Source of the DNA: Micromonospora echinospora
Lineage (GTDB): Bacteria > Actinomycetota > Actinomycetes > Mycobacteriales > Micromonosporaceae
Direction of reading: 5' to 3'
NCBI RefSeq assembly: GCF_014203425.1
Contig: NZ_JACHJC010000001.1
Location: 3,622,001 to 3,686,000 of the forward strand
Length of the DNA stretch: 64,000 nt
In this document: piece after piece, positions 1 through 64,000 of the stretch
Layout: the number at the start of each line of letters is the position of its first letter
Numbering within the stretch: position 1 is the stretch's first letter
The notes under the pieces: generated by a model
The model's input: the letters and a program-made list of their open reading frames with translations, nothing else
What the model was told of the DNA's origin: nothing
Databases searched by the model: none
Made by a program: the position numbers and the translations under genes

Positions 1-390
1 GCGCCCGCCTCGCCCGAGCCGGACCGGGCCGCCGACGCCCCCGGCCCGGTGGTGCTGGGACTGTCGGCGGGCAGCCCGGCGGCGTTGCGGGAACTGGCCC
101 GGCGGCTGGCCGCACGGCTGGCCGAGGGCGACCTCGCGGTGGCCGACGTGGCGCACACGCTCGCCGTGGGACGGCGGCGGCTGGCGTACCGGGACGCGGT
201 CGGATGCGCCGACGCCGGGGAGGCGGTGCGCCGGCTCACCGCGCTCGCGTCGGGCGGCCCGGCCGCCGAGGACGACGCCGCCCGCTCCTGGCGTGCCGCC
301 GGTGACCTGCCCGTGACGCCGGGCCGGCGGGTGCAGCTGCCCGGCTACCCGTTCCGGCGCACCCGGCACTGGATCGAGGCACGGCGATGA
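1..390 (+). CDS. Polyketide synthase C-terminus, ketosynthase linker without AT (partial)
   Basis: The frame is open to the left edge, so only the last 129 residues are visible. It shows the alpha/beta linker that follows a ketosynthase (GLSAGSPAALRELARRL) and then, with only a short gap, the post-AT motif VQLPGYPFRRTRHW, after which the protein stops. In a normal cis-AT PKS roughly 300 residues of acyltransferase separate these two elements, so this ketosynthase lacks an AT and the chain ends without a carrier protein. Such endings are typical of split or AT-less modules. The stop overlaps the next gene by 4 bp (ATGA), showing a continuous operon. The ketosynthase itself is outside the window and is inferred. 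Confidence 0.8.
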   Translation, partial: APASPEPDRAADAPGPVVLGLSAGSPAALRELARRLAARLAEGDLAVADVAHTLAVGRRRLAYRDAVGCADAGEAVRRLTALASGGPAAEDDAARSWRAAGDLPVTPGRRVQLPGYPFRRTRHWIEARR

Positions 391-3300
391 ACGGTCCCGA
401 GCTGCCCTACCCCGAGGTGTGCCTGCCCGACCTGGTCGCCGCGCACGCCCGGCGGCGTCCCGACGCCCCGGCCGTGGTGCAGGGCGGCCAGACGCTGAGC
501 TACGCCGGCCTGGTCGGCCGGGCCGCCGCGCTCGCCGCATCGCTGCGCGCGCACGGCATCGGCCCGGACGACCTCGTCGGGGTCTGCGTCGACCGCCGTC
601 CGGACCTGGTGGTCGCGCTGCTCGGCGTGCAGGCGGCCGGCGCCGGGTACGTCCCGCTCGACCCGGCGCTGCCGACCGGACGGCTGCGCGAGCTGTCCAC
701 CGAGGCCCGCCTGCGCGTCGTCGTGGGTACCCCCGCCACCGCCGCCGAGGCGTTCACCGGCCTGACCGTGCAGGGCGTGCCCGCCGGGACGGCGCCCTGG
801 CAGCCGACCCCGGCGACGCTGTCCACCACGGCGTACGCGATGTTCACGTCCGGGTCGACCGGGCAGCCGAAGGGCGCGGTGATCGAGCACCGGGCGCTGA
901 CCGAGAAGGTCACCTCCATCGCGCAGTTCTCCGGGTTCGACGCGGCGACCCGGTGCCTGGCCTTCGCCTCGATCGGGTTCGACGCGTCGGTGGCCGACAT
1001 GCTCGCCCCGCTCGCCGCCGGCAGCACCGTGGTGCTCGCCGGTGACGCCGAACGGGCCGACCCGGCGCGCCTCTACCGGGTCTGTGCCGGCCAGGACGTC
1101 GACGTCGTGGTGCTGCCGCCGCCGATCCTGCCGCTGCTCGACCCGGCCCGGCTGCCCGGCGTACGGCTGGTCGTCACCGGCGGCGAGGCGACCGGCCCGG
1201 AGCAGGTCGGCCGCTGGACCGCGGGTGGCCGCCGCTTCATCAGCGTGTACGGCCCGACCGAGGCGACGGTGCTGGTGACGTGGTTCGAGGGCAGCGGCGA
1301 CTGGACCCGGCCCATCCCGATCGGCCGGCCCGCCGCCAACCACCGCATCCACCTCGTCGACGACGATCTGCGCGAGGTCGGTCCGGGCGAGATCGGCGAG
1401 GTGCTCGCCGGTGGACCCGGCCTCGGCCGCGGCTACCTGTCCGACGCCGCCCGCACCGCGCAGCGGTTCGTCCCCGACCCGTTCTCCGGCCGGCCCGGCC
1501 AGCGGCTCTACCGCACCGGTGACCTGGCCCGGTGGTTGCCGGACGGGAACCTGGAGTTCCTCGGCCGGGCCGACCGGCAGGTCAAGATCCGCGGGCAGCG
1601 GATCGAACTGGGCGAGGTCGAGGCCGTGCTGCGCCGCCACCCCGATGTCGACCTCGCCAACGTCCAGGTCCGCGTCGGCCCCGGCGGCCAGGAGCTCGTC
1701 GCGTACGTGGCCACCGGCCTGGACGTGACCGAGCTGCGCGCCTACTGCGCCCGGCTGCTGCCGCCCGCCGCCGTACCGGCGCGGATGCACACCATGGCCG
1801 CGCTGCCGATCACCATCAACGGCAAGATCGACACCGAGCGGCTGGCCGCGCTCGACACCGCCGGATCCGCCCCGGCGCCGGGCGGCGAGGCGCCCGCCAC
1901 CGACACCGAACGCCTCGTCGCGCAGGCGTGGGCGGCGCTGCTGGACGTGCCGGCCGTCGGCCGCGACGACGACTTCTTCCACCACGGCGGACACTCGATC
2001 ACTGCCATGCGGCTGGTCGCCGACCTACGTGAACGGCTGGGCCGGGACCTCGCGATCGAGGACGTGCTGGTCGGGCGGACGCCACGCGGCATCGCCGCCC
2101 GCGCCGACGCCGCCGCCGGAACCGGCCCGGCCACCGCCGTCCGGGGACGGCCACCGGCTCCGTCCCCGGCGCAGCAGCGGCTGTGGTTCCTCGACCGCTA
2201 CTTCCCGGCCGCCGCGTCGGCGTACAACGTCGCCTTCGCCGAACGGCTCACCGGCCCGCTCGACGTCGCGGCGCTCGCCACCGCGCTCACCGCCGTCGCG
2301 GACCGCCAGCAGATCCTGCGCTGGCGCATCCCGGACCGTGACGGCGTCCCGTACGCCGTCGCCGACCCGTCCACGCCGGTGCCGCTGCCCGTGCGCGAGC
2401 TGCCCCCGGGCACGGACCTCGCCACCCACCTCGCGGCGGGCGCGGCGACACCGTTCACGCTGGCCACCGACACGCTGTGGCGGGCCGAGCTGATCCGCAC
2501 CGGCGCCGACGAGCACGTGCTCGCCGTCTACGCCCACCACGCCGTGTTCGACGGCTGGTCCCAGTCGCTGTTCTACGCCGACCTCGCCACCGCGTACCGG
2601 GCCGCGCTCGGCGACGGGCCGCCGCTGCCGCCGTTGCCCGCCACCTACGGCGACTACGTCGCCTGGCGCGCCGACCGGGCCCGGCGCCGCGCCGAGGCGG
2701 ACCTCGACTGGTGGCTGGAGCACCTGACCGGGGCGCCGGTGGTGGTGCAGCTGCCCGGGGGACGGGACCGGCCCGCCGAGCAGACGTACACCAGCGCGAC
2801 AGTGAGCACCCGGCTGGACCCGGCAGCCACTACCGCCCTGACCGACCTCGCCGCCGGGCTCGGCGCGACCCCCGCCGCCGCCGTGCTCGCCGCGTTCGCG
2901 CTGGTGCTGGCCCGGCGCACCGGCCTGGCCGACCTGGTCGTCGGCACCCCCACGGTGGACCGGCGCGTCGCCGACTTCGAGCCGATGGTCGGCTTCTTCA
3001 TCGAGATCGCGCCACTGCGGCTGCGGCAGACCCCCGGGGCGGGCTTCGCCGAGCACGTCCGCGCCGCCTGGGAGGAACTGCTCGCCGCGCTCGCCCACCC
3101 GGAGGCGCCTGTGGAACGCGTCGTCGGCGGCCTCGGGCTGGGCGGCCTGCTGGACCGCAGCCCGCTGGTGCAGGTGCTGTTCAACATGTACACCTTCGAC
3201 GAGCCCCGGCTGGACCTGGCCGGGCTGACCGACGAGCCGGTGCCGGTGCCCGCGCCCGGATCCCCGTTCGACCTCACGCTCTACGGCGTCACCCGGGACG

Positions 3301-3872
3301 GGCGGCTGCGCGTGGAGATCGTCTTCAATCCGGACGTCTACGGCGAAGCCCTGATCGCGGCAGTGCTCGGCGACGTCGAGCGGCTGCTGCGAGCCGGCGC
3401 CGCCGACCCCCGGCGGGCGGTGTCCGAGCTGCCCGCCTTCACCGCCGTCCCGGCCGGGACACCGGGTGACGTGCCCCGGGCCGTCCGCATCACCCGGACC
3501 GTGGGCCGGGCGAGCGCGACCGCCGCACGCCCGGCCACCGCCACCGAGCGGCAGATCGCGTCGGTCTGGTGCAACGTGCTCGGCGTACCGGAGGTGGCGG
3601 CGACTGACAGCTTCTTCGACGTCGGCGGCGGTTCGCTCGCCGTCGCCGTCGTGCAGCGGCAACTCAACCGGCTGCTCGGCACGAACCTGCGGGTCGTGGA
3701 CCTGTTCCACCACCCGACAGTCCGTACGCTCGCGGCGCACCTGGACAGCGTCCGGGCGTCGTCGCCGGCCGAGGACGCCGAGGACGAGGCGGTGGCCCGG
3801 GCCGCGCGGCGGGGCGCCGTGCGCCGTCAGCGTGTGCAGCGCCGCCCGGCCGTGGAGGACGATCAGCGGTGA
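387..3872 (+). CDS. Nonribosomal peptide synthetase, A-T-C-T
   Basis: The protein has 1161 residues with four domains. The adenylation domain (about 15-480) shows TSGSTGQPKG, FDASVADM, YGPTEAT and the GKI lysine. The first carrier domain (about 505-575) has its phosphopantetheine serine in HHGGHSI. The condensation domain (about 590-1020) has HHAVFDG near residue 714. The second carrier domain (about 1050-1120) has GGGSLAV. My hand-read specificity code is D-A-A-V-V-G-V-V-L-K, a hydrophobic-looking pocket that I cannot assign to a substrate. The A domain has no preceding C domain, so it is a possible loading module. The second carrier has no adenylation partner and must be loaded in trans or receive the chain otherwise. 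ATG start overlaps the upstream stop; the end overlaps the LanB-like gene. Confidence 0.93.
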   Translation: MNGPELPYPEVCLPDLVAAHARRRPDAPAVVQGGQTLSYAGLVGRAAALAASLRAHGIGPDDLVGVCVDRRPDLVVALLGVQAAGAGYVPLDPALPTGRLRELSTEARLRVVVGTPATAAEAFTGLTVQGVPAGTAPWQPTPATLSTTAYAMFTSGSTGQPKGAVIEHRALTEKVTSIAQFSGFDAATRCLAFASIGFDASVADMLAPLAAGSTVVLAGDAERADPARLYRVCAGQDVDVVVLPPPILPLLDPARLPGVRLVVTGGEATGPEQVGRWTAGGRRFISVYGPTEATVLVTWFEGSGDWTRPIPIGRPAANHRIHLVDDDLREVGPGEIGEVLAGGPGLGRGYLSDAARTAQRFVPDPFSGRPGQRLYRTGDLARWLPDGNLEFLGRADRQVKIRGQRIELGEVEAVLRRHPDVDLANVQVRVGPGGQELVAYVATGLDVTELRAYCARLLPPAAVPARMHTMAALPITINGKIDTERLAALDTAGSAPAPGGEAPATDTERLVAQAWAALLDVPAVGRDDDFFHHGGHSITAMRLVADLRERLGRDLAIEDVLVGRTPRGIAARADAAAGTGPATAVRGRPPAPSPAQQRLWFLDRYFPAAASAYNVAFAERLTGPLDVAALATALTAVADRQQILRWRIPDRDGVPYAVADPSTPVPLPVRELPPGTDLATHLAAGAATPFTLATDTLWRAELIRTGADEHVLAVYAHHAVFDGWSQSLFYADLATAYRAALGDGPPLPPLPATYGDYVAWRADRARRRAEADLDWWLEHLTGAPVVVQLPGGRDRPAEQTYTSATVSTRLDPAATTALTDLAAGLGATPAAAVLAAFALVLARRTGLADLVVGTPTVDRRVADFEPMVGFFIEIAPLRLRQTPGAGFAEHVRAAWEELLAALAHPEAPVERVVGGLGLGGLLDRSPLVQVLFNMYTFDEPRLDLAGLTDEPVPVPAPGSPFDLTLYGVTRDGRLRVEIVFNPDVYGEALIAAVLGDVERLLRAGAADPRRAVSELPAFTAVPAGTPGDVPRAVRITRTVGRASATAARPATATERQIASVWCNVLGVPEVAATDSFFDVGGGSLAVAVVQRQLNRLLGTNLRVVDLFHHPTVRTLAAHLDSVRASSPAEDAEDEAVARAARRGAVRRQRVQRRPAVEDDQR

Positions 3873-6184
3873 CGCATCTGGTTCCCCTCGGTGACACCGG
3901 CTGGTCGGTGTGGCGCGACGTGCTGCTGCGGAGCGCCGGGTTCCCCGCCGACGGACTGGACCGCTTCGCCGCGCCGGACTGCGCCGACGCCGCCGACCGC
4001 CACCTCGCCGGTGACCTGGACGCCTCCGCGTTCAGCGCCGCGTACGCCGACGCCACCCGGGCGTCCTCGGCGGCGGTGTGCGAGGTCGCCGCCGACCCGC
4101 TGTTCCGGGAGGCCGTCGCCTGGCAGAACCCGGAGGCGCTCGTCGCGCTGGACGGGCTGCTCCGCGACGGCCCGGACGCGCCCCGCAACGTACGCCGCCG
4201 GGGCCGGGAGAACGTCGTCGCCGGGTACTGGCAGCGCTACGTCGCCAAGTGCGAGACCATCGGCTTCTTCGGGCCGGTGTGCTGGGGAACCGTGGAGCCA
4301 GGCCCGCCCGGCGTCGTCGCCACATCCGGCCCCGGCCTGCTCCGCCGCCGCGCCGTCCAACTCGAGTACTGGGCGCTCGCCGCGTACGCAAACCGCCTGG
4401 CGGCGGATCCGGAGGTGCGGCGATGGCTGGCCCCGGCCCGGGCGCCGCACGTGCACCTGGACGGGCGGGTCGTGCACCGGCCCGCCCAGCGCCCGGCGCC
4501 GGTGTCGCTCACCGAGTCGACCGCGCTGCTGCGGTGCGACGGCATCCGCCCGGCCCGGGACATCGTCGACGACCTGGTGGCCGACCGGCAGACCGGCGTA
4601 CGCCGGGCCGAGGAGGGCTTCCTGCTGCTGGCGCACCTGGTCGAGCGGGGCCTGCTGCGCTGGGACTTCGACCTGCCACAGGGGTTCGTCGCCCAGGAGT
4701 GCCTGCGCGAGCGGATCGAGGCGATCGGCGACCCGGAGTGCCGCAAGGAGGCCCTCGCCGGGCTGGACCGGCTGGCCACCGCCCGCACCCGCGTCGCCGA
4801 CGCCGCCGGTGACCCCGCCGCGCTGGCCGGCGTGCTGTCCGCCCTGGACGCCGAGTTCACCGCGCTCACCGGGCTGCCGCCGCGCCGCCGGGCCGGGCAG
4901 AACTACGCCGGGCGGGCGCTGTGCCACGAGGAGACCGTCCGCGACGTGGAGCTGACCGTCGGCGCCGGAGTGCTCGACGCACTCGCCCCGGCGCTGGACC
5001 TGCCGTTGCGCGCGGCGCGCTGGCTCACCGCCGAACTGGCCACGGCGTACGGCGACGCGCTGCGCGACCTGTACGCCGATCTGAGCGGCGACGGGCCGGT
5101 CCGGCTCGGTGACCTGTGGTTCGTCGCCCAGGGGCCGCTGTTCGGGCCCGGTGACCGGCCCGTCGACCGGGTCGCCGGCGAGTTCGCCGCCCGCTGGGAA
5201 CGGGTGCTCGGGCTGGCCGATCTGCCGGCCGGGGCGGCGCGCCTGGACCTCGGCTCGACCGAGCTGGCGCCCCGGGTGGCCGAGCAGTTCCCGGCGACCC
5301 GTCCCGGGTGGAGCGCGGGCCGGGTGCACAGCCCCGACCTGCAACTGTTCGCCGAGTCACCGCAGGCGCTCGCCGCCGGCGAGTTCGGGGCGGTGCTCGG
5401 CGAGCTGCACGCCGCGTACGCCACGTTCAACGCCGAGCTGTTCACGCACTGCCATCCCGACCTGGACCGGCTGCGGCGCGCGTACGCGGCCGACCTCGGC
5501 ACCGGGCGGCTGCGCCCGCTCTACCCGGTCGACTTCCCCCGCGTCGGCGGACGGCTCTCGGCGTCCCTGTCCGGGCCGGACGACTACCGGCTCGCGTTCG
5601 CCGACGCGCCGGGCGCCCCGCGGGACCGGCTCGTGCCGGCGAACGCGGCGATCGTGTCCGAGGTGGACGGCGTGCTGGTGGCGACCGGGCCGGACGGCGC
5701 GCGCTGGCCGCTCGTGGAGGTGTTCTCCGACCTGATCGCGGTGCACGCCGGTGACGCGTTCAAGCTGATGACCGACCGCCCGCACAGTCCTCGGATCACT
5801 GTGGACCGGCTCGTGCTCCACCGGGAGACCTGGCGCACCACGGTCGGGGCGTCGGGTCTGACGGACGCCGCCGACCAGGCGCAGCGCTACCTCGCGGTAC
5901 GCCGCTGGCGCGCGGCGCTGGGCCTGCCGGAGCGGGTCTTCGTCCGGGTGGCCACCGAACTCAAACCCGCCTACGTGGACCTGACCAGCCCGCTCTACGC
6001 CAACCGGCTCTGCCTGCTGCTGCGCGCCGCCCGGCGGGCCGAGGGCGACGAGGTCACTGTGACGGTGTCGGAGCTGCTGCCCGCGCTCGGGCAGGCGTGG
6101 TTGCCCGACGGCGCGGGCCGCCGCTACGTCAGCGAACTGCGCCTGCACATCAGCGATTCGGCCGAGGCGGAGGTCATGGCGTGA
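3869..6184 (+). CDS. LanB-type lantibiotic dehydratase N-domain protein, first copy
   Basis: This 771-residue protein matches the Lant_dehydr_N family (glutamylation half of LanB). It has the basic stretch RNVRRRGREN followed by YWQRYVAKCETIGFFGP near residue 120, which corresponds to the RTTPFG region of LanB. In its last third are PRITVDRLVLHRETWR and YLAVRRWRAALGLPERVFV. In LanB enzymes this domain transfers glutamate from Glu-tRNA to Ser/Thr of a precursor peptide; in PEARL enzymes it adds an amino acid from aminoacyl-tRNA to a peptide. It stops where the roughly 300-residue elimination domain (Lant_dehydr_C) would begin, and no such domain or precursor peptide is visible in the window. 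It overlaps both neighbouring NRPS/PKS genes by 4 bp, so it is co-translated with the assembly line. Action on a carrier-bound Ser/Thr or amine is my inference. Confidence 0.85.
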   Translation: MTHLVPLGDTGWSVWRDVLLRSAGFPADGLDRFAAPDCADAADRHLAGDLDASAFSAAYADATRASSAAVCEVAADPLFREAVAWQNPEALVALDGLLRDGPDAPRNVRRRGRENVVAGYWQRYVAKCETIGFFGPVCWGTVEPGPPGVVATSGPGLLRRRAVQLEYWALAAYANRLAADPEVRRWLAPARAPHVHLDGRVVHRPAQRPAPVSLTESTALLRCDGIRPARDIVDDLVADRQTGVRRAEEGFLLLAHLVERGLLRWDFDLPQGFVAQECLRERIEAIGDPECRKEALAGLDRLATARTRVADAAGDPAALAGVLSALDAEFTALTGLPPRRRAGQNYAGRALCHEETVRDVELTVGAGVLDALAPALDLPLRAARWLTAELATAYGDALRDLYADLSGDGPVRLGDLWFVAQGPLFGPGDRPVDRVAGEFAARWERVLGLADLPAGAARLDLGSTELAPRVAEQFPATRPGWSAGRVHSPDLQLFAESPQALAAGEFGAVLGELHAAYATFNAELFTHCHPDLDRLRRAYAADLGTGRLRPLYPVDFPRVGGRLSASLSGPDDYRLAFADAPGAPRDRLVPANAAIVSEVDGVLVATGPDGARWPLVEVFSDLIAVHAGDAFKLMTDRPHSPRITVDRLVLHRETWRTTVGASGLTDAADQAQRYLAVRRWRAALGLPERVFVRVATELKPAYVDLTSPLYANRLCLLLRAARRAEGDEVTVTVSELLPALGQAWLPDGAGRRYVSELRLHISDSAEAEVMA

Positions 6185-9100
6185 CGAACGAGACAGTGGA
6201 GCCGATCGCGATCGTCGGGCTCAGCCTGCGCGTACCCGGGGCGTCGTCGGCGGAGGAGTTCTGGCGCAACCTGGTCGTCGGCGCCGAGTCGCTCACCCGG
6301 TTCGGCCGGGCGGAGCTGCTGGCCCAGGGCGTCGCCGAGGAGCAGCTCGACGACCCGGCGTACGTGCCGGTGGCGGCCGTGCTCGACGGGGTCGACCAGT
6401 TCGACGCGGAGCTGTTCGGGATGAGCCCGCGCGACGCGGAGCTGACCGACCCGCAGCAGCGGCTGTTCCTGGAACACGCGCACGCCGCGCTCACCGACGC
6501 GGGCTGTGACCCGGCCCGCTACGACGGCGAGATCGGCGTCTACGCGGGCGGCAACGCCGACCTGTACCAGTGGCTCAACGTCCGGCGGAACCCGCAGGCC
6601 CTCGCGGACGCGGGCGAGTTGCGGGTGTCGCTCGGCAACAAGCCCGACTACCTGGCCAGCACGGTGGCGTTCCGGCTCGGCCTGCGCGGCCCGGCCCTGA
6701 CCGTGCAGACCGCCTGCTCGTCGTCGCTCGTCGCGGTGCACCTGGCGAGCGAGGCGCTGCGCAGCGGCGAGTGCGACACGGCGCTGGCCGGTGGCGTGTG
6801 CGTGGAGCTGCCGCACGCCGTCGGGTACGTCGCCGACGAGGGGTACACCTCCGCCGACGGGCACTGCCGCCCGTTCGACGCCCGCGCCGACGGCACCGTC
6901 TACGGCAGCGGCGTCGGTGTGGTCGTGCTGAAGCGGCTGTCCGACGCGCTCGCCGACGGCGACGACATCCGGGCGCTGATCATCGGCAACGCGGTGAACA
7001 ACGACGGCTCGACGAAGGCGAGCTTCACCGCGCCCAGCGTCACCGGGCAGGTGGAGGTCGTCACCCAGGCCCTCGCGGTTGCCGACGTTCCCCCGCGCTC
7101 GGTCGGCTACGTCGAGGCGCACGGCACCGGCACGGTCCTCGGCGACTCGATCGAGATAGCGGCGCTGAGCGCGGCCTACGGGCGGCGCGCCGCCGAGCGG
7201 GGCTGGTGCGGCGTCGGCTCCACGAAGGCCAACATCGGTCACCTCAGCGCGGCCGGCGGCGTGATCGGCCTGATCAAGACCGTGCTGTCGATGCGGCACC
7301 GGCTGATCCCGCCCAGCATCAACCACGACCGTCCGCACCCGGACATCGACATCGAGGCGAGCCCGTTCTACGTCGTGTCCACGCTGACCAAGTGGGAGCC
7401 GGAGGAGCAGCGGCCGCTGCGGGCCGGGGTCAGCTCGCTCGGTCTCGGCGGCACGAACGCGCACCTGGTGCTCCAGGAGGCGCCGCCGCGCGTACCCCCG
7501 GCGCCGGACTCCGGGGGCGGTGAGCTGCTCCAGGTGTCCGCCGCGACCCCGGCGGCGCTGGCCGCGGCGTGCGCCCGGCTGGCCGAGCGGCTCACCGGCG
7601 AGCCCGAGCTGGACCTGCGGGACGTGGCGTACACGTTGCGGGACGGCCGGCCGGCCTACCGGCACCGGGCCGCGGTCGTCGCGGTGGACCGGGCCCGGGC
7701 GGCCGCGGCGCTCACCGACCCGAAGCGCCGGGCCGGCGGCGACGCCGCGACCCCGCCCCGCGTGGGTCTGCTGCTCCCGGGCCAGGGTGCGCAGCACCCC
7801 GGCATGGGCGCGCGGCTGGCCGCTACCGAGCCGGTGTTCGCCGCCGCCGTCGACGAGTGCGCCGCGATCCTCGGCTGGGACGCAGGCGACATGATCTTCG
7901 ACGCCGGACCCGGCGCCGACGAGCGGCTCGCCGAACCGGCCGTGGCGCAACCCGCGCTGTTCGCCGTCGAGTACGCCCTCGCGACGCTGTGGCGGCACTG
8001 GGGCGTCACGCCCGCCGCGATGATCGGCCACTCCGTCGGCGAGCTGGTCGCCGCGACCGTGGCCGGGGTCTTCGACCTGCCCGACGCGCTGCGGCTCGCC
8101 GCCGCCCGGGGCCGCCTGGTCCAGGCCGCGCCGCAGGGCCGCATGCTCGCCGTGCAGCGCGGCGCCGAGGAGATCGCGCCGCTGCTGCCCGACGGCGTCG
8201 CCGTGGCGGTCAGCAACGGCCCGCAGACCTGCGTGCTGGCCGGCGCGCCGGAACCGGTCACCGCCGCCGCCGACGCGCTGCGCGAACGCGGCATCGGCTG
8301 CACGCTGCTGCGGTCGCCGTACGCGATGCACGTGCCGCTGCTGGAGCCGGTGCGCGACGAGTTCGCGGCGCTCGTCGCGGCGGTGCCGCGCCGGGCGCCG
8401 GACCTGACGGTGTTCTCCGCCGCGACCGCCGCGCCGTTCACCGACGCGCAGATCACCGACCCGGCGTACTGGGCCGGGCAGCTGTGCCGGACGGTGCGGT
8501 TCGGGGACACAGTGGCGGCGCTCGCCGCTACCGGCGCCGCCGACGACTGGCTGCTACTGGAGTGCGGCCCCGGCCGGCAACTCGCCGGACTCGCCCGGCT
8601 CAGCCTGCCGCAGGGGGCCCGGGCGCCGCTGCGCACGCTGCCCGCGCCGGGGGAGCGGCTGACCGACCGGCAGACCGCGTACGAGGCGGCGGGCCGGCTG
8701 TGGACCGCAGGGGTGCCGGTGCGCCTGCCCGCCTCCGGCACGCCGCGCCGGGTGCCGCTGCCGGGTTACCCGTACCAGCGGGCCCGGTACTGGATCGACC
8801 CCGCGCCGGTGGCCGCACCCGCCGAACCGGCCACCGACCGGCGGTACGACGACGGGGTGGTCGAGGTCCCGGTCTGGCGTCAACTGCCCGACACCGCGCC
8901 CGCCGGGGCACCCGGTCCGCTGCTGCTGTTCGCCTCCGGGGAGCGGGGCACGGCGCTCGCGGACCGGCTGCGCGAGCGCGGCGTGGACGTGACAGTGGTC
9001 CGTCCCGGGCCCGCCTTCGCGGTCCGCCCGGACGGCTTCCGGCTGCGTCCGACGAACGTCGCCGACCACCGGCGGCTGCTCGACGAGTGCGCCGACGACG

Positions 9101-10536
9101 GCCGCGCCGGCCGGATCGTGCACGCGTGGGCGCTCGACGGCGACCCGGCCGGCGCCGACGCGGACGCCGTGGCGGCGGCACAGGAGCACGGGTACCTCGC
9201 GCTGCTGACGCTGCTGGAGGCGCTGCCGGCCGCCGACCTGGAACTGGACGTGGTGACCGCCGGGACGGCCGACGTGACCGGGAGCGACCTGCTGCGCCCG
9301 GAGCACGCCACAGTGGCCGGGGTGGTGCGCTCGGTGCCGCTGGAACGCCCGGGGCTGCGCTGCCACTGGGTCGACGCCGACCCGGCCGACCCGGGCGCGC
9401 ACGCGGTGGCTGACGAACTGCTCGGCGCCGAGCGGGCCGAGTCGGTCGCGCTGCGGCTGGGCGGGCGCCGCTGGACCCGCGAGTTCGCGGCGGTCCGGCC
9501 GGGTGGGCATACCGGCCCGGGGCCGGTCCTGCGCGACGGCGGACGCTACCTGATCACCGGCGGGCTGGGGCGGATCGGCGGCGCGTTCGCCGCCGAGCTG
9601 GCCCGCCGGGGCGCGCGGCTGGTGCTGCTCGGCCGCGCCACGCAGCCACCACCGGGCGTGATCGAGGCCCTGGAACGGGCCGGCGCGCAGGTCCGCCACG
9701 TCAGCGCCGACGTGACCGACGTGGACGCGCTGCGGGCGGTACGCACCGACGTCCTGCGCGACCTCGGCGGACTCGACGGAGTCATCCACGCCGCGCGGCT
9801 GCCCGACACCGGACTGTCCGCCGGGTCGCGACTGGCCGAGGCGGCGGCGGAACTGCGGCCGAAGGTCACCGGCACGCTGGCGCTGCGCGAGGTCTTCGGT
9901 GACCTGCCGCTCGACGTCGTCGTGCTCAACTCGTCGGTGACAGCGCTCGCGGGCGGCCTGGGCCGCGCCGACGACACGGCCGCCAACGCGTTCCTCGACG
10001 CGTACGCGCGCGGCCCGCACGGGTGGCGGGCACCAGTCGTGTCGCTGGCCTGGGGAGCGTGGCGGGAGGAGGGCGTCCCCGACCACGACGGGCTGTCCCC
10101 GGCGGCGGCCGTCGGCGCGGCGAACCGGGTCCTCGGTGAGGGGCGTACCGGCTCGGTGGCGGTCGGCGCGTACACGGTGGCCGCTGTCGCCGGGCACGAG
10201 CGGCGGCTCGCCTCGGCCACCGCCGCCACCGCCTCGACGGCGCCCGCCGCCGACGGCGACCTGACCGCCACAGTCGCCCGGATCTGGCGGGACGTGCTCG
10301 GCGTGGCCGAGGTCGGCCCGTATGACAACTTCTTCCGGCTCGGCGGCACCTCGCTCGTGGCCGCGCAACTGGTGCTGCGCATCCGCCAGGCGGTCGGGGC
10401 CCGGCTGTCCATGCGGGTGCTGTTCGACGCGCCGACCGTGTCGGCGATGGCGGCCCGGATCGAGTCGCTGCGCGCCGCCCCACCCGCCGCCGCGTCCGCG
10501 GAGGCGCCCATCCCGCGCCTGCGGAGACCGGTATGA
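6181..10536 (+). CDS. Type I modular polyketide synthase, KS-AT-KR-ACP
   Basis: The protein has 1451 residues. The ketosynthase (about 8-430) has the active cysteine in TACSSSL and both histidines (EAHGTGT, NIGHLSAAGG). The acyltransferase (about 525-830) has GQGAQHPGMG and GHSVGE; absence of Gln before GE favours malonyl over methylmalonyl, but the later motif reads YAMH, which is neither classic form. The ketoreductase core (about 1119-1300) has an intact TGGLGRIG nucleotide loop and the serine of LNSSVTA. The position of the catalytic tyrosine in GRADDTAAN is Asp, so reduction is probably lost. The ACP (about 1358-1425) carries LGGTSL. I chose GTG at 6181, which overlaps the LanB stop and follows a GGAGG; KS homology starts right after it. 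There is no DH, ER or MT domain. Confidence 0.94.
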   Translation: MTNETVEPIAIVGLSLRVPGASSAEEFWRNLVVGAESLTRFGRAELLAQGVAEEQLDDPAYVPVAAVLDGVDQFDAELFGMSPRDAELTDPQQRLFLEHAHAALTDAGCDPARYDGEIGVYAGGNADLYQWLNVRRNPQALADAGELRVSLGNKPDYLASTVAFRLGLRGPALTVQTACSSSLVAVHLASEALRSGECDTALAGGVCVELPHAVGYVADEGYTSADGHCRPFDARADGTVYGSGVGVVVLKRLSDALADGDDIRALIIGNAVNNDGSTKASFTAPSVTGQVEVVTQALAVADVPPRSVGYVEAHGTGTVLGDSIEIAALSAAYGRRAAERGWCGVGSTKANIGHLSAAGGVIGLIKTVLSMRHRLIPPSINHDRPHPDIDIEASPFYVVSTLTKWEPEEQRPLRAGVSSLGLGGTNAHLVLQEAPPRVPPAPDSGGGELLQVSAATPAALAAACARLAERLTGEPELDLRDVAYTLRDGRPAYRHRAAVVAVDRARAAAALTDPKRRAGGDAATPPRVGLLLPGQGAQHPGMGARLAATEPVFAAAVDECAAILGWDAGDMIFDAGPGADERLAEPAVAQPALFAVEYALATLWRHWGVTPAAMIGHSVGELVAATVAGVFDLPDALRLAAARGRLVQAAPQGRMLAVQRGAEEIAPLLPDGVAVAVSNGPQTCVLAGAPEPVTAAADALRERGIGCTLLRSPYAMHVPLLEPVRDEFAALVAAVPRRAPDLTVFSAATAAPFTDAQITDPAYWAGQLCRTVRFGDTVAALAATGAADDWLLLECGPGRQLAGLARLSLPQGARAPLRTLPAPGERLTDRQTAYEAAGRLWTAGVPVRLPASGTPRRVPLPGYPYQRARYWIDPAPVAAPAEPATDRRYDDGVVEVPVWRQLPDTAPAGAPGPLLLFASGERGTALADRLRERGVDVTVVRPGPAFAVRPDGFRLRPTNVADHRRLLDECADDGRAGRIVHAWALDGDPAGADADAVAAAQEHGYLALLTLLEALPAADLELDVVTAGTADVTGSDLLRPEHATVAGVVRSVPLERPGLRCHWVDADPADPGAHAVADELLGAERAESVALRLGGRRWTREFAAVRPGGHTGPGPVLRDGGRYLITGGLGRIGGAFAAELARRGARLVLLGRATQPPPGVIEALERAGAQVRHVSADVTDVDALRAVRTDVLRDLGGLDGVIHAARLPDTGLSAGSRLAEAAAELRPKVTGTLALREVFGDLPLDVVVLNSSVTALAGGLGRADDTAANAFLDAYARGPHGWRAPVVSLAWGAWREEGVPDHDGLSPAAAVGAANRVLGEGRTGSVAVGAYTVAAVAGHERRLASATAATASTAPAADGDLTATVARIWRDVLGVAEVGPYDNFFRLGGTSLVAAQLVLRIRQAVGARLSMRVLFDAPTVSAMAARIESLRAAPPAAASAEAPIPRLRRPV

Positions 10537-13500
10537 CGGAGTCGCGGCAGGACGTCACGCCGGTGGAGGACGTCTACACGGTCCCGGCCTCCTACGCGCA
10601 GGAGCGGGTCTGGTTCACTGCCCAGCTCAGCCCCGGGCAGCCGTTGTTCACCATGACCGACGCGGTCACCCTGCCGCCGGGCGCCGGCCCGGAGCAGGCG
10701 CTCGCCGCGCTGCGGGCGGTCACCGACCGGCACGAGTCCATGCGCACCACACTGCGCCTCGACGACGGCCGGCTCTACCAGGACATCCACCCCACGGTGC
10801 CGGTCGAGCTGCCGGTCACCGACCTGTCCGGGCTGCCCGAGCCGGAGCGCAATGATGCCCGTGCCCGGATCGTCGCCGAGTACGCAGGCCTCGACCTGCC
10901 GATGGACACCGCGCCGCTGTGGCGGGCCCGGCTGCTGCGGCTCGGCCCGGACACCTGGTGGCTGCTGTTCGCCGGGCATCACGTCGTCCTCGACGGCACG
11001 TCCCTGCTCATCCTGCGCGCCGAGCTGACCGAGCTGTGCGCCGCCGCCGTCGCGGGCCGCGAGCCGGACCTGCCCGACCTGCCCATCCAGTACGCCGACT
11101 ACGCCGCCTGGGACCGCGACCGCCTCGACGGCCCTCGCTGGGACGAGCTGCGCGAGTACTGGCGGGAGGCGTTGACCGGCCTGCCGGCAGTGCACGCGCT
11201 GACCACCGACCGGCCGCGCCCGCCGACGCTCTCGTTCGACGGCGCAGACGTCCGCCGTACGCTGCCGGCTGACGTTACGCGGGCGCTGCCCGAGCTGGCC
11301 CAGCAGTCCGCCGCCACCCCGTTCATGGTGCAGCTGGCCGCCTACGTCGCGCTGCTGCACCGGCTGTCCGGAAGCGACGACGTGGTGGTCGGCATGCCGG
11401 TGACCGGCCGCGACCGCGCCGAGCTGGAACCGCTGCTCGGCATGTTCATGAACATGCTGGTGCTGCGGGTCGACGTGTCGGGCGACCCGCCGTTCCTGAC
11501 CCTGGTCCGCCGGGTACGCAGGGTTGTGCTCGACGCCTGGGACCACCAGGACATGCCGTTCCAGCGGCTGGTCGAGGAGCTGGCGGTACGGCGCGACCCG
11601 GGCGTGCCGCCGCTGTACCAGCTCACGTTCCACCACCTGCCGACCGGCCGGGGCGAGGCGTTCGGCGGCGCCATGGACGACCTGTCGCTGGAGATCGCCG
11701 GGGACGAGCTGCGGCTGGAGTACCGCACGGCGTTGTTCGAGCGCGCCGGCATGGAGGCGTTCGCCGACCGTTACCTGCTGCTGTTCGCCGCCGCCGTGGC
11801 GGCGCCCCGCACCCGGGTGAGCGCGCTGCCGGTCATGTCGGACGCCGAGCGCGCCAAGGTGGTCACCGGCTGGAACGCCACCGACGGCCCGGTACGCCGG
11901 ACCACGCTGGCGGAGCTCTTCGACGATCAGGTCCGGCGCGCGCCGGACGCGGTGGCGCTCGTCGACGGCGACACCCTGATGACGTACGCCGAGCTGTCCG
12001 CGGCCGCCGAGCAGGTGGCGCGGCGGCTGGTCGCGTACGGCGTGGGACCGGAGTCGGTCGTCGCGATCCACGAGCCCCGCTCCAGCCGCCTGGTCGCCGG
12101 GCTGCTCGGCATCCACCGGGCCGGCGCGGCGTACCTGCCGCTGGACCCGGACCACCCGGCGCAACGGCTGGCCTTCATGCTGGCCGACGCGGGCGCCGGG
12201 GTGCTGCTCGCCGACGAGATGCCGGACGGGCTGACGGCGCCGGGCGCGGTGCTGCCGCTGACCGCGCCGGACCAGCCGCGCACCGGCGAGCGCGTCGCCG
12301 CCGGGCCGGGGAACGCGGCGTACGTGATCTACACGTCCGGTTCCACCGGGCGGCCGAAGGGCGTGGTGAACGAGCACGCCGCGATCGTCAACCGGCTCGA
12401 CTGGATGCAGGACGCGTTCGCGCTCGGCCCGGACGACGCGGTGCTGCACAAGACGCCGATCGGCTTCGACGTGTCGGTGTGGGAGGTGTTCTGGCCGCTG
12501 ATCGTGGGCGCACGGCTGGTCCTCGCCGCGCCGGGCGGGCACCGCGACCCGGCGTACCTGCGGGAGCTGATCGAGCGGGAGCGGATCACCACTGTCCACT
12601 TCGTCCCGTCGATGCTCGACGCGTTCCTGTCCACCGCCGACCCCGCCGGGCCGGCCCGCTGCGGGTCGCTGCGGCGGATCGTGTGCAGCGGCGAGGAGCT
12701 GCCGCCGGACCTGGCCCGCCGCGCCGTGACGGCGTTCCCGTCGGCCGCGCTGCACAACCTCTACGGCCCCACCGAGGCCGCGATCGACGTCACCGCCTGG
12801 GCGGCCACGCCCGCCGCGCTCGCCGGGGTGACCCGGGTGCCGATCGGCGGGCCGATCCGCAACGTGCGCACCTACGTGCTCGACGAGGCGATGCGGCCGG
12901 CGCCGGTAGGCGTGGCCGGGCAGCTCCACCTCGGCGGCGTGCAGGTGGCCCGTGGCTACCTGAACCGGCCTGCGCTCACCGCCTGCGCGTTCGTCCCCGA
13001 CCCGTTCGGGGCGCCCGGCGGGCGGCTGTACGCCACCGGTGACCTGGCCCGCTGGCATGCCGACGGCACGCTGGAGTTCCTCGGCCGCATGGACGACCAG
13101 GTGAAACTGCGGGGCCTGCGGATCGAACCGGGGGAGATCGCCGCGGTGCTGCGCGAGCAGCCGGGCGTCGGCTCCGCCGCAGTCGTCGTCCGGGGCGCCA
13201 CGCCCGCCGAGCAGCGCCTCGTGGCGTACCTGACGGGCGAGGCCCCGGACCCGGCCGCGCTGCGCGCGGCGCTGAAGCGGCGGCTGCCGGAGTACATGGT
13301 GCCGTCGGCGTTCGTGCGGCTGGACGCGCTGCCGCTGTCCGCCAACGGCAAGCTCGACACCGCCGCGCTGCCCGCCCCGGTGTCCGGCGGCACCGCGGTG
13401 GAGCGCCGGACGCCGGTCACCCCGGTCGAGCAGGCGGTCGCCGCCGCCTGGCGCGACGTACTCGGCGTCACCGACGTCGGCCTCGACGACGACTTCTTCG

Positions 13501-15836
13501 AGCTGGGCGGGCACTCGCTGCTGGCGATCCGGATGTTGGCCATGCTGCGCGCTGTGTACGGGCAGGTCGACGTCGGCGTGATGGACGTGTTCGCCCACCC
13601 GACGGTGGAAGGGCTGGCCGCGCTGATCGACGGCCCGGCCGACCGGGAACGCCCGCTGCTGTACGAGCTGACCCGGCCGGTCCCGCCGGGGCAGCGGGTG
13701 CGCTCCTACGTGTGCGTGCCCTACGGCGGCGGCCTGGCCAGCATCTACCAGCCGCTCGCCGACGCGCTGCCGCCCGGGCACACGCTGTTCTCCGTGGCGG
13801 TCCCCGGCCACGACGTCGGCGTCGACGACACCGAGCTGCCGTTCGACGAGCTCGTCGAGCGGTGTGTGGCCGAGATCCAGGAGCGCGTGGACGGCCCGCT
13901 GGTCCTGTACGGCCACTGCGTCGGCGGCGCGCTGCTGACCGGCATCGCCCGGCGGCTGCACGAGCGGGGCCGCCCGATCGAGGCGATCTACGCCGGGGGC
14001 GTGTTCCCGACGGCGCGGCCGGACAACATGCTCGGCCGGCTCGTCGACTGGGCCGACTCCCGGGGCGCGGACCGGCGCTACGAGACGTTCCTGCGCTCGA
14101 TCGGCGCGGAGCTGGCCGACCTCGACCAGGCGCAGGTCGACCGGTTCGTCCACCACGTACGGCGGGAGGCCGCCGAGGCGCAGGAACGGTTCACCGGGTG
14201 GCTGGACGCCGAGCCGGTTCGGGTGCCCACGCCGGTGATCTCGGTCGTCGGCACCCACGACGTGCTCACCGAGTACTACGAGGAGCGGTACCGCGAGTGG
14301 AGCTTCCTCGGCGAGTCCACCGCGCTCGTGGTTCTGGACCAGGCCGGGCACTACTTCGTCAAGCAGCGGGCCGCGGCGCTCGCCGAGGTGCTCACCCGGA
14401 CTCACCCCCGGCTGGCCGAGCCCGCCGCGCCGCGCCGGCTCGCCGGTGACGGCTGGGAACTCGCCGCGACGAGCACCGACCCGGTTGCCGCCGAGGCCGC
14501 CGTGCAGCCGGGGGTACGCCGGTTCCTGGCGCTCACCGCCAGCCAGCTGATCTCGTCCACCGGCTCGGCGTTGACCCAGTGGGCGGTGCCGGTCTGGGTC
14601 TACCTGGAGACCGGGTCGATGCTGTGGTTCGGCCTGTCCGGGGTGATCGCCTACCTTCCGGCGCTGCTGACGCTGCCGGTCGCGGGCGCGGTCGCGGACC
14701 GGTTCGACAGGCGCCGGGTGCTGCTCGCCGCGTGCGCGGTAGCGGTGACCGCGGAGGCGCTTCTCGCAGTGCTGCTGTGGACCGACCGGATGGGACTGGC
14801 AGCCGTCTACACGCTCGTCTGTGTGCTCGGCGCGGCGTCGGTGTTCCAACGCATCACCTACCTGGCCGCGATCCCGCAGGTGGTGCCGAAACGCTATCTG
14901 GGCCACGCCAACGGCATCGCCCAACTCGCGGTCGGGCTCAGCTCGCTCGCCGTGCCGCTGCTGGCGGCGGGCCTGCTCGCGGCGATCGGCCTGGCCGGCG
15001 TACTGGTGATCGACATCGTGAGCTACGTGGCGGCGATCGGTGTGCTGGTGGCGGTGCGCTTCCCCGACCTGCTCGGCCGCCGCCGCAAGGAGCCGTTCCT
15101 GGCCGAGCTGGTCGGCGGCGCGCGGATGGCGTGGGCGGAACCGGGGTTCCGGGCCATGCTGGGCTTCTTCTCGCTCTACAACCTGTGCCTGGCCAGCCTG
15201 CTGCTGGTGCCGCCGATGGTGCTCGCGTTCGGCACGATGGGCCAGGTCGGCACCGTCGCGTTCGCCGAGGCGCTGGGCGCGGTCCTCGGTGGACTCGCCA
15301 TCGCGATCTGGGGCGGCCCGACCCGCCGCCGGATGCCCGCGCTGATCGCCATCGCGTTCGGGGTGGCGATCAGCCTGGTGCTCAGCGGCGTACGCCCGAG
15401 CCTCCTGCTGGTGGCGCTCGGCAGCTTCGGCGTCGGCCTGGGCCTGGGCCTGCACAACGGCATCTACCTGTCGATCATCCAGGTGAAGGTGCCGCAGCGG
15501 TTCCACGGCCGGGTACTGGCGATCATCCAGACGCTGACCTGGGCGACGCTGCCGCTGGGCTTCGCCGTGCTGGTGCCGCTGAGCGGGTCGCTGCTGGAGC
15601 CGATGTTCGCGCCGGGCGGCGCCCTGGCCGACAGCGTCGGCGCGCTGATCGGCACCGGCCCCGGCCGAGGGCTCGGGTTCGCGTTCGTGGTGTCCGGGCT
15701 GGCACTGGTTGTGGTGTCGCTCGGCGCCTACGGCGTACGCCGGCTGCGCCTGTTCGACACCGAGACCCCCGACGCCCCGGCGGACGCCACCGAGTGGCTA
15801 CCGCACCTGCGCCGGCACCGGGTCGACGATCTGTAG
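10533..15836 (+). CDS. NRPS C-A(Ser)-T-TE fused to an MFS exporter
   Basis: The chain of 1767 residues has six recognisable parts. The C domain has HHVVLDG near residue 148. The A domain (about 450-945) has YTSGSTGRPKG and YGPTEAA; its hand-read code D-V-W-H-V-S-L-I-D-K differs little from the known serine code (EntF DVWHFSLVDK), so serine is a strong prediction. The carrier has LGGHSLL. The thioesterase (about 1050-1290) has GHCVGG, i.e. Cys instead of Ser as nucleophile, with candidate Asp (THDVLT) and His (AGHYFV). From about residue 1325 to 1740 there is a complete MFS_3-type transporter with some 11-12 membrane segments and the loop DRFDRRRV. Release and export may thus be coupled on one polypeptide. 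ATG start overlaps the PKS stop. The end overlaps the opposite-strand LanB-like gene by 39 bp. Confidence 0.95.
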   Translation: MTESRQDVTPVEDVYTVPASYAQERVWFTAQLSPGQPLFTMTDAVTLPPGAGPEQALAALRAVTDRHESMRTTLRLDDGRLYQDIHPTVPVELPVTDLSGLPEPERNDARARIVAEYAGLDLPMDTAPLWRARLLRLGPDTWWLLFAGHHVVLDGTSLLILRAELTELCAAAVAGREPDLPDLPIQYADYAAWDRDRLDGPRWDELREYWREALTGLPAVHALTTDRPRPPTLSFDGADVRRTLPADVTRALPELAQQSAATPFMVQLAAYVALLHRLSGSDDVVVGMPVTGRDRAELEPLLGMFMNMLVLRVDVSGDPPFLTLVRRVRRVVLDAWDHQDMPFQRLVEELAVRRDPGVPPLYQLTFHHLPTGRGEAFGGAMDDLSLEIAGDELRLEYRTALFERAGMEAFADRYLLLFAAAVAAPRTRVSALPVMSDAERAKVVTGWNATDGPVRRTTLAELFDDQVRRAPDAVALVDGDTLMTYAELSAAAEQVARRLVAYGVGPESVVAIHEPRSSRLVAGLLGIHRAGAAYLPLDPDHPAQRLAFMLADAGAGVLLADEMPDGLTAPGAVLPLTAPDQPRTGERVAAGPGNAAYVIYTSGSTGRPKGVVNEHAAIVNRLDWMQDAFALGPDDAVLHKTPIGFDVSVWEVFWPLIVGARLVLAAPGGHRDPAYLRELIERERITTVHFVPSMLDAFLSTADPAGPARCGSLRRIVCSGEELPPDLARRAVTAFPSAALHNLYGPTEAAIDVTAWAATPAALAGVTRVPIGGPIRNVRTYVLDEAMRPAPVGVAGQLHLGGVQVARGYLNRPALTACAFVPDPFGAPGGRLYATGDLARWHADGTLEFLGRMDDQVKLRGLRIEPGEIAAVLREQPGVGSAAVVVRGATPAEQRLVAYLTGEAPDPAALRAALKRRLPEYMVPSAFVRLDALPLSANGKLDTAALPAPVSGGTAVERRTPVTPVEQAVAAAWRDVLGVTDVGLDDDFFELGGHSLLAIRMLAMLRAVYGQVDVGVMDVFAHPTVEGLAALIDGPADRERPLLYELTRPVPPGQRVRSYVCVPYGGGLASIYQPLADALPPGHTLFSVAVPGHDVGVDDTELPFDELVERCVAEIQERVDGPLVLYGHCVGGALLTGIARRLHERGRPIEAIYAGGVFPTARPDNMLGRLVDWADSRGADRRYETFLRSIGAELADLDQAQVDRFVHHVRREAAEAQERFTGWLDAEPVRVPTPVISVVGTHDVLTEYYEERYREWSFLGESTALVVLDQAGHYFVKQRAAALAEVLTRTHPRLAEPAAPRRLAGDGWELAATSTDPVAAEAAVQPGVRRFLALTASQLISSTGSALTQWAVPVWVYLETGSMLWFGLSGVIAYLPALLTLPVAGAVADRFDRRRVLLAACAVAVTAEALLAVLLWTDRMGLAAVYTLVCVLGAASVFQRITYLAAIPQVVPKRYLGHANGIAQLAVGLSSLAVPLLAAGLLAAIGLAGVLVIDIVSYVAAIGVLVAVRFPDLLGRRRKEPFLAELVGGARMAWAEPGFRAMLGFFSLYNLCLASLLLVPPMVLAFGTMGQVGTVAFAEALGAVLGGLAIAIWGGPTRRRMPALIAIAFGVAISLVLSGVRPSLLLVALGSFGVGLGLGLHNGIYLSIIQVKVPQRFHGRVLAIIQTLTWATLPLGFAVLVPLSGSLLEPMFAPGGALADSVGALIGTGPGRGLGFAFVVSGLALVVVSLGAYGVRRLRLFDTETPDAPADATEWLPHLRRHRVDDL

Positions 15837-18119
15837 CCGCAGCTCCGAGGCGTACGCCCGGCCGGCCCCGTCGGTCAGCCAGGCGTCGTCCGGGCCGGGC
15901 AGCAACTCGGTGACCGTCAGGCCGACGCCGTCGCCGCCCTTGGCGTGCGCGCCCCGCAACAGCGTGCACAGCAGTCGGGTGTAGACGCCGCTGGTCAGGT
16001 CGACGTAGCTGGGCTTGAGTTCGGTGTCGACCCGGACGAAGACCTGCTCGGGCAGGCCCATCGCCAGCCGCCAGCGGCGTACCGCGAGGTAGCGTTCCCG
16101 CTCGCCCTTGACCGTGTGCAGGCCGGTCTCGCCGACCGTGGTGCGCCACGTCTCGCGTACCAGCACCAGGCCGTCGACTGTGACGCGCGGCGTGCGCCCG
16201 GCGTTGCCGGCCAGCTTCCACGTGTCGAACACCTGGTAGTCGAACAGCGGCGCGAACACCTCCAGCAGCGGCCACCGCCGGCCGTCGTCCGCGTGCGCGG
16301 TTAGCGTGCCGTCGGCGTCCGGCCGCACGGTCAGGGCGGTGATCGGCACGAGGCGGTCCGGGTCGGCGCCGGGAGCGTCGACGAAGCCGATCTGGGCGTC
16401 GGCGGGCCCGTGCAGCCACTCCGCGATCCGGGCCGTGTGCCGGGGCCAGTCCACCGGCGCCAGCAGCCGTACCCGGCCGTCGGGCAGGTCGGCGCGCATG
16501 CCGTCGCGCAGCCGCTGCGGGTCCGGGTGCCCGTACGCGAAGAAGTGCGTGTCGAACGCGGCCAGGGCGACGTGCAGCTCGCCGAGCACGACCGTGAAGT
16601 CCCCGCGCAGCAGCGCCGTCTCGTCAGTGGCGCACACGTGCACGTCCGGGCTGTGGATCCGGGCGGCGGCCCAGCCGGGCGCGGTGGCGGGGAAGGCGGC
16701 GGCGACCCGCTCGGTCAGCTCCGCGGCGTCGAACCGCAGCTCCCGGGCGTCGCCGTCGGCGTCGGCCAGGCCGAGCACCGTCGCCCACCGGCCGAGGAAG
16801 TCGGCGGTGACTGCGGCACCGGGCGGGTCCGCCCCGAACACCATCGCCTGCGCCAGGAACCACAGGTCGGCCAGGGCAACGTCCACGGTGGCCGACTCCG
16901 CCGCCAGGTCGCGGTACAGGGCGGTCAGCGCGTCGGCGTACGCCGCACCGATCGCCGAGGTCAGCCACCGCGCCGACAGCAGCAGCGGCGCCAGCGGGGC
17001 GAGCCGTTCCAGCAGCGCGTCACCGAAGCCGACGTCCAGGTCGCGGACCGTCTCCAGGTGGCAGAGCGTGCGACCGGCGTACACCTCGCCGGGCTGCTGC
17101 CGCGCGGCCCGGCCGGTCAGCTCCACGAACCGCCGGTCCAACGCGGACATCGCCTCGGCTAGTGCGTCCGGGCCGTCGGCGGCGGCCACCGCGTCGCGCA
17201 GCGCGCCCACTGTGGACAGGTCGCCGAGCACCCGTTCCCGGGCCGTGTCGTCGCCGATCGCGGCCAACTGTTCGCGCAGCACGTCCTCGGCGGTGAGGTC
17301 GACCGGCAGGTCGAAGCCGATCCGCAGCACGCCGCGCCCGGCGAGGTCGTCCAACTGGGCGTGCACGTCGGCGGCGCGGCGGAAGCCGCTCGCCGGGTCC
17401 GCGAGCAGCGCGGCGACCAGATCGGCGACGCGCGGCCCCCGCTGCGCCAGCGCGAGCAGCGCCGCAGTCGCTGCGGTCACCGTCTGCGGCGGGTGGTGCG
17501 GGTGCCGCAGCACCCGCTCGCGCACCGTCAGGTGCGGGGCCAGCCGCACCGGCAGCCAGTCCCGCACGCCCGGCGCACGGGCGAACGACTCGCCGAGCGC
17601 GTCCAGGCCCCACCGTTCCAGGAACACCTTGCGGGTACGCGTCAGAGCCGCGCCGGGGCGTACGGTCGCGACCGGACCCGGGCCGCCCAGCTCGGTCCAG
17701 CAGATGGGGCCGAAGAAGCCCACTGTGTCGTTCTTCAGGCAGTACCGCTGCCAGTACTTCGCGATCACCTCCTCCCGGTGGCGGCGGCGCAGATTGCGCG
17801 GGGCGTGCGGGCCGTCGCGCCGGATCGCGTCGACAGCGAGCAGGACCGCCGGGTTCTGCCAGATCAGCGCCGTGCGGAACGCGTCGTCGCAGGCGATGTC
17901 GTAGACCGCCTGCCCGAGTTCGGTAGCGGCGGCGTCGAACGCGGCCCCGAAGTCCGCCGCGTCGCCCTCCCCGCGCAGATGCCTGTCGGCCGCCGCCGCG
18001 AGCGCGGGCGCGGCGAACCGCCGCATCCCGGCGGCCGGAAAACCGGCCGACCGGAGCAACGCGGAACGCCATACGTGCCAAGGGGTTCCGGGCAGGGACG
18101 TGAGATGCTCTCGGGGCAT
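15798..18119 (-). CDS. LanB-type lantibiotic dehydratase N-domain protein, second copy
   Basis: This 773-residue protein is a clear paralogue of the LanB-type protein at 3869-6184. Both begin with a WxVWRxxLLRSAGFP block, both have YWQRY followed by a (T/V)xGFFGP block near residue 120, and both end with YVDLTS, a (V/L)TV(S/T)ELLP block and YxSELRL. It too lacks the elimination domain. Unlike the first copy it is transcribed alone on the opposite strand, converging on the NRPS-MFS gene. Its ATG sits six bases after TACCAT on the minus strand, the spacing of a leaderless actinobacterial promoter, so its expression may be timed separately. Function in this pathway is unknown: glutamylation, aminoacyl-tRNA-dependent ligation, or a scaffold role are all possible. 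Confidence 0.85.
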   Translation of the reverse strand: MPREHLTSLPGTPWHVWRSALLRSAGFPAAGMRRFAAPALAAAADRHLRGEGDAADFGAAFDAAATELGQAVYDIACDDAFRTALIWQNPAVLLAVDAIRRDGPHAPRNLRRRHREEVIAKYWQRYCLKNDTVGFFGPICWTELGGPGPVATVRPGAALTRTRKVFLERWGLDALGESFARAPGVRDWLPVRLAPHLTVRERVLRHPHHPPQTVTAATAALLALAQRGPRVADLVAALLADPASGFRRAADVHAQLDDLAGRGVLRIGFDLPVDLTAEDVLREQLAAIGDDTARERVLGDLSTVGALRDAVAAADGPDALAEAMSALDRRFVELTGRAARQQPGEVYAGRTLCHLETVRDLDVGFGDALLERLAPLAPLLLSARWLTSAIGAAYADALTALYRDLAAESATVDVALADLWFLAQAMVFGADPPGAAVTADFLGRWATVLGLADADGDARELRFDAAELTERVAAAFPATAPGWAAARIHSPDVHVCATDETALLRGDFTVVLGELHVALAAFDTHFFAYGHPDPQRLRDGMRADLPDGRVRLLAPVDWPRHTARIAEWLHGPADAQIGFVDAPGADPDRLVPITALTVRPDADGTLTAHADDGRRWPLLEVFAPLFDYQVFDTWKLAGNAGRTPRVTVDGLVLVRETWRTTVGETGLHTVKGERERYLAVRRWRLAMGLPEQVFVRVDTELKPSYVDLTSGVYTRLLCTLLRGAHAKGGDGVGLTVTELLPGPDDAWLTDGAGRAYASELRLQIVDPVPAQVR

Positions 18120-18125
18120 GGGGGA

Positions 18126-18131
18126 ATGGTA
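18126..18131 (-). promoter_or_regulatory. Leaderless -10 element for the second LanB-like gene
   Basis: On the minus strand TACCAT is followed by six bases and then the ATG at 18119. TANNNT ending 7 bases before the start codon is the usual layout of leaderless actinobacterial promoters. The interval to the divergent KAS III gene is only about 45 bp, so both promoters must lie very close. No good -35 is visible. Confidence 0.5.
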
Positions 18132-18164
18132 TGCACCAGCGGATCAGCGGCGGGACGGTCGACC

Positions 18165-19175
18165 ATGAGTTTCGGGCTGGTGTCCTTCGGCGAGGCGCTC
18201 GGCGAACCGGCGCCGGTGGCGGACGTGGTGGGGCAGTACACCGACGACGTGCGGCGGGTCCTCGGCTACGGCTACCGGCGGGTGCACCGCAGCGCGCCGG
18301 ACGTCGGCCTCACCGACCTCGCCGAAGATGCCGCCCGCCGGGCCCTCGACGCCGCCGCGCTGCCCGCCGAGCGGGTGGACCTGCTGGTGCTGGCCGTCAC
18401 CGACCTCACCGAACACCTCTACTGGGACGCCGCCGCCGAGTTGGCGCACCGGCTCGGCGTGGTCGGCGCCGAGGCGGTGCTGCTCACCCAGGCGTGCACC
18501 ACGGGCGTGCTCAGCCTCGACACCGTCGCCGGCAAGTTCGCCACCCACCCCGGGTACGACCACGCGCTCGTGGTGGCCGCGAACCGGACCTGTGAGGCGT
18601 ACTGGAACCGGATGGACACGCAGCCGATGGTGTTCTCCGACGGCGCGGTCGCCACAGTGGCCCGGCGCGGGCATCCCCGGCTGCGCTGGCAGGCCACCGA
18701 GGCCGCCACCGACGGCCGCTACGCCGGGTTCTACCGGCTCGACACCGGTGGCGCGGCGGCGCCGTTCGGCCCCGGCGCCGAGCCGCCGGCCGCCCGCGAC
18801 GTGTGGCACGTGATGGAGTTCTTCGACTACGACGCCGAGCAGTTCGAGCAGTACGCCCGGCACCTGGACGAGCGGGCCGTGCGGGTCACCGAGCGGGCCT
18901 GCGAGCGGGCCGGCGTCAAGGTCGCCGACCTGGCGCGGCTGATCCTGGTCGCCGACAACGAACGCGCCATGACGTCGCTCGCGCAGGCGCACGGGGTGCC
19001 GCCGGAGCGCACGAACCGGGAGCTGGCGGCCGAGTACGGGCACCTCGGCGCGGCGGACCAGATGTTCGGGCTGAGCCGTCTGCTCGCCGCCGGTGAGCTG
19101 GCCGACGGCGACCGGATCGCGTTGATCTCGCTGGGCCGGGGCACGCACTGGGCCTGTACCATCATCGAGGTATGA
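18165..19175 (+). CDS. KAS III (FabH-like) enzyme with altered catalytic triad
   Basis: This 336-residue protein has the FabH fold signature with the nucleophile cysteine in LLTQACTTG. Aligned by eye to E. coli FabH, the position of the catalytic His (PHQANLR) reads LVADNER, and that of the catalytic Asn (HGNTSAAS) reads YGHLGAAD, so His and Asn are replaced by Val and His. This argues against ordinary decarboxylative condensation and for acyl transfer, as seen for other KAS III-like enzymes in secondary metabolism. The next gene is an ACP overlapping by 4 bp, a likely partner. I chose ATG 18165; an in-frame ATG at 18126 would leave only 6 bp to the divergent gene. The ribosome-binding site is weak. 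Confidence 0.85.
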   Translation: MSFGLVSFGEALGEPAPVADVVGQYTDDVRRVLGYGYRRVHRSAPDVGLTDLAEDAARRALDAAALPAERVDLLVLAVTDLTEHLYWDAAAELAHRLGVVGAEAVLLTQACTTGVLSLDTVAGKFATHPGYDHALVVAANRTCEAYWNRMDTQPMVFSDGAVATVARRGHPRLRWQATEAATDGRYAGFYRLDTGGAAAPFGPGAEPPAARDVWHVMEFFDYDAEQFEQYARHLDERAVRVTERACERAGVKVADLARLILVADNERAMTSLAQAHGVPPERTNRELAAEYGHLGAADQMFGLSRLLAAGELADGDRIALISLGRGTHWACTIIEV

Positions 19176-19411
19176 GCATGTCCAGCCGGCTGGTGCGGCT
19201 CGTCGCCGACGTGCTGGAGCTGCCGGTCGATCAGGTCGACGACGAGACCGGCCCCGCGACCACCGCCGCCTGGGTGAGCCTGCGCCATCTCCAGATCGTC
19301 GCGGCGGTCGAGGACGCGTACGGGATCGCGCTGAAGCCCCGGGAGATCCGGACCGTGCGGTCGGTGGCCGATCTGCGCGCGCTGCTCGCGCAGCGGGGTG
19401 TGCCGGAGTGA
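19172..19411 (+). CDS. Small free-standing acyl carrier protein
   Basis: A 79-residue carrier protein, the usual size. The phosphopantetheine serine lies in AAWVSLRHLQIV; the common DSL motif is VSL here. It overlaps the KAS III gene (ATGA) and the E1-alpha gene (GTGA), so its stoichiometry is tied to both. By analogy with the NapB/NapD and QncN/QncL systems, where a TPP enzyme and a lipoyl protein load a two-carbon unit on an ACP, this ACP is the probable acceptor of the acyl group made by the next two genes. Its role in feeding the NRPS is inferred. Confidence 0.85.
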   Translation: MSMSSRLVRLVADVLELPVDQVDDETGPATTAAWVSLRHLQIVAAVEDAYGIALKPREIRTVRSVADLRALLAQRGVPE

Positions 19412-20310
19412 CCGCCGCGCCGTCCCCGCTCGACGACGCCGACCTCGACGCCGGGCTGCTCATCCGCCGCTTCGAGGAGCAGCTGCTCCGCCTGTACGCC
19501 GACGGCCACCTCGGCGGCACCACGCACACCTGCCTCGGCCAGGAGTACGTCCCGGTCGCGCTGGCCCCGCTGCTGACCGGCGACTTCGTGTTCAGCAACC
19601 ACCGCGGGCACGGGCACTACCTGGCCCACTGCGGCGACCCGGAGGGCCTGCTCGCGGAACTGCTCGGCCGGGAGGGCGGGGTGTGTCACGGGTACGGCGG
19701 CAGCCAGCACCTGCGCCGGGAGCGGTTCCTGTCCACCGGCGTGCAGGGCGAGAGCCTGCCCGCCGCTGTCGGCGTGGGGCTGCACCTCAACCGCACCGGG
19801 CAGGACCGGATCGTGGTCGCGTACATCGGGGACGGCACCTGGGGCGAGGGTGCGGTCTACGAGGCGCTGAACATGGCGGCGCTGTGGCGGGTGCCGCTGC
19901 TGGTGGTGGTCGAGCACAACCGGATCGCCCAGTCCACCCCGACCGGCGCGCAGCTCGCAGGCACCATCGCCGGCCGGGTCACCGGGTTCGGCATCACAGT
20001 GAGCGAGTCCGACTCGCTGGACCTCGCCGAGGTGCGGGCCGCCGCCGCGCCGCACGTCGAGCGGGTCCGTACCACCCGGCAGCCGCACGTGCTGGTGCAG
20101 CACACGGTGCGGCTCGGCCCGCACAGCAAGGGCGACGACACCCGGCCCGCCGAGGAACTCGACCGGCTGCGCCGCTTCGACTGGCTCCAGCGGTACGCGG
20201 CCGCGTACCCGGACCGGTTCTCGGCCGCCGACGCGCGGGCCCGGCGGCGGGTCGCGGAGATCTCGGCCGACGTGCTGGCCCGGCCCGCGGCGCGGGGAGG
20301 CGTGGCGTGA
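19408..20310 (+). CDS. TPP-dependent 2-oxoacid dehydrogenase / transketolase-like E1 alpha subunit
   Basis: This 300-residue protein belongs to the E1-alpha family (pyruvate, acetoin or branched-chain dehydrogenases). It shows the THTCLGQEYVPVAL block, NHRGHGHYL, and the TPP motif beginning GDGTWGEG and ending at EHN about 29 residues later. It would decarboxylate a 2-oxo acid, or cleave a ketose, on TPP and pass the unit to the lipoyl domain of the next gene. GTG start overlaps the ACP stop (GTGA). No E3 dihydrolipoamide dehydrogenase is seen nearby; if the acyl group leaves as an acyl-ACP without net oxidation of lipoate, as in the ketose route, E3 is not needed. Substrate is not readable from sequence. 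Confidence 0.9.
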   Translation: MTAAPSPLDDADLDAGLLIRRFEEQLLRLYADGHLGGTTHTCLGQEYVPVALAPLLTGDFVFSNHRGHGHYLAHCGDPEGLLAELLGREGGVCHGYGGSQHLRRERFLSTGVQGESLPAAVGVGLHLNRTGQDRIVVAYIGDGTWGEGAVYEALNMAALWRVPLLVVVEHNRIAQSTPTGAQLAGTIAGRVTGFGITVSESDSLDLAEVRAAAAPHVERVRTTRQPHVLVQHTVRLGPHSKGDDTRPAEELDRLRRFDWLQRYAAAYPDRFSAADARARRRVAEISADVLARPAARGGVA

Positions 20311-22463
20311 CGCGCGCCGAACGGGTGAGCCGCAACCTCAACCGTGCCCTGCACGGGCTGTTCGCCGCCGACGAGCGGGCCTGGCTGCTGGGCGAGGACG
20401 TCGCCGACCCGTACGGCGGGGCGTTCAAGGTCACCCAGGGGCTCTCCACCGTCTACCCGGACCGGGTGCTGTCGACGCCGCTGAGCGAGAACGGCATCAC
20501 CGGCGTCGCGGGCGGCCTGGCGCTCTGCGGCGACACCGTCGTCGTGGAGATCATGTTCGGGGACTTCGTCGGCCTCGCGTTCGACCCGATCCTCAACCTC
20601 CTCACCAAGTCCGTCACCATGTACGGCGAGCGCACCCCGATGCGGGTGGTGATCCGCTGCCCGGTCGGCGGCGGGCGGGGCTACGGCGCGACGCACAGCC
20701 AGAGCCCGCAGAAGCACTTCATCGGCATCCCGCACCTCGCGCTGTACGAGCTGTCGCCGCTGCACGACGCGGCCGACGTGCTGGCCGCCGCGCTGAGCCG
20801 GGGCGAACCGGCGATGCTGTTCGAGGACAAGATCCTCTACACCCAGCGGCGGTACGTGGACAACCGCGTCGACGACCGCCTCGCCTTCGAGCTGCGGGGC
20901 GGGGACGGCAACTGGGCCCGCGTCCACGACCCGGCCGCCACCGCCGCGCCGACGCTCGTCATCGCGCCCGGCGGGGTCGCCAACCGGGCGATCACCGCCG
21001 CCACGGAGGCGGCGCGGCGAGGGCGCACCGTCGAAGTGCTGGTCCCGGCGCGGCTCTATCCGGTGGACGTCGAGGGTCTGCTCGACCTGCTCGACGGCGC
21101 CGACGGCGTGATCGTCGCCGAGGAGAGCACTGCCGGCGGCACCTGGGGCAGCGAGGTCGCCGCCCGGCTCCACGCCGAGGCCTGGCCGCTGCTGCGCGGC
21201 CCGGTCGAGCTGGTCAGCTCCGCCGACCGTGTCATCCCGTCCGCGCCGCACCTGGAACGAGCGGTCCTGCTCGGCGCGGACGCGATCCTGGATCGGATCA
21301 TGCGCCTCCCCGCCGGTCCGGTGGCCCGCGACCGGTCCGCCCCGTCGCCGGACGGGTCCGGCACCATTGCGGCAGCGCGCACCGGTCCGTCACCCGCCGG
21401 TCGGGTCCCGGCGGCACAGCGGGGCGTCGCCGTGGACGTACCCAGGCTCAACCCCAACGACGACAGCTACGTGCTGCTGGAATGGCTGGTCCCGGCCGGC
21501 GCCACGGTCGAGGCCGGCGAGCCGGTCGCGGCGGTCGAGACGTCCAAGGCGATCGAGGAACTGCCCGCGCCGGACTCGGGCATCCTGCGTCAGGACGTGG
21601 CGGCCGGCGCCGACTGCGTCCCGGGCGCGACAATCGGCCACATCCTGCCCGCCGCGGCGGTGCCCGCTCCGGCTACGCCACCGGCCCTGCCCGCCCAGGC
21701 CGCGTCCGTGCCGGATGCGCCCGCCCGCGCCGGCTCCGGTCCGGGCGTGCCCGCCCCGGCGTACCCGGAGTCGGAGGCGGCAGCCGGGACGCGGGCCGCG
21801 CCGCCGGGACGGCCGCTGCCACCGGCGCAACGTCGCATCGCCGACGTGGTGACGACGTCGCACCGGGAGATCCCGGCCGCCTTCACCGCCGTGCGCGTCG
21901 ACGTCACTGCCGCGCTCGCGTACGCACGCCGCGCCGCCGACGAGGCCGGCGCCGCGGTCGGCCTGACCGAGGTCGTCATCGCCGCCGTGGCCGCGCTGCA
22001 CGAGCGGTTCCCCGCCCTCTACGCCCGGCTCACCGACGGCGGCCTGGTCGTCGACGCGGCGGCACCGGCGATCGGGGTCACCGTGGACGCCGGCACCGGG
22101 CTGTTCCTGCCGGTGATCCGCGACGCGGCCGGGCTGGACCTCGGCGACCTCGCCGACGCGGTGGTCGAGCTGCGGATGAAGGCGCTGCGCAACCGGCTGC
22201 GCGAGGAGGACATGGCCGGCATGACCTTCCTGGTCGCGCTCAACGACACAGCCGGCGTCACGCTGGCCCGGCCGATCATCCCGCCCGGCGTCACCTGCGC
22301 CCTGTCGGTGCCGGACGTGCACCGCGAGGTCGTGCTCGACGGCGACGGCGGGGTACGCGAGCGGATGGTGGCGGACCTGGGCCTGGCCTACGACCACCGG
22401 CTGGTGAACGGGGCGCAGGCCGGGGCGTACCTGGCCGCGCTCGGCGAGGCCCTGCAACGCTGA
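20307..22463 (+). CDS. E1 beta-lipoyl-E2 acyltransferase fusion
   Basis: A 718-residue fusion. Residues about 1-325 are an E1-beta subunit (GEDVADPYGGAFKVT, PLSENGITGVAGG, EESTAGGTWGSEV). Residues about 370-450 are a lipoyl domain with the lipoylated lysine in VETSKAIE. An Ala/Pro-rich linker follows with no evident peripheral-subunit-binding domain. Residues about 500-718 are an E2 catalytic domain. Its active-site motif is DHRLVNG where typical E2 enzymes have HxxxDG, so the catalytic Asp is Asn. Fusion of E1-beta to E2 departs from housekeeping complexes and recalls the two-component transketolases of naphthyridinomycin and quinocarcin pathways that make glycolyl-ACP. GTG start overlaps the E1-alpha stop. 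The biosynthetic operon appears to end here. Confidence 0.9.
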   Translation: MTRAERVSRNLNRALHGLFAADERAWLLGEDVADPYGGAFKVTQGLSTVYPDRVLSTPLSENGITGVAGGLALCGDTVVVEIMFGDFVGLAFDPILNLLTKSVTMYGERTPMRVVIRCPVGGGRGYGATHSQSPQKHFIGIPHLALYELSPLHDAADVLAAALSRGEPAMLFEDKILYTQRRYVDNRVDDRLAFELRGGDGNWARVHDPAATAAPTLVIAPGGVANRAITAATEAARRGRTVEVLVPARLYPVDVEGLLDLLDGADGVIVAEESTAGGTWGSEVAARLHAEAWPLLRGPVELVSSADRVIPSAPHLERAVLLGADAILDRIMRLPAGPVARDRSAPSPDGSGTIAAARTGPSPAGRVPAAQRGVAVDVPRLNPNDDSYVLLEWLVPAGATVEAGEPVAAVETSKAIEELPAPDSGILRQDVAAGADCVPGATIGHILPAAAVPAPATPPALPAQAASVPDAPARAGSGPGVPAPAYPESEAAAGTRAAPPGRPLPPAQRRIADVVTTSHREIPAAFTAVRVDVTAALAYARRAADEAGAAVGLTEVVIAAVAALHERFPALYARLTDGGLVVDAAAPAIGVTVDAGTGLFLPVIRDAAGLDLGDLADAVVELRMKALRNRLREEDMAGMTFLVALNDTAGVTLARPIIPPGVTCALSVPDVHREVVLDGDGGVRERMVADLGLAYDHRLVNGAQAGAYLAALGEALQR

Positions 22464-22569
22464 CGGCCGGGCCCGGCCCGGGGTCGGGACGGCGTCGCGA
22501 GGGGCGTGACCTGCGTTACCTCTGGCCGAGACGGGAATGCGCCCGTCCGGGGCGTATTTGACTGAGGGT

Positions 22570-23907
22570 GTGAGTGCCGCACCGTCTTCCGCCCGGCCGC
22601 ACGCCGACCGGACGGAGATCTCCCCGTTGACCGATGCCGCCCCCGGCCCGCTTCCGACGCCCGGCCCGACCCCCGGTGACCTGATGAGCCGCGCCCAGCG
22701 GCTGAAGCTCGTGCTGGTCCTCGGCTCGCTGATCGCTGTGGGTCCGCTGACCATCGACATGTACCTGCCCGCGCTGCCCGCGATCGTGACGGACTTCGCG
22801 ACCACGTCGGCGGCGGTGCAGTTGACGCTCACCGGGACGCTCGCCGGGCTCGCCGTCGGGCAACTGCTGATCGGGCCGTTGTCTGACGCGGTCGGGCGGC
22901 GCCGTCCGCTGATCGCCGGTCTGCTGCTGCACATCGTGGCGTCGGCGCTGTGCGTGGTCGCCCCGAACGTCGCCGTCCTGGGCGTGCTGCGGGTCGTGCA
23001 GGGCCTCGGCGTCGCCGCGACCGCCGTCGTCGCGATGGCTGTGGTGCGTGACCTGTTCAGCGGGTCGGCGTTCGCCACGATGCTGTCCCGGCTGCTGCTG
23101 GTGATGGGCGCGGCGCCGGTCCTCGCCCCGACGCTCGGCGGCGGTGTGCTGCGGTGGACGGACTGGCGCGGCGTGTTCGTGGTCCTCGCCGTCTTCGGGG
23201 TGCTGCTCGTCGTGCTGGCCACGCTCGCCCTGCCGGAGACGCTGCCGCCCGCGCGCCGTCAGCGCGGCGGAGTCGTGGCGACCGTGATGAACTACGGCGG
23301 GCTGCTGCGGGACCGTGTCTTCGTCGGCCTGGTCCTGGTGGCCGGCCTGGCCATGGCGGCGCTGTTCGCGTACGTGGCCGGCTCGTCGTTCGTCCTTCAG
23401 GACGGGTACGGCCTCGACGAGCAGGAGTTCGGGCTGGCGTTCGGGGCGGGCGCGGTGGGCCTGATCGGCGCGACGCAGTACAACGTGCGGCTGCTGCGCC
23501 GCTACCCGTCCCAGTGGATCCTGGTGGCCTCGCTGGTGGGCGGCACGGTGGCCGGGCTGGCGCTGCTGGTGTTCGCCGCGACCGGTTTCGGCGGGCTGCC
23601 CGCGCTGCTGGTGTCGCTGTGGGTGGTGCTGGCGGCGGCGGGCCTGGCCATGCCGAACGCCCCGGCGCTGGCCCTGTCCCGCCACGGCGAGGCGGCCGGC
23701 ACCGCGTCCGCTCTGCTCGGTGCGGTGCAGTTCGGTGTGGGCGCGGTGGCGGCGCCGCTGGTCGGCGTGCTCGGCACCGGCGCGGTGGCGATGGCGCTGG
23801 TGGTGGCCGGCGGGATGGTGGCCGCCCTGGTGGTGCTGCTGGTCGTCGTGCGGCCGTCCCAGCTCGCCGGACTGGAGGCGGATCCGGCGGTCGCGGTCGC
23901 GCACTGA
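22570..23907 (+). CDS. MFS drug-resistance transporter, Bcr/CflA type
   Basis: About 445 residues with 12 predicted membrane segments. The motif SDAVGRRRPLI after segment 2 is the MFS motif A, and PLTIDMYLPALP is characteristic of Bcr/CflA exporters. It lies 106 bp after the biosynthetic operon in the same direction and could provide self-resistance, or be unrelated. The start is uncertain: GTG at 22570 gives a 50-residue Pro-rich cytoplasmic extension; ATG at 22684 starts closer to the first membrane segment but has no good ribosome-binding site. Confidence 0.85.
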   Translation: MSAAPSSARPHADRTEISPLTDAAPGPLPTPGPTPGDLMSRAQRLKLVLVLGSLIAVGPLTIDMYLPALPAIVTDFATTSAAVQLTLTGTLAGLAVGQLLIGPLSDAVGRRRPLIAGLLLHIVASALCVVAPNVAVLGVLRVVQGLGVAATAVVAMAVVRDLFSGSAFATMLSRLLLVMGAAPVLAPTLGGGVLRWTDWRGVFVVLAVFGVLLVVLATLALPETLPPARRQRGGVVATVMNYGGLLRDRVFVGLVLVAGLAMAALFAYVAGSSFVLQDGYGLDEQEFGLAFGAGAVGLIGATQYNVRLLRRYPSQWILVASLVGGTVAGLALLVFAATGFGGLPALLVSLWVVLAAAGLAMPNAPALALSRHGEAAGTASALLGAVQFGVGAVAAPLVGVLGTGAVAMALVVAGGMVAALVVLLVVVRPSQLAGLEADPAVAVAH

Positions 23908-23941
23908 CGGACCGCCCGGCGGCGCGGGTGCGCGCGGCGCC

Positions 23942-23947
23942 TACGCT
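23942..23947 (+). promoter_or_regulatory. Leaderless -10 element of the P-loop kinase gene
   Basis: TACGCT followed by six bases and the ATG at 23954, the standard leaderless arrangement. No Shine-Dalgarno sequence is present, which fits. Confidence 0.5.
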
Positions 23948-23953
23948 GCTGCC

Positions 23954-24502
23954 ATGACCGCCCCGGCCCGCATCCTGGTCGAGGGGATCCACGGGTCCGG
24001 CAAGTCGACGCTGGCCGCACGGCTGGCGCAGCGCTTCGACCTGCCCTGGTATCCGGTCGACGACCTGCTGTGGGAACCGGGCTGGGTGGAGGTGCCGGTC
24101 GCCGAGCAGCGGCGGCGGATCGAGGAGATCTGCCGGCGCGACAGATGGATCCTCGACGGCGCCTACCACGGCTGGCGGGACGTGGTGCTCGGCCGCGTCG
24201 ACCTGGTGATCGGGCTGGACTACCCGCGCGGGGTCTCGTTCCGGCGGCTGCTGCGGCGTACGCGGCAGCGGCTGGCCAGTGGCGAGGAGATCTGCAACGG
24301 CAACCGGGAGTCGTGGGGAAGCGTGCTGTCCCGCGACTCGGTGGTGGTCTGGCACGTCACCGGGTTCAGCCGGGCGCGCCGGCGCCTGCGGGCCTGGGCG
24401 GCCGACCCGGCCGGACCGCCGGTGCTGCTGTTCACCGACCCGGCCGCCCTCGACGACTGGCTGGCGAGTGGCTCGCCGGCGCCGGGCCGGCGCGGGACGT
24501 GA
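23954..24502 (+). CDS. Small P-loop kinase, FlaR/topology-modulation family
   Basis: A 182-residue nucleotide-binding protein with the Walker A loop GIHGSGKST at its N terminus and a basic lid region RRLLRRTRQRL. It resembles adenylate kinase-like proteins annotated as topology modulation protein/FlaR, whose substrate is not known. The ATG at 23954 was chosen because the P-loop begins 12 residues later and a leaderless promoter precedes it. It ends directly against the convergent acyltransferase gene. Confidence 0.75.
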   Translation: MTAPARILVEGIHGSGKSTLAARLAQRFDLPWYPVDDLLWEPGWVEVPVAEQRRRIEEICRRDRWILDGAYHGWRDVVLGRVDLVIGLDYPRGVSFRRLLRRTRQRLASGEEICNGNRESWGSVLSRDSVVVWHVTGFSRARRRLRAWAADPAGPPVLLFTDPAALDDWLASGSPAPGRRGT

Positions 24503-25450
24503 CTACATCGGGAAGCGGCCGCGACGCCACTGCCAGTGACGGCCGGCCCGCAGGTGGTCGATGACGGCGCGCTGCAGCGCGGTGCGGCGGGGCAGCCGGT
24601 CCAGCGGCGTGTTCAGGCTGCGGAAGACGAAGCGCAGCACCTCGACGTCGCCGTCCAGCCCGTCGATCTGCTGGTAGGGCTCCAGCGTGAACCGCCGCTG
24701 GAACCGGACGATGTTGGAGTCCTCCGGCAGGTATTCGCTCAGCTGCGGGTCGAGCAGCCAGGAGCCGCAGGAGAAGGCGGTGTAGCTCTCGTCGGGGAAG
24801 TGGCGCGGGAAGAACGTCCGGGCCCGCTCCAGCGACGCGTCGACCGCCTCCGGGGTCAGCGGCCCCGAGTCGGGGATGTGCAGGTCGACGGCCCCGGTGT
24901 CGCCGCGCTGGTGCTGCAGGCGGCCCAGGTCGTAGATGCCGCCGCGCGCGTGCAGCGTCAGCCATGCCTGCATGACCGGCCAGCCCTCACCGTGCATCCG
25001 CCGGTCGACGGCGAGGTTGTTGCCCAGGTCGGCGAGCGTCGCCCAGGAGACCTCGTCGGGGACGCCGTGGTCGGCGTGGTACGCCCGGACGACGTCGACC
25101 AGGGCCAGGTACGCGTAGGCGTAGAGGTGCCGCCAGGCCGGTCCCCGGTCGCGGGGCAGCGCCGGGCCCGGCGGCAGCCAGCCGAAGCCACCGAGGTCGG
25201 CCCGGACCAGGGCGATCGAGCGGTCGAGCAGCCAGCGCAGCTCCGGTGTCCACAGTGGGGACTCCGGCTCGGGCCAGGCCGCCATGATCTCGGCGGCGTC
25301 GTCGGGGCGGACCGCGAGCCGCTGCAGCAGCGCGGGCGCGTCCGCCTGGGCGGGCAGCGGCGCGGACGGCCGGTCGCCGGCGAGCCGGCGCACCCTGTCG
25401 ATCTCCTCGGCGGGCACGCCGAGCCGGCCGGCGACGTCGTCCACATCCAT
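24503..25450 (-). CDS. GNAT-like acyltransferase domain protein
   Basis: A 315-residue soluble protein that matches what I know of the two-domain NAT_N plus GNAT_C acyltransferase family: an N-terminal helical part, a central aromatic block (WRHLYAYAYLALVDVVRAYH), and a C-terminal part with FSCGSWLLDPQLSEYLP and SNIVRFQRRF. Members are predicted acyltransferases of unknown substrate. It stops one base after the convergent kinase stop and starts at ATG 25450. Context gives no hint of its role. Confidence 0.7.
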   Translation of the reverse strand: MDVDDVAGRLGVPAEEIDRVRRLAGDRPSAPLPAQADAPALLQRLAVRPDDAAEIMAAWPEPESPLWTPELRWLLDRSIALVRADLGGFGWLPPGPALPRDRGPAWRHLYAYAYLALVDVVRAYHADHGVPDEVSWATLADLGNNLAVDRRMHGEGWPVMQAWLTLHARGGIYDLGRLQHQRGDTGAVDLHIPDSGPLTPEAVDASLERARTFFPRHFPDESYTAFSCGSWLLDPQLSEYLPEDSNIVRFQRRFTLEPYQQIDGLDGDVEVLRFVFRSLNTPLDRLPRRTALQRAVIDHLRAGRHWQWRRGRFPM

Positions 25451-25498
25451 GGGGACGACGCTACCGGCCGGCGTCCGCGCCGGCAGCCCCGTGCGGTG

Positions 25499-25813
25499 TC
25501 AGCGCCGTTGCTGGCACGGCACGCAGAAGCGGGCCGAGGGGCGGATCTCCAGGCGGGCGGTGGGGATGTCCTGGCCGCAGCGCTCGCAGACGCCGTACGT
25601 GCCCTCGGACATGCGCTTGAGCGCCTGGGCGCTGTCCGCGACGCCCTGGCGCGCGGCCTCGATCAGCCGGCGCAGGGTGTCCGGGTCGTGGCCGCCGTGG
25701 TCGGGCTGCCGCGTGTGCAGCGTCAGCTCGGTGAGCTGGTCGGTGTACTCGTTGAACTGCCGGTCCAGCAGTTCCCGCAGGGTGTCGGTGCGGTCGTTCA
25801 GGGCGTGCGTCAT
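25499..25813 (-). CDS. DksA/TraR-type C4 zinc-finger protein
   Basis: A 104-residue protein with an N-terminal helical hairpin and the C-terminal four-cysteine zinc finger (GVCERCGQDIP, then FCVPCQQ). DksA/TraR proteins bind the RNA polymerase secondary channel; actinobacterial short members are little studied. It follows the MreB-like gene with a 2-bp gap and has an AAAGGAG ribosome-binding site located within the end of that gene, so the two are co-transcribed and probably translationally coupled. Confidence 0.88.
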   Translation of the reverse strand: MTHALNDRTDTLRELLDRQFNEYTDQLTELTLHTRQPDHGGHDPDTLRRLIEAARQGVADSAQALKRMSEGTYGVCERCGQDIPTARLEIRPSARFCVPCQQRR

Positions 25814-25815
25814 GA

Positions 25816-26655
25816 TCAGGCGCTCCTTTCCGGGCGGCGCTTGGTGTCGTGCGGGTGGCGCAGGGCCGAGATGGCGGCCATGCCGGCGCCGGTCAGGGCG
25901 GCGGTCCGGGGTGAGGCGGCGCGGTGAACGGCGGCGCCGAGTGTCGAGACCATCCGGGCGGTCACGTCGGGCCGGGTCGCGCCGTCGCCGATGACGATCA
26001 CGCCGCGGGCCAGGGACGTGCGGACCAGGGGCCGCAACGCCGGGTCCTGGCGCAGCTCACGGACCAGTCGCGCGGCGGCGTCGGCGAGCATGCCGGCGGT
26101 CGTCGCGTGGTTCAGGTCGCGGGTGCCGACCTCCGCACGGCGGGCGGCCACGACACGGCCGTCCTCCAGCAACGCCACCTCGGTGAGCTGCGCGCCGATG
26201 TCGGCGAGCAGCAGGGTGCCGGCGGCGGCGCCGGCGCCGATGGCGCCCGCCCGGACGCTGTCGAGGAACAGCAGCCGGGACGGCGCCAGGACGGCGGCGA
26301 GCACGCGGCGCGTCGCCTCCTGCTCGGCCGGCGCGGCCAGCACCGGCCGGCAGGCCACCACGAGCCCGCCGACCGGCACCGACGTGCGGTGGTCACGCAG
26401 GATGCGTCGCAGCTCGGTGACACAGGCCGGACCGTCCACGATCCGCCCGCGCCGCACGACCGGGCTGCGCAGGCCGTGACCGAGCGGGACGCTGAGCGTC
26501 CGGCCCGGCCCCAGCCAGATCCGCAGCACGCTGCTGCCGAGGTCCACGGCGATCGGCGCCGCGTCGACGGCGACCGGCGGGCGGGTGGTGTGGGACCGGC
26601 CGATCAGCAGACCGGTACGCGCCGCTGAACGGGCAACGGTGACGGGATGCGGCAT
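25816..26655 (-). CDS. Orphan actin-fold (MreB/Hsp70-like) protein
   Basis: A 279-residue protein with the actin-superfamily nucleotide-binding signatures: VDLGSSVLRIWL (phosphate 1), LLADIGAQLTEVALL (phosphate 2) and GVIVIGDGATRP (adenosine). It is shorter than MreB (about 340 residues) and is not next to mreC/mreD, rodA or pbp genes, so a cytoskeletal role is uncertain. It is the first gene of an operon with the DksA/TraR-type gene. ATG 26655 is preceded by GAGG at suitable spacing. Confidence 0.75.
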   Translation of the reverse strand: MPHPVTVARSAARTGLLIGRSHTTRPPVAVDAAPIAVDLGSSVLRIWLGPGRTLSVPLGHGLRSPVVRRGRIVDGPACVTELRRILRDHRTSVPVGGLVVACRPVLAAPAEQEATRRVLAAVLAPSRLLFLDSVRAGAIGAGAAAGTLLLADIGAQLTEVALLEDGRVVAARRAEVGTRDLNHATTAGMLADAAARLVRELRQDPALRPLVRTSLARGVIVIGDGATRPDVTARMVSTLGAAVHRAASPRTAALTGAGMAAISALRHPHDTKRRPERSA

Positions 26656-27025
26656 ACCGACCTCTTTCGGATCAGGCGCCCAACCGGGCGGTGGACGGTG
26701 CGGGGAAGGGGTGTGGCCGGGGGGCCGGGGCCGGACGCCGGATTCGCTCGACGGCGCCGGCGGCCAGGGCTCAGGCGCGCCGCTGGTCGCCGCTCGCGGA
26801 CCGGGACGCGCCGAGACCGGCGAACACCGGTGGTGAAGCCATCGACGTGCGGGTCATGGTCACCACCTCCTCGCTGCTCGGGTACCGCCTGGGACCTCCA
26901 GCGTCGCCCGGAAAACCGCGCTCGGCATTGCCCGCTACCGGCCAACAAAGGGCCGAATGATTGCCGGTCACTGGACAACCGATCCGGGCACCCCCCGGAG
27001 CTATGGTTGACGTGAGGAGGTTCCC
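26656..27025. other. 370-bp intergenic region between divergent MreB-like and KhtT-like genes
   Basis: It holds a candidate short gene on the minus strand (26771-26857) and a plausible -10 (TATGGT, 27002-27007) followed by AGGAGG (27015-27020) for the KhtT-like gene. I see no RNA gene or mobile-element end. The remaining sequence is G+C-rich with no repeat I can define. Confidence 0.6.
26771..26857 (-). CDS. Candidate 28-residue small protein
   Basis: A short open frame starting at ATG 26857 with a near-perfect GAGGAGG ribosome-binding site eight bases upstream. Such a match is stronger than that of most genes in this window. The predicted peptide MTRTSMASPPVFAGLGASRS continues for eight more residues and ends in TGA. 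It has no cysteine, signal peptide or membrane segment, and I do not recognise it. It lies upstream of the MreB-like gene on the same strand and might be a leader peptide or a free small protein. Conservation is the only real test. Confidence 0.35.
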   Translation of the reverse strand: MTRTSMASPPVFAGLGASRSASGDQRRA

Positions 27026-27256
27026 GTGATCATCGAACGCACGTTCCTCCCCGGCATCGGGGTACGGCACACGCTGACCACCGAAGAGGGCCGCCGCATC
27101 GGAGTGATCGACTACCACACCGGCGGCCGGCGCGACGTCGTCCACGACGACCCGGACGACCCGGACGGCATGGTGACGCTCAGCCTCACCCGCGACGAGG
27201 CCTCGGCCCTGGCGAACCTGCTCGGCTTCCCGGAGCTGGTCGCCGTTCCCGCCTGA
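27026..27256 (+). CDS. Short KhtT-like N-terminal domain protein
   Basis: A 76-residue protein resembling the N-terminal domain of KhtT-type cation:proton antiporter regulators (LPGIGVRHTLTTEEGRRIGV, then LSLTRDEASALANLLG). Full KhtT proteins of about 160 residues continue into a TrkA-C ligand-binding domain and are followed by an antiporter gene; both are missing here. It is either a natural single-domain form or a remnant. GTG start with AGGAGG six bases upstream supports real translation. Confidence 0.65.
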   Translation: MIIERTFLPGIGVRHTLTTEEGRRIGVIDYHTGGRRDVVHDDPDDPDGMVTLSLTRDEASALANLLGFPELVAVPA

Positions 27257-27264
27257 GCGTGACG

Positions 27265-27323
27265 CCGGCAGCGGCCTGAGTGTCAGGCCGGCAGCGGCCT
27301 GAGTGTCAGGCTGGCAGCGGCTT
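27265..27323. repeat. Tandem 23-bp repeat at a gene end
   Basis: Two exact copies of a 23-bp unit (27265-27287 and 27288-27310) are followed by a partial, diverged third copy (27311-27323) which is the last codons and stop of the PucR-type gene read on the minus strand. The unit therefore looks like a tandem duplication of that gene's 3' end. Each copy contains a palindrome, so duplication also duplicated a hairpin. Confidence 0.7.
27272..27311. terminator. Twin hairpin terminators between convergent genes
   Basis: CGGCCTGA-GTG-TCAGGCCG (27272-27290) is a perfect 8-bp stem with a 3-base loop; a second copy with a 6-bp stem lies at 27297-27311. They stand between convergent genes ending at 27256 and 27306, so they could stop transcription from both sides. 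There is no T-run, as is common in G+C-rich actinobacteria. Confidence 0.5.
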
Positions 27324-28526
27324 GCGCGGCCAGTCCAGCGCCCGCGCGCCGAGGACGGCGGCGTGCAGCGTGAACCGGTCCCGCGCGTCGGCGGGGTCGT
27401 AGCCGCTCAGCGCCCGGACGCGGGCCAGCCGGTAGGTGACGGTGCGGACGGAGACGTGCAGCCGGCGGGCCGCCTCGGTGCCGACCTCGCCGCAGGCGAA
27501 GTACTCGTTCAGCGTGTCCAGCAGCGGCTCGGCGCCGCCGCGCGCCTGGGCCAGCGGCGTCAGCACCGCCCGGACCAGGTCGACCATGGCGGGCTGGTCG
27601 CGCAGCAGGACGCGGTAGATGAGCAGGTCGTGCGCGTCGATCACGGACGTGTCGGAGTGCAGCCGCCGCGCCGTGGTCAGCGCCTCCCGCGCCTCCTCGT
27701 AGGAGCGGGCGATGCCGTACACGCCGGGGTGCGGGCGACCCACCGCCACCTGCCACGGCCGGCCCCGCACCAGGCGGTCCAGCTCACCGTGCATCAGCGT
27801 GCCCAGATTCCCGGCCGGCCCGCGGCCCCGGTCGCCGGCCACCGGATCGGCCGGGGCGATCACCACGAGCAGCCCTTCCTTCGTGGCCACCAGGACGTCC
27901 CGGTCACCCAGCCGGTCGAAGACGGCCCGTTCCAGCGCGCTGATCGCCGCCTCCGTGTCCGGCAGCCGGCGGCCGGGCGCGGCGAGCGCGACCTGGTGTA
28001 CGCGGGCCAGGTCCAGCCCGAACGGCTCGGCCCGTTCCACCAGTCCGCCGAGGTCGGAGTCCCCGCGCAGCAGGTCGTCGACGAGTTCCCGGCGCAGCGA
28101 CTCCTCGCGCCGGACCAGTTCCCGCCGGGCCACCGCGTAGCCCTCGGCGAGCGTGGCGACGGCGGTGTCGACCACGTGCAGCACGGCGTCGGCGGCAGCG
28201 CGGACCGCCTCGCTGTCGTCGGAGCGGTCCAGGTGCGGAAGCTGCCGCCACACCCGCCGCGCCGCGGACAGGTAGAGGCGTACCGCGCGTCCGGCGGACA
28301 CCCCCTGCTCGGCCGCGCGCCGGCCGTGGGCGCCGACCGCGTCGAGTTCGGCGCGGCGCGGACGGCGGCCGGTCACCGCCGCGTCGGTCAGCAGCCGCAG
28401 GTAGTCGCCGAGCAGTTCCACAGGCACGCCACCGGCGTCGGCGCTCGCCTCGCGGGCCACCTCGGCCAGCCACTGCTCGTCCTCGCCGCCCGCGGCCGGC
28501 GCCGGCCGGCGGACGTTGTCGGTCAT
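27306..28526 (-). CDS. PucR/CdaR-type helix-turn-helix transcriptional regulator
   Basis: About 406 residues. The C-terminal PucR-type helix-turn-helix is plain (LDTLNEYFACGEVGTEAARR, then LHVSVRTVTYRLARVRAL), preceded by a GGDEF-like CdaR middle domain (YGIARSYEEAREALTTARR). The N-terminal part resembles the helical sensory region of actinobacterial members. Such proteins usually activate nearby metabolic operons; the ligand is unknown. I chose ATG 28526, which has GGGGAGA seven bases upstream; longer in-frame starts upstream encode low-complexity Arg/Pro sequence. No neighbouring gene suggests the regulon. Confidence 0.85.
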   Translation of the reverse strand: MTDNVRRPAPAAGGEDEQWLAEVAREASADAGGVPVELLGDYLRLLTDAAVTGRRPRRAELDAVGAHGRRAAEQGVSAGRAVRLYLSAARRVWRQLPHLDRSDDSEAVRAAADAVLHVVDTAVATLAEGYAVARRELVRREESLRRELVDDLLRGDSDLGGLVERAEPFGLDLARVHQVALAAPGRRLPDTEAAISALERAVFDRLGDRDVLVATKEGLLVVIAPADPVAGDRGRGPAGNLGTLMHGELDRLVRGRPWQVAVGRPHPGVYGIARSYEEAREALTTARRLHSDTSVIDAHDLLIYRVLLRDQPAMVDLVRAVLTPLAQARGGAEPLLDTLNEYFACGEVGTEAARRLHVSVRTVTYRLARVRALSGYDPADARDRFTLHAAVLGARALDWPRKPLPA

Positions 28527-28650
28527 CGCGGTCTCCCCGTGCCGGGCCGGCATCCGATGCCGGCCCACCGCGCCCAGCGTAGGCCGCGGGTCCGGCGCCG
28601 GCGGACGCGACCGGCCCGCGCGGCCGGTCCGGGAGCGGGCGCGCCCGGTT

Positions 28651-29601
28651 TCATGCCCGCGACGGCGGGCCCGGGTCGACCACGAGCGCCGGACCGATCC
28701 GCCGCCCACCCCGGGGACCGCGGGTCAGCCCCCGCGCCGCCCTCGCCGGGTCGTCGTCGGCCGCCACCTGATCGAGTACGCGAGCCCAGCGCTCGCCGTG
28801 CGCGTCGGCGAACGTGGCGCCGACCACGGCGACCCGTCGGCCCGTGACCGGCGACGGCGGCGCGTCCCCGGCCGGGACAGTGGTGGAGCCGAGCGCCGGG
28901 CCCGCCGGCACCCCGGCGAGGTCGGCCCGGTCTCCGCCGACGGTGATCAGGTCGGGCGAGCCGCAGCGCACCGCCTCCACCGCGCCGGACCGGTCCACCC
29001 GCACGATCGTGGCGAGCAGGTGACCCGCCGGCGCGAGGTCGCGTACCGCCTGGTCGAGCACGCCGGCGAGGTGCGGCGGCGACGCTGCCGGCCGGGCGTG
29101 CCGGCGGAACGTCTGCTCGACCGCCCGCCGCCCGGCGGGCGTGTCCAGCGCGGCGCCGGTGACCGTGCCGACCAGGGCGAGAAGCCCGCCGCCGCGCAGC
29201 GGAACGGCGGCGCCGATCTCACCGGGCGAGCCGCAGACCGCCAGCGCCGCGCTTCCCGGCCCGGCCGGCACGGTGAAGACCGCGACGTCCGGCGGCCCGG
29301 TGGCGCGCGTCACCGACGCGGTCCGCGTCCGTCGGCGGGCCCAGGCCAGCAGGGGCACCGCGGACAGGCTGACCGCGGAGGCGAGCAGCGCCTGCGGGTC
29401 GGTGCGATGACCGGGGATCACCGGTACGAGGACCGACGCCACCACCAGCACGCCCGCCCACGCCGACACCAGCGCCGCCACTCGGGGCCGGGCCGAGACG
29501 CCGAGCAGGCCGGGCAGCAGCACCCAGCCGATCGGGGTGCCGACCTCGGCGACACCCATCAGCACCGCGTTCCCGGTGGTGCCCGCCAGGGCGGCTCGCA
29601 T
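28651..29601 (-). CDS. Membrane protein with degenerate SpoIIE/PP2C-like phosphatase domain
   Basis: About 316 residues from ATG 29601. The first third has three to four hydrophobic segments (GTPIGWVLLPGLLGV, VLVVASVLVPVIPG). The rest resembles a SpoIIE/RsbU phosphatase: GTVTGAALDTPAGRRAVEQT, ATIVRVDRSGAVEAVRCGSP, and the GVPAGPALG end. Key metal-binding Asp residues (DGxGHG, GGDWYD) are not recognisable, so catalytic activity is doubtful. Upstream on the minus strand is TAGGGT, a plausible -10. The divergent neighbour is the Mrp antiporter operon. A role in anti-sigma partner switching is possible but not shown. Confidence 0.6.
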   Translation of the reverse strand: MRAALAGTTGNAVLMGVAEVGTPIGWVLLPGLLGVSARPRVAALVSAWAGVLVVASVLVPVIPGHRTDPQALLASAVSLSAVPLLAWARRRTRTASVTRATGPPDVAVFTVPAGPGSAALAVCGSPGEIGAAVPLRGGGLLALVGTVTGAALDTPAGRRAVEQTFRRHARPAASPPHLAGVLDQAVRDLAPAGHLLATIVRVDRSGAVEAVRCGSPDLITVGGDRADLAGVPAGPALGSTTVPAGDAPPSPVTGRRVAVVGATFADAHGERWARVLDQVAADDDPARAARGLTRGPRGGRRIGPALVVDPGPPSRA

Positions 29602-29733
29602 CGGCAGCACGCCCAACACCCTATCGGGGGTGCCTGCCGGGCGGCGACGGCGTACCGGCCGAGACCTAACCTCACTCCTTACCCTGAGCCGGGCCCGGGT
29701 GACACGACACGAGCGCGTGATTCTCTCGACATT

Positions 29734-29760
29734 TTGTCTCGCCGCATCGCCAGTTAGGGT
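29734..29760 (+). promoter_or_regulatory. Candidate promoter of the Mrp operon
   Basis: TTGTCT (29734-29739) and TAGGGT (29755-29760) are spaced 15 bases apart, a little short, and lie 33 bp upstream of the GTG at 29794 with GAGGAG between. The region is the least G+C-rich stretch nearby. Confidence 0.4.
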
Positions 29761-29793
29761 TGACGTACCGGGCGTCGATCTTGAGGAGTGTGT

Positions 29794-32628
29794 GTGCTGG
29801 TTCTGGTGGCGGTCCATGCGCTCGCAGCCGTGATCGCCCCCGTGCTGGTACGCCTAGTCGGTCGACGCGCTCTCTACCTGCTGGCCGCCGTTCCCGCCGC
29901 GGCGCTGGTCTGGGCTCTGACCCGGACCGGGCAGGTGCGCTCGGGCCGGCCGGTCGTCGAGACGGTCACCTGGGTGCCGCAGCTCGGCCTCGACCTCGCG
30001 CTGCGGATGGGCACGCTGTCCTGGCTGCTGGTGCTGCTCGTCGGTGGCGTCGGCGCCCTCGTGCTGATCTACAGCGCGCGCTACTTCCACTCCGACGACC
30101 CGAGCCTCGGCCGGTTCGCCGCGGTGTTCGTCGCGTTCGCCGGCGCGATGCTCGGCCTGGTGGTCTCCGACGACCTGCTGCTGCTGTACGTGTTCTGGGA
30201 ACTGACCACGGTCTTCTCGTACCTGCTGATCGGCAGCGACCCCACCAAGCGGGCCAGCCGGCGCGCCGCGATGCAGGCGCTGCTCGTGACCACGCTGGGC
30301 GGCCTGGCGATGCTCGCCGGGTTCGTGATGCTCGGCCAGCACGCCGGCTCGTACCGGTGGTCCGAGATCGCCGGGAACCTGCCGGAGGGCGGGTACCTCA
30401 CCACCGCGCTGGTGCTCGTCCTGCTCGGCGTGACGAGCAAGTCGGCGATCTTCCCGTTCAGCTTCTGGCTGCCCCGCGCGATGGCCGCGCCCACGCCGGT
30501 CAGCGCCTACCTGCACGCCGCCGCCATGGTCAAGGCGGGCGTGTTCCTGGCCGCGCTGATGGGCCCCGCGGTCGGCCAGGCCACCGTGTGGCGCGCCATC
30601 CTGCTCGGCGGCGGCCTGATCACGCTGTTCCTCGGCGGCTGGACGGCGCTGCGGCAGGTCGACCTCAAGCTGCTGCTGGCGTACGGCACGGTCAGCCAGC
30701 TCGGCCTGCTGATGGTGATCCTCGGCGCGGGCACCCGCGACACCGCGCTCGCCGGCGCCGCGATGCTGCTGGCGCACGCCCTGTTCAAAGCCACCCTCTT
30801 CCTCGTCGTCGGCGTCGTCGACCACGTCACCGGCACCCGGGACCTGCGCGAGCTCAGCGGGCTGGGCCGCCGCGCGCCGGTGCTGGCGGCCGTCGCCGGG
30901 CTCGCGGCCGCCTCCATGGCCGGCCTGCCGCCACTGTTCGGCTTCGTGGCCAAAGAGGCAGCGCTGGAGGCGTTCCTGCACGGCGGACCCGTCGAGCTGC
31001 TGGTGCTCGCCGGGGTGGTGGCCGGCTCGGCGCTCACCGTCGCGTACACGTTGCGTTTCCTCTGGGGCGCGTTCGCCGCCAAGCCCGACGTGCCCGAGAC
31101 CCGGCCCGAGCGGATCGAGCCGGCCTTCCTCGGCCCGGCGGCGGTGCTCGCCCTCGCCGGCCTCGTGGTCGGGATCGCCGCCCCGGCGGTGGACCGGGTG
31201 CTCGCCCCGTACGCCGACCAGTTCCCGACCGCCGACCCCGGCTACCACCTCGCGCTCTGGCACGGGCTGACGCCGGCCCTCGGCCTGTCGGCGCTGGCCG
31301 TCACCGGCGGCGTCGGGCTGTTCCTGCTGCTGCAGCGCCGCCGCCCGTACCTCGCCCGGCTGCCGTTCGACGGCGCCACCGGCTACGACCGGCTGGCGGG
31401 CGCCGTCGACCGTGCGGCGGTGGAGCTCACCGGCGCCACCCAGCGCGGATCACTGCCGTTCTACCTCGGCGTCATCCTGCTGGTGCTGGTGATCCTGCCG
31501 GGCGGGGCGGTGCTGGCCGGCATTCCCTGGGCGCAGCGGTTCCAGCTGTGGGACACGCCGTTGCAGGCCGCCGCGGGCGCTGTCGTCGTGGTCGCCGCGC
31601 TGGTGGCCGCGCGCGCCCGCCGCCGGCTGACCGCGATGATCCTGGTCGGGGTGACCGGCTACGGCACGGCGCTGCTGTTCATCCTGCACGGCGCGCCGGA
31701 CCTGGCACTCACCCAGTTCCTGGTGGAGACCGTCACGATCGTGATGTTCGTGCTGGTGCTGCGCCGCCTGCCGCGCCGGTTCTCGGCCCGCCCGATCCGC
31801 GCCACCCGGCAGTTCCGCGTCGCGCTCGGCGTGGCCGTCGGCGTGGTCACCGCCGGCATGGCGTACGTCGCGGCGGGCAGCCGGGTGGCCACGCCGATCT
31901 CGGTCGACTTCCCGGACGAGGCCGTGTCCTACGGCGGCGGCAAGAACGTGGTCAACGTGACGCTCGTCGACATCCGGGCCTGGGACACGATGGGCGAGAT
32001 CGCCGTGCTGGTGGTGGCCGCCACCGGTGTGGCCAGCCTGATCTTCCGTGGCACCCGCGCCCTGGACCTGCGCAGCGGCATTCCCGGTGCCGGCCGGCAG
32101 CAGTCGTCGCGCCCGCGCTGGCTCACCAGCGGCGCGACCTCCCGGCAGCAGTCGGTGATCCTCCAGGTCGTCACCCGGCTGCTCTTCCACGCCATCCTGC
32201 TGTTCTCCATCTACCTGCTCTTCTCCGGCCACAACGCGCCGGGTGGCGGGTTCGCCGCCGGGCTGGTCGCCGGCCTCGGGCTCGCGGTGCGGTATCTGGC
32301 GGGCGGGCGTACCGAACTCAACGGCGCCGCGCCGGTGGACGCCGGTTTCGTGCTCGGCGCGGGACTGTTCGTGGCGGTCGGCACCGGCGTCGCCGCGATG
32401 CTGCTGGGCGGCGAGTTCCTGCAGAGCGCGACGCTCGACTTCCACCTGCCGCTGCTGGGCCATGTCCACTTCGTCACGTCAGTCTTCTTCGACGTGGGCG
32501 TCTACCTCATCGTGGTCGGCCTTGTGCTGGACATCCTGCGCAGCCTGGGCGCCGAGATGGACCGCCAGGAGGAGGACGACGAGCAGGAGACCGATCCGGC
32601 CGGCGTACGGGAAGAGGAGCTGGTATGA
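29794..32628 (+). CDS. mrpA: Na+/H+ antiporter Mrp subunit A/B fusion
   Basis: A 944-residue membrane protein. Residues 1-650 are the MrpA proton-translocation unit related to NuoL (LLLYVFWELTTVFSYLLIG, WLPRAMAAPTPVSAYLHAA, and LAYGTVSQLGLLM). The DUF4040-like segment follows near residue 610 (YGTALLFILHGAPDLALTQF). The final 190 residues are an MrpB domain (LFHAILLFSIYLLFSGHNAP). A and B are fused, as is usual in actinobacteria. Mrp complexes expel Na+ in exchange for H+ and need all subunits. I chose GTG 29794 because GAGGAG ends 5-6 bases upstream. It overlaps the C-subunit gene by 4 bp. Confidence 0.95.
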   Translation: MLVLVAVHALAAVIAPVLVRLVGRRALYLLAAVPAAALVWALTRTGQVRSGRPVVETVTWVPQLGLDLALRMGTLSWLLVLLVGGVGALVLIYSARYFHSDDPSLGRFAAVFVAFAGAMLGLVVSDDLLLLYVFWELTTVFSYLLIGSDPTKRASRRAAMQALLVTTLGGLAMLAGFVMLGQHAGSYRWSEIAGNLPEGGYLTTALVLVLLGVTSKSAIFPFSFWLPRAMAAPTPVSAYLHAAAMVKAGVFLAALMGPAVGQATVWRAILLGGGLITLFLGGWTALRQVDLKLLLAYGTVSQLGLLMVILGAGTRDTALAGAAMLLAHALFKATLFLVVGVVDHVTGTRDLRELSGLGRRAPVLAAVAGLAAASMAGLPPLFGFVAKEAALEAFLHGGPVELLVLAGVVAGSALTVAYTLRFLWGAFAAKPDVPETRPERIEPAFLGPAAVLALAGLVVGIAAPAVDRVLAPYADQFPTADPGYHLALWHGLTPALGLSALAVTGGVGLFLLLQRRRPYLARLPFDGATGYDRLAGAVDRAAVELTGATQRGSLPFYLGVILLVLVILPGGAVLAGIPWAQRFQLWDTPLQAAAGAVVVVAALVAARARRRLTAMILVGVTGYGTALLFILHGAPDLALTQFLVETVTIVMFVLVLRRLPRRFSARPIRATRQFRVALGVAVGVVTAGMAYVAAGSRVATPISVDFPDEAVSYGGGKNVVNVTLVDIRAWDTMGEIAVLVVAATGVASLIFRGTRALDLRSGIPGAGRQQSSRPRWLTSGATSRQQSVILQVVTRLLFHAILLFSIYLLFSGHNAPGGGFAAGLVAGLGLAVRYLAGGRTELNGAAPVDAGFVLGAGLFVAVGTGVAAMLLGGEFLQSATLDFHLPLLGHVHFVTSVFFDVGVYLIVVGLVLDILRSLGAEMDRQEEDDEQETDPAGVREEELV

Positions 32629-33092
32629 GCCCGAACATTCCCAACCTGGTCTACATCCTGGTGATCGGCGTCCTGTTCGCCACCGGGGTCACGCTGCTGC
32701 TGGAACGCAGCCTCACCCGCGTCCTGATGGGGGTCATCCTGCTCGGCAACGGCGCCAACCTGCTGCTGCTCACCGGTGGCCGGGCCGGTGGCCCGCCGAT
32801 CGTCGGCACCACCGACCAGGAGGACATGTCCGACCCGCTGCCGCAGGCGATGGTGCTGACCGCGATCGTCATCACCCTCGGCATGACCGCGTTCCTGCTC
32901 GCCCTGGCCTACCGCAGCTGGCACCTCAACGGCCACGACGAGGTGCAGGACGACGTCGAGGACCGCCGGATCATGGAACTCGCCGACCGGGACGAGGGCC
33001 CCGGCACGTCCGACGCCGACACCGCGGACGGCGGCCCCGCCGACGGCAGCCCCGAGGCGCGGGTCCTGGCTGAGGCGGAGGGCGGCCGATGA
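32625..33092 (+). CDS. mrpC: Na+/H+ antiporter Mrp subunit C
   Basis: A 155-residue, NuoK-like protein with three membrane segments (LVYILVIGVLFATGVTLLL, LMGVILLGNGANLLLL, AMVLTAIVITLGMTAFLLAL) and the conserved DPLPQAMVLTAIVI. The tail of about 50 residues is acidic and longer than in typical MrpC (about 115 residues). The ATG overlaps the A/B stop and the end overlaps subunit D. Confidence 0.95.
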   Translation: MSPNIPNLVYILVIGVLFATGVTLLLERSLTRVLMGVILLGNGANLLLLTGGRAGGPPIVGTTDQEDMSDPLPQAMVLTAIVITLGMTAFLLALAYRSWHLNGHDEVQDDVEDRRIMELADRDEGPGTSDADTADGGPADGSPEARVLAEAEGGR

Positions 33093-34660
33093 CCTGGCTC
33101 GTTCCGCTGCCGGTGGTGATGCCGCTGCTCGGCGCGGCCCTCACGCTGCTGCTCGCCCGGCGGGCCCGCGCCCAGCGCTGGGTCAGCATCATCGTGCTCG
33201 CCGCCACCGTCGCCGTGGCGGCACTGCTCCTGGTCCAGTCGTCGCTGGACGGCCCGCTCGTGGTGGAGGTGGGCGGCTGGGCCGCGCCGATGGGCATCGT
33301 GCTCGTCGCCGACCAGCTCGCCGCGTTGATGCTCGTGGTCTCCGCCTCGGTCACCCTGTGCGTGCTCGTCTACTCCATCGGGCAGGGCATGGCCGACGGC
33401 AACGAGGAGACGCCGCTGTCGGTCTACCACCCGACCTATCTCGTGCTGACCGCCGGCGTGTGCAACGCCTTCCTCTCCGGCGACCTGTTCAACCTCTACG
33501 TCGGCTTCGAGATCCTGCTGGTGGCCAGCTACGTGCTGTTGACGCTCGGCAGCACCGAGACGCGGATCCGGGCCGGCACCACGTACGTCGTGGTCAGCCT
33601 GCTCTCGTCGTTGATCTTCCTGGTGGCGATCGGCCTGGTCTACTCGGCCACCGGCACGCTGAACCTGGCCCAGCTCGCCGACCGCCTGGACGCGCTGCCC
33701 GACGACATCCGCCTGGTGCTGCAGGGCATGCTGCTGCTCGCGTTCGGGATCAAGGCGGCGGTGTTCCCGCTGTCGGCGTGGTTGCCGGACAGCTACCCGA
33801 CCGCGCCGGCGCCGGTGACAGCGGTCTTCGCGGGCCTGCTCACCAAGGTCGGCGTGTACGCGATCATCCGTACCGAGACGCTGCTGTTCCCCGGCGGCCG
33901 CACCGCCGACCTGCTCATGGTGATAGCGGCGCTCACCATGGTGGTCGGCATCCTGGGCGCGGTGGCACAGTCGGACATCAAACGACTGCTGTCGTTCACG
34001 CTCGTCAGCCACATCGGCTACATGCTGTTCGGGGTCGGCCTGACCACCCCGCTCGGCCTGTCCGCGGCGATCTTCTACGTGGTGCACCACATCACCATCC
34101 AGACCACGCTGTTCCTCGCCGCCGGCCTGGTCGAACGACGCGGCGGCAGCACCGCGCTGGATCGCCTCGGCGGGCTGGCCCGGCTGTCGCCACTGCTGGC
34201 GCTGCTGTTCTTCGTACCGGCGCTCAACCTGGCCGGCATCCCACCGTTCTCCGGGTTCCTCGGCAAGCTCGGCCTCGTGCAGGCCGGGGTGGACGACGGC
34301 GGGTTCCTGGCCTGGGTGCTCGTCGGCGGTGGACTGCTGACCAGCCTGCTCACCCTCTACGCCATCGCCCGGGTGTGGAACCTGGCGTTCTGGCGTGCGC
34401 CGCACCCGGACATGCCGGAGCCCGGTGACGCCGACCGGGCGGCCCGGACCGACGGCGCCGAGCAGCCGCACGAGGGCGCGTCGCCGGCCGGGGCCGTGCT
34501 GCCCCGGCTGATGACGGTGCCGACCGCCGCCCTGGTGGTGCTCGGTCTGGCGCTGACAGTGGTGGCCGGGCCGCTGTTCGAGATCAGCACCGACGCCGCC
34601 GACGACCTGCTGCGCCGTGCCCCGTACGTGGAGGCCGTGTTCCCGGAGGGACCGCCGTGA
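33089..34660 (+). CDS. mrpD: Na+/H+ antiporter Mrp subunit D
   Basis: A 523-residue polytopic NuoM/N-like protein with the conserved blocks LYVGFEILLVASYVLLTLG, GIKAAVFPLSAWLPDSYPTA and VAQSDIKRLLSFTLVSHIGY. The lysines and histidines of the proton path are present. The hydrophilic insert between the last two membrane segments is rich in Asp, Glu and Ala. It is translationally coupled to C and E by 4-bp overlaps. Confidence 0.95.
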   Translation: MTWLVPLPVVMPLLGAALTLLLARRARAQRWVSIIVLAATVAVAALLLVQSSLDGPLVVEVGGWAAPMGIVLVADQLAALMLVVSASVTLCVLVYSIGQGMADGNEETPLSVYHPTYLVLTAGVCNAFLSGDLFNLYVGFEILLVASYVLLTLGSTETRIRAGTTYVVVSLLSSLIFLVAIGLVYSATGTLNLAQLADRLDALPDDIRLVLQGMLLLAFGIKAAVFPLSAWLPDSYPTAPAPVTAVFAGLLTKVGVYAIIRTETLLFPGGRTADLLMVIAALTMVVGILGAVAQSDIKRLLSFTLVSHIGYMLFGVGLTTPLGLSAAIFYVVHHITIQTTLFLAAGLVERRGGSTALDRLGGLARLSPLLALLFFVPALNLAGIPPFSGFLGKLGLVQAGVDDGGFLAWVLVGGGLLTSLLTLYAIARVWNLAFWRAPHPDMPEPGDADRAARTDGAEQPHEGASPAGAVLPRLMTVPTAALVVLGLALTVVAGPLFEISTDAADDLLRRAPYVEAVFPEGPP

Positions 34661-35259
34661 CAAGTCAGCCGAAAGCGCCGCTGACCCCCCGCGACCGCTG
34701 GCGCAACCGCGCGATCGCCGTGACCGGCCTGGTCACCGTCTGGGTGCTGCTGTGGGGCACCTTCAGCTGGGCGAACGTGATCAGCGGACTGGTGGTCGCC
34801 GCCGTGTTGCTCGTGGTCTTCCCGCTGCCCCCGGTGACGTTCGCCGGACGGATCCGGCCGGTGCCGCTGCTGAGATTCCTGGCCCGCTTCATGCGCGACC
34901 TGGTGGTCGCGTCCGTCCAGATCGCCTGGCTGGCCGTCCGGTCCAAACACCCGCACTCGGCGATCATCGCGGTGCCGCTGCGGGTGAACACCGACCTCAA
35001 CCTCACCCTCAACGCCGAAGCCCTGTCGCTGGTGCCGGGCAGCCTGATCCTGGAGGCCGACCGGAACACCGGCACCCTCTACGTGCACGTCATCGGCATC
35101 CGCAGCCTCGACGAGGTGGAGCGCTTCCGGCGCGACGTGCTGGAGCTGGAGGGGCGCATCGTCGCCGCCGTCGGCTCGGCCGAGGAACTTGACCTGATCC
35201 GTCGATCCGCACCCACCGGCCCGTCCGGGTCGGTCGAGCTGGAAGGAGCACCGACGTGA
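34657..35259 (+). CDS. mrpE: Na+/H+ antiporter Mrp subunit E
   Basis: A 200-residue protein with N-terminal membrane segments (ITGLV-type through VISGLVVAAVLLVVFPLP) and the MrpE family region FLARFMRDLVVASVQIAWLA, NLTLNAEALSLVPGSLIL. The GTG start overlaps the D stop. It is required for complex assembly in known Mrp systems. Confidence 0.93.
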   Translation: MTSQPKAPLTPRDRWRNRAIAVTGLVTVWVLLWGTFSWANVISGLVVAAVLLVVFPLPPVTFAGRIRPVPLLRFLARFMRDLVVASVQIAWLAVRSKHPHSAIIAVPLRVNTDLNLTLNAEALSLVPGSLILEADRNTGTLYVHVIGIRSLDEVERFRRDVLELEGRIVAAVGSAEELDLIRRSAPTGPSGSVELEGAPT

Positions 35260-35519
35260 CCGTCGTCGCCGTGATCGTCACCGCCCTGCTCGTCGCGGCC
35301 GGTGGGCTCACCCTCGTCCGCATCATCCGTGGGCCGTCGATCCTCGACCGGGCCGTCGCCACCGACGTGCTGCTCGCCGTCGCGGTCGCGGCCATCGCCA
35401 CCGAGGCCGCCTACAGCCGGGACGCCACCGCGCTGCCGGTGCTCGTGGTCCTCGCCCTCGTCGGGTTCGTCGGCTCGGTGAGCGTCGCCCGCTTCGCGTC
35501 CCGGAGAAACCCGAAATGA
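35256..35519 (+). CDS. mrpF: Na+/H+ antiporter Mrp subunit F
   Basis: An 87-residue protein with three membrane segments and the family motif RIIRGPSILDRAVATDVLL. GTG start overlaps the E stop; the last codons overlap subunit G. Confidence 0.93.
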   Translation: MTVVAVIVTALLVAAGGLTLVRIIRGPSILDRAVATDVLLAVAVAAIATEAAYSRDATALPVLVVLALVGFVGSVSVARFASRRNPK

Positions 35520-35914
35520 CGCTCGACACGATCCTGGACACCGTCGCCGGCGTCTGCCTGATCGCGGGCGCCCTGCTCTCCCTGGCCGCCGGCATCGCGC
35601 TGATCCGCTTCCCGGACGTGCTGTCGCGGATGCACGCGGCGGCCAAGCCGCAGGTGCTCGGGCTGCTGCTGGTGCTGCTCGGCTGCGCGTTGCGGCTGCG
35701 TACCGGGGTGGACATCACCACGCTGGTCCTGGTGGGCCTGTTCCAGCTCGCCACCGCCCCGGTCGCCGCGCACATGGTCGGGCGGACCGCGTACCCGCAC
35801 GACGACATCCGGCGGGACCTGCTGATCACCGACGAGCTGTCCGGTGACATCGACCGGATCCGGGCGGACCGGGCCGGTGAGCCGCAGGAGACGTCGCCGG
35901 CCCACACGTCCTGA
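35516..35914 (+). CDS. mrpG: Na+/H+ antiporter Mrp subunit G
   Basis: A 132-residue protein with the MrpG signature LIRFPDVLSRMHAAAKPQVLG and three membrane segments, ending in a charged tail. It is the last gene of the Mrp operon; 32 bp later an amidohydrolase gene begins in the same direction. Confidence 0.93.
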   Translation: MTLDTILDTVAGVCLIAGALLSLAAGIALIRFPDVLSRMHAAAKPQVLGLLLVLLGCALRLRTGVDITTLVLVGLFQLATAPVAAHMVGRTAYPHDDIRRDLLITDELSGDIDRIRADRAGEPQETSPAHTS

Positions 35915-35946
35915 GACTGCGCGCGAGCGCCGAGGCAGGGAGCCCC

Positions 35947-37539
35947 ATGAGCGGCACGGTCTACGAGAACGCCCGCATCCACACGCTCGACCCGGCCCGC
36001 CCGTACGCCGAGGCGATGCTGGTCCGCGGCGAGCGGATCGTCGCCGTCGGTGACCTCGCCGAGTGCCGGGACCGGGCCGGCGGCGGCGCCCGCCGGGTCG
36101 ACCTCGGCGGCATGGCCGTGCTGCCCGGGCTGATCGACAGCCACATGCACTCGGCGTCCTACGTACGCGGGCTGGACCAGGTGGACCTGCGCGGCACGGC
36201 AAGCCTCGACGAGGCGCTGACCCGGATCGCGCGGCGCGCCGCGACCCTGCCGCCGGACGCCTGGCTGCTCGGCGGGCGGTGGGACAGCAACAGGTGGACC
36301 CGGCCGGTGCAGCCGACCCGTACCGACCTGGACCGCGTCTGCCCGGACCGCCCGGCCGCGCTGCCCAGCATCGACGGTCACACCATCTGGGTGAACAGCG
36401 CGGCACTGGCCCGGCTCGGCATCGACGCCGCCACCCCCGACCCGCCCGGCGGGCAGATCGCGCGCGACGAGCAGGGCGAGCCGACCGGCATCCTGCGCGA
36501 GGCGGCGGCCGACGCGGCGTACGCGGTGGTGCGTTCCCCGCACGCCGGTGACCTGGTCGCCCAGTTGCGCGCCCACCTGCCCCGGCTGCTCGCCGCCGGG
36601 CTGACCGGCATCCACGACCTGGACGGGCAGGACGCCCGCGCCGCCTACGAGACGCTGTACGCCCGGGGCGAGCTGCCGCTGCGGGTGCACAAGACGATCC
36701 CCGCCACGGCGCTGGACGAGGCGATCGACAGCGGCTGGGCCACCGGGGACGGGGACCGGTGGCTGAGCACCGGACCGGTGAAGATCTTCACCGACGGCGC
36801 GCTCGGCTCGCACACCTGCCTGATGACCGAGCCGTACGACGGCGAGCCCGGCAACCACGGCATCGCGGTCACCCCGGCCGAGGAGTTCGAGCGGCTGCTG
36901 GCCACTGCCGCCGGGGCCGGCATCGCGGTGGCGGCGCACGCCATCGGCGACGCGGCGAACCGGATGGTGCTGCGGGCGTACGCGCGCTGGCGCGACTCTG
37001 CGGGGCCCGGCCCGGCGGCGCGGCTGCGGCACCGGATCGAGCACACCCAGCACCTGCTGCCGGACGACGTGCCACTGCTCGCCCGCTGCGGCGTGATCGC
37101 CTCGATGCAGCCCACCCACTGCACCAGCGACATCCCGCTGACCAGCCGGATGCTCGCCGGCCGGGACCTCGCCTCGTACGCCTGGCGCAGCCTGCTCGAC
37201 GCCGGGGCCGTCGTGGCGTTCGGATCGGACGCCCCGGTGGAGGACCCCGACCCGTTCTTCGGCATCCACGCCGCGGTGACCCGCGAGCAGTCCGACGGCG
37301 TCCCGCCCGGCGGCGTCGACCCGCAGGAACGGCTCGACCTGGACACGGCGCTGCGCTGCTTCACCGAGGCCGGCGCGTACGCCTCCTACGAGGAGCACCT
37401 GAAGGGCCGGCTGCGCCCCGGCATGCTCGCCGACTTCATCGCGCTGCCCACCGACCCGTACCAGGTCGAACCGGCGGAGCTGCGCGACCTGACGGTGGCG
37501 CTGACGGTGGTCGGCGGCGTGGTCCGCTGGCAGCGCTGA
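35947..37539 (+). CDS. Amidohydrolase family protein, YtcJ-type
   Basis: A 530-residue metal-dependent hydrolase of the amidohydrolase 3 family. It has the N-terminal metal motif [10 protein letters not shown], then ENARIHT-type beta-barrel ends, a HAIGDAAN block, HRIEHTQHL, and the C-terminal [19 protein letters not shown] with the metal Asp. Length fits YtcJ-like members (about 530-550). Substrates of this group are mostly unknown. ATG 35947 is preceded by GGGAG. It may be read through from the Mrp operon, but I see no functional link. Confidence 0.9.
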
Positions 37540-37541
37540 CC

Positions 37542-37577
37542 GTGCCCCGCCCGGACGCCGCTGTCCGGGCGGGACAC
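37542..37577. terminator. Strong bidirectional hairpin terminator
   Basis: A 15-bp stem with one mismatch (37542-37556 pairing with 37563-37577) and a 6-base loop lies between the convergent amidohydrolase and sialidase genes, starting 3 bp after the former's stop. It is the strongest simple hairpin I see between convergent genes in the window. Confidence 0.75.
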
Positions 37578-37582
37578 GGCGG

Positions 37583-39337
37583 TCAGGCGCCCTTCACCCA
37601 GCCGAGGCTGAACCGGGCGAAGTAGATGCCGCCGGTGTCGCCGACCTCGTACAGGTTGCCGACCGTGCCGTCGGCCAGCACCGCCATGGTCGAGTAGCCG
37701 GCGCCGCCGGGCTTCACCAGCGCCCGCGCCGGCCAGCTCGCGCCGTCGTCGGTGGACAGCCGCACGGTGAGGTCGTTGCGCGCGCTCGGGTGCCCGTTGT
37801 TGCTGAACAGCGCCGTGCGGGTCCGCACCGGCGCCCGGTTCGCGCCGACCTCGGCGGGCCGCAGGTAGGACATCTCGTCGGCGTTGCAGAGCGGGTCGGT
37901 CAGCAGCGGGCTGGCCGTCGCCGCGCCGAACGTCGCGCCCCCGTCGGTGGACGTGGCGTAGAAGCGGCTGCGGGTCGAGTTGTGCCGCATGTTCTGCACG
38001 ACCGCGCCGGTGCCGCGCTCGATCGCCTTGCTCTCGTTGATGGTCCCGCCGGCGGATCCGCCGCGCCGCCACGTCGCGCCGTGGTCGTCGCTGTAGATGT
38101 TCGCGGCGTGGCTGGTGCCGGCTGCGTCCCGGTAGGCGATCGGCTGGATCAGGCGGCCGGTGCTGGTCTGGATGCCGTGGCCGGAGGAAAAGAACACCTG
38201 CCGCCAGGTCGGGTCCTTGACCGCCGGGTTCAGCTCCACCGGCGCGCTCCAGGTGGCGCCGTTGTCCCGGCTGGTGATGTAACGCAGGTGCATGCTGTTC
38301 GGGTCGTCGGCGGTGTTCAGGCCGGATCCGCCGGACCAGAAGCTGATGCCGGGCCGGGGGGAGTAGGTGAAGAAGCAGTAGACGACGCCGGTGGCGCGGT
38401 CCACGAGCAGGCTGGGGTCGCCGACGCCCTCGCTGGTGGTGGGCGGGGCGTGGATGACCCGCGGCTGCTCGAAGGTACGGCCGCCGTCGGTGCTGCGGAT
38501 CATCACGATCTGGATGTTGTTGGTGCCGCCGCCGAGGTCGTACGAGCCGTTCACCCGGGCGTCGGCCACGGCGATGACGGTGCCGTTGTTGGTGACCGCC
38601 AGGCCGGGGATGCGGACCGAGGCGACGGTGCCGTTGTACCGGCCGCCCGGGCCGTTGAGGTCGCGGATCACTGTCTGCGTGGTGAGCAGCGTGGTGCTGG
38701 TCATCTGCGGGTTACCGAGGGCCAGGTCGCAGGAGGTGACGCCGCGCAGCGTGGTGTCGAAGCCGGGGGCGGTGACCCGCAGCGTGTACGGGGCGCCGGC
38801 GCCGACGGTCCAGTAGTGCAGGTAGTTGCCGCCGGCGGCGATCGTCCGGGTCCACGGCGAGCCGGCGCGTCCGGGCCACGTGACTGTGAAATCCCGGGCG
38901 GTCGTGGTGCGGTTCTCCAGCGCGAGCTGGAGGCGGCCGTTGGTGCAGTCGAAGCTGGCGAGCGCGGACATGCCGGTGCCGCAGTGGAAGAGGCCGGCGG
39001 TGGTCTCGTCCAGGCCCGTCGGGGTCGTCGTGCGCAGCGTGTACGCGGTGCCGGGCGCGAGCGTCCAGTACAGCTCGGCGCCGGCGCCGGCGGCGACCGT
39101 GCGGGTCCACGGCGAGCCGGACCGTCCGGGCCAGGTGACGGTGTAGGTCTGTGCCGCGGTGCTGCGGTTGTCGAGGAGCAGGAGCAGCCGGCTGGTGGTG
39201 CAGTCGGCGCTGACGGTGGCGATCACGCCGGCGGGCGCGGCGGCCTGGGCGGGGCCGGCGGGCAGCACGGTGAGCAGGGCGAGGACGGCTGCCGCGAGGA
39301 CTGTTGCTCGGCGCGGTATGGCGCGGAGAGGGGACAC
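37583..39337 (-). CDS. Secreted exo-alpha-sialidase (GH33) with two N-terminal repeats
   Basis: About 584 residues. It begins with a Sec signal peptide (RRATVLAAAVLALLTVLPAG, cleaved after AQA). Two tandem repeats of about 80 residues follow, each with TVTWPGR(S/A)GSPWTRT(V/I)AAG, a likely carbohydrate- or wall-binding region. The C-terminal part is a sialidase propeller: the FRIP-type motif SVRIPGLAV and five Asp boxes (STDGGRTF, SRDNGATW, YSDDHGATW, STDGGATF, STDDGASW). It releases sialic acid outside the cell, feeding the transporter and catabolic genes at 43100-52318. I chose GTG 39337 for its GGAAGGAA site four bases upstream; an in-frame start at 39373 has no such site. Confidence 0.93.
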   Translation of the reverse strand: MSPLRAIPRRATVLAAAVLALLTVLPAGPAQAAAPAGVIATVSADCTTSRLLLLLDNRSTAAQTYTVTWPGRSGSPWTRTVAAGAGAELYWTLAPGTAYTLRTTTPTGLDETTAGLFHCGTGMSALASFDCTNGRLQLALENRTTTARDFTVTWPGRAGSPWTRTIAAGGNYLHYWTVGAGAPYTLRVTAPGFDTTLRGVTSCDLALGNPQMTSTTLLTTQTVIRDLNGPGGRYNGTVASVRIPGLAVTNNGTVIAVADARVNGSYDLGGGTNNIQIVMIRSTDGGRTFEQPRVIHAPPTTSEGVGDPSLLVDRATGVVYCFFTYSPRPGISFWSGGSGLNTADDPNSMHLRYITSRDNGATWSAPVELNPAVKDPTWRQVFFSSGHGIQTSTGRLIQPIAYRDAAGTSHAANIYSDDHGATWRRGGSAGGTINESKAIERGTGAVVQNMRHNSTRSRFYATSTDGGATFGAATASPLLTDPLCNADEMSYLRPAEVGANRAPVRTRTALFSNNGHPSARNDLTVRLSTDDGASWPARALVKPGGAGYSTMAVLADGTVGNLYEVGDTGGIYFARFSLGWVKGA

Positions 39338-39374
39338 GGGGTTCCTTCCGTGACGGGGGAGGGGACGGACCATC

Positions 39375-39432
39375 TGTACGACGTCAGATGTCCGATGTCG
39401 GCACGCTAGGCGGATTCACCCCGGGCCGTCAA
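39375..39432 (-). promoter_or_regulatory. Sialidase promoter with candidate NanR-type operator
   Basis: On the minus strand TTGACG (39427-39432) and TAGCGT (39403-39408) are spaced 18 bp, a good promoter. Just downstream at 39375-39388 is TCTGACGTCGTACA, which matches 12 of 14 bases of TCAGACGTCATACA at 43018-43031 in front of the sialic acid operon, in the same orientation relative to the gene served. This position, a little past the start point, suits repression. Confidence 0.55.
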
Positions 39433-39475
39433 GGATCGGTTCCGGTCGACGCCTCGAGTCCGGCTCGGGGAGCCG

Positions 39476-40471
39476 TCAGCGGTCGTGCCCGGGCGTCTCG
39501 CCGAGCAGCGCCTCGCCCATCGCGGTGAGCCGGTGCAGCACGAGGTTGCCGTGCCGCTGGCTGGTGATCAGCCCGGCCTCGCGCAGGATCGTGGTGTGGT
39601 GGCTGGTGGTGGCCGGCGAGATGCTGGCCCGCCGGGCCAGCTCGCCGGTGGTCGCGCCGCCCGCGGCGGCGCGCAGGACGGCCACGCGGGTGTGGCCGAG
39701 CAGCGGGCCGAGCCGGCGTTGCGGGCTCCCGGTCGCCGGTTCCGGTCGCTGCCGCCGGGCCGGGTAGACGAGCGTCGGGGGCAGGCCGGGATCGGCCAGC
39801 GTGATCGGCGCGTGCCAGCAGAAGTACGAGGGGACCAACGTGATCCCGCGACCGTCGAGGTGCATGTCCCGGTCCTCCGGGTAGCCGCTCACGGACAGCA
39901 CCGGCGGATCCCAGCGCGCCTCCGGGCTCAGGTCGTCCAGGATCTGCCCGGCGCCGGTGTCGAGCACCCGGGCCCCGCGCAGGGCCCGGTCGCCGGAGAC
40001 GGCGGAGACGATGTCCGTCCAGTGCGGAGCGACGGCGACCCGGAAGTAGGCGCGCAGCGCGTCGCCGAGGCCGTGCAGGGCGGCGAGTCGACCGGCGGCC
40101 AGGTCGCCCAGCCAGGCACCGCCGAGCGGGGTCACCATCCGGCCCATCTCGGTGCGAATCCGCCGGGTCGGGGTGCCGAGGATCCGGTCGATCCCGTCGT
40201 CGAGGTCGATGACCAGGCTGGGCGTCAGGAAGTCCGGGAAGTACCGCTTGCGGGGCGCGACGGGCAGCAGTCGCTCACGCACCGCCGGGACCAGGCCGGC
40301 TCGTTGCAGATCCGCACGCACCTGCCGGTGCCAGCGGTCGTAACCCGCGTACCCGGCGCGGGTCTGCAGGCGGTGCAGGCTGCAGATGATCTCCCACAAT
40401 GGATCGGGCCGGGTCGCCAGCCGCGTGCGGCTGAGGTCCCCGGCCGTGAAGTGGATGCGTAGCGTCCCCAT
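39476..40471 (-). CDS. ArsR-family winged-helix transcriptional regulator
   Basis: A 331-residue protein. The C-terminal 80 residues form an ArsR-type winged helix (GLLGHTRVAVLRAA-like, GGATTGELARRASISPATTS, HHTTILREAGLITSQRHGN). The long N-terminal region without known catalytic motifs is typical of DUF5937-type actinobacterial regulators. I see no metal-binding cysteine pair. ATG 40471 was chosen because homology seems to begin at FTAGDLSRTRLA; upstream frame is low complexity. Target genes are not evident. Confidence 0.8.
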   Translation of the reverse strand: MGTLRIHFTAGDLSRTRLATRPDPLWEIICSLHRLQTRAGYAGYDRWHRQVRADLQRAGLVPAVRERLLPVAPRKRYFPDFLTPSLVIDLDDGIDRILGTPTRRIRTEMGRMVTPLGGAWLGDLAAGRLAALHGLGDALRAYFRVAVAPHWTDIVSAVSGDRALRGARVLDTGAGQILDDLSPEARWDPPVLSVSGYPEDRDMHLDGRGITLVPSYFCWHAPITLADPGLPPTLVYPARRQRPEPATGSPQRRLGPLLGHTRVAVLRAAAGGATTGELARRASISPATTSHHTTILREAGLITSQRHGNLVLHRLTAMGEALLGETPGHDR

Positions 40472-40605
40472 GACGCTCAGTGTTCCGAGGTGGCCCGCCG
40501 CGCTCAGTCTCATCCATGACATTGACGTACATCGCTGTAGCTGGACCCCGGGCAGCCGGAGAGGGGCGGCAGCCGGACGGCTGCCGCCACCTCGTGGTCG
40601 TGGTC

Positions 40606-41097
40606 TCAGCCGGCGCTGCAGCTCGTCCGCCACCGGTGGGAGGCGATGTTGTCGTTCGTGTTCGCCATGTAGCCGTCGCGGTTGGAGCCCCAGGTGAACC
40701 AGGCCCCGGTGAGGTCGTCCCACGCGTCACCCGCGCCGAGGCAGGCGTACGCGCCGGTGTAGTTGGTGTGGATGTAGAGGGCGACCGGGCGGCCGCTGTT
40801 CGAGTCGTTCCACGCCGAGGACGCCAGGTTGCGCATGCTGGCCCTGTTGTTGTTGTCGCAGTTGGCGTTCTCGGCGACGTTGATCGTGTCCCAGTTGGTG
40901 TCGGCGTTGTACCACCAGCACCACCGGCCCGACCAGTAGGCGTCCTGGCTGACGTACAGGTAGCCGCTGCCGGCCGCCGCGCGCTGGGTGTCGGCGTGCG
41001 GGGTCGGCCGGGGCGCGGCCTGGGCGGCGGTGGCGGTGAAGGCCAGCGCGGCTGCCGCCGCGACCACTGTGGCCAGCACGGCACGTACTGCTCTCAT
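40606..41097 (-). CDS. Secreted I36-type peptidase inhibitor-like protein
   Basis: A 163-residue protein with a Sec signal peptide (ALAFTATAAQA) and a small secreted domain containing YLYVSQDAYWSGRWCWW, four conserved cysteines and many Asn/Trp residues. It resembles the peptidase inhibitor family I36 (Streptomyces metalloproteinase inhibitor, beta/gamma-crystallin fold), common in actinomycetes. Inhibitor activity is not proved by sequence. ATG 41097 has GGAGGG seven bases upstream. Confidence 0.75.
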   Translation of the reverse strand: MRAVRAVLATVVAAAAALAFTATAAQAAPRPTPHADTQRAAAGSGYLYVSQDAYWSGRWCWWYNADTNWDTINVAENANCDNNNRASMRNLASSAWNDSNSGRPVALYIHTNYTGAYACLGAGDAWDDLTGAWFTWGSNRDGYMANTNDNIASHRWRTSCSAG

Positions 41098-41155
41098 GGG
41101 TTTCCCTCCGGTCGGGTCCTGCCGTGGCGGTCCGCCACGGACGTCGTGGGGTGGG

Positions 41156-42112
41156 TCAGCCGGCGGCCAGCGCGGCGCGGGCCCGCGGCAGCGCGGCGGT
41201 TTCGAGGCGCAGCCGATCGGCCACCTCGGTGCGGAACCGCCGTTCGACGGCGCGGCGGTGCTCGGCGTCGAGCCGCCGGGCGAGCCGGCCGAGCCCGGTG
41301 CGCGTGGCGCACGTCGCCTCGCTCACCGCCAGCCCGACCTCGCCGGCCGCGACGGAGCCGGACGCCGGTTCGGGCACCGACGCGCGGGCCGCGGCCGGGT
41401 CGGCGACGTCGTGCCCGGCGGCGCGCATGCACCGCCGCCACGCCGTCACGCCGCCGGCGTAGCGGGGGTCGGCGAGCACCCGGCCGACGCGCAGCCCGGC
41501 GAGGTTGTCGGTGATTTTGACGGCGCGATACCAGCCCGGCAGGTCGAGATAGAGCCGGCGCTCCGCCTCCGAGGTGCAGCTGTGACTGCTGCGGCGCAGC
41601 ACGCCGCCGGCCGGCAGCGTCGCGCGCAGGGCGTCCGGCTCGCCGGGGTCGCCGTTGACCGCGCGTACGGCGGCGGCGCCGCGCTCCGGCGGCAGCTCGC
41701 GGACGTACCGCGCGTTCGGGTCGGCCGCCATCGCCTCCTGGAGCCGGCGTTCCAGGACGCCGCCGTATCCGTGGCGGCGGGCGTAGGACACGTCGTCGAG
41801 GACGTACGGGAACTCACGCAGCTCCGGCACCGGGCGCCGGGGGACCGGCCAGTAGCGGAACCCGCGGCGCTGCATGCAGTCGCGGATCAGCAGCTGCGTG
41901 GCGGCGTACAGCACCTCCGCGGGCGGGGCGGACGGGGGTGGGGCGGACACGGCCGGCGCGCTCGCGGCGGGCGGTCCGGCCGCGCCGCGCTCGTCGGGCG
42001 GCGGTGTGGTGTCCCGGCTCGCGCCCATCGCCCCGGCGACCGCGGCCGCGAGGGCGGCCGGAACCGCGACGGCGTACCACAGTGACCGCACCCGTCGCGA
42101 CACATCCGCCAT
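41156..42112 (-). CDS. Secreted or membrane-anchored protein of unknown function
   Basis: About 318 residues with one N-terminal hydrophobic segment (LWYAVAVPAALAAAVAGAM), a Pro/Ala/Ser-rich linker, and a largely helical charged domain with paired cysteines (DCMQRRGF, SCTSEAERR, RRCMRAAGH, EATCATR). I do not recognise the family beyond secreted hypothetical proteins of actinomycetes. ATG 42112 has GAGG eight bases before it. There is no operon partner. Confidence 0.65.
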   Translation of the reverse strand: MADVSRRVRSLWYAVAVPAALAAAVAGAMGASRDTTPPPDERGAAGPPAASAPAVSAPPPSAPPAEVLYAATQLLIRDCMQRRGFRYWPVPRRPVPELREFPYVLDDVSYARRHGYGGVLERRLQEAMAADPNARYVRELPPERGAAAVRAVNGDPGEPDALRATLPAGGVLRRSSHSCTSEAERRLYLDLPGWYRAVKITDNLAGLRVGRVLADPRYAGGVTAWRRCMRAAGHDVADPAAARASVPEPASGSVAAGEVGLAVSEATCATRTGLGRLARRLDAEHRRAVERRFRTEVADRLRLETAALPRARAALAAG

Positions 42113-42229
42113 GACACCCACCTCGGCCGTCCGGGGCGCCCGACGCGCCCGTCACAAGACAGCTTCGGCACGGGGCGCGCCCCGGGACAGAGGACTTCGA
42201 TCAGGCTCGAACGACAGGTCCCCGGCGGG

Positions 42230-42961
42230 TCAGGGCTGCGCGGCGCGGGCGATGCTCGCCCGGATGGGCGCGTAGTGCTCGGCGATGGCCGAGCGCAGCG
42301 CCGCCGCGTCCCCAGCGGTGAGGGCGGCCACGATGGCCTGGTGCCGCTGGGCGGTGATCACCCGGTCCTCCGGCTCGGTGCGCAGGGTGGGCGCGACGAT
42401 GGCCTGCACCTGCCAGAACGCCTCGGTCAGCTGGACCAGCAGGTCGTTGCCGAGCGGCTCCATCAGCTTCAGGTGGAAGGCCCTGTCGACGTCGAGGAAG
42501 TCCTCGCCCTGTGCCGCCCGGCTGTGCATCTCGTCGGCGAGCGCGGACAGCTCCGACCGGTGCTCCTCGTCCAGGGCGTCGATGACGGTGGCCGCCAGTC
42601 CCTGCTCCAGCGTCTGGCGGATGTCGACGACCTGGGCCAGTACGTGGTGGTCGTCCTCGCCGCTGAGCAGGCCGCGGAACGTCAGGCTCTCCACCAGGGC
42701 GTTGAGGGACATCCGGCCGACGAACGTGCCGTGACCGTGGCGCACCTCGACGATGTCCAGCGCGGAGAGGATCTTGACGGCCTCGCGGACGCTGGAGCGG
42801 CTGGCGCCGACCGCCTCGCACAGCTCCGTCTCGGTGGGCAGGAGGTTGCCCGGCTTGAGGCGGTTGCGCAGGATGTACTCCTTGATCCTGGTAACGACCT
42901 CCTGCCGGCGAGGGCTCGGCCGCTCGGCGCCGCGTAGCGGACTGGCGTCAATGGTCGTCAT
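42230..42961 (-). CDS. GntR/FadR-family regulator, probable regulator of sialic acid catabolism
   Basis: A 243-residue protein with an N-terminal GntR winged helix (RIKEYILRNRLKPGNLLPTE, ASRSSVREAVKILSALDIVE) and a C-terminal all-helical FCD domain (FLDVDRAFHLKL metal-binding Asp/His; QRHQAIVAAL). It is divergent from the sialic acid transporter and catabolic operon, so by position it is a NanR-type repressor with sialic acid or ManNAc(-6-P) as likely effector. The shared region has an operator candidate that overlaps promoters in both directions, consistent with autoregulation. An in-frame start at 43000 exists; ATG 42961 has AAGGGG five bases upstream. Confidence 0.9.
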   Translation of the reverse strand: MTTIDASPLRGAERPSPRRQEVVTRIKEYILRNRLKPGNLLPTETELCEAVGASRSSVREAVKILSALDIVEVRHGHGTFVGRMSLNALVESLTFRGLLSGEDDHHVLAQVVDIRQTLEQGLAATVIDALDEEHRSELSALADEMHSRAAQGEDFLDVDRAFHLKLMEPLGNDLLVQLTEAFWQVQAIVAPTLRTEPEDRVITAQRHQAIVAALTAGDAAALRSAIAEHYAPIRASIARAAQP

Positions 42962-42998
42962 CTGCCCCTTGCCCTTCGTTTCCGAATCTGACACTCTC

Positions 42999-43040
42999 AC
43001 CCTACCGGCATCAGACGTCAGACGTCATACACCTTACACT
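42999..43040. promoter_or_regulatory. Divergent nan promoter region with candidate operator
   Basis: The 7-bp direct repeat TCAGACG-TCAGACG-TCA starts at 43011 and runs into TCAGACGTCATACA (43018-43031), matching the sialidase promoter motif. TACACT (43035-43040) may be the -10 for the operon; on the other strand TAGGGT (42999-43004) with ATGACG 18 bp upstream may serve the regulator. The operator would block both. Confidence 0.5.
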
Positions 43041-43099
43041 TCACATCCCCCAGCGTGAGCGGCGACGCGAGCGCATGAAGAGCCTATGGAGGCATCTAC

Positions 43100-44722
43100 G
43101 TGAGCACCACCGGTAAGTCGCGGAGCTGGCGCGTTCCGCGCCGCCGCGTCCGCCCCCTGGCCGTCGCGTCCCTCGGCGCGACCCTCGCCCTCGGGCTGGT
43201 GGCCTGTAGCGGCGGTCCCGCCTCGACCAACGCGGTCAGCGGCGGGAAGGCGGGCACGTCGATCGAGGCCACCCTGGCGTTCACGCTCTCCAGCGGTTTC
43301 GACCCGGGCAACGCCTCCTCGGCCGTGGCGACCGCTGTCAACCAGCACGTCTTCGAGGGTCTCGTGGACCTCGACCCGATCACGCGGGAACCCTACAACG
43401 CCCTGGCCAAGAGCGACCCGACGCCCGGCGCCGGCGGGCTCACGTACACCGTGACGCTGCGCGACGGCGCGAAGTTCTCCGACGGCACCCCCGTCACCGC
43501 CGAGGACGTCGCCTGGTCGTTCACCCGCGTGCTCAAGCCGGCGGACCCGAAGGCGCCGCCGCTGATGCAGGGGTTCGTGTCGTTCCTCGACACCGTCACC
43601 GCCAAGGACGCGGCCACCGTCGAGTTCACGCTGAAGTACCCGTTCGCGCTGTTCAGCGAGCGGATCTCGGTCATCAAGGTGGTGCCCAAGGCCAAGACCG
43701 GTGACGCGGCGGCGGCCAAGGCGTTCGACACCGCGCCGATCGGCTCCGGCCCGTTCAAGGTGGACAGCGCGTCCAAGGAATCCGGCATCAAGCTGAGCAG
43801 GAACGAGACCTACAACGGCCCGCGCCCGGCCAAGGTCGAGACGATGACGTGGAACACCACCACCGAGGCGTCCGCCCGCGTGTCGGACCTGCAGGGCGGT
43901 CGTGTGCAGGCCATCGAGGCCGTGCCGTACCTGAACGTGGACTCGCTCAAGGACAAGTACACGATCGACGTGAAGCAGGCCTTCAACCAGGTCTTCCTCA
44001 TGTTCAACAACGCCGCCGCGCCGTTCAGCGACAAGCGCGTCCGCCAGGCCCTGCACTACGCCATCGACAGGGACGCCGTCATCAAGACCGCGCTCAACGG
44101 CTACGGCAGCCCGGCGACCAGCTACCTCGACGAGGGCAACAAGGCGTACCAGAAGGCCGGCACCGTCTACGACTACAACCCGGACAAGGCCAAGGCCCTG
44201 CTCCAGGAGGCGGGCGTCACCAACCTGTCGTTCCGGCTCGACACCACCGACAACTCGGTGGTCAAGGACGTCGCCCCGCTGGTCATCGAGCAGTGGAAGA
44301 AGATCGGCGTCAACGCCACGCTCAACACCGTGCCGTCCTCGGCCATCTACGGCGACATCGTCCCCAAGGACACGTTCCGGGTGCTCATGGCCACCGGCGA
44401 CCCGAGCGTCTTCGGCGTCGACACCGACCTGCTGATGCGCTGGTACTACTTCGGCGAGACCTGGCCGGGCCAGCGTTACCGCTGGAGCGACGCCAACCGC
44501 AAGACCATGGGCGACCTGCTGGACAAGGCCGCGCAGACCTCCGACGAGGCGGCCCGCAAGGCGCTGTGGAAGCAGGCCCTGGACATGGTGGCGGACGAGG
44601 TCCCGCTCTACCCGATCCTGCACACCAAGGTCGTCACCGCGTACGACCCGGCCAAGCTCGACGGCTTCTCGGGCGCGTCGACCACCGGCCTGTACTTCAT
44701 GGGCACCGGCCGGACCGGCTGA
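43100..44722 (+). CDS. ABC transporter substrate-binding lipoprotein, Opp/Dpp (SBP_bac_5) type
   Basis: A 540-residue lipoprotein. The signal ends in LGLVACSGG with the lipobox cysteine. The SBP_bac_5 core contains FEGLVDLDPITREPYNAL and LRDGAKFSDGTPVTAEDVAW. Family members usually bind peptides or nickel, but in the Haemophilus SatABCD system a relative binds sialic acid. Here the operon holds lyase, kinase and epimerase, so sialic acid is the likely ligand (inference). GTG 43100 has GGAGG about seven bases upstream. Confidence 0.92.
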   Translation: MSTTGKSRSWRVPRRRVRPLAVASLGATLALGLVACSGGPASTNAVSGGKAGTSIEATLAFTLSSGFDPGNASSAVATAVNQHVFEGLVDLDPITREPYNALAKSDPTPGAGGLTYTVTLRDGAKFSDGTPVTAEDVAWSFTRVLKPADPKAPPLMQGFVSFLDTVTAKDAATVEFTLKYPFALFSERISVIKVVPKAKTGDAAAAKAFDTAPIGSGPFKVDSASKESGIKLSRNETYNGPRPAKVETMTWNTTTEASARVSDLQGGRVQAIEAVPYLNVDSLKDKYTIDVKQAFNQVFLMFNNAAAPFSDKRVRQALHYAIDRDAVIKTALNGYGSPATSYLDEGNKAYQKAGTVYDYNPDKAKALLQEAGVTNLSFRLDTTDNSVVKDVAPLVIEQWKKIGVNATLNTVPSSAIYGDIVPKDTFRVLMATGDPSVFGVDTDLLMRWYYFGETWPGQRYRWSDANRKTMGDLLDKAAQTSDEAARKALWKQALDMVADEVPLYPILHTKVVTAYDPAKLDGFSGASTTGLYFMGTGRTG

Positions 44723-44751
44723 GCCCACACTCGGGGCTCCGCCCCCGCCTC

Positions 44752-44793
44752 CGTCCCGTCCGGCCCACGTGACCCGTGCGGCCGGACGGGACG
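44752..44793 (+). terminator. Intra-operon 14-bp hairpin after the binding-protein gene
   Basis: A perfect 14-bp inverted repeat (44752-44765 with 44780-44793) and a 14-base loop lies between the binding-protein gene and the first permease gene. Hairpins here usually stabilise the upstream mRNA and partly attenuate downstream transcription, giving more binding protein than membrane components. Confidence 0.65.
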
Positions 44794-44824
44794 CCCCGGC
44801 GCCCCGCCACGAGAAAGAGAATCC

Positions 44825-45781
44825 ATGCTGACCGTCCTGAACCTGGTCGCACGACGATTCCTGACGCTGATCCCCCTGGTGCTGGGCATCACGCTCTTCG
44901 TCTTCGTGATCATGCAGTTCTCCCCGATCGACCCGGCGCTGTCGGTCCTCGGCGACCAGGCCACGCCGGCGCAGGTCGAGGCGTTCCGCGCCGCGAACGG
45001 GCTCAACGACCCGCTGCCGCTGCGCTACCTGCACTTCCTCGGCGACCTCGTGCGCGGCGACCTCGGCATGACGTTCCCGCCGTCGGTCCCGGTCGCCGAG
45101 AAGATCGCCCTGGCGCTGCCGCTGACCATCCAGCTCACCGCGCTCGGGGTCGTCGGCGCGCTCGTCATCGCGCTGGCCCTCGGGATCCCGGCCGCCCTGT
45201 ACCGGGACCGCTGGCCCGACCAGGTCATCCGGATCGTCTCCATGGCCGGCATCGCCACGCCGTCGTTCTGGCTGGCCCTGCTGTTCATCCAGGAGTTCTC
45301 GGTCCGCCGCCCGATCTTCCCGACCGGCGGATACGTCAACCCCGCCGACTCGGTCGGCCTCTGGCTGCAGTCCCTCGCCCTGCCCGCGCTGGCGCTCGCC
45401 GTCCCGGTCGGCTGCTCGCTGGCCCGCATCGTCCGCACGTCGATGGTCGAGGAACTCGACAAGGACTACGTCCGCACCGCAGTCGGCGCCGGGCTCCCGC
45501 CCCGCGTGGTGATCGGCCGCAACGTGCTGCGCAACGCGCTGGTCAACCCGCTCACCGCGCTCGGCCTGCGCATCGGTTACCTCATCGGCGGCACCGTCGT
45601 CATCGAGGCGATCTTCTCGCTGCCCGGCATGGGCACCCAGATCATGAGCGCGGTCCAGCAGAACGACACCGCGCTCGCCCAGGGCACCGTCCTGACCATC
45701 GCCATCGGCTTCGTCGTGGTGAACCTGGTCGTGGACATCCTCTACCTCTTCGCCAACCCCCGACTGCGCGGAGGCCACTGA
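44825..45781 (+). CDS. ABC transporter permease, OppB/DppB type
   Basis: A 318-residue integral membrane protein with six segments and the DppB signature: N-terminal FLTLIPLVLGITLFVFVIMQ-like segment, AANGLNDPLPLRYLHFLGD, and the EAA loop near VRTAVGAGLPPRVVIGRNVL. It is encoded just upstream of the OppC-OppD fusion with a 1-bp overlap. It forms the channel with the permease half of the next protein. Confidence 0.92.
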   Translation: MLTVLNLVARRFLTLIPLVLGITLFVFVIMQFSPIDPALSVLGDQATPAQVEAFRAANGLNDPLPLRYLHFLGDLVRGDLGMTFPPSVPVAEKIALALPLTIQLTALGVVGALVIALALGIPAALYRDRWPDQVIRIVSMAGIATPSFWLALLFIQEFSVRRPIFPTGGYVNPADSVGLWLQSLALPALALAVPVGCSLARIVRTSMVEELDKDYVRTAVGAGLPPRVVIGRNVLRNALVNPLTALGLRIGYLIGGTVVIEAIFSLPGMGTQIMSAVQQNDTALAQGTVLTIAIGFVVVNLVVDILYLFANPRLRGGH

Positions 45782-47739
45782 TGCGCCGGTCCCTCACCAC
45801 CCGGCTCTCCCGACCCGGCATGGCCTTCGCCCGCCTCGGCCTCGCGGCCCGGTTCGCGCTCGGCTTCGTCGTCCTGATCGTCCTGGTGGGCGTGCTCGCC
45901 CCGCTGCTGCTGCGGCACGACCCCACCCAGACCGGCCTCGGACCGGCGCTCACCGGCCCGAACGGCGACTTCTGGTTCGGCCTGGACAAGCTCGGCCGGG
46001 ACGTCTTCTCCCGGCTGGTGGCCGGCACCCGGCGGTCGCTGATCGTCGGCTTCGGCGCGGCCGGCATCGCGCTGGTGCTCGGCGCGATCCTCGGGGCCTT
46101 CGCCGGGAGCAGCCGCACCGCCGTCGACGAGGTCGTCATGCGCTGCCTCGACGTGGTGATGGCGTTCCCCGCGATCGTGCTCTCCGCGCTGCTGATCATC
46201 TCGTTCGGCAAGAACAGCCTGCTGGTCCTCGTGATCGCGATCGGTTTCGTGTTCACCCCGTCGGTCGCGCGCATCGTCCGCGCCAACGTGCTGTCTCAGT
46301 ACGGCGAGGACTACGTGGCCGCCGAGCGGATCATCGGCGCCCGCCGCCCGCACATCCTCTGGCGGCATGTCCTGCGCAACTGCGCCGCCCCGATCCTCGT
46401 CTTCGTCACCGTCATGGTGGCCGACGCGATCGTCTTCGAGGCGTCCCTGTCCTTCATCGGCGGCGGCCTCGCCCCGCAGGAGGCGGCCTCCTCGTGGGGC
46501 TCGGTCATCGCCTTCGGCAAGGAGATGGTGCAGATCGGCGGCTGGTGGGCCACGTTCTTCCCCGGCCTGCTGATCCTGCTGACAGTGCTGGCGCTCAACG
46601 TGCTCTCCGAGGGCATGTCCGACGCGTGGGCCGCCCCGGCCGCACGCCGCGCCACGTCCACCACCAGCGGCGACGCGCTGGAGCAGGCGCAGCCGGGCAC
46701 CGGCGAGGTGGTCGAGCTGCCCGGTCTCGCCGAGGCGGCGCAGCGGCTGCGTGAGCGCGCCCGCCCGCTGCCGCAGGGCAAGCCGGTCCTCCAGGTCAGC
46801 AACCTGTCCATCGGCTTCGAGGGCCGCCACCGCGGCGTCGACATCGTCGACGGGCTCACCTTCGACGTACGCCCCGGCGAGGTCGTCGGCCTGGTGGGGG
46901 AGTCCGGCTCGGGCAAGTCGCTGAGCGTCCTCGCGGTCATGGGCCTGCTGCCGCAGGGCGCCCGGGTACGCGGTGGGATCCGCTTCCAGGACACGGACCT
47001 GTTGACGCTGAGCGCCAAGGGCCGCCGCGCCCTGATGGGCCGTGAGATCGCCATGGTCTACCAGGACGCGCTGTCGGCGCTGAACCCGGCGCTGCGCGTC
47101 GGCGCCCAGCTCGCCCAGATGATCCGCCGCGGCGGCACCCGCTCGGCCGAGGAACTGATGCGGCTGGTCGGGCTGGATCCGCGGCGCACGCTCGCCGCGT
47201 ACCCGCACGAGCTGTCCGGCGGGCAGCGGCAGCGGGTCGTGATCGCCATGGCGCTGTCCCGCGACCCGAAGCTGATCATCGCGGACGAGCCGACCACCGC
47301 GCTCGACGTCACGGTGCAGGCCCAGGTGATGGCGCTGCTGCTGGAGCTGCGCGAGCGGCTCGGCTTCGCTCTCATCCTGGTCAGCCACGACCTCGCCCTG
47401 GTCAGCGACGTCTGCGACCGGGTCGTGGTGATGTACGGCGGGCAGATCGTCGAGACCGGTGTGACCGCCGACGTGATGGAGGCCCCCGCGCACCACTACG
47501 CCCGCGGGCTCCTCGGTTCCGTCCTGTCCCTGGAGACCGGCGCGGAGCGGCTCACCCAGATCCGCGGCGTGGTGCCGTCACCGGCCGACTTCCCGAAGGG
47601 CTGCCGGTTCTCCGACCGCTGCCCGATGGCGACCGAGATCTGCCGGGACACCGCGCCCGCCCTGGCGGGCACGGACGGCCACGGGTACGCCTGCCACCAC
47701 CCCGCCGTCACCGTCAGCGAGAAGGAGCCGGCCCGATGA
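45781..47739 (+). CDS. ABC transporter permease-ATPase fusion, OppC-OppD type
   Basis: A 652-residue chain. Residues 1-290 are an OppC-type permease (LGRDVFSRLVAGTRRSLIVG, EAA loop near YVAAERIIGARRPHILWRHV). A linker follows, and residues about 335-650 are an OppD-type ATPase with Walker A GESGSGKS, signature LSGGQRQR, Walker B LIIADEPTTALD and the C-terminal oligopeptide-transporter region with PKGCRFSDRCP cysteines. Normally OppC and OppD are separate genes; the reading frame here is continuous, so this is a genuine fusion. It overlaps the next ATPase gene by 4 bp. Confidence 0.92.
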   Translation: MRRSLTTRLSRPGMAFARLGLAARFALGFVVLIVLVGVLAPLLLRHDPTQTGLGPALTGPNGDFWFGLDKLGRDVFSRLVAGTRRSLIVGFGAAGIALVLGAILGAFAGSSRTAVDEVVMRCLDVVMAFPAIVLSALLIISFGKNSLLVLVIAIGFVFTPSVARIVRANVLSQYGEDYVAAERIIGARRPHILWRHVLRNCAAPILVFVTVMVADAIVFEASLSFIGGGLAPQEAASSWGSVIAFGKEMVQIGGWWATFFPGLLILLTVLALNVLSEGMSDAWAAPAARRATSTTSGDALEQAQPGTGEVVELPGLAEAAQRLRERARPLPQGKPVLQVSNLSIGFEGRHRGVDIVDGLTFDVRPGEVVGLVGESGSGKSLSVLAVMGLLPQGARVRGGIRFQDTDLLTLSAKGRRALMGREIAMVYQDALSALNPALRVGAQLAQMIRRGGTRSAEELMRLVGLDPRRTLAAYPHELSGGQRQRVVIAMALSRDPKLIIADEPTTALDVTVQAQVMALLLELRERLGFALILVSHDLALVSDVCDRVVVMYGGQIVETGVTADVMEAPAHHYARGLLGSVLSLETGAERLTQIRGVVPSPADFPKGCRFSDRCPMATEICRDTAPALAGTDGHGYACHHPAVTVSEKEPAR

Positions 47740-48803
47740 GCGCCACCGCCGAGCACCGGCCGATCGCCGAGCTGAGCGACGTGCACGTGGTGCACGCCTC
47801 GCGCGGCGGCGGCATGTTCAGCCGGGAGAAGGTCTACGCGCTCACCGGGGCCGACCTGGTCATCCGGGCCGGCGAGACGGTCGGCATCGTCGGCGAGTCC
47901 GGCTGCGGCAAGTCGACGCTGGCCAAGGTGCTCGTGGGCCTGCAACGGCCGACCGCCGGCACGGTGTCATTCGCCGGCAAGGACGTGTGGTCGATGAGCG
48001 CCGCCGAGCGGCGGGAGCACATCGGTGCCGGCGTCGGCATGATCTTCCAGGACCCGGCCACGTCGCTGAACCGCCGCATGCCGGTACGCGACATCCTGCG
48101 GGACCCGCTCGACGTGCACCGCCGGGGCACCCGGGAGCAGCGCGAGAAGCGGGTGACCGAGCTGATGGCCCTGGTCGGCCTGCCCCGCTCGGTCGCCGAC
48201 GTGCTGCCCAGCCAGCTCTCCGGCGGCCAGCGCCAGCGGGTGTCCATCGCCCGCGCGCTGGCCCTGGAACCGGGGCTGGTCATCGCCGACGAGCCGACCA
48301 GTGCGCTCGACGTGTCGGTACGCGCGCAGATCCTCAACCTGCTGCTGGATCTCAAGGACCGGCTCGGACTGGCCATGGTCCTGGTCTCGCACGACATCCA
48401 GACCGTCAAGCGGGTCAGCGACCGGGTCGTCACCATGTACCTGGGTCGCATCGTCGAGCAGACGCCCGCCGACCTGCTGCCCGAGGGCGGCCGGCACCCG
48501 TACACCCGGGCGCTGTTCTCCGCCACGCCGGGCCTGCTCTCGCCGATCGAGCCCATTCCGCTGGTCGGCCCGGTCCCGTCCGCGACCCGGCCGCCGAGCG
48601 GCTGCCCGTTCCGGACCCGCTGCTGGGCCGCCACCGACGGCTGCGCCGTGGACATGCCGGCGCCGCGCCCCGCCGCGGGCACGGGCCACGAGTTCCGCTG
48701 CCACCACCCGGTGCCCGCCGGCACCGCCAACACCGAACTGGTCGCGCTCGCCACCTCGGCGACCGGCCGCACCACATCCGAGTCTGTCGAGGAGAACCTG
48801 TGA
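47736..48803 (+). CDS. ABC transporter ATPase, OppF type
   Basis: A 355-residue ATPase with Walker A GESGCGKST, signature LSGGQRQR, Walker B LVIADEPTSALD and H-loop LVSHDIQ, plus the oligo_HPY C-terminal region with SGCPFRTRCWAATDGC. It pairs with the ATPase half of the upstream fusion. The start ATG overlaps the fusion's stop and the end overlaps the lyase gene by GTGA. Confidence 0.93.
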   Translation: MSATAEHRPIAELSDVHVVHASRGGGMFSREKVYALTGADLVIRAGETVGIVGESGCGKSTLAKVLVGLQRPTAGTVSFAGKDVWSMSAAERREHIGAGVGMIFQDPATSLNRRMPVRDILRDPLDVHRRGTREQREKRVTELMALVGLPRSVADVLPSQLSGGQRQRVSIARALALEPGLVIADEPTSALDVSVRAQILNLLLDLKDRLGLAMVLVSHDIQTVKRVSDRVVTMYLGRIVEQTPADLLPEGGRHPYTRALFSATPGLLSPIEPIPLVGPVPSATRPPSGCPFRTRCWAATDGCAVDMPAPRPAAGTGHEFRCHHPVPAGTANTELVALATSATGRTTSESVEENL

Positions 48804-49738
48804 CCACCCCCGCCCCGCGGTTCGCCGGAGTCGTGCCGCCGGCCGTCACCCCCCTGACCGAGGAGGGCGAGGTCGACGTCCACTCCCTGGAGCGGCTGGT
48901 CGAAAGGCTGCTCGACGCCGGGGTCGACGGCATCTTCGCCCTCGGCAGCTCCGGCGAGACGGTCTTCCTCACCGACCGGCAGCGGGACCTGGCGCTGGAG
49001 ACCATCGTCAAGACCGCCGGCGGCGCCGTGCCGGTCCTCGCCGGCTGCATCGAGCCGACCACCCGCCGGGTCGTGGAACGGGCCGAGGCGTCCACCCGGC
49101 TGGGCGCGGACGGGCTGGTAGTGACCGCCCCGTTCTACGCCATCGTCGGCCCGCACGAGATCGAGCGGCACTTCCGCGCCGTCGGCGCGGCGGTCGAGCT
49201 TCCGCTGCTGGCGTACGACATCCCGGTCTGCGTGCACAGCAAGCTCTCCGTCGACCTGCTGACCCGGCTCGCCGTCGACGGCGTGCTGGCCGGCGTCAAG
49301 GACTCCAGCGGCGACGACGTCGCGTTCCGCCAGCTCGCGCTGGCCGTCGCCGAGCACGCGCCGGAGCGCGACTTCAGTCTGCTCACCGGCCACGAGGTGG
49401 TGGTCGACGCGATGATGCTCGCGGGCGGGTCCGGCTCGGTGCCCGGACTGGGCAACGTGGACCCGGCCGGCTACGTGCGGCTGCACCGGGCCTGCGTGTC
49501 CGGCGACTGGGCCGCCGCCCGGCAGGAGCAGGACCGCCTGACCCGGCTGTTCCGCATCGTCGACGCCGCCGACCCGGCCACCTCGGCTGGCGCCACCCGG
49601 GGCGTCGGCGCGTTCAAGACCGCCCTGGCGCTGCTCGGCGTCATCGCCGGCAACGCGGTGTCGCTGCCGCTGCGGCCGCTGGACGCCGCCGAGACCGGCC
49701 GCGTGCGTACCCAGCTGGAACTGGCTGGACTGCTCTGA
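48800..49738 (+). CDS. nanA: N-acetylneuraminate lyase-like protein (DapA/NanA family)
   Basis: A 312-residue TIM-barrel aldolase with the family motif GSSGET, the catalytic tyrosine in LLAYDIP and the Schiff-base lysine in AGVKDSSGD. DapA and NanA are hard to separate by motif alone; the adjacent ROK kinase and NanE genes make sialic acid cleavage to ManNAc and pyruvate the best call. GTG 48800 overlaps the ATPase stop. Confidence 0.85.
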   Translation: MTTPAPRFAGVVPPAVTPLTEEGEVDVHSLERLVERLLDAGVDGIFALGSSGETVFLTDRQRDLALETIVKTAGGAVPVLAGCIEPTTRRVVERAEASTRLGADGLVVTAPFYAIVGPHEIERHFRAVGAAVELPLLAYDIPVCVHSKLSVDLLTRLAVDGVLAGVKDSSGDDVAFRQLALAVAEHAPERDFSLLTGHEVVVDAMMLAGGSGSVPGLGNVDPAGYVRLHRACVSGDWAAARQEQDRLTRLFRIVDAADPATSAGATRGVGAFKTALALLGVIAGNAVSLPLRPLDAAETGRVRTQLELAGLL

Positions 49739-49740
49739 CC

Positions 49741-50670
49741 ATGCCTGAGGTGAGCACGACCGGCCTGGTCGCCGCGCTCGACATCGGCGGCACCAAGACC
49801 ACCGCCGCCCTGGTCACAGCCTCCGGCGAGATCGTCGGCCGGCGCACCGCGCCGACGCCGGGCCGCTCCGGCGCCGCTGCGGTTCTCGACACCGCGGCCG
49901 GCCTGGTCGAGAAGCTGCGGGCGGACGCGCCAGGCGTCGTACGGGCGCTCGGCGTCGGCAGCGCCGGCGTCATCGACAGCGGTTCCGGCCTGGTGCTGTC
50001 CGCCACCGACGTGCTGACCGGGTGGACCGGCACGGACCTGCGGGGCGACCTGGCCCGGCGCCTGGGCGTGCCGGTCACTGTGATCAACGACGTGCACGCC
50101 CACGCGCTGGGCGAGGCGCGCCACGGCGTCGCGGCCGGACACGACACGGTGCTCTACGTCGCCGTCGGCACCGGCGTCGGGGCGTCGTTCGTCCTCGGGG
50201 ACACCGTGCTCACCGGTGCGCACAGCGCGGCCGGGCACGCCGGGCACCAGCCGTCGGCGTACGCCGGGTCGCTGCCCTGCACGTGCGGCCGGCGCGGGCA
50301 CCTGGAGGCGATCGCCGCCGGGCCCGCCCTCGCCGCCGAGTACGTCCGGCGTACCGGCCGGCCGGTGGCCGACCTGCGGGCCGTCGCCGCGCTCGCCGCG
50401 GACGGCGACAAGGCGGCCCGCGACGTCGTCCGGCTGGGCGGCACGGCGATCGGATCCGCCGTCGGCGGCCTGGTCAACGTGCTCGACCCCGCCGCCGTGG
50501 TGGTCGGCGGCGGCGTCACCGGCCTCGGCGAGCCGTGGTGGCGCGCGCTGCGCGACGCGGTGCCCGCCGAGACGCTGCCCGCCCTGGCCGGCGTCCCGGT
50601 CCTCGCCTCCACCCTCGGCCCCGACGCGCCGCTGCTCGGCGCCGCCTCGCTCGCCTGGAAGGTCTCATGA
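49741..50670 (+). CDS. nanK: ROK-family sugar kinase, probable N-acetylmannosamine kinase
   Basis: A 309-residue ROK protein with the ATP motif DIGGTKTTAAL, the catalytic INDVHAHALGE, and AVGTGVGASFV. The zinc site reads CTCGRRGHLE where most ROK proteins have CxCGxxGCxE, so one cysteine ligand is His. Its place between lyase and NanE epimerase indicates phosphorylation of ManNAc. ATG 49741 follows the lyase stop by 2 bp; the end overlaps NanE by 4 bp. Confidence 0.88.
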   Translation: MPEVSTTGLVAALDIGGTKTTAALVTASGEIVGRRTAPTPGRSGAAAVLDTAAGLVEKLRADAPGVVRALGVGSAGVIDSGSGLVLSATDVLTGWTGTDLRGDLARRLGVPVTVINDVHAHALGEARHGVAAGHDTVLYVAVGTGVGASFVLGDTVLTGAHSAAGHAGHQPSAYAGSLPCTCGRRGHLEAIAAGPALAAEYVRRTGRPVADLRAVAALAADGDKAARDVVRLGGTAIGSAVGGLVNVLDPAAVVVGGGVTGLGEPWWRALRDAVPAETLPALAGVPVLASTLGPDAPLLGAASLAWKVS

Positions 50671-51356
50671 ACGCGCTCGTCGACCAGCTCTGTCACCGCC
50701 TGGTGGTCTCCTGCCAGGCGTACCCGGGTGAGCCGATGCGTGACCCGGACACCATGCGCCGGGTCGCGCTCGCCACCGCCCGCGGTGGCGCCGCGGGCAT
50801 CCGCGCCCAGGGCCTGGCGGACATCGCGGCGATCCGCGCGGCGGTGGACCTGCCGCTGATCGGGCTCTGGAAGGACGGCGACGACGACGTCTTCATCACC
50901 CCGACGCTGGAGCACGCGCTCGCCGTCGCCGACGCCGGGGCACACGTCGTAGCGCTCGACGGCACGTCCCGGCCCCGGCCCGACGGCCGCACGCTCGCCG
51001 AGACGATCGCCGCCGTGCACGAGCGCACCGGCGCGCTGGTGATGGCCGACTGCTCCACGTTCGACGAGGGCATCGCCGCCGCCGCCGCGGGCGCCGACCT
51101 GGTCGGCACCACGCTCGCCGGCTACACCGCGTACACCACGAAGGGCGACGGGCCGGACCTGGACCTGGTCGCCCGGCTCGCCGCCGCGCTCGACGTCCCG
51201 GTGGTCGCCGAGGGACGCATCCACACCCCGGAGCAGGCCGCGCAGGCGCTGCGGGCGGGCGCGTGGACGGTGGTGGTCGGCACCGCCATCACCCACCCCA
51301 GCACGATCACCGGCTGGTTCGCCGCCGCCGTACAGGAGGCCGCGTCGTGCCGCTGA
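50667..51356 (+). CDS. nanE: N-acetylmannosamine-6-phosphate 2-epimerase
   Basis: A 229-residue TIM-barrel protein of the NanE family: VSCQAYPGEPMRDP, GIRAQGLADIAAIR, PLIGLWKDG, and the phosphate-binding VVAEGRIHTPEQA and VVVGTAIT. It converts ManNAc-6-P to GlcNAc-6-P, joining the amino-sugar pathway. Length is normal for the family. No nagA/nagB genes are seen in the window. Confidence 0.95.
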   Translation: MNALVDQLCHRLVVSCQAYPGEPMRDPDTMRRVALATARGGAAGIRAQGLADIAAIRAAVDLPLIGLWKDGDDDVFITPTLEHALAVADAGAHVVALDGTSRPRPDGRTLAETIAAVHERTGALVMADCSTFDEGIAAAAAGADLVGTTLAGYTAYTTKGDGPDLDLVARLAAALDVPVVAEGRIHTPEQAAQALRAGAWTVVVGTAITHPSTITGWFAAAVQEAASCR

Positions 51357-52318
51357 CCGACCTCGACCTGGCCGGCTGCATGGCGTACCGGCCGGAGCTG
51401 GACGTGCCGGCGGACCTGGACGCGTTCTGGGCGCGCACGCTCGACGGCGGCGGTGACCCGGAGGCGGCGGTCTACGAGCCGGTCGACACCGGCCTGACCC
51501 AGATCCGCACGTACGCCGCCACGATCCCCGGTTTCGGCGGCGAGCCGGTACGCGGATGGCTGCACCTGCCGGCCAATGCCGACAGGCCGCTGCCCTGCGT
51601 GGTCGAGTACCTCGGCTACGGCCGGGGCCGCGGCCTGGCGCACGAGAAGTTGTTCTGGGCGGCGGCCGGCTTCGCACACCTGATCATGGACAGTCGTGGT
51701 CAGGGCTGGAGCGCCGCCACCGGCGGCACGCCCGACCCGCACCCCTACCCGGCCGGCACCGTGCCTGGCTTCCTCACCCGGGGCGTCGCCGACCCGGCCG
51801 ACCACTACTACCGGCGGCTGATCACCGACGCGGTCCGCTTCGCCGAGGCCGCCCGGCGGCACCCGGCCGTCGACCCGGACCGGGTGGCGGTCACCGGATT
51901 CAGCCAGGGCGGCGGCCTGGCCCTCGCCGCCGGCGCGCTGTGCCCGGGCGTCGCGGCCGTCATGCCGGACGTGCCGTTTCTCTGCGACATCCGCCGGGGC
52001 GTGCGCGTCGCCGGGCCGGACAGCCCGTACGCCGAGGTCGTCGACTACCTCGCGCTCCACCGCGACCGCGCCGACCAGGTGTTCCGCACGCTGTCCTACC
52101 TGGACGCCGCCGTGCTCGCGCCCCGCGCGACCGCGCCGGCGCTGTTCTCCATCGCCCTGCGGGACCAGGTCTGCCCGCCGTCGACCTGCTTCGCCGCCTA
52201 CCACCGCTACGGCGGCGACAAGGACGTGCGGGTGTACGAGTTCAACGACCACGAGGGCGGCGAGGCGGCGCACCAGCGCGAACAGCTCACCTGGCTGCGC
52301 GGGATCCTGGGCGCCTAA
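51347..52318 (+). CDS. Acetyl esterase, AXE1/cephalosporin-deacetylase family
   Basis: A 323-residue alpha/beta-hydrolase. The nucleophile is in VTGFSQGGGLALA and the last His in FNDHEGGE. The family (acetylxylan esterase/cephalosporin C deacetylase) removes acetyl groups from sugars. In a sialic acid operon it most likely removes O-acetyl groups from sialic acids before cleavage (inference). I chose GTG 51347 for the perfect AGGAGG seven bases upstream, inside the end of nanE. It ends by 4-bp overlap with a convergent gene. Confidence 0.88.
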   Translation: MPLTDLDLAGCMAYRPELDVPADLDAFWARTLDGGGDPEAAVYEPVDTGLTQIRTYAATIPGFGGEPVRGWLHLPANADRPLPCVVEYLGYGRGRGLAHEKLFWAAAGFAHLIMDSRGQGWSAATGGTPDPHPYPAGTVPGFLTRGVADPADHYYRRLITDAVRFAEAARRHPAVDPDRVAVTGFSQGGGLALAAGALCPGVAAVMPDVPFLCDIRRGVRVAGPDSPYAEVVDYLALHRDRADQVFRTLSYLDAAVLAPRATAPALFSIALRDQVCPPSTCFAAYHRYGGDKDVRVYEFNDHEGGEAAHQREQLTWLRGILGA

Positions 52319-53358
52319 CGGGCACGTTCCACCACGTAGTCGGTCAGCTCCAGCAGGAAACGTCCGTCCTCGGTGTCGGCCGCGGCGCCCAGCGCCCGCT
52401 CACCCTCACGCCGGGCGGCGAGCGCGAGGTCCCGGGCGCTGCGCCGCGCCGACTCCACGCAGTCGTACGCGAGCAGCCGCCCGTGCAGCCAGCGCACCTC
52501 GGCGTCGGTGCGCTGCGCGCGGGTCCGGCTCAGCAGCCGCACGAGCCGTTCGCGTTCCGCAGCCGTGCACCGCCGCATGAAGTCGATCAGGATCAGCGTG
52601 CGTTTGCCCTCCCACAGGTCACCGGCGATCTCCTTGCCGTACCGGGCGTAGTCGCCGGTGAGGTTCAGCGCGTCGTCCTGGATCTGGAACGCCGCGCCCA
52701 GGTACCAGCCGTAGCGGTCCAGCACGTCGACAGCGTTCTCCCGGCCGGTCGCCACGAGGACGCCGGTGCGACACGGGTAGATGCAGGTGTACCAGGACGT
52801 CTTCTTCAGGCACATCCGGTAGTAGTCGTCCGCGTCCAGATCGCACACGTTGTCGCGGATCCAGCCGATCTCGATCGCCTGCCCCTCCAGCGAGTGGCGC
52901 ATCATCAGCTCGGTCTCGGTGAACAGCCGCCAGGCGATGCCGGAGCCGAGCGCCGCCCGGTTCGCGGCCAGCCGCCGCAACGCCAGCAGGTTCGTCATGT
53001 TGCCGACGTTCAGCGCGACGCCGACGCCGTACTCGGCGTGCAGCGTCTGCCCGCCGCGCCGCTGTTCGCTGGAGTCCTGGATGTCGTCGTGGATGAGGAA
53101 GGCGTTGTGGAACAGCTCCACAGTCACCGCGGCGTTGAGGCCCACCGCGTCGCCGCCGCCGAACGCCCGGCACGTCGCCAGGCACAACGCGGCGCGCAGC
53201 CCTTTGCCCCACCGGCGGGGATATTCCGCGACCAGGTCGTAGAGGTATCGCGGGCCGCCGTCGGGCACGTCGTCGAGCAGCGCGCCGAGGGCGAGCCCGC
53301 GATAGCGCTCCAACATCCGTTCCACGTGCCCGCCGGCCACCCCCGCGGTCGGCGCCAT
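52315..53358 (-). CDS. Polyprenyl diphosphate synthase
   Basis: A 347-residue isoprenyl chain-elongating enzyme with the first Asp-rich motif HNAFLIHDDIQD and the second FQIQDDALNLTGD, in which the last Asp of DDxxD is Asn, like some geranylgeranyl diphosphate synthases. KEIAGDLWEGKRTL is also typical. Chain length cannot be predicted safely. No terpene cyclase, phytoene synthase or MEP gene is nearby. ATG 53358; the 3' end overlaps the esterase by 4 bp in convergent orientation. Confidence 0.9.
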   Translation of the reverse strand: MAPTAGVAGGHVERMLERYRGLALGALLDDVPDGGPRYLYDLVAEYPRRWGKGLRAALCLATCRAFGGGDAVGLNAAVTVELFHNAFLIHDDIQDSSEQRRGGQTLHAEYGVGVALNVGNMTNLLALRRLAANRAALGSGIAWRLFTETELMMRHSLEGQAIEIGWIRDNVCDLDADDYYRMCLKKTSWYTCIYPCRTGVLVATGRENAVDVLDRYGWYLGAAFQIQDDALNLTGDYARYGKEIAGDLWEGKRTLILIDFMRRCTAAERERLVRLLSRTRAQRTDAEVRWLHGRLLAYDCVESARRSARDLALAARREGERALGAAADTEDGRFLLELTDYVVERAR

Positions 53359-53365
53359 CGCGCCG

Positions 53366-53776
53366 CTACCGGTCCGTCGGCCGCTTCGGGGCCGGCGGCG
53401 CCAGCCGGTCCGCGAGCCCGTTGGCCACCTCGGGGGCCAGCCTCGCCAGATTGAGTACGGTGTCCAGCGCGTCGTGCGCGTCCGACGTGTACCGCCGGAT
53501 CACCTCACCGCGCTGGTCGTCGGCCATCTTCAGCTGCCCGACCACGGTGTCGATGAGGGCGTGCCCGTCGGTGCGGACCCGGGCGACGAGTTCGTCGAAC
53601 GCCTCCGGGTCCACCCGCCGGCTCTCGGTCAGCTTCTCCTCGAGCCGCCGGGCGCCGGCCAGCCCCGCCGCGAGTTCCTCCTCCAGCACCGTGGCCGCGT
53701 GGGTCACTGTCTCCGAGGTCTCCTCGGCCACCTTCTCGAAGCGCTCGTTGCTGCGCTCACGCTCCACGTTCTCCAT
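53366..53776 (-). CDS. Coiled-coil protein of unknown function
   Basis: A 136-residue soluble, highly charged and largely helical protein (TVLEEELAAGLAGARRLEEK, DELVARVRTDGHALIDTVVG) with no membrane segment or cysteine. It precedes the polyprenyl synthase gene by 7 bp on the same strand and may be co-transcribed. An in-frame ATG at 53818 would add 14 residues of low complexity. I do not recognise the family. Confidence 0.6.
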   Translation of the reverse strand: MENVERERSNERFEKVAEETSETVTHAATVLEEELAAGLAGARRLEEKLTESRRVDPEAFDELVARVRTDGHALIDTVVGQLKMADDQRGEVIRRYTSDAHDALDTVLNLARLAPEVANGLADRLAPPAPKRPTDR

Positions 53777-53859
53777 GCGGCGGAGTCTCCACCCGGCTCC
53801 GCGCGGCGGGCTAGCCATGTGTCGCGATAGTGACTGACGGTAATGACCGCAGGTGGTGG

Positions 53860-56123
53860 TCAGGGGTGTCGGCGCGAGCGCCGGGTCAGGACCAGACCGG
53901 CGACCAGGAGCACGCCGAGGGTCACGGCGGCGAGCCCGATCGAGGCGATGGTGACCACGCCACTGCCGGTCACCGGCAACGGCGGCATCGGCTTGTGCGG
54001 CCCCGGCTTGGGCGGCTTCGGTGTGGGCGGTTCCGGTGTCGGCGGTACCGGGGTGGGCTGCACCGGCCCGGCGACGACCACCGTCGCCGAGCAGTTCGGC
54101 GTGCAGCCCGGGTCGGCGGCACCAGACGGCGGGGTGACGGTGGCGGTGTTGGTGAGGTCTCCCGCGGTCCCCGCCGGCACCGTTCCGGTGATGGTGTAGA
54201 CGACCGACTCACCGACCCGGATGGTGACCCGGTCGTTGATGTCTCCGAGCCCGGAGGCGGTGCAGGTGCTGCCGATGCCGGCGGCGCACGTCCACTCGAA
54301 CCCGGCCAACGGCTCGGGCAGTGCGTCGGTCACCGTGGCGCCGACGGCGTCGGAGGGGCCGCCGTTGGTGATGGTGACGGTGTACGTGAACGGCGCACCC
54401 GGCACGTAGGGGTTCGGAGTGGCGGTCTTGGTGATCGCGAGGTCGACGGTGGGGAGGCCGGGTGTCACAGTCGTGGACTGGCAGCTGGGGGTGCAGCCGG
54501 GGTCGGCGACGCCCTCCGGTGGGGTGAGGACAGCGGTGTTGGTCAGGTCGCCGGCGGTGCTCGACGGCACGGTCCCGCTGATCGTGTACGTGAGCGTCCC
54601 GCCCGCCAGCACGGTGACCGTGTCGCTGATGTCCCCGCTGCCGGAGGCGGCACACGTGCTGCCGGTGGACGCCGCGCACGTCCACGTGAAGCCGGGTGCC
54701 GGCAGGGTGTCGGTGACCGTGGCGCCGACGGCGTCGGACGGCCCGCTGTTGGTCACAGTGACCGTGTACGTCAGCGGCGCCCCCGGCACGTACGGGTTCG
54801 GGGTCGCCGTCTTCGTCACCGCCAGGTCGACCAGGGGGATGACCTGGAGCGTCGCGGAGCCGGGCGGGTTGATCCCGACGATGCTCGGGAAATTGCTCGC
54901 ACAGCCGGGGATCGGTGTGCCGTCCGGTCCGGCGCATCCGGTGTTCGTGTACGAGCCGACCACGTCCGCGGTCACCTCGACCGAGACGGTGCAGGAGGCG
55001 GCGCCCAGGCCGATGTCGCCGTCGAAGACCACCGAGGTCGCGCCCGCTGCCGCGGTCACCGTGGCGTCCGAGCAGGTGGTGCTGTTCACCCCGGTCGCGG
55101 TCACGCCTGCGGGAAGGTCGTCGGTGAAACTCATCCCGTTCTTGGCCCGCAGGTCGTCGGTGTTGGTGATGGTGAACGTCAGCGTGGACGTCTGCCCCTG
55201 CGCGATGGTGGCCGGGCTGAACGCCTTGTCCAGTTGCGGGGTCACGTCCACGATCTGCGGAAGGTCGAACGCACGTCGTTGCCGGTGCCGGTGGCGGTCG
55301 CGTTGTAGAGCCGGAGCCCCAGTGTCGGCGTGTCGGCCACCGACAGTTGCAGCGCCGTCGACTGCAGCTTCGCGATCCACGTGTTGTTGACGATCACGGC
55401 ACCCGGATCCGTACACGGGCTCAGGTTCTCCGCGAGCACCGTCGGCACCCCGTTGAGCAGCAGTTCGAAGCGCAGGCGTGCCCGCTGCGCGCCGGGGACC
55501 GTGCAGTTCCGCTCGGCGAAGATCGCCGAGACCTCGTAGAAGTGTCCGCCCACCGCCGGGATCGAGTTGTTGTTCGTCTCCAACAGGTATCCGGGCAGCT
55601 GGGCGGTCGTGCCGTTGGTGTACTCGGTGAGCACCTGGTTGCTGGCCGCCTCCTCCGCGCTCTGCCCCTGGAACAGCCCCATGTCGCGGGCCATCTCGCG
55701 CAGCCGGTCCCAGGCGGCGTTCCGGGCGCAGTTGTCGTTGTTGGTCACCGGAGGGCTGCCGCCGTTCGGCGGCAGCGGCGACGTCTCGCGCATGATCCAG
55801 CCGTTGCACTGCCCTGCGCCGGGGCTCCACGCCGGGTCCGCCGTGTACGTCTCGCTGTCCGCGCCGCTGCCTCCCGGCCCCGGCACGTAGACCGAACCGG
55901 GGGAGCCGGTGTAGGAGCCGATGCGGATCGGCGCGTCGGCCGCGCTCTCGTTGGAGAAGTCCTCGGTGAAGATGGGTGTGCCGGGCTGGGGTACTCCCGG
56001 CTGGCCGGGGACGGTGGCCGAGGCGGGCGGGGGCAAGACCACCACCGCGAACGTCGTCGACGACGCCAGCACGGCGAGCACCGCCAGCGCCGACGACAGT
56101 CGGGGCCATCCCTTGTGAACCAT
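53860..56123 (-). pseudogene. LPXTG surface protein with DUF11 repeats, frameshifted
   Basis: Two adjacent frames form one protein. The first (55242-56123, about 293 residues) has a signal peptide (LSSALAVLAVLASSTTFAVV) and a lectin-like N-terminal domain rich in Asn/Gly, then runs out of frame into a stop. The second frame continues from about 55270 with FDLPQIVDVTPQLDKAFSPA, two DUF11 repeats (each with TKTATPNPYVPGAP and SDAVGATVTD), a Pro-rich spacer, the sortase motif LPVTG, a membrane segment and a RRSRR tail. Adding one G after GACGTG near 55271 would restore a full 755-residue protein. The cause is a real mutation or a sequencing error. It would be anchored to the cell wall by sortase. 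Confidence 0.8.
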
Positions 56124-56132
56124 CTTCGTCTT

Positions 56133-56145
56133 CCCCCCCCCCCCC
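56133..56145. repeat. 13-bp poly-C/poly-G tract before the surface-protein gene
   Basis: Thirteen Cs on the plus strand, i.e. G13 on the coding strand, lie 10-22 bases upstream of the surface-protein ATG (56123), where the ribosome-binding site would be. If translation started further up (in-frame to 56180), the tract would be coding and slippage would shift the frame. Such tracts mutate easily. The rest of the 213-bp gap to the divergent ligase gene (56146-56336) holds an A+T-richer stretch at about 56215-56240 but no promoter I can name. Confidence 0.85.
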
Positions 56146-56336
56146 GTTGCGGCAGGCCGGGTCCGCGCAGGATCCGACACCTCACAGCGGTAAAGGTTTC
56201 AGGCAGCCGTGCCATAAGTCTTGTTTTTCACGATTTGCGAGTCAGATCTGACGCTGTTCACCTGGGTACGGGTACTCAGCGCAGTACCGTCTCGTCGCTC
56301 ATGTGCGGGCGTCGCAGCGTCGGCAGGATTCTTGTC

Positions 56337-57899
56337 ATGGCCGAGACGCTGCACCGACACGCTGCTGCACGTACCGTCGACATGCCGCTGCCCGCCGAGG
56401 CCGCGCTGGCCCCCGCCGGCCGCGCGGTCGCCGCGCTGGCCCGGCTCATCGCCCACCACCCCGCCGGCTGGCGATGGCTGGCCCGGCGCCACCACCCGGT
56501 CCTGGACCAGCTCGCCGCCGCGAACGCGCGGTCGACCTGCCTGCGGGCGGCCCGGCGGGTGCCCGCCTACCAGGCGTTCCTGCGGGCCCGCCCGGGCGGG
56601 CTGCGCCGCCGGCTGCGGGACTTCCCGGAGACCGACAAGCGCGGGTACGTGATGGCGTACGACGCCTCCGCCCGGTGCCGGGACGGGCGGCTGCCGGAGC
56701 GGGGCGTGGTGGTCGACGAGTCGGCCGGCTCGTCCGGGCGGCCGTTCAACTGGCCGCGCGGTGAGCGGGAGCTGCTGGCGGTGCACCGCGACATCGCCGG
56801 GTACACCGGGCTGGCGTTCCCGATGCGCCGCCCGTTCGTCATAAACGCGTACTCGATGGGCGCCTGGGCGACCGGCACCACCACCGGCGCGGCGATGGCC
56901 CGGATCGCGACGGTGAAGAACACCGGCCCCGACCTGGGGAAGATCGTCGACACGCTGCGCGAGTTCGGCCCCGGCCACGACTACCTGGTGACCGCGTACC
57001 CGCCGTTCCTCAAGCACCTGCGGGACCGCCTCGACGCCGAGGACTTTCAGTGGTCGCGGTACCGGATCTTCGCCAGCTGCGGCGGCGAGGGGATGACCGA
57101 GGCGCTGCGCGACTACCTGGAACAGCGGTTCGTGCGGGTGCGCTCGGCGTACGGGGCGTCGGACCTGACCATCGGCATCGGCGCGGAGACCCGGCTCACG
57201 GTGTGGCTGCGGCGGCGGCTGCGCACCGACGCGGGACTGCGCGCGGAACTGCTCGGCCGCGACGAGCAACGGCTGCCCATGGTGTTCCAGTACAACCCGT
57301 TCGCCACCTACCTGGAGACCAACGAGCGGCGGGAGCTGCTCTGCACTGTGACCGGCCCGCACGTGCTCCAGCCCCGGCTGCGCTACAACGTCGGTGACGA
57401 GGCGCTGCTGGTGCCGTACCGGCGGATCGTGGAGCTGGCGCACGCCGACCCGGTGCGCCGCGCCGAGTTCCGTACCGCGGTGTCCGAGGAGCGGATGACG
57501 CTGCCGCTGCTGCTGTTGTTCGGCCGCAGCGACTCCACCGTGTCCTACCTGGGCGCGAACCTCTACCCGCAGGACGTGGAGTACGGCCTCTACACCGGCA
57601 ACCCGTACGCCGCGCAGATCAGCCGGTTCTGCCTCACGCTGCACGAGGACGCCGAGCTGGAGACCCGGCCGGTGATCCACGTCGAGCTGCGCCGTCCACT
57701 GGAAGCCGCGGCACGCGCGGCGCTCGCCGACGCCTGCCGCGACGGGGTACGCGCGCACCTGACCTCGGTGTCGCGGGACTTCGCGCAGTCCCTGGTGGAG
57801 GACCCGACCGCCGGTGACCTGCGCGTGGAGCTGCACGAGCCGGGCGGCGGCCCGTTCGCCGGCATGGAAAAGCTGAAGAACGTCTACCTGGTGAGGTGA
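56337..57899 (+). CDS. PaaK/CapK-like adenylate-forming ligase
   Basis: A 520-residue protein of the phenylacetate-CoA ligase-like group. Motifs: VVDESAGSSGRPFNWPRGER (phosphate loop), FASCGGEGMTEALR, VRSAYGASDLTIGIG (the YGxTE equivalent) and LRYNVGDEALL (the TGD loop). Substrate is unknown; relatives activate aryl acids or act in unknown pathways. It is the first of four tightly packed genes. ATG 56337 has AGGA eight bases upstream. No carrier protein is encoded in this operon. Confidence 0.8.
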   Translation: MAETLHRHAAARTVDMPLPAEAALAPAGRAVAALARLIAHHPAGWRWLARRHHPVLDQLAAANARSTCLRAARRVPAYQAFLRARPGGLRRRLRDFPETDKRGYVMAYDASARCRDGRLPERGVVVDESAGSSGRPFNWPRGERELLAVHRDIAGYTGLAFPMRRPFVINAYSMGAWATGTTTGAAMARIATVKNTGPDLGKIVDTLREFGPGHDYLVTAYPPFLKHLRDRLDAEDFQWSRYRIFASCGGEGMTEALRDYLEQRFVRVRSAYGASDLTIGIGAETRLTVWLRRRLRTDAGLRAELLGRDEQRLPMVFQYNPFATYLETNERRELLCTVTGPHVLQPRLRYNVGDEALLVPYRRIVELAHADPVRRAEFRTAVSEERMTLPLLLLFGRSDSTVSYLGANLYPQDVEYGLYTGNPYAAQISRFCLTLHEDAELETRPVIHVELRRPLEAAARAALADACRDGVRAHLTSVSRDFAQSLVEDPTAGDLRVELHEPGGGPFAGMEKLKNVYLVR

Positions 57900-57902
57900 G
57901 TG

Positions 57903-58343
57903 ATGCGTACCCGTGACTTCTCCCGCGCCCCGGCCCAGGCCCGCGCCGGCGCCATGTTCATCGGCGGCACCCGGTACGCGAACCCGCTGGTGCTGCTGCG
58001 CCTGGCCCCGGACTGGATCCGGATGGTGCGCGACATGCGCCGGATGTCCGGCTACTGCTGGCACACCGTCTACTGGCAGTTCCCGCTGACGCTCGGCACC
58101 ATCGCGTTCTTCACCGACCGGGACGCGCTGCTGCGCTTCGCCCGGACCCGGCACCACCGCAAGCTGATGATGTGGCTGACCGACGGCAACCGCAATGCCA
58201 CCGCCGGGTTCATCCGGCTCTACACCGCCTCGCCGGACGGCTACTCCAACGGCGCGTGGCGGGCCGAGGACGGCGCGATGGGCCACATCGAGCAGTTCAG
58301 CCCGCTGGGCGCGGAGACGACCGGGCCGGCGGTGCGCCGGTGA
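57903..58343 (+). CDS. DUF4188-like small protein
   Basis: A 146-residue protein with a RLAPDWIRMVRDMRRMSGYC block, YWQFPLTLGTIAFFTDRDAL and HHRKLMMWL. It resembles DUF4188-type proteins of the ABM (antibiotic biosynthesis monooxygenase-like) superfamily, of unknown function. It begins 3 bp after the ligase stop with GAGGTGAG as ribosome-binding site and overlaps the next gene by 4 bp. It has no cofactor motif I can identify. Confidence 0.6.
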   Translation: MRTRDFSRAPAQARAGAMFIGGTRYANPLVLLRLAPDWIRMVRDMRRMSGYCWHTVYWQFPLTLGTIAFFTDRDALLRFARTRHHRKLMMWLTDGNRNATAGFIRLYTASPDGYSNGAWRAEDGAMGHIEQFSPLGAETTGPAVRR

Positions 58344-59422
58344 CCGGCCACCGGTTCGAGCGCGTGACCGGCCGGCGCGGCCTGCGCGACTTCCTCACCC
58401 TCACCGACCGGCTCTACGCGGACGAGCCCCGGTACGTGCCGACGCCCCGGCAGCAGATCCGCCGCTGGTGGCGCGACGGCGTGCCGATGTACGTGCTGCA
58501 CGACGCCGACGGCGTCGTGGTCGGGCGGACCACGTTGCACACCGACGCGGACCTCGACGCCAAGCTGGGCCGCCGGTGCCAGCTGTTCGGGCTGACCGAG
58601 TTCACCGCGCCGGCCGCCCGGCCGCTGTTCGACGCGATCACCGCGCATGCGACACCCGGCCGGGACCTGCTGTTCGGGCCGGTGGCGCTGCTGCCCAACC
58701 AGGCCGGGGGAGTGATCACCGCCGGGTACGCCGACCGGGGCTTCGTGGACAGCGCCTGGAACCCGCCGCACTACCCGGACGCCTACGAGGAGAACGGATT
58801 CACCAGGCGGTTCGTCTCCGACACCTGGATCTGCCCGGTGCCGCCACCGGCCGGACCGCCGCCCGCGCTCGGCGTCCAGCCGGACGGCGCGCGGCTGGAA
58901 CTGCACAGAGGGGACATCCGGCGGCTCGACGCGCAGCTCGACCTGCTGCGCGGGATGCTCAACGACTCCTTCGCCCAGCTCGGCTACTACACGCCGATCT
59001 CGGCGGCGCAGCTGCGGCGGCAGACCGACGGGCTGGCATACCTGCTGGATGAGTCGCTGCTGCTCTACCTGACCCGCGACGGGCGCCCGGTGGCGTTCGT
59101 GCTCTGCGTGCCGGACATCAGCGACTTCCTGGTAGCTGTGCGCGGCGATCTGAACCCGGTCAACCAGCTGCGGCTGCTGGCCACCCGGCGCCGGTACCGG
59201 CGGGAGGCGGTGCTGATCGTCAAGGGCGTGGTGCCGCAGTTCCAGGGGTGCGGCTACCAGCGGCTGCTGTCGGCGCACCTGCACCACAACCTGCACGACG
59301 GCGGCTACACGGCGCTGCGCAGCACGTATGTCGGGCGGGACAATCCGGCGTCGGCTGCCCAGTACCGGCGCCTCGGCGGACGCCCGCTGCACGGCTACAC
59401 GTTCTACGCCAAGGAGCGGTGA
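58340..59422 (+). CDS. GNAT-like N-acyltransferase domain protein
   Basis: A 360-residue protein. The last third has a GNAT-type core (LLIVKGVVPQFQGCGYQRLL-like region, YTALRSTYVGRDNPASAAQY, RRLGGRPLHGYTFYAK), resembling acyltransferases annotated as N-acetyltransferase or IgiC-like proteins. The first half (RLYADEPRYVPTPRQQIRRW; NPPHYPDAYEENGFTRRF) belongs to the same architecture. The acceptor is unknown. GTG 58340 overlaps the preceding stop (GTGA). Confidence 0.65.
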   Translation: MTGHRFERVTGRRGLRDFLTLTDRLYADEPRYVPTPRQQIRRWWRDGVPMYVLHDADGVVVGRTTLHTDADLDAKLGRRCQLFGLTEFTAPAARPLFDAITAHATPGRDLLFGPVALLPNQAGGVITAGYADRGFVDSAWNPPHYPDAYEENGFTRRFVSDTWICPVPPPAGPPPALGVQPDGARLELHRGDIRRLDAQLDLLRGMLNDSFAQLGYYTPISAAQLRRQTDGLAYLLDESLLLYLTRDGRPVAFVLCVPDISDFLVAVRGDLNPVNQLRLLATRRRYRREAVLIVKGVVPQFQGCGYQRLLSAHLHHNLHDGGYTALRSTYVGRDNPASAAQYRRLGGRPLHGYTFYAKER

Positions 59423-59424
59423 GC

Positions 59425-60438
59425 ATGGACCTCGCCGCGTTCCGCGCGCTGGAGCCGCTGTGCTGGCGGGCCCCGAGCGCCCACAACACGCAACCGTGGC
59501 GGCTGCGCTACGAGCACTGGGCGGTCACCGTCGGCTGGGACCCGGCCGACGCGCTGCCGGCGGGCGACCCGACCGGCCGGGACCTGCGGCTGTCGCTGGG
59601 CGCGTTCGTGGAGACCTGCCTGATCGTCGCCGCCGACGCGGGGCTGCGGCTGGACTGGACCGCCGACCACGACGAGGCGGACCGGCGGGTGGGGCGGCTG
59701 CGTCCGGGACGGCAGCCGTACCGGACGCCGTTCCGCGCCGCCGACGTGCGGGACCGGCGCACCCACCGGGGCCGGTTCACCGGCGGCCCGGACGCCGACG
59801 TGGTCGCTGCGGTGGACGCGGTCGTCCGGCGGGCCGGTGGCGCGGCCCGCGTCGTGCCGGCGGCCGGGCGGCTGCGCGCGCTGCTGCGCACGGCCGACCG
59901 GCGGGTGTACGCCGAGCCGGCGGTGGTCGCGGAGCTGCGCCGCTGGCTGCGCCTGGACCGGGCGTGCCCGCGCTACCGGACCGACGGGCTCAGTGACAGC
60001 TGCCTCGGGCTGGGCCGGGTGGCGGCCACCGGGCTGCGGGCGGCGCTCGCGGCCTACCCGGCGTTGCGCCCCCTGGGGCTGCCGCGCCTGCTCGCCGCCG
60101 GTGACGATCCGCTCGCGCGCGGCGGCGGGGTGCTGGCGCTGATCGCGCCGCCGGACCTGGACGCGGCCGGGCAGGTCGAGTTCGGACGGGTGCTGATGCG
60201 GGCGTGGCTGACGTTGCACAGCGCCGGGCTGGCCGCGCACCCGCTCAGTCAGCTCGTCGACGTGGCCGACACCCGGGACGCGCTCGGGACGCTGCTGGAC
60301 GTGGCGCCGGAGCGGATCGTGCACGTGGTCCGCGTGGGCCGGCCGGCCGATCCGGCGCCCCGCTCGGCCCGCCGGGTGCAGCACAGATCCTCCCTGTTAG
60401 CGGTAACACCCCTTGACGCGGTGTCACTTCATCCATGA
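59425..60438 (+). CDS. Nitroreductase-like (Acg-type) flavoprotein
   Basis: A 337-residue protein with the N-terminal flavin motif RAPSAHNTQPWRLR and a C-terminal RAWLTLHSAGLAAHPLSQLV, as in actinobacterial Acg/nitroreductase-like proteins. Many of these lack reductase activity and may store FMN. AAGGAG lies eight bases before ATG 59425. It is the last gene of the ligase operon. A LacI-type operator sits inside its 3' end (60395-60408). Confidence 0.8.
   Translation: MDLAAFRALEPLCWRAPSAHNTQPWRLRYEHWAVTVGWDPADALPAGDPTGRDLRLSLGAFVETCLIVAADAGLRLDWTADHDEADRRVGRLRPGRQPYRTPFRAADVRDRRTHRGRFTGGPDADVVAAVDAVVRRAGGAARVVPAAGRLRALLRTADRRVYAEPAVVAELRRWLRLDRACPRYRTDGLSDSCLGLGRVAATGLRAALAAYPALRPLGLPRLLAAGDDPLARGGGVLALIAPPDLDAAGQVEFGRVLMRAWLTLHSAGLAAHPLSQLVDVADTRDALGTLLDVAPERIVHVVRVGRPADPAPRSARRVQHRSSLLAVTPLDAVSLHP
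60395..60408. promoter_or_regulatory. LacI-type operator, upstream copy
   Basis: TGTTAGCGGTAACA is a near-palindrome with TGTTA/TAACA half-sites, inside the last codons of the nitroreductase-like gene. It matches the copy at 60524-60539 except for one central base and is 129 bp away, a spacing compatible with a DNA loop. TTGACG (60412-60417) follows it at once. Confidence 0.6.
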
Positions 60439-60523
60439 GAGTCCATGTTGGCTCACGTGTAGCCCGGTCGGGAGCCCTGGGCGCGGAGTGGCAGGAAACG
60501 GCGTCCGGGCGCACGAGGCGGTT

Positions 60524-60539
60524 CTGTTAGCGATAACAG
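60524..60539. promoter_or_regulatory. LacI-type operator, proximal copy
   Basis: CTGTTAGCGATAACAG has perfect 6-bp inverted half-sites around GCGA. It lies 55 bp upstream of the alpha-fucosidase ATG. Palindromes of the GTTAGCG type are often found before secreted glycosidase genes in actinomycetes and are bound by LacI-family repressors. No LacI gene is in the window. Confidence 0.65.
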
Positions 60540-60593
60540 GAACGCTTCGCGCGCCCGGGCCCGCCACTGATCCGCGTGGTTGGGAGAAGAACC

Positions 60594-63422
60594 ATGTCTG
60601 AAATGACACGACGAAACGTCATCAAGGCCACAGCGGCAGGCGCCGGCGCCGCGCTGGTGCCGGCCGCCTGGAGCGCCGCCGCCCGCGCCGGCTCGGCAGC
60701 CCCGGCGCAGGTGCTCGCCGCGAACGACCTGGCACTCTGGTACGACGAACCGGCCGGCACCGACTGGCTGCGCGCCCTGCCGATCGGCAACGGACGGCTC
60801 GGCGCGATGGTGTTCGGCAACACGGACACCGAACGGCTCCAGCTCAACGAGGACACCGTCTGGGCCGGTGGCCCGTACGACTCGGCAAACACCCGGGGCG
60901 CGGCCAACCTGGCCGAGATCCGCCGCCGCGTCTTCGCCGACCAGTGGACCTCGGCCCAGGACCTGATCAACCAGACAATGATGGGCAGCCCCGGCGGTCA
61001 GCTCGCCTACCAGACCGTCGGCGACCTCCGGCTCTCCTTCGGATCGGCGAGCGGGGCGACGCAGTACAACCGGACGCTCGACCTCACCACCGCCACCGTC
61101 ACCACCACGTATGTGCTGGGCGGCGTACGGCACCAGCGGGAGGTGTTCGCCAGCGCCCCCGACCAGGTGATGGTGCTCCGGCTGACCGCCGACCGGGCGA
61201 ACGCGATCACGTTCTCCGCCGCCTTCGACAGCCCGCAGCGGACCACCGTGTCCAGCCCGGACGGCGCGACCGTCGCGCTCGACGGCATCTCCGGCTCGAT
61301 GGAGGGGGTCAACGGCTCGGTGCGGTTCCTCGCCCTGGCCAACGCCGCCGTCACCGGTGGCACGGTCAGCAGCTCCGGCGGCACGCTGCGGGTCTCCGGC
61401 GCGACCAGCGTGACCGTCCTGATCTCGATCGGCACCAGCTACGTCAACTACCGCACCGTCAACGGCGACTACCAGGGCATCGCCCGCAACCGGCTGAACG
61501 CCGCCAAGAGCGTGGGCGTCGACCAGCTCCGCAGCCGCCACCGCGCCGACTACCAGGCGCTGTTCGACCGGGTCACGATCGACCTGGGCCGCACCGCCGC
61601 CGCCGACCAGCCCACCGACGTACGGATCGCGCAGCACGCGAGCACGAACGACCCGCAGTTCGCCGCGCTGCTGTTCCAGTTCGGGCGGTACCTGCTGATC
61701 TCCTCGTCGCGCCCGGGCACCCAGCCGGCGAACCTCCAGGGCATCTGGAACGACTCGCTGACGCCGTCCTGGGACTCGAAGTACACGGTCAACGCCAACC
61801 TGCCGATGAACTACTGGCCGGCCGACACCACGAACCTGTCCGAGTGCTTCCTGCCGGTCTTCGACATGGTCAAGGACCTCACGGTCACCGGCGCGCGGGT
61901 CGCCCAGGCGCAGTACGGCGCCGGTGGCTGGGTCACCCACCACAACACCGACGCCTGGCGGGGCGCGTCGGTCGTGGACGGCGCGTTCTGGGGCATGTGG
62001 CAGACCGGCGGGGCCTGGCTGAGCACGCTCATCTGGGACCACTACCTGTTCACCGGCGACCTCGGATTCCTCCAGGCCAACTACCCGGCCCTCAAGGGCG
62101 CCGCGCAGTTCTTCCTCGACACCCTGGTCGCCCACCCGACGCTCGGTTACCTGGTGACGAACCCGTCGAACTCGCCGGAGCTGGCCCACCACGCGAACGC
62201 CAGCGTCTGCGCGGGCCCCACGATGGACAACCAGATCCTGCGTGACCTGTTCGACGCCGCGGCCCGGGCCAGTGAGGTGCTCGGCGTCGACACCACGTTC
62301 CGGTCCCAGGTGCGCACGGCCAAGGACCGGCTCCCGCCGAGCCGCGTCGGCTCCCGGGGCAACGTGCAGGAGTGGCTGGCCGACTGGGTGGAGACCGAGC
62401 GCACCCACAGGCACGTCTCGCACCTGTACGGGCTGCATCCCAGCAACCAGATCACCAGGCGGGGCACCCCGGCGCTGTACGAGGCCGCCCGAAAGACGCT
62501 GGAGCTGCGCGGCGACGACGGGACCGGCTGGTCCCTCGCCTGGAAGATCAATTTCTGGGCCCGGCTGGAGGACGGCGCCCGCGCCCACAAGCTCCTGCGC
62601 GACCTGGTACGCACCGACCGGCTCGCGCCGAACATGTTCGACCTGCACCCGCCGTTCCAGATCGACGGCAACTTCGGCGCCACCTCGGGCATCGCCGAGA
62701 TGCTGCTGCACAGCCACACCGGCGAGCTGCACCTGCTGCCCGCGCTACCGACCGCCTGGCCCGCCGGGCAGGTGGCGGGGCTGCGCGGCCGGGGCGGCTA
62801 CACGGTGGGGCTGGCCTGGAGCAACGGCCAGACCGACGAGATCAGCGTCCGCGCCGACCGCGACGGCACGGTGCGACTGCGGTCCCGGCTGTTCACCGGC
62901 AGCTTCACCGTCACCGACGTCACAGACGGCAGCACACCCGCCACCACCCGCCCGGAGTCCGACGTCGTCGCGCTCAGCGTCCGCGCCGGCCACACCTACC
63001 GGGCGGCCCGGCCCGGCGTGACCCCCTCGCCGACGGTGACGCCGACGTCCACGCCGTCACCGACCCCGACCCCGACTCCGACCCCGACTCCGACCCCGAC
63101 CACCAGTTCGCCGGCGCCGTCCGGCGCACGGGCCACGTACGCGGTCACCGGCTCCTGGTCCGGTGGCTTCCAGGCCGAGGTCACGGTGACCGCCGGCGCC
63201 ACCGCGATCCGCGGCTGGACGGTGTCCTGGACGTTCCCGAACGGTCAGGTGATCAACCAGATCTGGAGCGGCACGCACACCCAGAACGGCGCGAACGTGA
63301 CGGTGCGCAACGTCGACTACAACGGAGCACTGCCGGCCGGCGGTTCCACCACGTTCGGCTTCATCGGCACGGCCGGCGGCGCCAACAACCCGCCGACGAA
63401 CCTCACCTGCACCACCACCTGA
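60594..63422 (+). CDS. Tat-exported alpha-L-fucosidase (GH95) with C-terminal CBM2
   Basis: A 942-residue secreted glycosidase. The N terminus has a twin-arginine signal (TRRNVIKATAAGAG ... WSAAARA). The GH95 domain (about 45-800) has LWYDEPAGTDWLRALPIGNG, LNEDTVWAGGPYD, LQGIWNDSLTPSWDSKYTVN and GLHPSNQITRRGTP. A Pro-Thr-Ser linker of about 35 residues precedes a CBM2 (about 845-942) with GSWSGGFQAEVTV and two terminal Cys-poor strands ending NLTCTTT. GH95 enzymes remove 1,2-alpha-linked fucose, as in xyloglucan; a CBM2 would hold it on cellulose or xylan in plant wall. ATG 60594 has GGGAGAAGA just upstream. Confidence 0.93.
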   Translation: MSEMTRRNVIKATAAGAGAALVPAAWSAAARAGSAAPAQVLAANDLALWYDEPAGTDWLRALPIGNGRLGAMVFGNTDTERLQLNEDTVWAGGPYDSANTRGAANLAEIRRRVFADQWTSAQDLINQTMMGSPGGQLAYQTVGDLRLSFGSASGATQYNRTLDLTTATVTTTYVLGGVRHQREVFASAPDQVMVLRLTADRANAITFSAAFDSPQRTTVSSPDGATVALDGISGSMEGVNGSVRFLALANAAVTGGTVSSSGGTLRVSGATSVTVLISIGTSYVNYRTVNGDYQGIARNRLNAAKSVGVDQLRSRHRADYQALFDRVTIDLGRTAAADQPTDVRIAQHASTNDPQFAALLFQFGRYLLISSSRPGTQPANLQGIWNDSLTPSWDSKYTVNANLPMNYWPADTTNLSECFLPVFDMVKDLTVTGARVAQAQYGAGGWVTHHNTDAWRGASVVDGAFWGMWQTGGAWLSTLIWDHYLFTGDLGFLQANYPALKGAAQFFLDTLVAHPTLGYLVTNPSNSPELAHHANASVCAGPTMDNQILRDLFDAAARASEVLGVDTTFRSQVRTAKDRLPPSRVGSRGNVQEWLADWVETERTHRHVSHLYGLHPSNQITRRGTPALYEAARKTLELRGDDGTGWSLAWKINFWARLEDGARAHKLLRDLVRTDRLAPNMFDLHPPFQIDGNFGATSGIAEMLLHSHTGELHLLPALPTAWPAGQVAGLRGRGGYTVGLAWSNGQTDEISVRADRDGTVRLRSRLFTGSFTVTDVTDGSTPATTRPESDVVALSVRAGHTYRAARPGVTPSPTVTPTSTPSPTPTPTPTPTPTPTTSSPAPSGARATYAVTGSWSGGFQAEVTVTAGATAIRGWTVSWTFPNGQVINQIWSGTHTQNGANVTVRNVDYNGALPAGGSTTFGFIGTAGGANNPPTNLTCTTT
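63060..63102 (+). repeat. Short tandem repeat encoding the PT linker
   Basis: A 12-bp unit (CGACCCCGACTC, read as Thr-Pro repeats) recurs about three and a half times within the linker of the fucosidase. Copy number can vary between strains without breaking the frame because the unit is a multiple of three. Confidence 0.65.
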
Positions 63423-63430
63423 CCGCCGGC

Positions 63431-63476
63431 GCGGCACGCCGCGCCGCCGCCACCCGGCCGGGGCGGGGCGTGCCGC
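63431..63476. terminator. Hairpin between fucosidase and the convergent partial gene
   Basis: GCGGCACGCC (63431-63440) pairs perfectly with GGCGTGCCGC (63467-63476); the 26-base loop is G+C-rich and may form further stems. It fills the gap between convergent genes. Confidence 0.45.
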
Positions 63477-63479
63477 CGG

Positions 63480-64000
63480 TCAGGCCAGCAACGTCTCGCG
63501 CAGCCGCGCGCCCAGATTCAACTCGCCGACCACCCGGGGGCCGGCCGGGTCGTACACGGCGATGCGATGGTTGCGGCGCATCATCTCCCGCACCGCCGGC
63601 GGCAGCCGGGGCGGGTCGTCCATCGTCGCGAGCACCCGCGCGCCGGTGTCCGTCAGCCGCTCCACCAGCGACGCGCCGTCGGTGTCCACCCGCACCCGGC
63701 CGAACTCCCAGCCGACGGTGGTCAGGTCGAGCACCTCGAACAGCCGCGTCACGAACGGCTGCGGATCGGTCACCTTGTCCAGCCGGTCCGCCCGCCCGCC
63801 GACCGTCGCCACGGCGCCGGCCAACTGCGCGTACGGGTGCAGCCCGCTGGGCAGCGCGCCGAGCGGCCAGCGCAGCGCGGGCCCGGCCTCCTTCCACAGG
63901 GGCCGGTAGTTGCGGCGGTGCACCAGCAGCCGCCTCCCGGTACGCCGGAACACTTCCTGCGCCTGGCACTGCAGGTCGGCGTGGGCCTGATCGGCGGCCT
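63480..64000 (-). CDS. Protein of unknown function, C-terminal part only
   Basis: The frame is open to the right edge, so the N terminus is missing; about 172 residues are visible. The internal GTG at 63953 is preceded by coding-like sequence (AHADLQCQAQE), so it is not the start. The visible part has RRNYRPLWKEAGPALRWPLG, a FEVLDLTTVGWEFGRVRV segment and ends in HRIAVYDPAGPRVVGELNLG. The last motif is reminiscent of scramblase/LURP-like folds but the similarity is too weak to name a function. No cysteine-rich, membrane or catalytic motif stands out. Confidence 0.55.
   Translation of the reverse strand, partial: AADQAHADLQCQAQEVFRRTGRRLLVHRRNYRPLWKEAGPALRWPLGALPSGLHPYAQLAGAVATVGGRADRLDKVTDPQPFVTRLFEVLDLTTVGWEFGRVRVDTDGASLVERLTDTGARVLATMDDPPRLPPAVREMMRRNHRIAVYDPAGPRVVGELNLGARLRETLLA

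What the first reader, a model, noticed from the sequence alone, without database searches (positions are those of the whole stretch)
3869..18119. Two LanB N-domain proteins inside an NRPS-PKS cluster without precursor peptide or elimination domain
Two paralogous Lant_dehydr_N proteins (771 and 773 residues) belong to a cluster whose core is NRPS and PKS; the first is translationally coupled to assembly-line genes on both sides. LanB enzymes glutamylate Ser/Thr using Glu-tRNA; PEARLs ligate amino acids from tRNA. Neither use is established, to my knowledge, for carrier-bound NRPS intermediates. The terminal NRPS module is predicted to load serine, a natural glutamylation target. The hypothesis is a tRNA-dependent modification step on thioester-bound intermediates: O-glutamylation leading to dehydroalanine, O-acylation, or aminoacyl addition.
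Basis: partly seen in the sequence, partly recalled or inferred. Interest (0 to 1): 0.9.

Follow-up and report, generated by a model that had tools for sequence, protein, structure and literature searches.

The report
Paired tRNA-dependent ligases on NRPS-PKS line
Two enzymes that databases call lantibiotic dehydratases sit inside a Micromonospora gene cluster for a peptide-polyketide product, and their sequences say they most likely stitch on extra amino acids taken from tRNA; one such case was published in 2024, but this branch lacks the step that explains where that published enzyme acts.

Summary
LanB1 (3869-6184 +) and LanB2 (15798-18119 -) are PF04738-only proteins in an NRPS-PKS cluster, with no elimination domain nearby and no room for a separate precursor gene. 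LanB1 sits in an eight-gene chain joined by seven 4-nt overlaps. I recovered SnaE; the window pair falls in its clade (100/99; 31-38% identity over two aligned blocks). Both window proteins carry the ATP-pocket residues that separate PEARLs from dehydratases (kept in 93 of 93 aligned rows; absent from the genome's own split LanB). So amide ligation with ATP and aminoacyl-tRNA is far likelier than O-glutamylation to dehydroalanine. The new part: SnaE acts on a carboxylate exposed by a ureido-forming C domain (EHHxxHDG). That motif is in none of 57 related loci as held, nor does its DNA pattern occur in the own genome. The partners are instead a conserved set of A, KS, A-C and PKS genes, often with two LanBs. 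Small clusters elsewhere pair the same clade with a free carrier protein. Where these ligases act is open. New variant of a known kind.

The parts
1..390 (+). C-terminal end of a KS-only protein (whole gene is L010:16738-18390); its second catalytic His is replaced by Asn (KGNLGNLDAAAG)
387..3872 (+). NRPS A-T-C-T; C-domain motif AHHAVFDG (not the ureido signature EHHxxHDG); A code read by hand as DAAVVGVVLK, no known match claimed
3869..6184 (+). LanB1, PEARL-like (SnaE-clade) aminoacyl-tRNA/ATP amide ligase candidate; residues R21, D490, E512, H514, R652, F691, E756, R758
6181..10536 (+). PKS KS-AT-KR-T (start set at the GTG of the 4-nt overlap; the longest ORF starts at 6097)
10533..15836 (+). 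NRPS C-A(Ser by code)-T-TE fused to an MFS transporter; C motif GHHVVLDG
15798..18119 (-). LanB2, second PEARL-like protein of a separate lineage; same ATP-pocket residues; converges on the NRPS gene with 39 bp overlap
18165..19175 (+). KASIII-like protein, divergent from LanB2 across a 45-bp gap
19172..19411 (+). free acyl carrier protein candidate (79 aa, weak PF00550)
19408..20310 (+). 2-oxoacid dehydrogenase E1 component
20307..22463 (+). fused transketolase-type E1 plus lipoyl and acyltransferase (E2) domains (start assumed at the overlap); blastn matches to the ortholog region L112 (G242) end about here (22458)

Best explanation
LanB1 and LanB2 are PEARL-like amide ligases of the SnaE clade. 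Each would phosphorylate a free carboxylate of an NRPS-PKS intermediate with ATP, couple it to the amine of an aminoacyl-tRNA, and let the tRNA be hydrolysed off, so that each adds one amino acid that the thioester assembly line cannot add itself. Two lineages in one cluster suggest two additions. Shown by sequence: fold, catalytic-pocket residues, clade, operon, absence of precursor and elimination domain. Inferred: the activity, from TglB/BhaB/SnaE biochemistry. Open: which amino acids, which carboxylate, and whether the acceptor is carrier-bound or released. I lean to an early, carrier-bound acceptor, because in the relatives LanBs lie between the A/KS genes and the A-T-C-T gene (in the window LanB1 follows the A-T-C-T gene), and because the last module is fused to TE and an exporter.
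Against: No activity was measured. The correspondence to TglB numbering rests on spacing (D +22 E; ExH; ExR) and on LanB-like proteins from a pearlin-like cluster, since no experimentally characterised PEARL other than SnaE was in hand. The acceptor carboxylate is not identified: the only proven source in this clade, a ureido C domain, is missing. Early action is argued from gene order and one domain fusion only. Carrier association is not absolute: L066 (41% identical) stands next to a GNAT gene with no carrier or adenylation gene recognised in 22 kb, and L082 has its nearest annotated AMP-binding and carrier genes about 13-14 kb away.
Confidence: 0.75

Rival explanations
1. Carrier-independent C-terminal extension: the TE releases a peptide ending in Ser, and the LanBs then add one or two amino acids from tRNA to its free C-terminal carboxylate, as canonical PEARLs do on peptides.
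For: Canonical PEARL chemistry extends C-termini; terminal module codes for Ser followed by TE; in many relatives the LanB is itself fused to a thioesterase (49 of the 120 listed hits carry PF00975; 49 are 1,000 aa or longer).
Against: The TE is fused to an MFS exporter in both own clusters, which suggests export right after release; LanB hits lie with the early A/KS/A-C genes in most loci.
Confidence: 0.22
2. SnaE-type extension after chain reversal: C1 is an unrecognised ureido-forming domain and the LanBs extend the reversed carboxylate.
For: Same clade as SnaE; the window protein starts A-T-C, as SnaA does by the paper's description.
Against: C1 reads xHH[A/I]VFDG in 51 of 51 loci where it was found, never EHHxxHDG; the DNA pattern for EHHxxHDG has 0 matches in the own genome but finds Stackebrandtia; C1 domains form their own clade, and SnaA's position was not resolved.
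Confidence: 0.12
3. O-glutamylation of a Ser (carrier-bound or released), leading to dehydroalanine or an ester: the reader's first option.
For: Ser module present; shared tRNA-end residues R21, R652, F691.
Against: No PF14028 in the cluster; both genomic copies belong to the other LanBs; PEARL-type residues where the split LanB has F/Q/F/A.
Confidence: 0.05
4. The LanBs are non-catalytic docking proteins that kept the RRE-like winged helix.
For: RRE-like domain present in the model (residues about 178-268).
Against: Catalytic-pocket residues invariant across 93 aligned rows.
Confidence: 0.03

Closest known systems
SnaE, threopeptin (sna) cluster, Stackebrandtia nassauensis (PMC11212132)
   Same: PF04738-type protein in an NRPS-PKS cluster without precursor peptide; same clade; same ATP-pocket residues; 38/35% identity with LanB1 and 34/31% with LanB2 over the two aligned blocks
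   Different: One LanB, not two; sna has a ureido C domain EHHLVHDG at SnaA residue 744, the window has none; the separate A-T, the KS-only protein, DUF6002 and the MDH-fold protein are not in sna as the paper describes it
PEARLs of pearlin pathways (TglB, AmmB, BhaB; L080 as a cluster of that look read here)
   Same: ATP-pocket D, H, ExR residues; no elimination domain
   Different: They act on ribosomal scaffold peptides; the window cluster has no room for a separate precursor gene
Split LanB / class I lanthipeptide dehydratases (TbtB, NisB, MibB; own L013)
   Same: Overall fold, tRNA-end residues
   Different: Those have an elimination domain or partner and other residues at the ATP pocket

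Membership tests
SnaE-type NRPS/PKS-associated PEARL-like ligase | falls in one clade with SnaE apart from pearlin PEARLs and split LanB | tested here: met
   100/99 support, 39 of 47 rows; long branches among the outgroups noted by the tool
SnaE-type NRPS/PKS-associated PEARL-like ligase | encoded within an NRPS-PKS cluster with no precursor peptide gene | tested here: met
SnaE-type NRPS/PKS-associated PEARL-like ligase | partner ureido-forming C domain with EHHxxHDG | tested here: not met
   so it is not filed as a threopeptin-type system
PEARL (peptide aminoacyl-tRNA ligase) | PF04738 domain without PF14028 | tested here: met
PEARL (peptide aminoacyl-tRNA ligase) | ATP-pocket Asp and Glu-x-Arg (TglB D542, E801, R803) | tested here: met
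   roles from PMC11117183 passages; mapping by spacing and alignment
PEARL (peptide aminoacyl-tRNA ligase) | scaffold peptide encoded in the cluster | tested here: not met
   largest gap from the MDH-fold gene to 22463 is 45 bp (coordinates; junctions); works like a PEARL but is not a pearlin-pathway member
PEARL (peptide aminoacyl-tRNA ligase) | ATP- and aminoacyl-tRNA-dependent amide formation | not testable with these tools
   -
Class I lanthipeptide dehydratase / split LanB | elimination domain (PF14028) fused or adjacent | tested here: not met
   two copies in the genome, both with other LanBs
Class I lanthipeptide dehydratase / split LanB | glutamyl-tRNA-dependent Ser/Thr glutamylation | not testable with these tools
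   -

The most novel reading that the evidence does not exclude
A carrier protein, not a ribosomal peptide, is the scaffold. A special amino acid, made by a CysK-like PLP enzyme or a mutase, is loaded by an A domain onto a T domain or free ACP, and one to three PEARL-like ligases extend a spare carboxylate with amino acids from tRNA, away from the direction of the assembly line and without ureido chain reversal. The window cluster, its Micromonospora and Streptosporangium relatives, and the small plasmid clusters L081/L113 and L083 would then be versions of one tRNA-to-carrier-protein system.
Probability: 0.3. Interest if true: 0.78.

Novelty: new variant of a known kind. Interest (0 to 1): 0.52.

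Why it matters
Known PEARLs extend ribosomal peptides, or, in the one NRPS case found in print, a carboxylate freed by ureido formation. A large actinomycete branch without either points to another way in which protein-synthesis tRNAs feed non-ribosomal products. The small clusters (adenylation protein, PLP enzyme, carrier protein, two LanBs) are small enough to rebuild in vitro, so the question of what the about 2,000 misnamed 'lantibiotic dehydratases' of NRPS/PKS clusters act on becomes directly testable.

Tried and rejected
Single-sequence searches of the PDB with LanB1 and LanB2 found nothing credible; a 16-sequence profile found TbtB (E 2.3e-10).

I considered that the TE fused to LanB in the second own cluster is that cluster's only release enzyme; rejected, because the last NRPS there also ends in TE-MFS. 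A script for A-domain codes failed on most domains and misplaced position 278 and often 299/301; only hand-read codes are used. The C-domain tree left SnaA's domain unresolved. A PADLOC scan of both LanBs was empty. A scan of viral contigs with an L081 LanB found no relative. Whether any LanB place lies near a ureido-motif place was not computed, since both lists are cut. A claim of three tandem LanBs in L039 was dropped: only two copies of the motif were recognised there, against three in L023.
Full report
WHAT IS THERE. The window lies at C1:3622001-3686000 of a 7.1-Mb single-contig genome; by the closest named relatives (five Micromonospora loci with LanB1 83-89% identical) it is a Micromonospora. 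LanB1 (771 aa) and LanB2 (773 aa) match PF04738 only. The cluster extends left of the window. In order it reads: methyltransferase; A-FkbM methyltransferase-T; an MDH/LDH-fold protein; DUF6002; A-T; KS alone; [window] A-T-C-T; LanB1; KS-AT-KR-T; C-A(Ser)-T-TE-MFS; LanB2 on the other strand; then, divergent from LanB2 by 45 bp, KASIII, ACP and 2-oxoacid dehydrogenase subunits. Seven successive 4-nt ATGA/GTGA overlaps join the eight genes from the MDH-fold gene to the C-A-T-TE-MFS gene, LanB1 among them. Blastn matches to the related genome G242 end on the right near 22458.

NO RiPP PARTS. Between the MDH-fold gene and 22463 no gap exceeds 45 bp, so a separate precursor gene does not fit. PF14028 occurs at two places in the genome, each with one of the two other LanBs, at about 3.21 Mb (adjacent gene) and 0.31 Mb (same open frame). 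The genome therefore has two LanBs with an elimination domain and four without, all four of the latter in NRPS-PKS clusters (one of the four fused to a thioesterase).

WHAT THE PROTEINS ARE. PMC11212132 (parts 1-3 of 6 of its text read; the rest is references) describes SnaE, which adds Thr to an NRPS-PKS product, and states that around two thousand NRPS/PKS clusters encode a 'lantibiotic dehydratase', some fused to TE or T domains. I found the sna locus in genome G348 (contig 6,841,557 bp), with EHHLVHDG at residue 744 of the NRPS exactly as printed. SnaE aligns to LanB1 in two blocks of 38% and 35% identity, and to LanB2 in two blocks of 34% and 31%. PMC11117183 and PMC11962472 (passages seen) give the PEARL-only ATP-pocket residues as TglB Asp542 and Arg803, beside the Glu801 shared with TbtB; split LanBs have Tyr and Leu at the first two. 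The matching window residues are D490, E756 and R758, with E512 and H514 as the Glu-x-His pair; this mapping rests on spacing and alignment. Of the LanB ORF hits in 57 loci, 13 fragments or short hits were dropped; 93 rows remained: 88 from loci, the four own proteins and SnaE. D490, E512 and H514 are kept in 93 of 93, and E756 and R758 in 91, the other 2 being gapped there; position 691 is F in 62 and Y in 31. The own split LanB has F, Q, F, E, A at D490, E512, H514, E756, R758; these are not the Tyr and Leu of the papers, but they lack the PEARL set too. Seven LanB-like proteins of a pearlin-like cluster on a Kitasatospora plasmid (L080) have D 7/7, H 7/7, ExR 7/7 and E512 5/7; that cluster was judged by its TldD-type proteases and two oxidoreductases, and I know of no assay of its proteins.

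WHAT DIFFERS FROM SnaE. In SnaA the C domain makes a urea and leaves a free carboxylate. In 57 loci fetched with LanB1, the C domain matching that of the A-T-C-T protein was found with its motif in 51 and reads xHH[A/I]VFDG in all 51; EHHxxHDG occurs in none of the 57 as held, nor in the own two clusters. A further NRPS cluster with a LanB (L115) has four C motifs, none of the ureido kind. A DNA pattern for EHHxxHDG gave 0 matches in the own genome and matches in 145 of 354 genomes of the family, S. nassauensis among them; the reversed-pattern control matched in about 21 genomes by my count; which matches lie in C domains was not checked. The C1 domains form their own clade (100/100, 7 rows). 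So the known source of the acceptor carboxylate is missing here, unless C1 is a ureido domain without the signature.

CONSERVED SURROUNDINGS. Most loci give hits in the order A, KS, LanB(s), A, C, KS, AT, KR; in the window and its four closest complete relatives LanB1 follows the A-C gene instead. In 41 of 57 loci LanB hits fall in two or more ORFs (some are fragments); counting full-length rows only, 33 of 54 loci have two or more, and L023 (Streptosporangium) has three in tandem. Of the 120 listed homologs, 49 carry a thioesterase domain. The MDH-fold protein is in 13 and DUF6002 in 12 of 57 loci. Among loci of that type the separate KS could be read in 9 (own plus 8; five others were not parsed) and has Asn for the second His in all 9, while the parsed KS of the TE-LanB type mostly keep it. 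DUF6002 has an invariant TTK and PTS[GA]NKG in 13 of 13 rows and a weak match to cysteine synthase (E 0.0017, far below cut-off), which suggests a PLP enzyme.

SMALL CLUSTERS. L081 (Streptomyces fungicidicus plasmid) and L113 (Streptomyces sp. CL7 plasmid) hold LanB, adenylation protein, PLP enzyme (PALP by Pfam in L081), free ACP, LanB, with MbtH and phosphopantetheinyl transferase beside them and no multidomain NRPS or PKS annotated in the stretch shown. L083 holds glutamate mutase, LanB, ACP, AMP-binding protein, ATP-grasp protein and a C-domain protein. The LanBs of L081 and L083 belong to the same branch (L113 was not in the tree). They suggest that a carrier protein can be the whole stage for a LanB of this clade. 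Against that, L066 has a LanB beside a GNAT gene and no carrier or adenylation gene was recognised in its 22 kb, and in L082 the nearest annotated ones are about 13-14 kb off.

HOW IT MOST LIKELY WORKS. ATP phosphorylates a carboxylate, aminoacyl-tRNA attacks, tRNA leaves: inferred from PEARL biochemistry and the residues. Two enzymes, two additions: inference. Site: open. Gene order in the relatives and the TE-MFS fusion in both own clusters favour an early, carrier-bound acceptor; canonical PEARL chemistry favours the released C-terminal Ser.

LITERATURE. Judged from the listings, searches (30 of 1,829 papers listed), 24, 35, 73 and 74 of the held library show only the 2024 paper and its preprint for NRPS-linked PEARLs; subscription journals are mostly not held, so other work may exist. 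PMC12945691 (2026 review) has no hit for NRPS or SnaE, PMC11962472 none either, and PMC12550832 none for NRPS, polyketide or SnaE.

VERDICT. Real and well conserved, with the class of system already published; the missing ureido domain, the paired or tripled ligases and the carrier-only relatives make it a new variant with an open, testable question.

Noticed in passing
own genome C1:3773494-3778907 (L011/L012): A second NRPS-PKS cluster with a TE-LanB fusion directly followed by a second LanB, embedded between A-T-KS and A-T-C-T, ending in C-A-T-TE-MFS; similar loci were found in many Micromonospora species.
   Followed up: partly
L010:13056-14411 (left of the window): DUF6002 carries an invariant Lys and PTS(G/A)NKG loop typical of CysK-type PLP enzymes; no paper in the held library mentions DUF6002. 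It travels with an MDH/LDH-fold protein and an A-T didomain.
   Followed up: partly
L010:16738-18390: A KS-only protein whose second catalytic His is Asn, probably unable to do decarboxylative condensation, between an A-T and an A-T-C-T protein.
   Followed up: partly
window 18165-22463: KASIII, ACP and 2-oxoacid dehydrogenase subunits next to LanB2, like (from recall) the two-carbon-unit loading sets of naphthyridinomycin-type pathways.
   Followed up: no
L080 (NZ_CP108290.1 752078-780995): A Kitasatospora plasmid cluster with seven LanB-like proteins, TldD-type proteases, an NAD(P)H-dependent and an FAD-binding oxidoreductase: looks like a pearlin cluster.
   Followed up: partly
L081, L113 (Streptomyces plasmids): Minimal cluster: two LanBs, adenylation protein, PLP enzyme, free ACP, MbtH, phosphopantetheinyl transferase.
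   Followed up: partly
L066:9929-13465: A LanB of this family next to an Eis-like GNAT gene between housekeeping genes, with no NRPS, carrier or adenylation gene recognised.
   Followed up: no
L023:9989-16850: A Streptosporangium locus with three full LanB genes in tandem; each copy groups inside the Streptosporangiaceae branch of the tree, which looks like lineage-specific duplication.
   Followed up: partly
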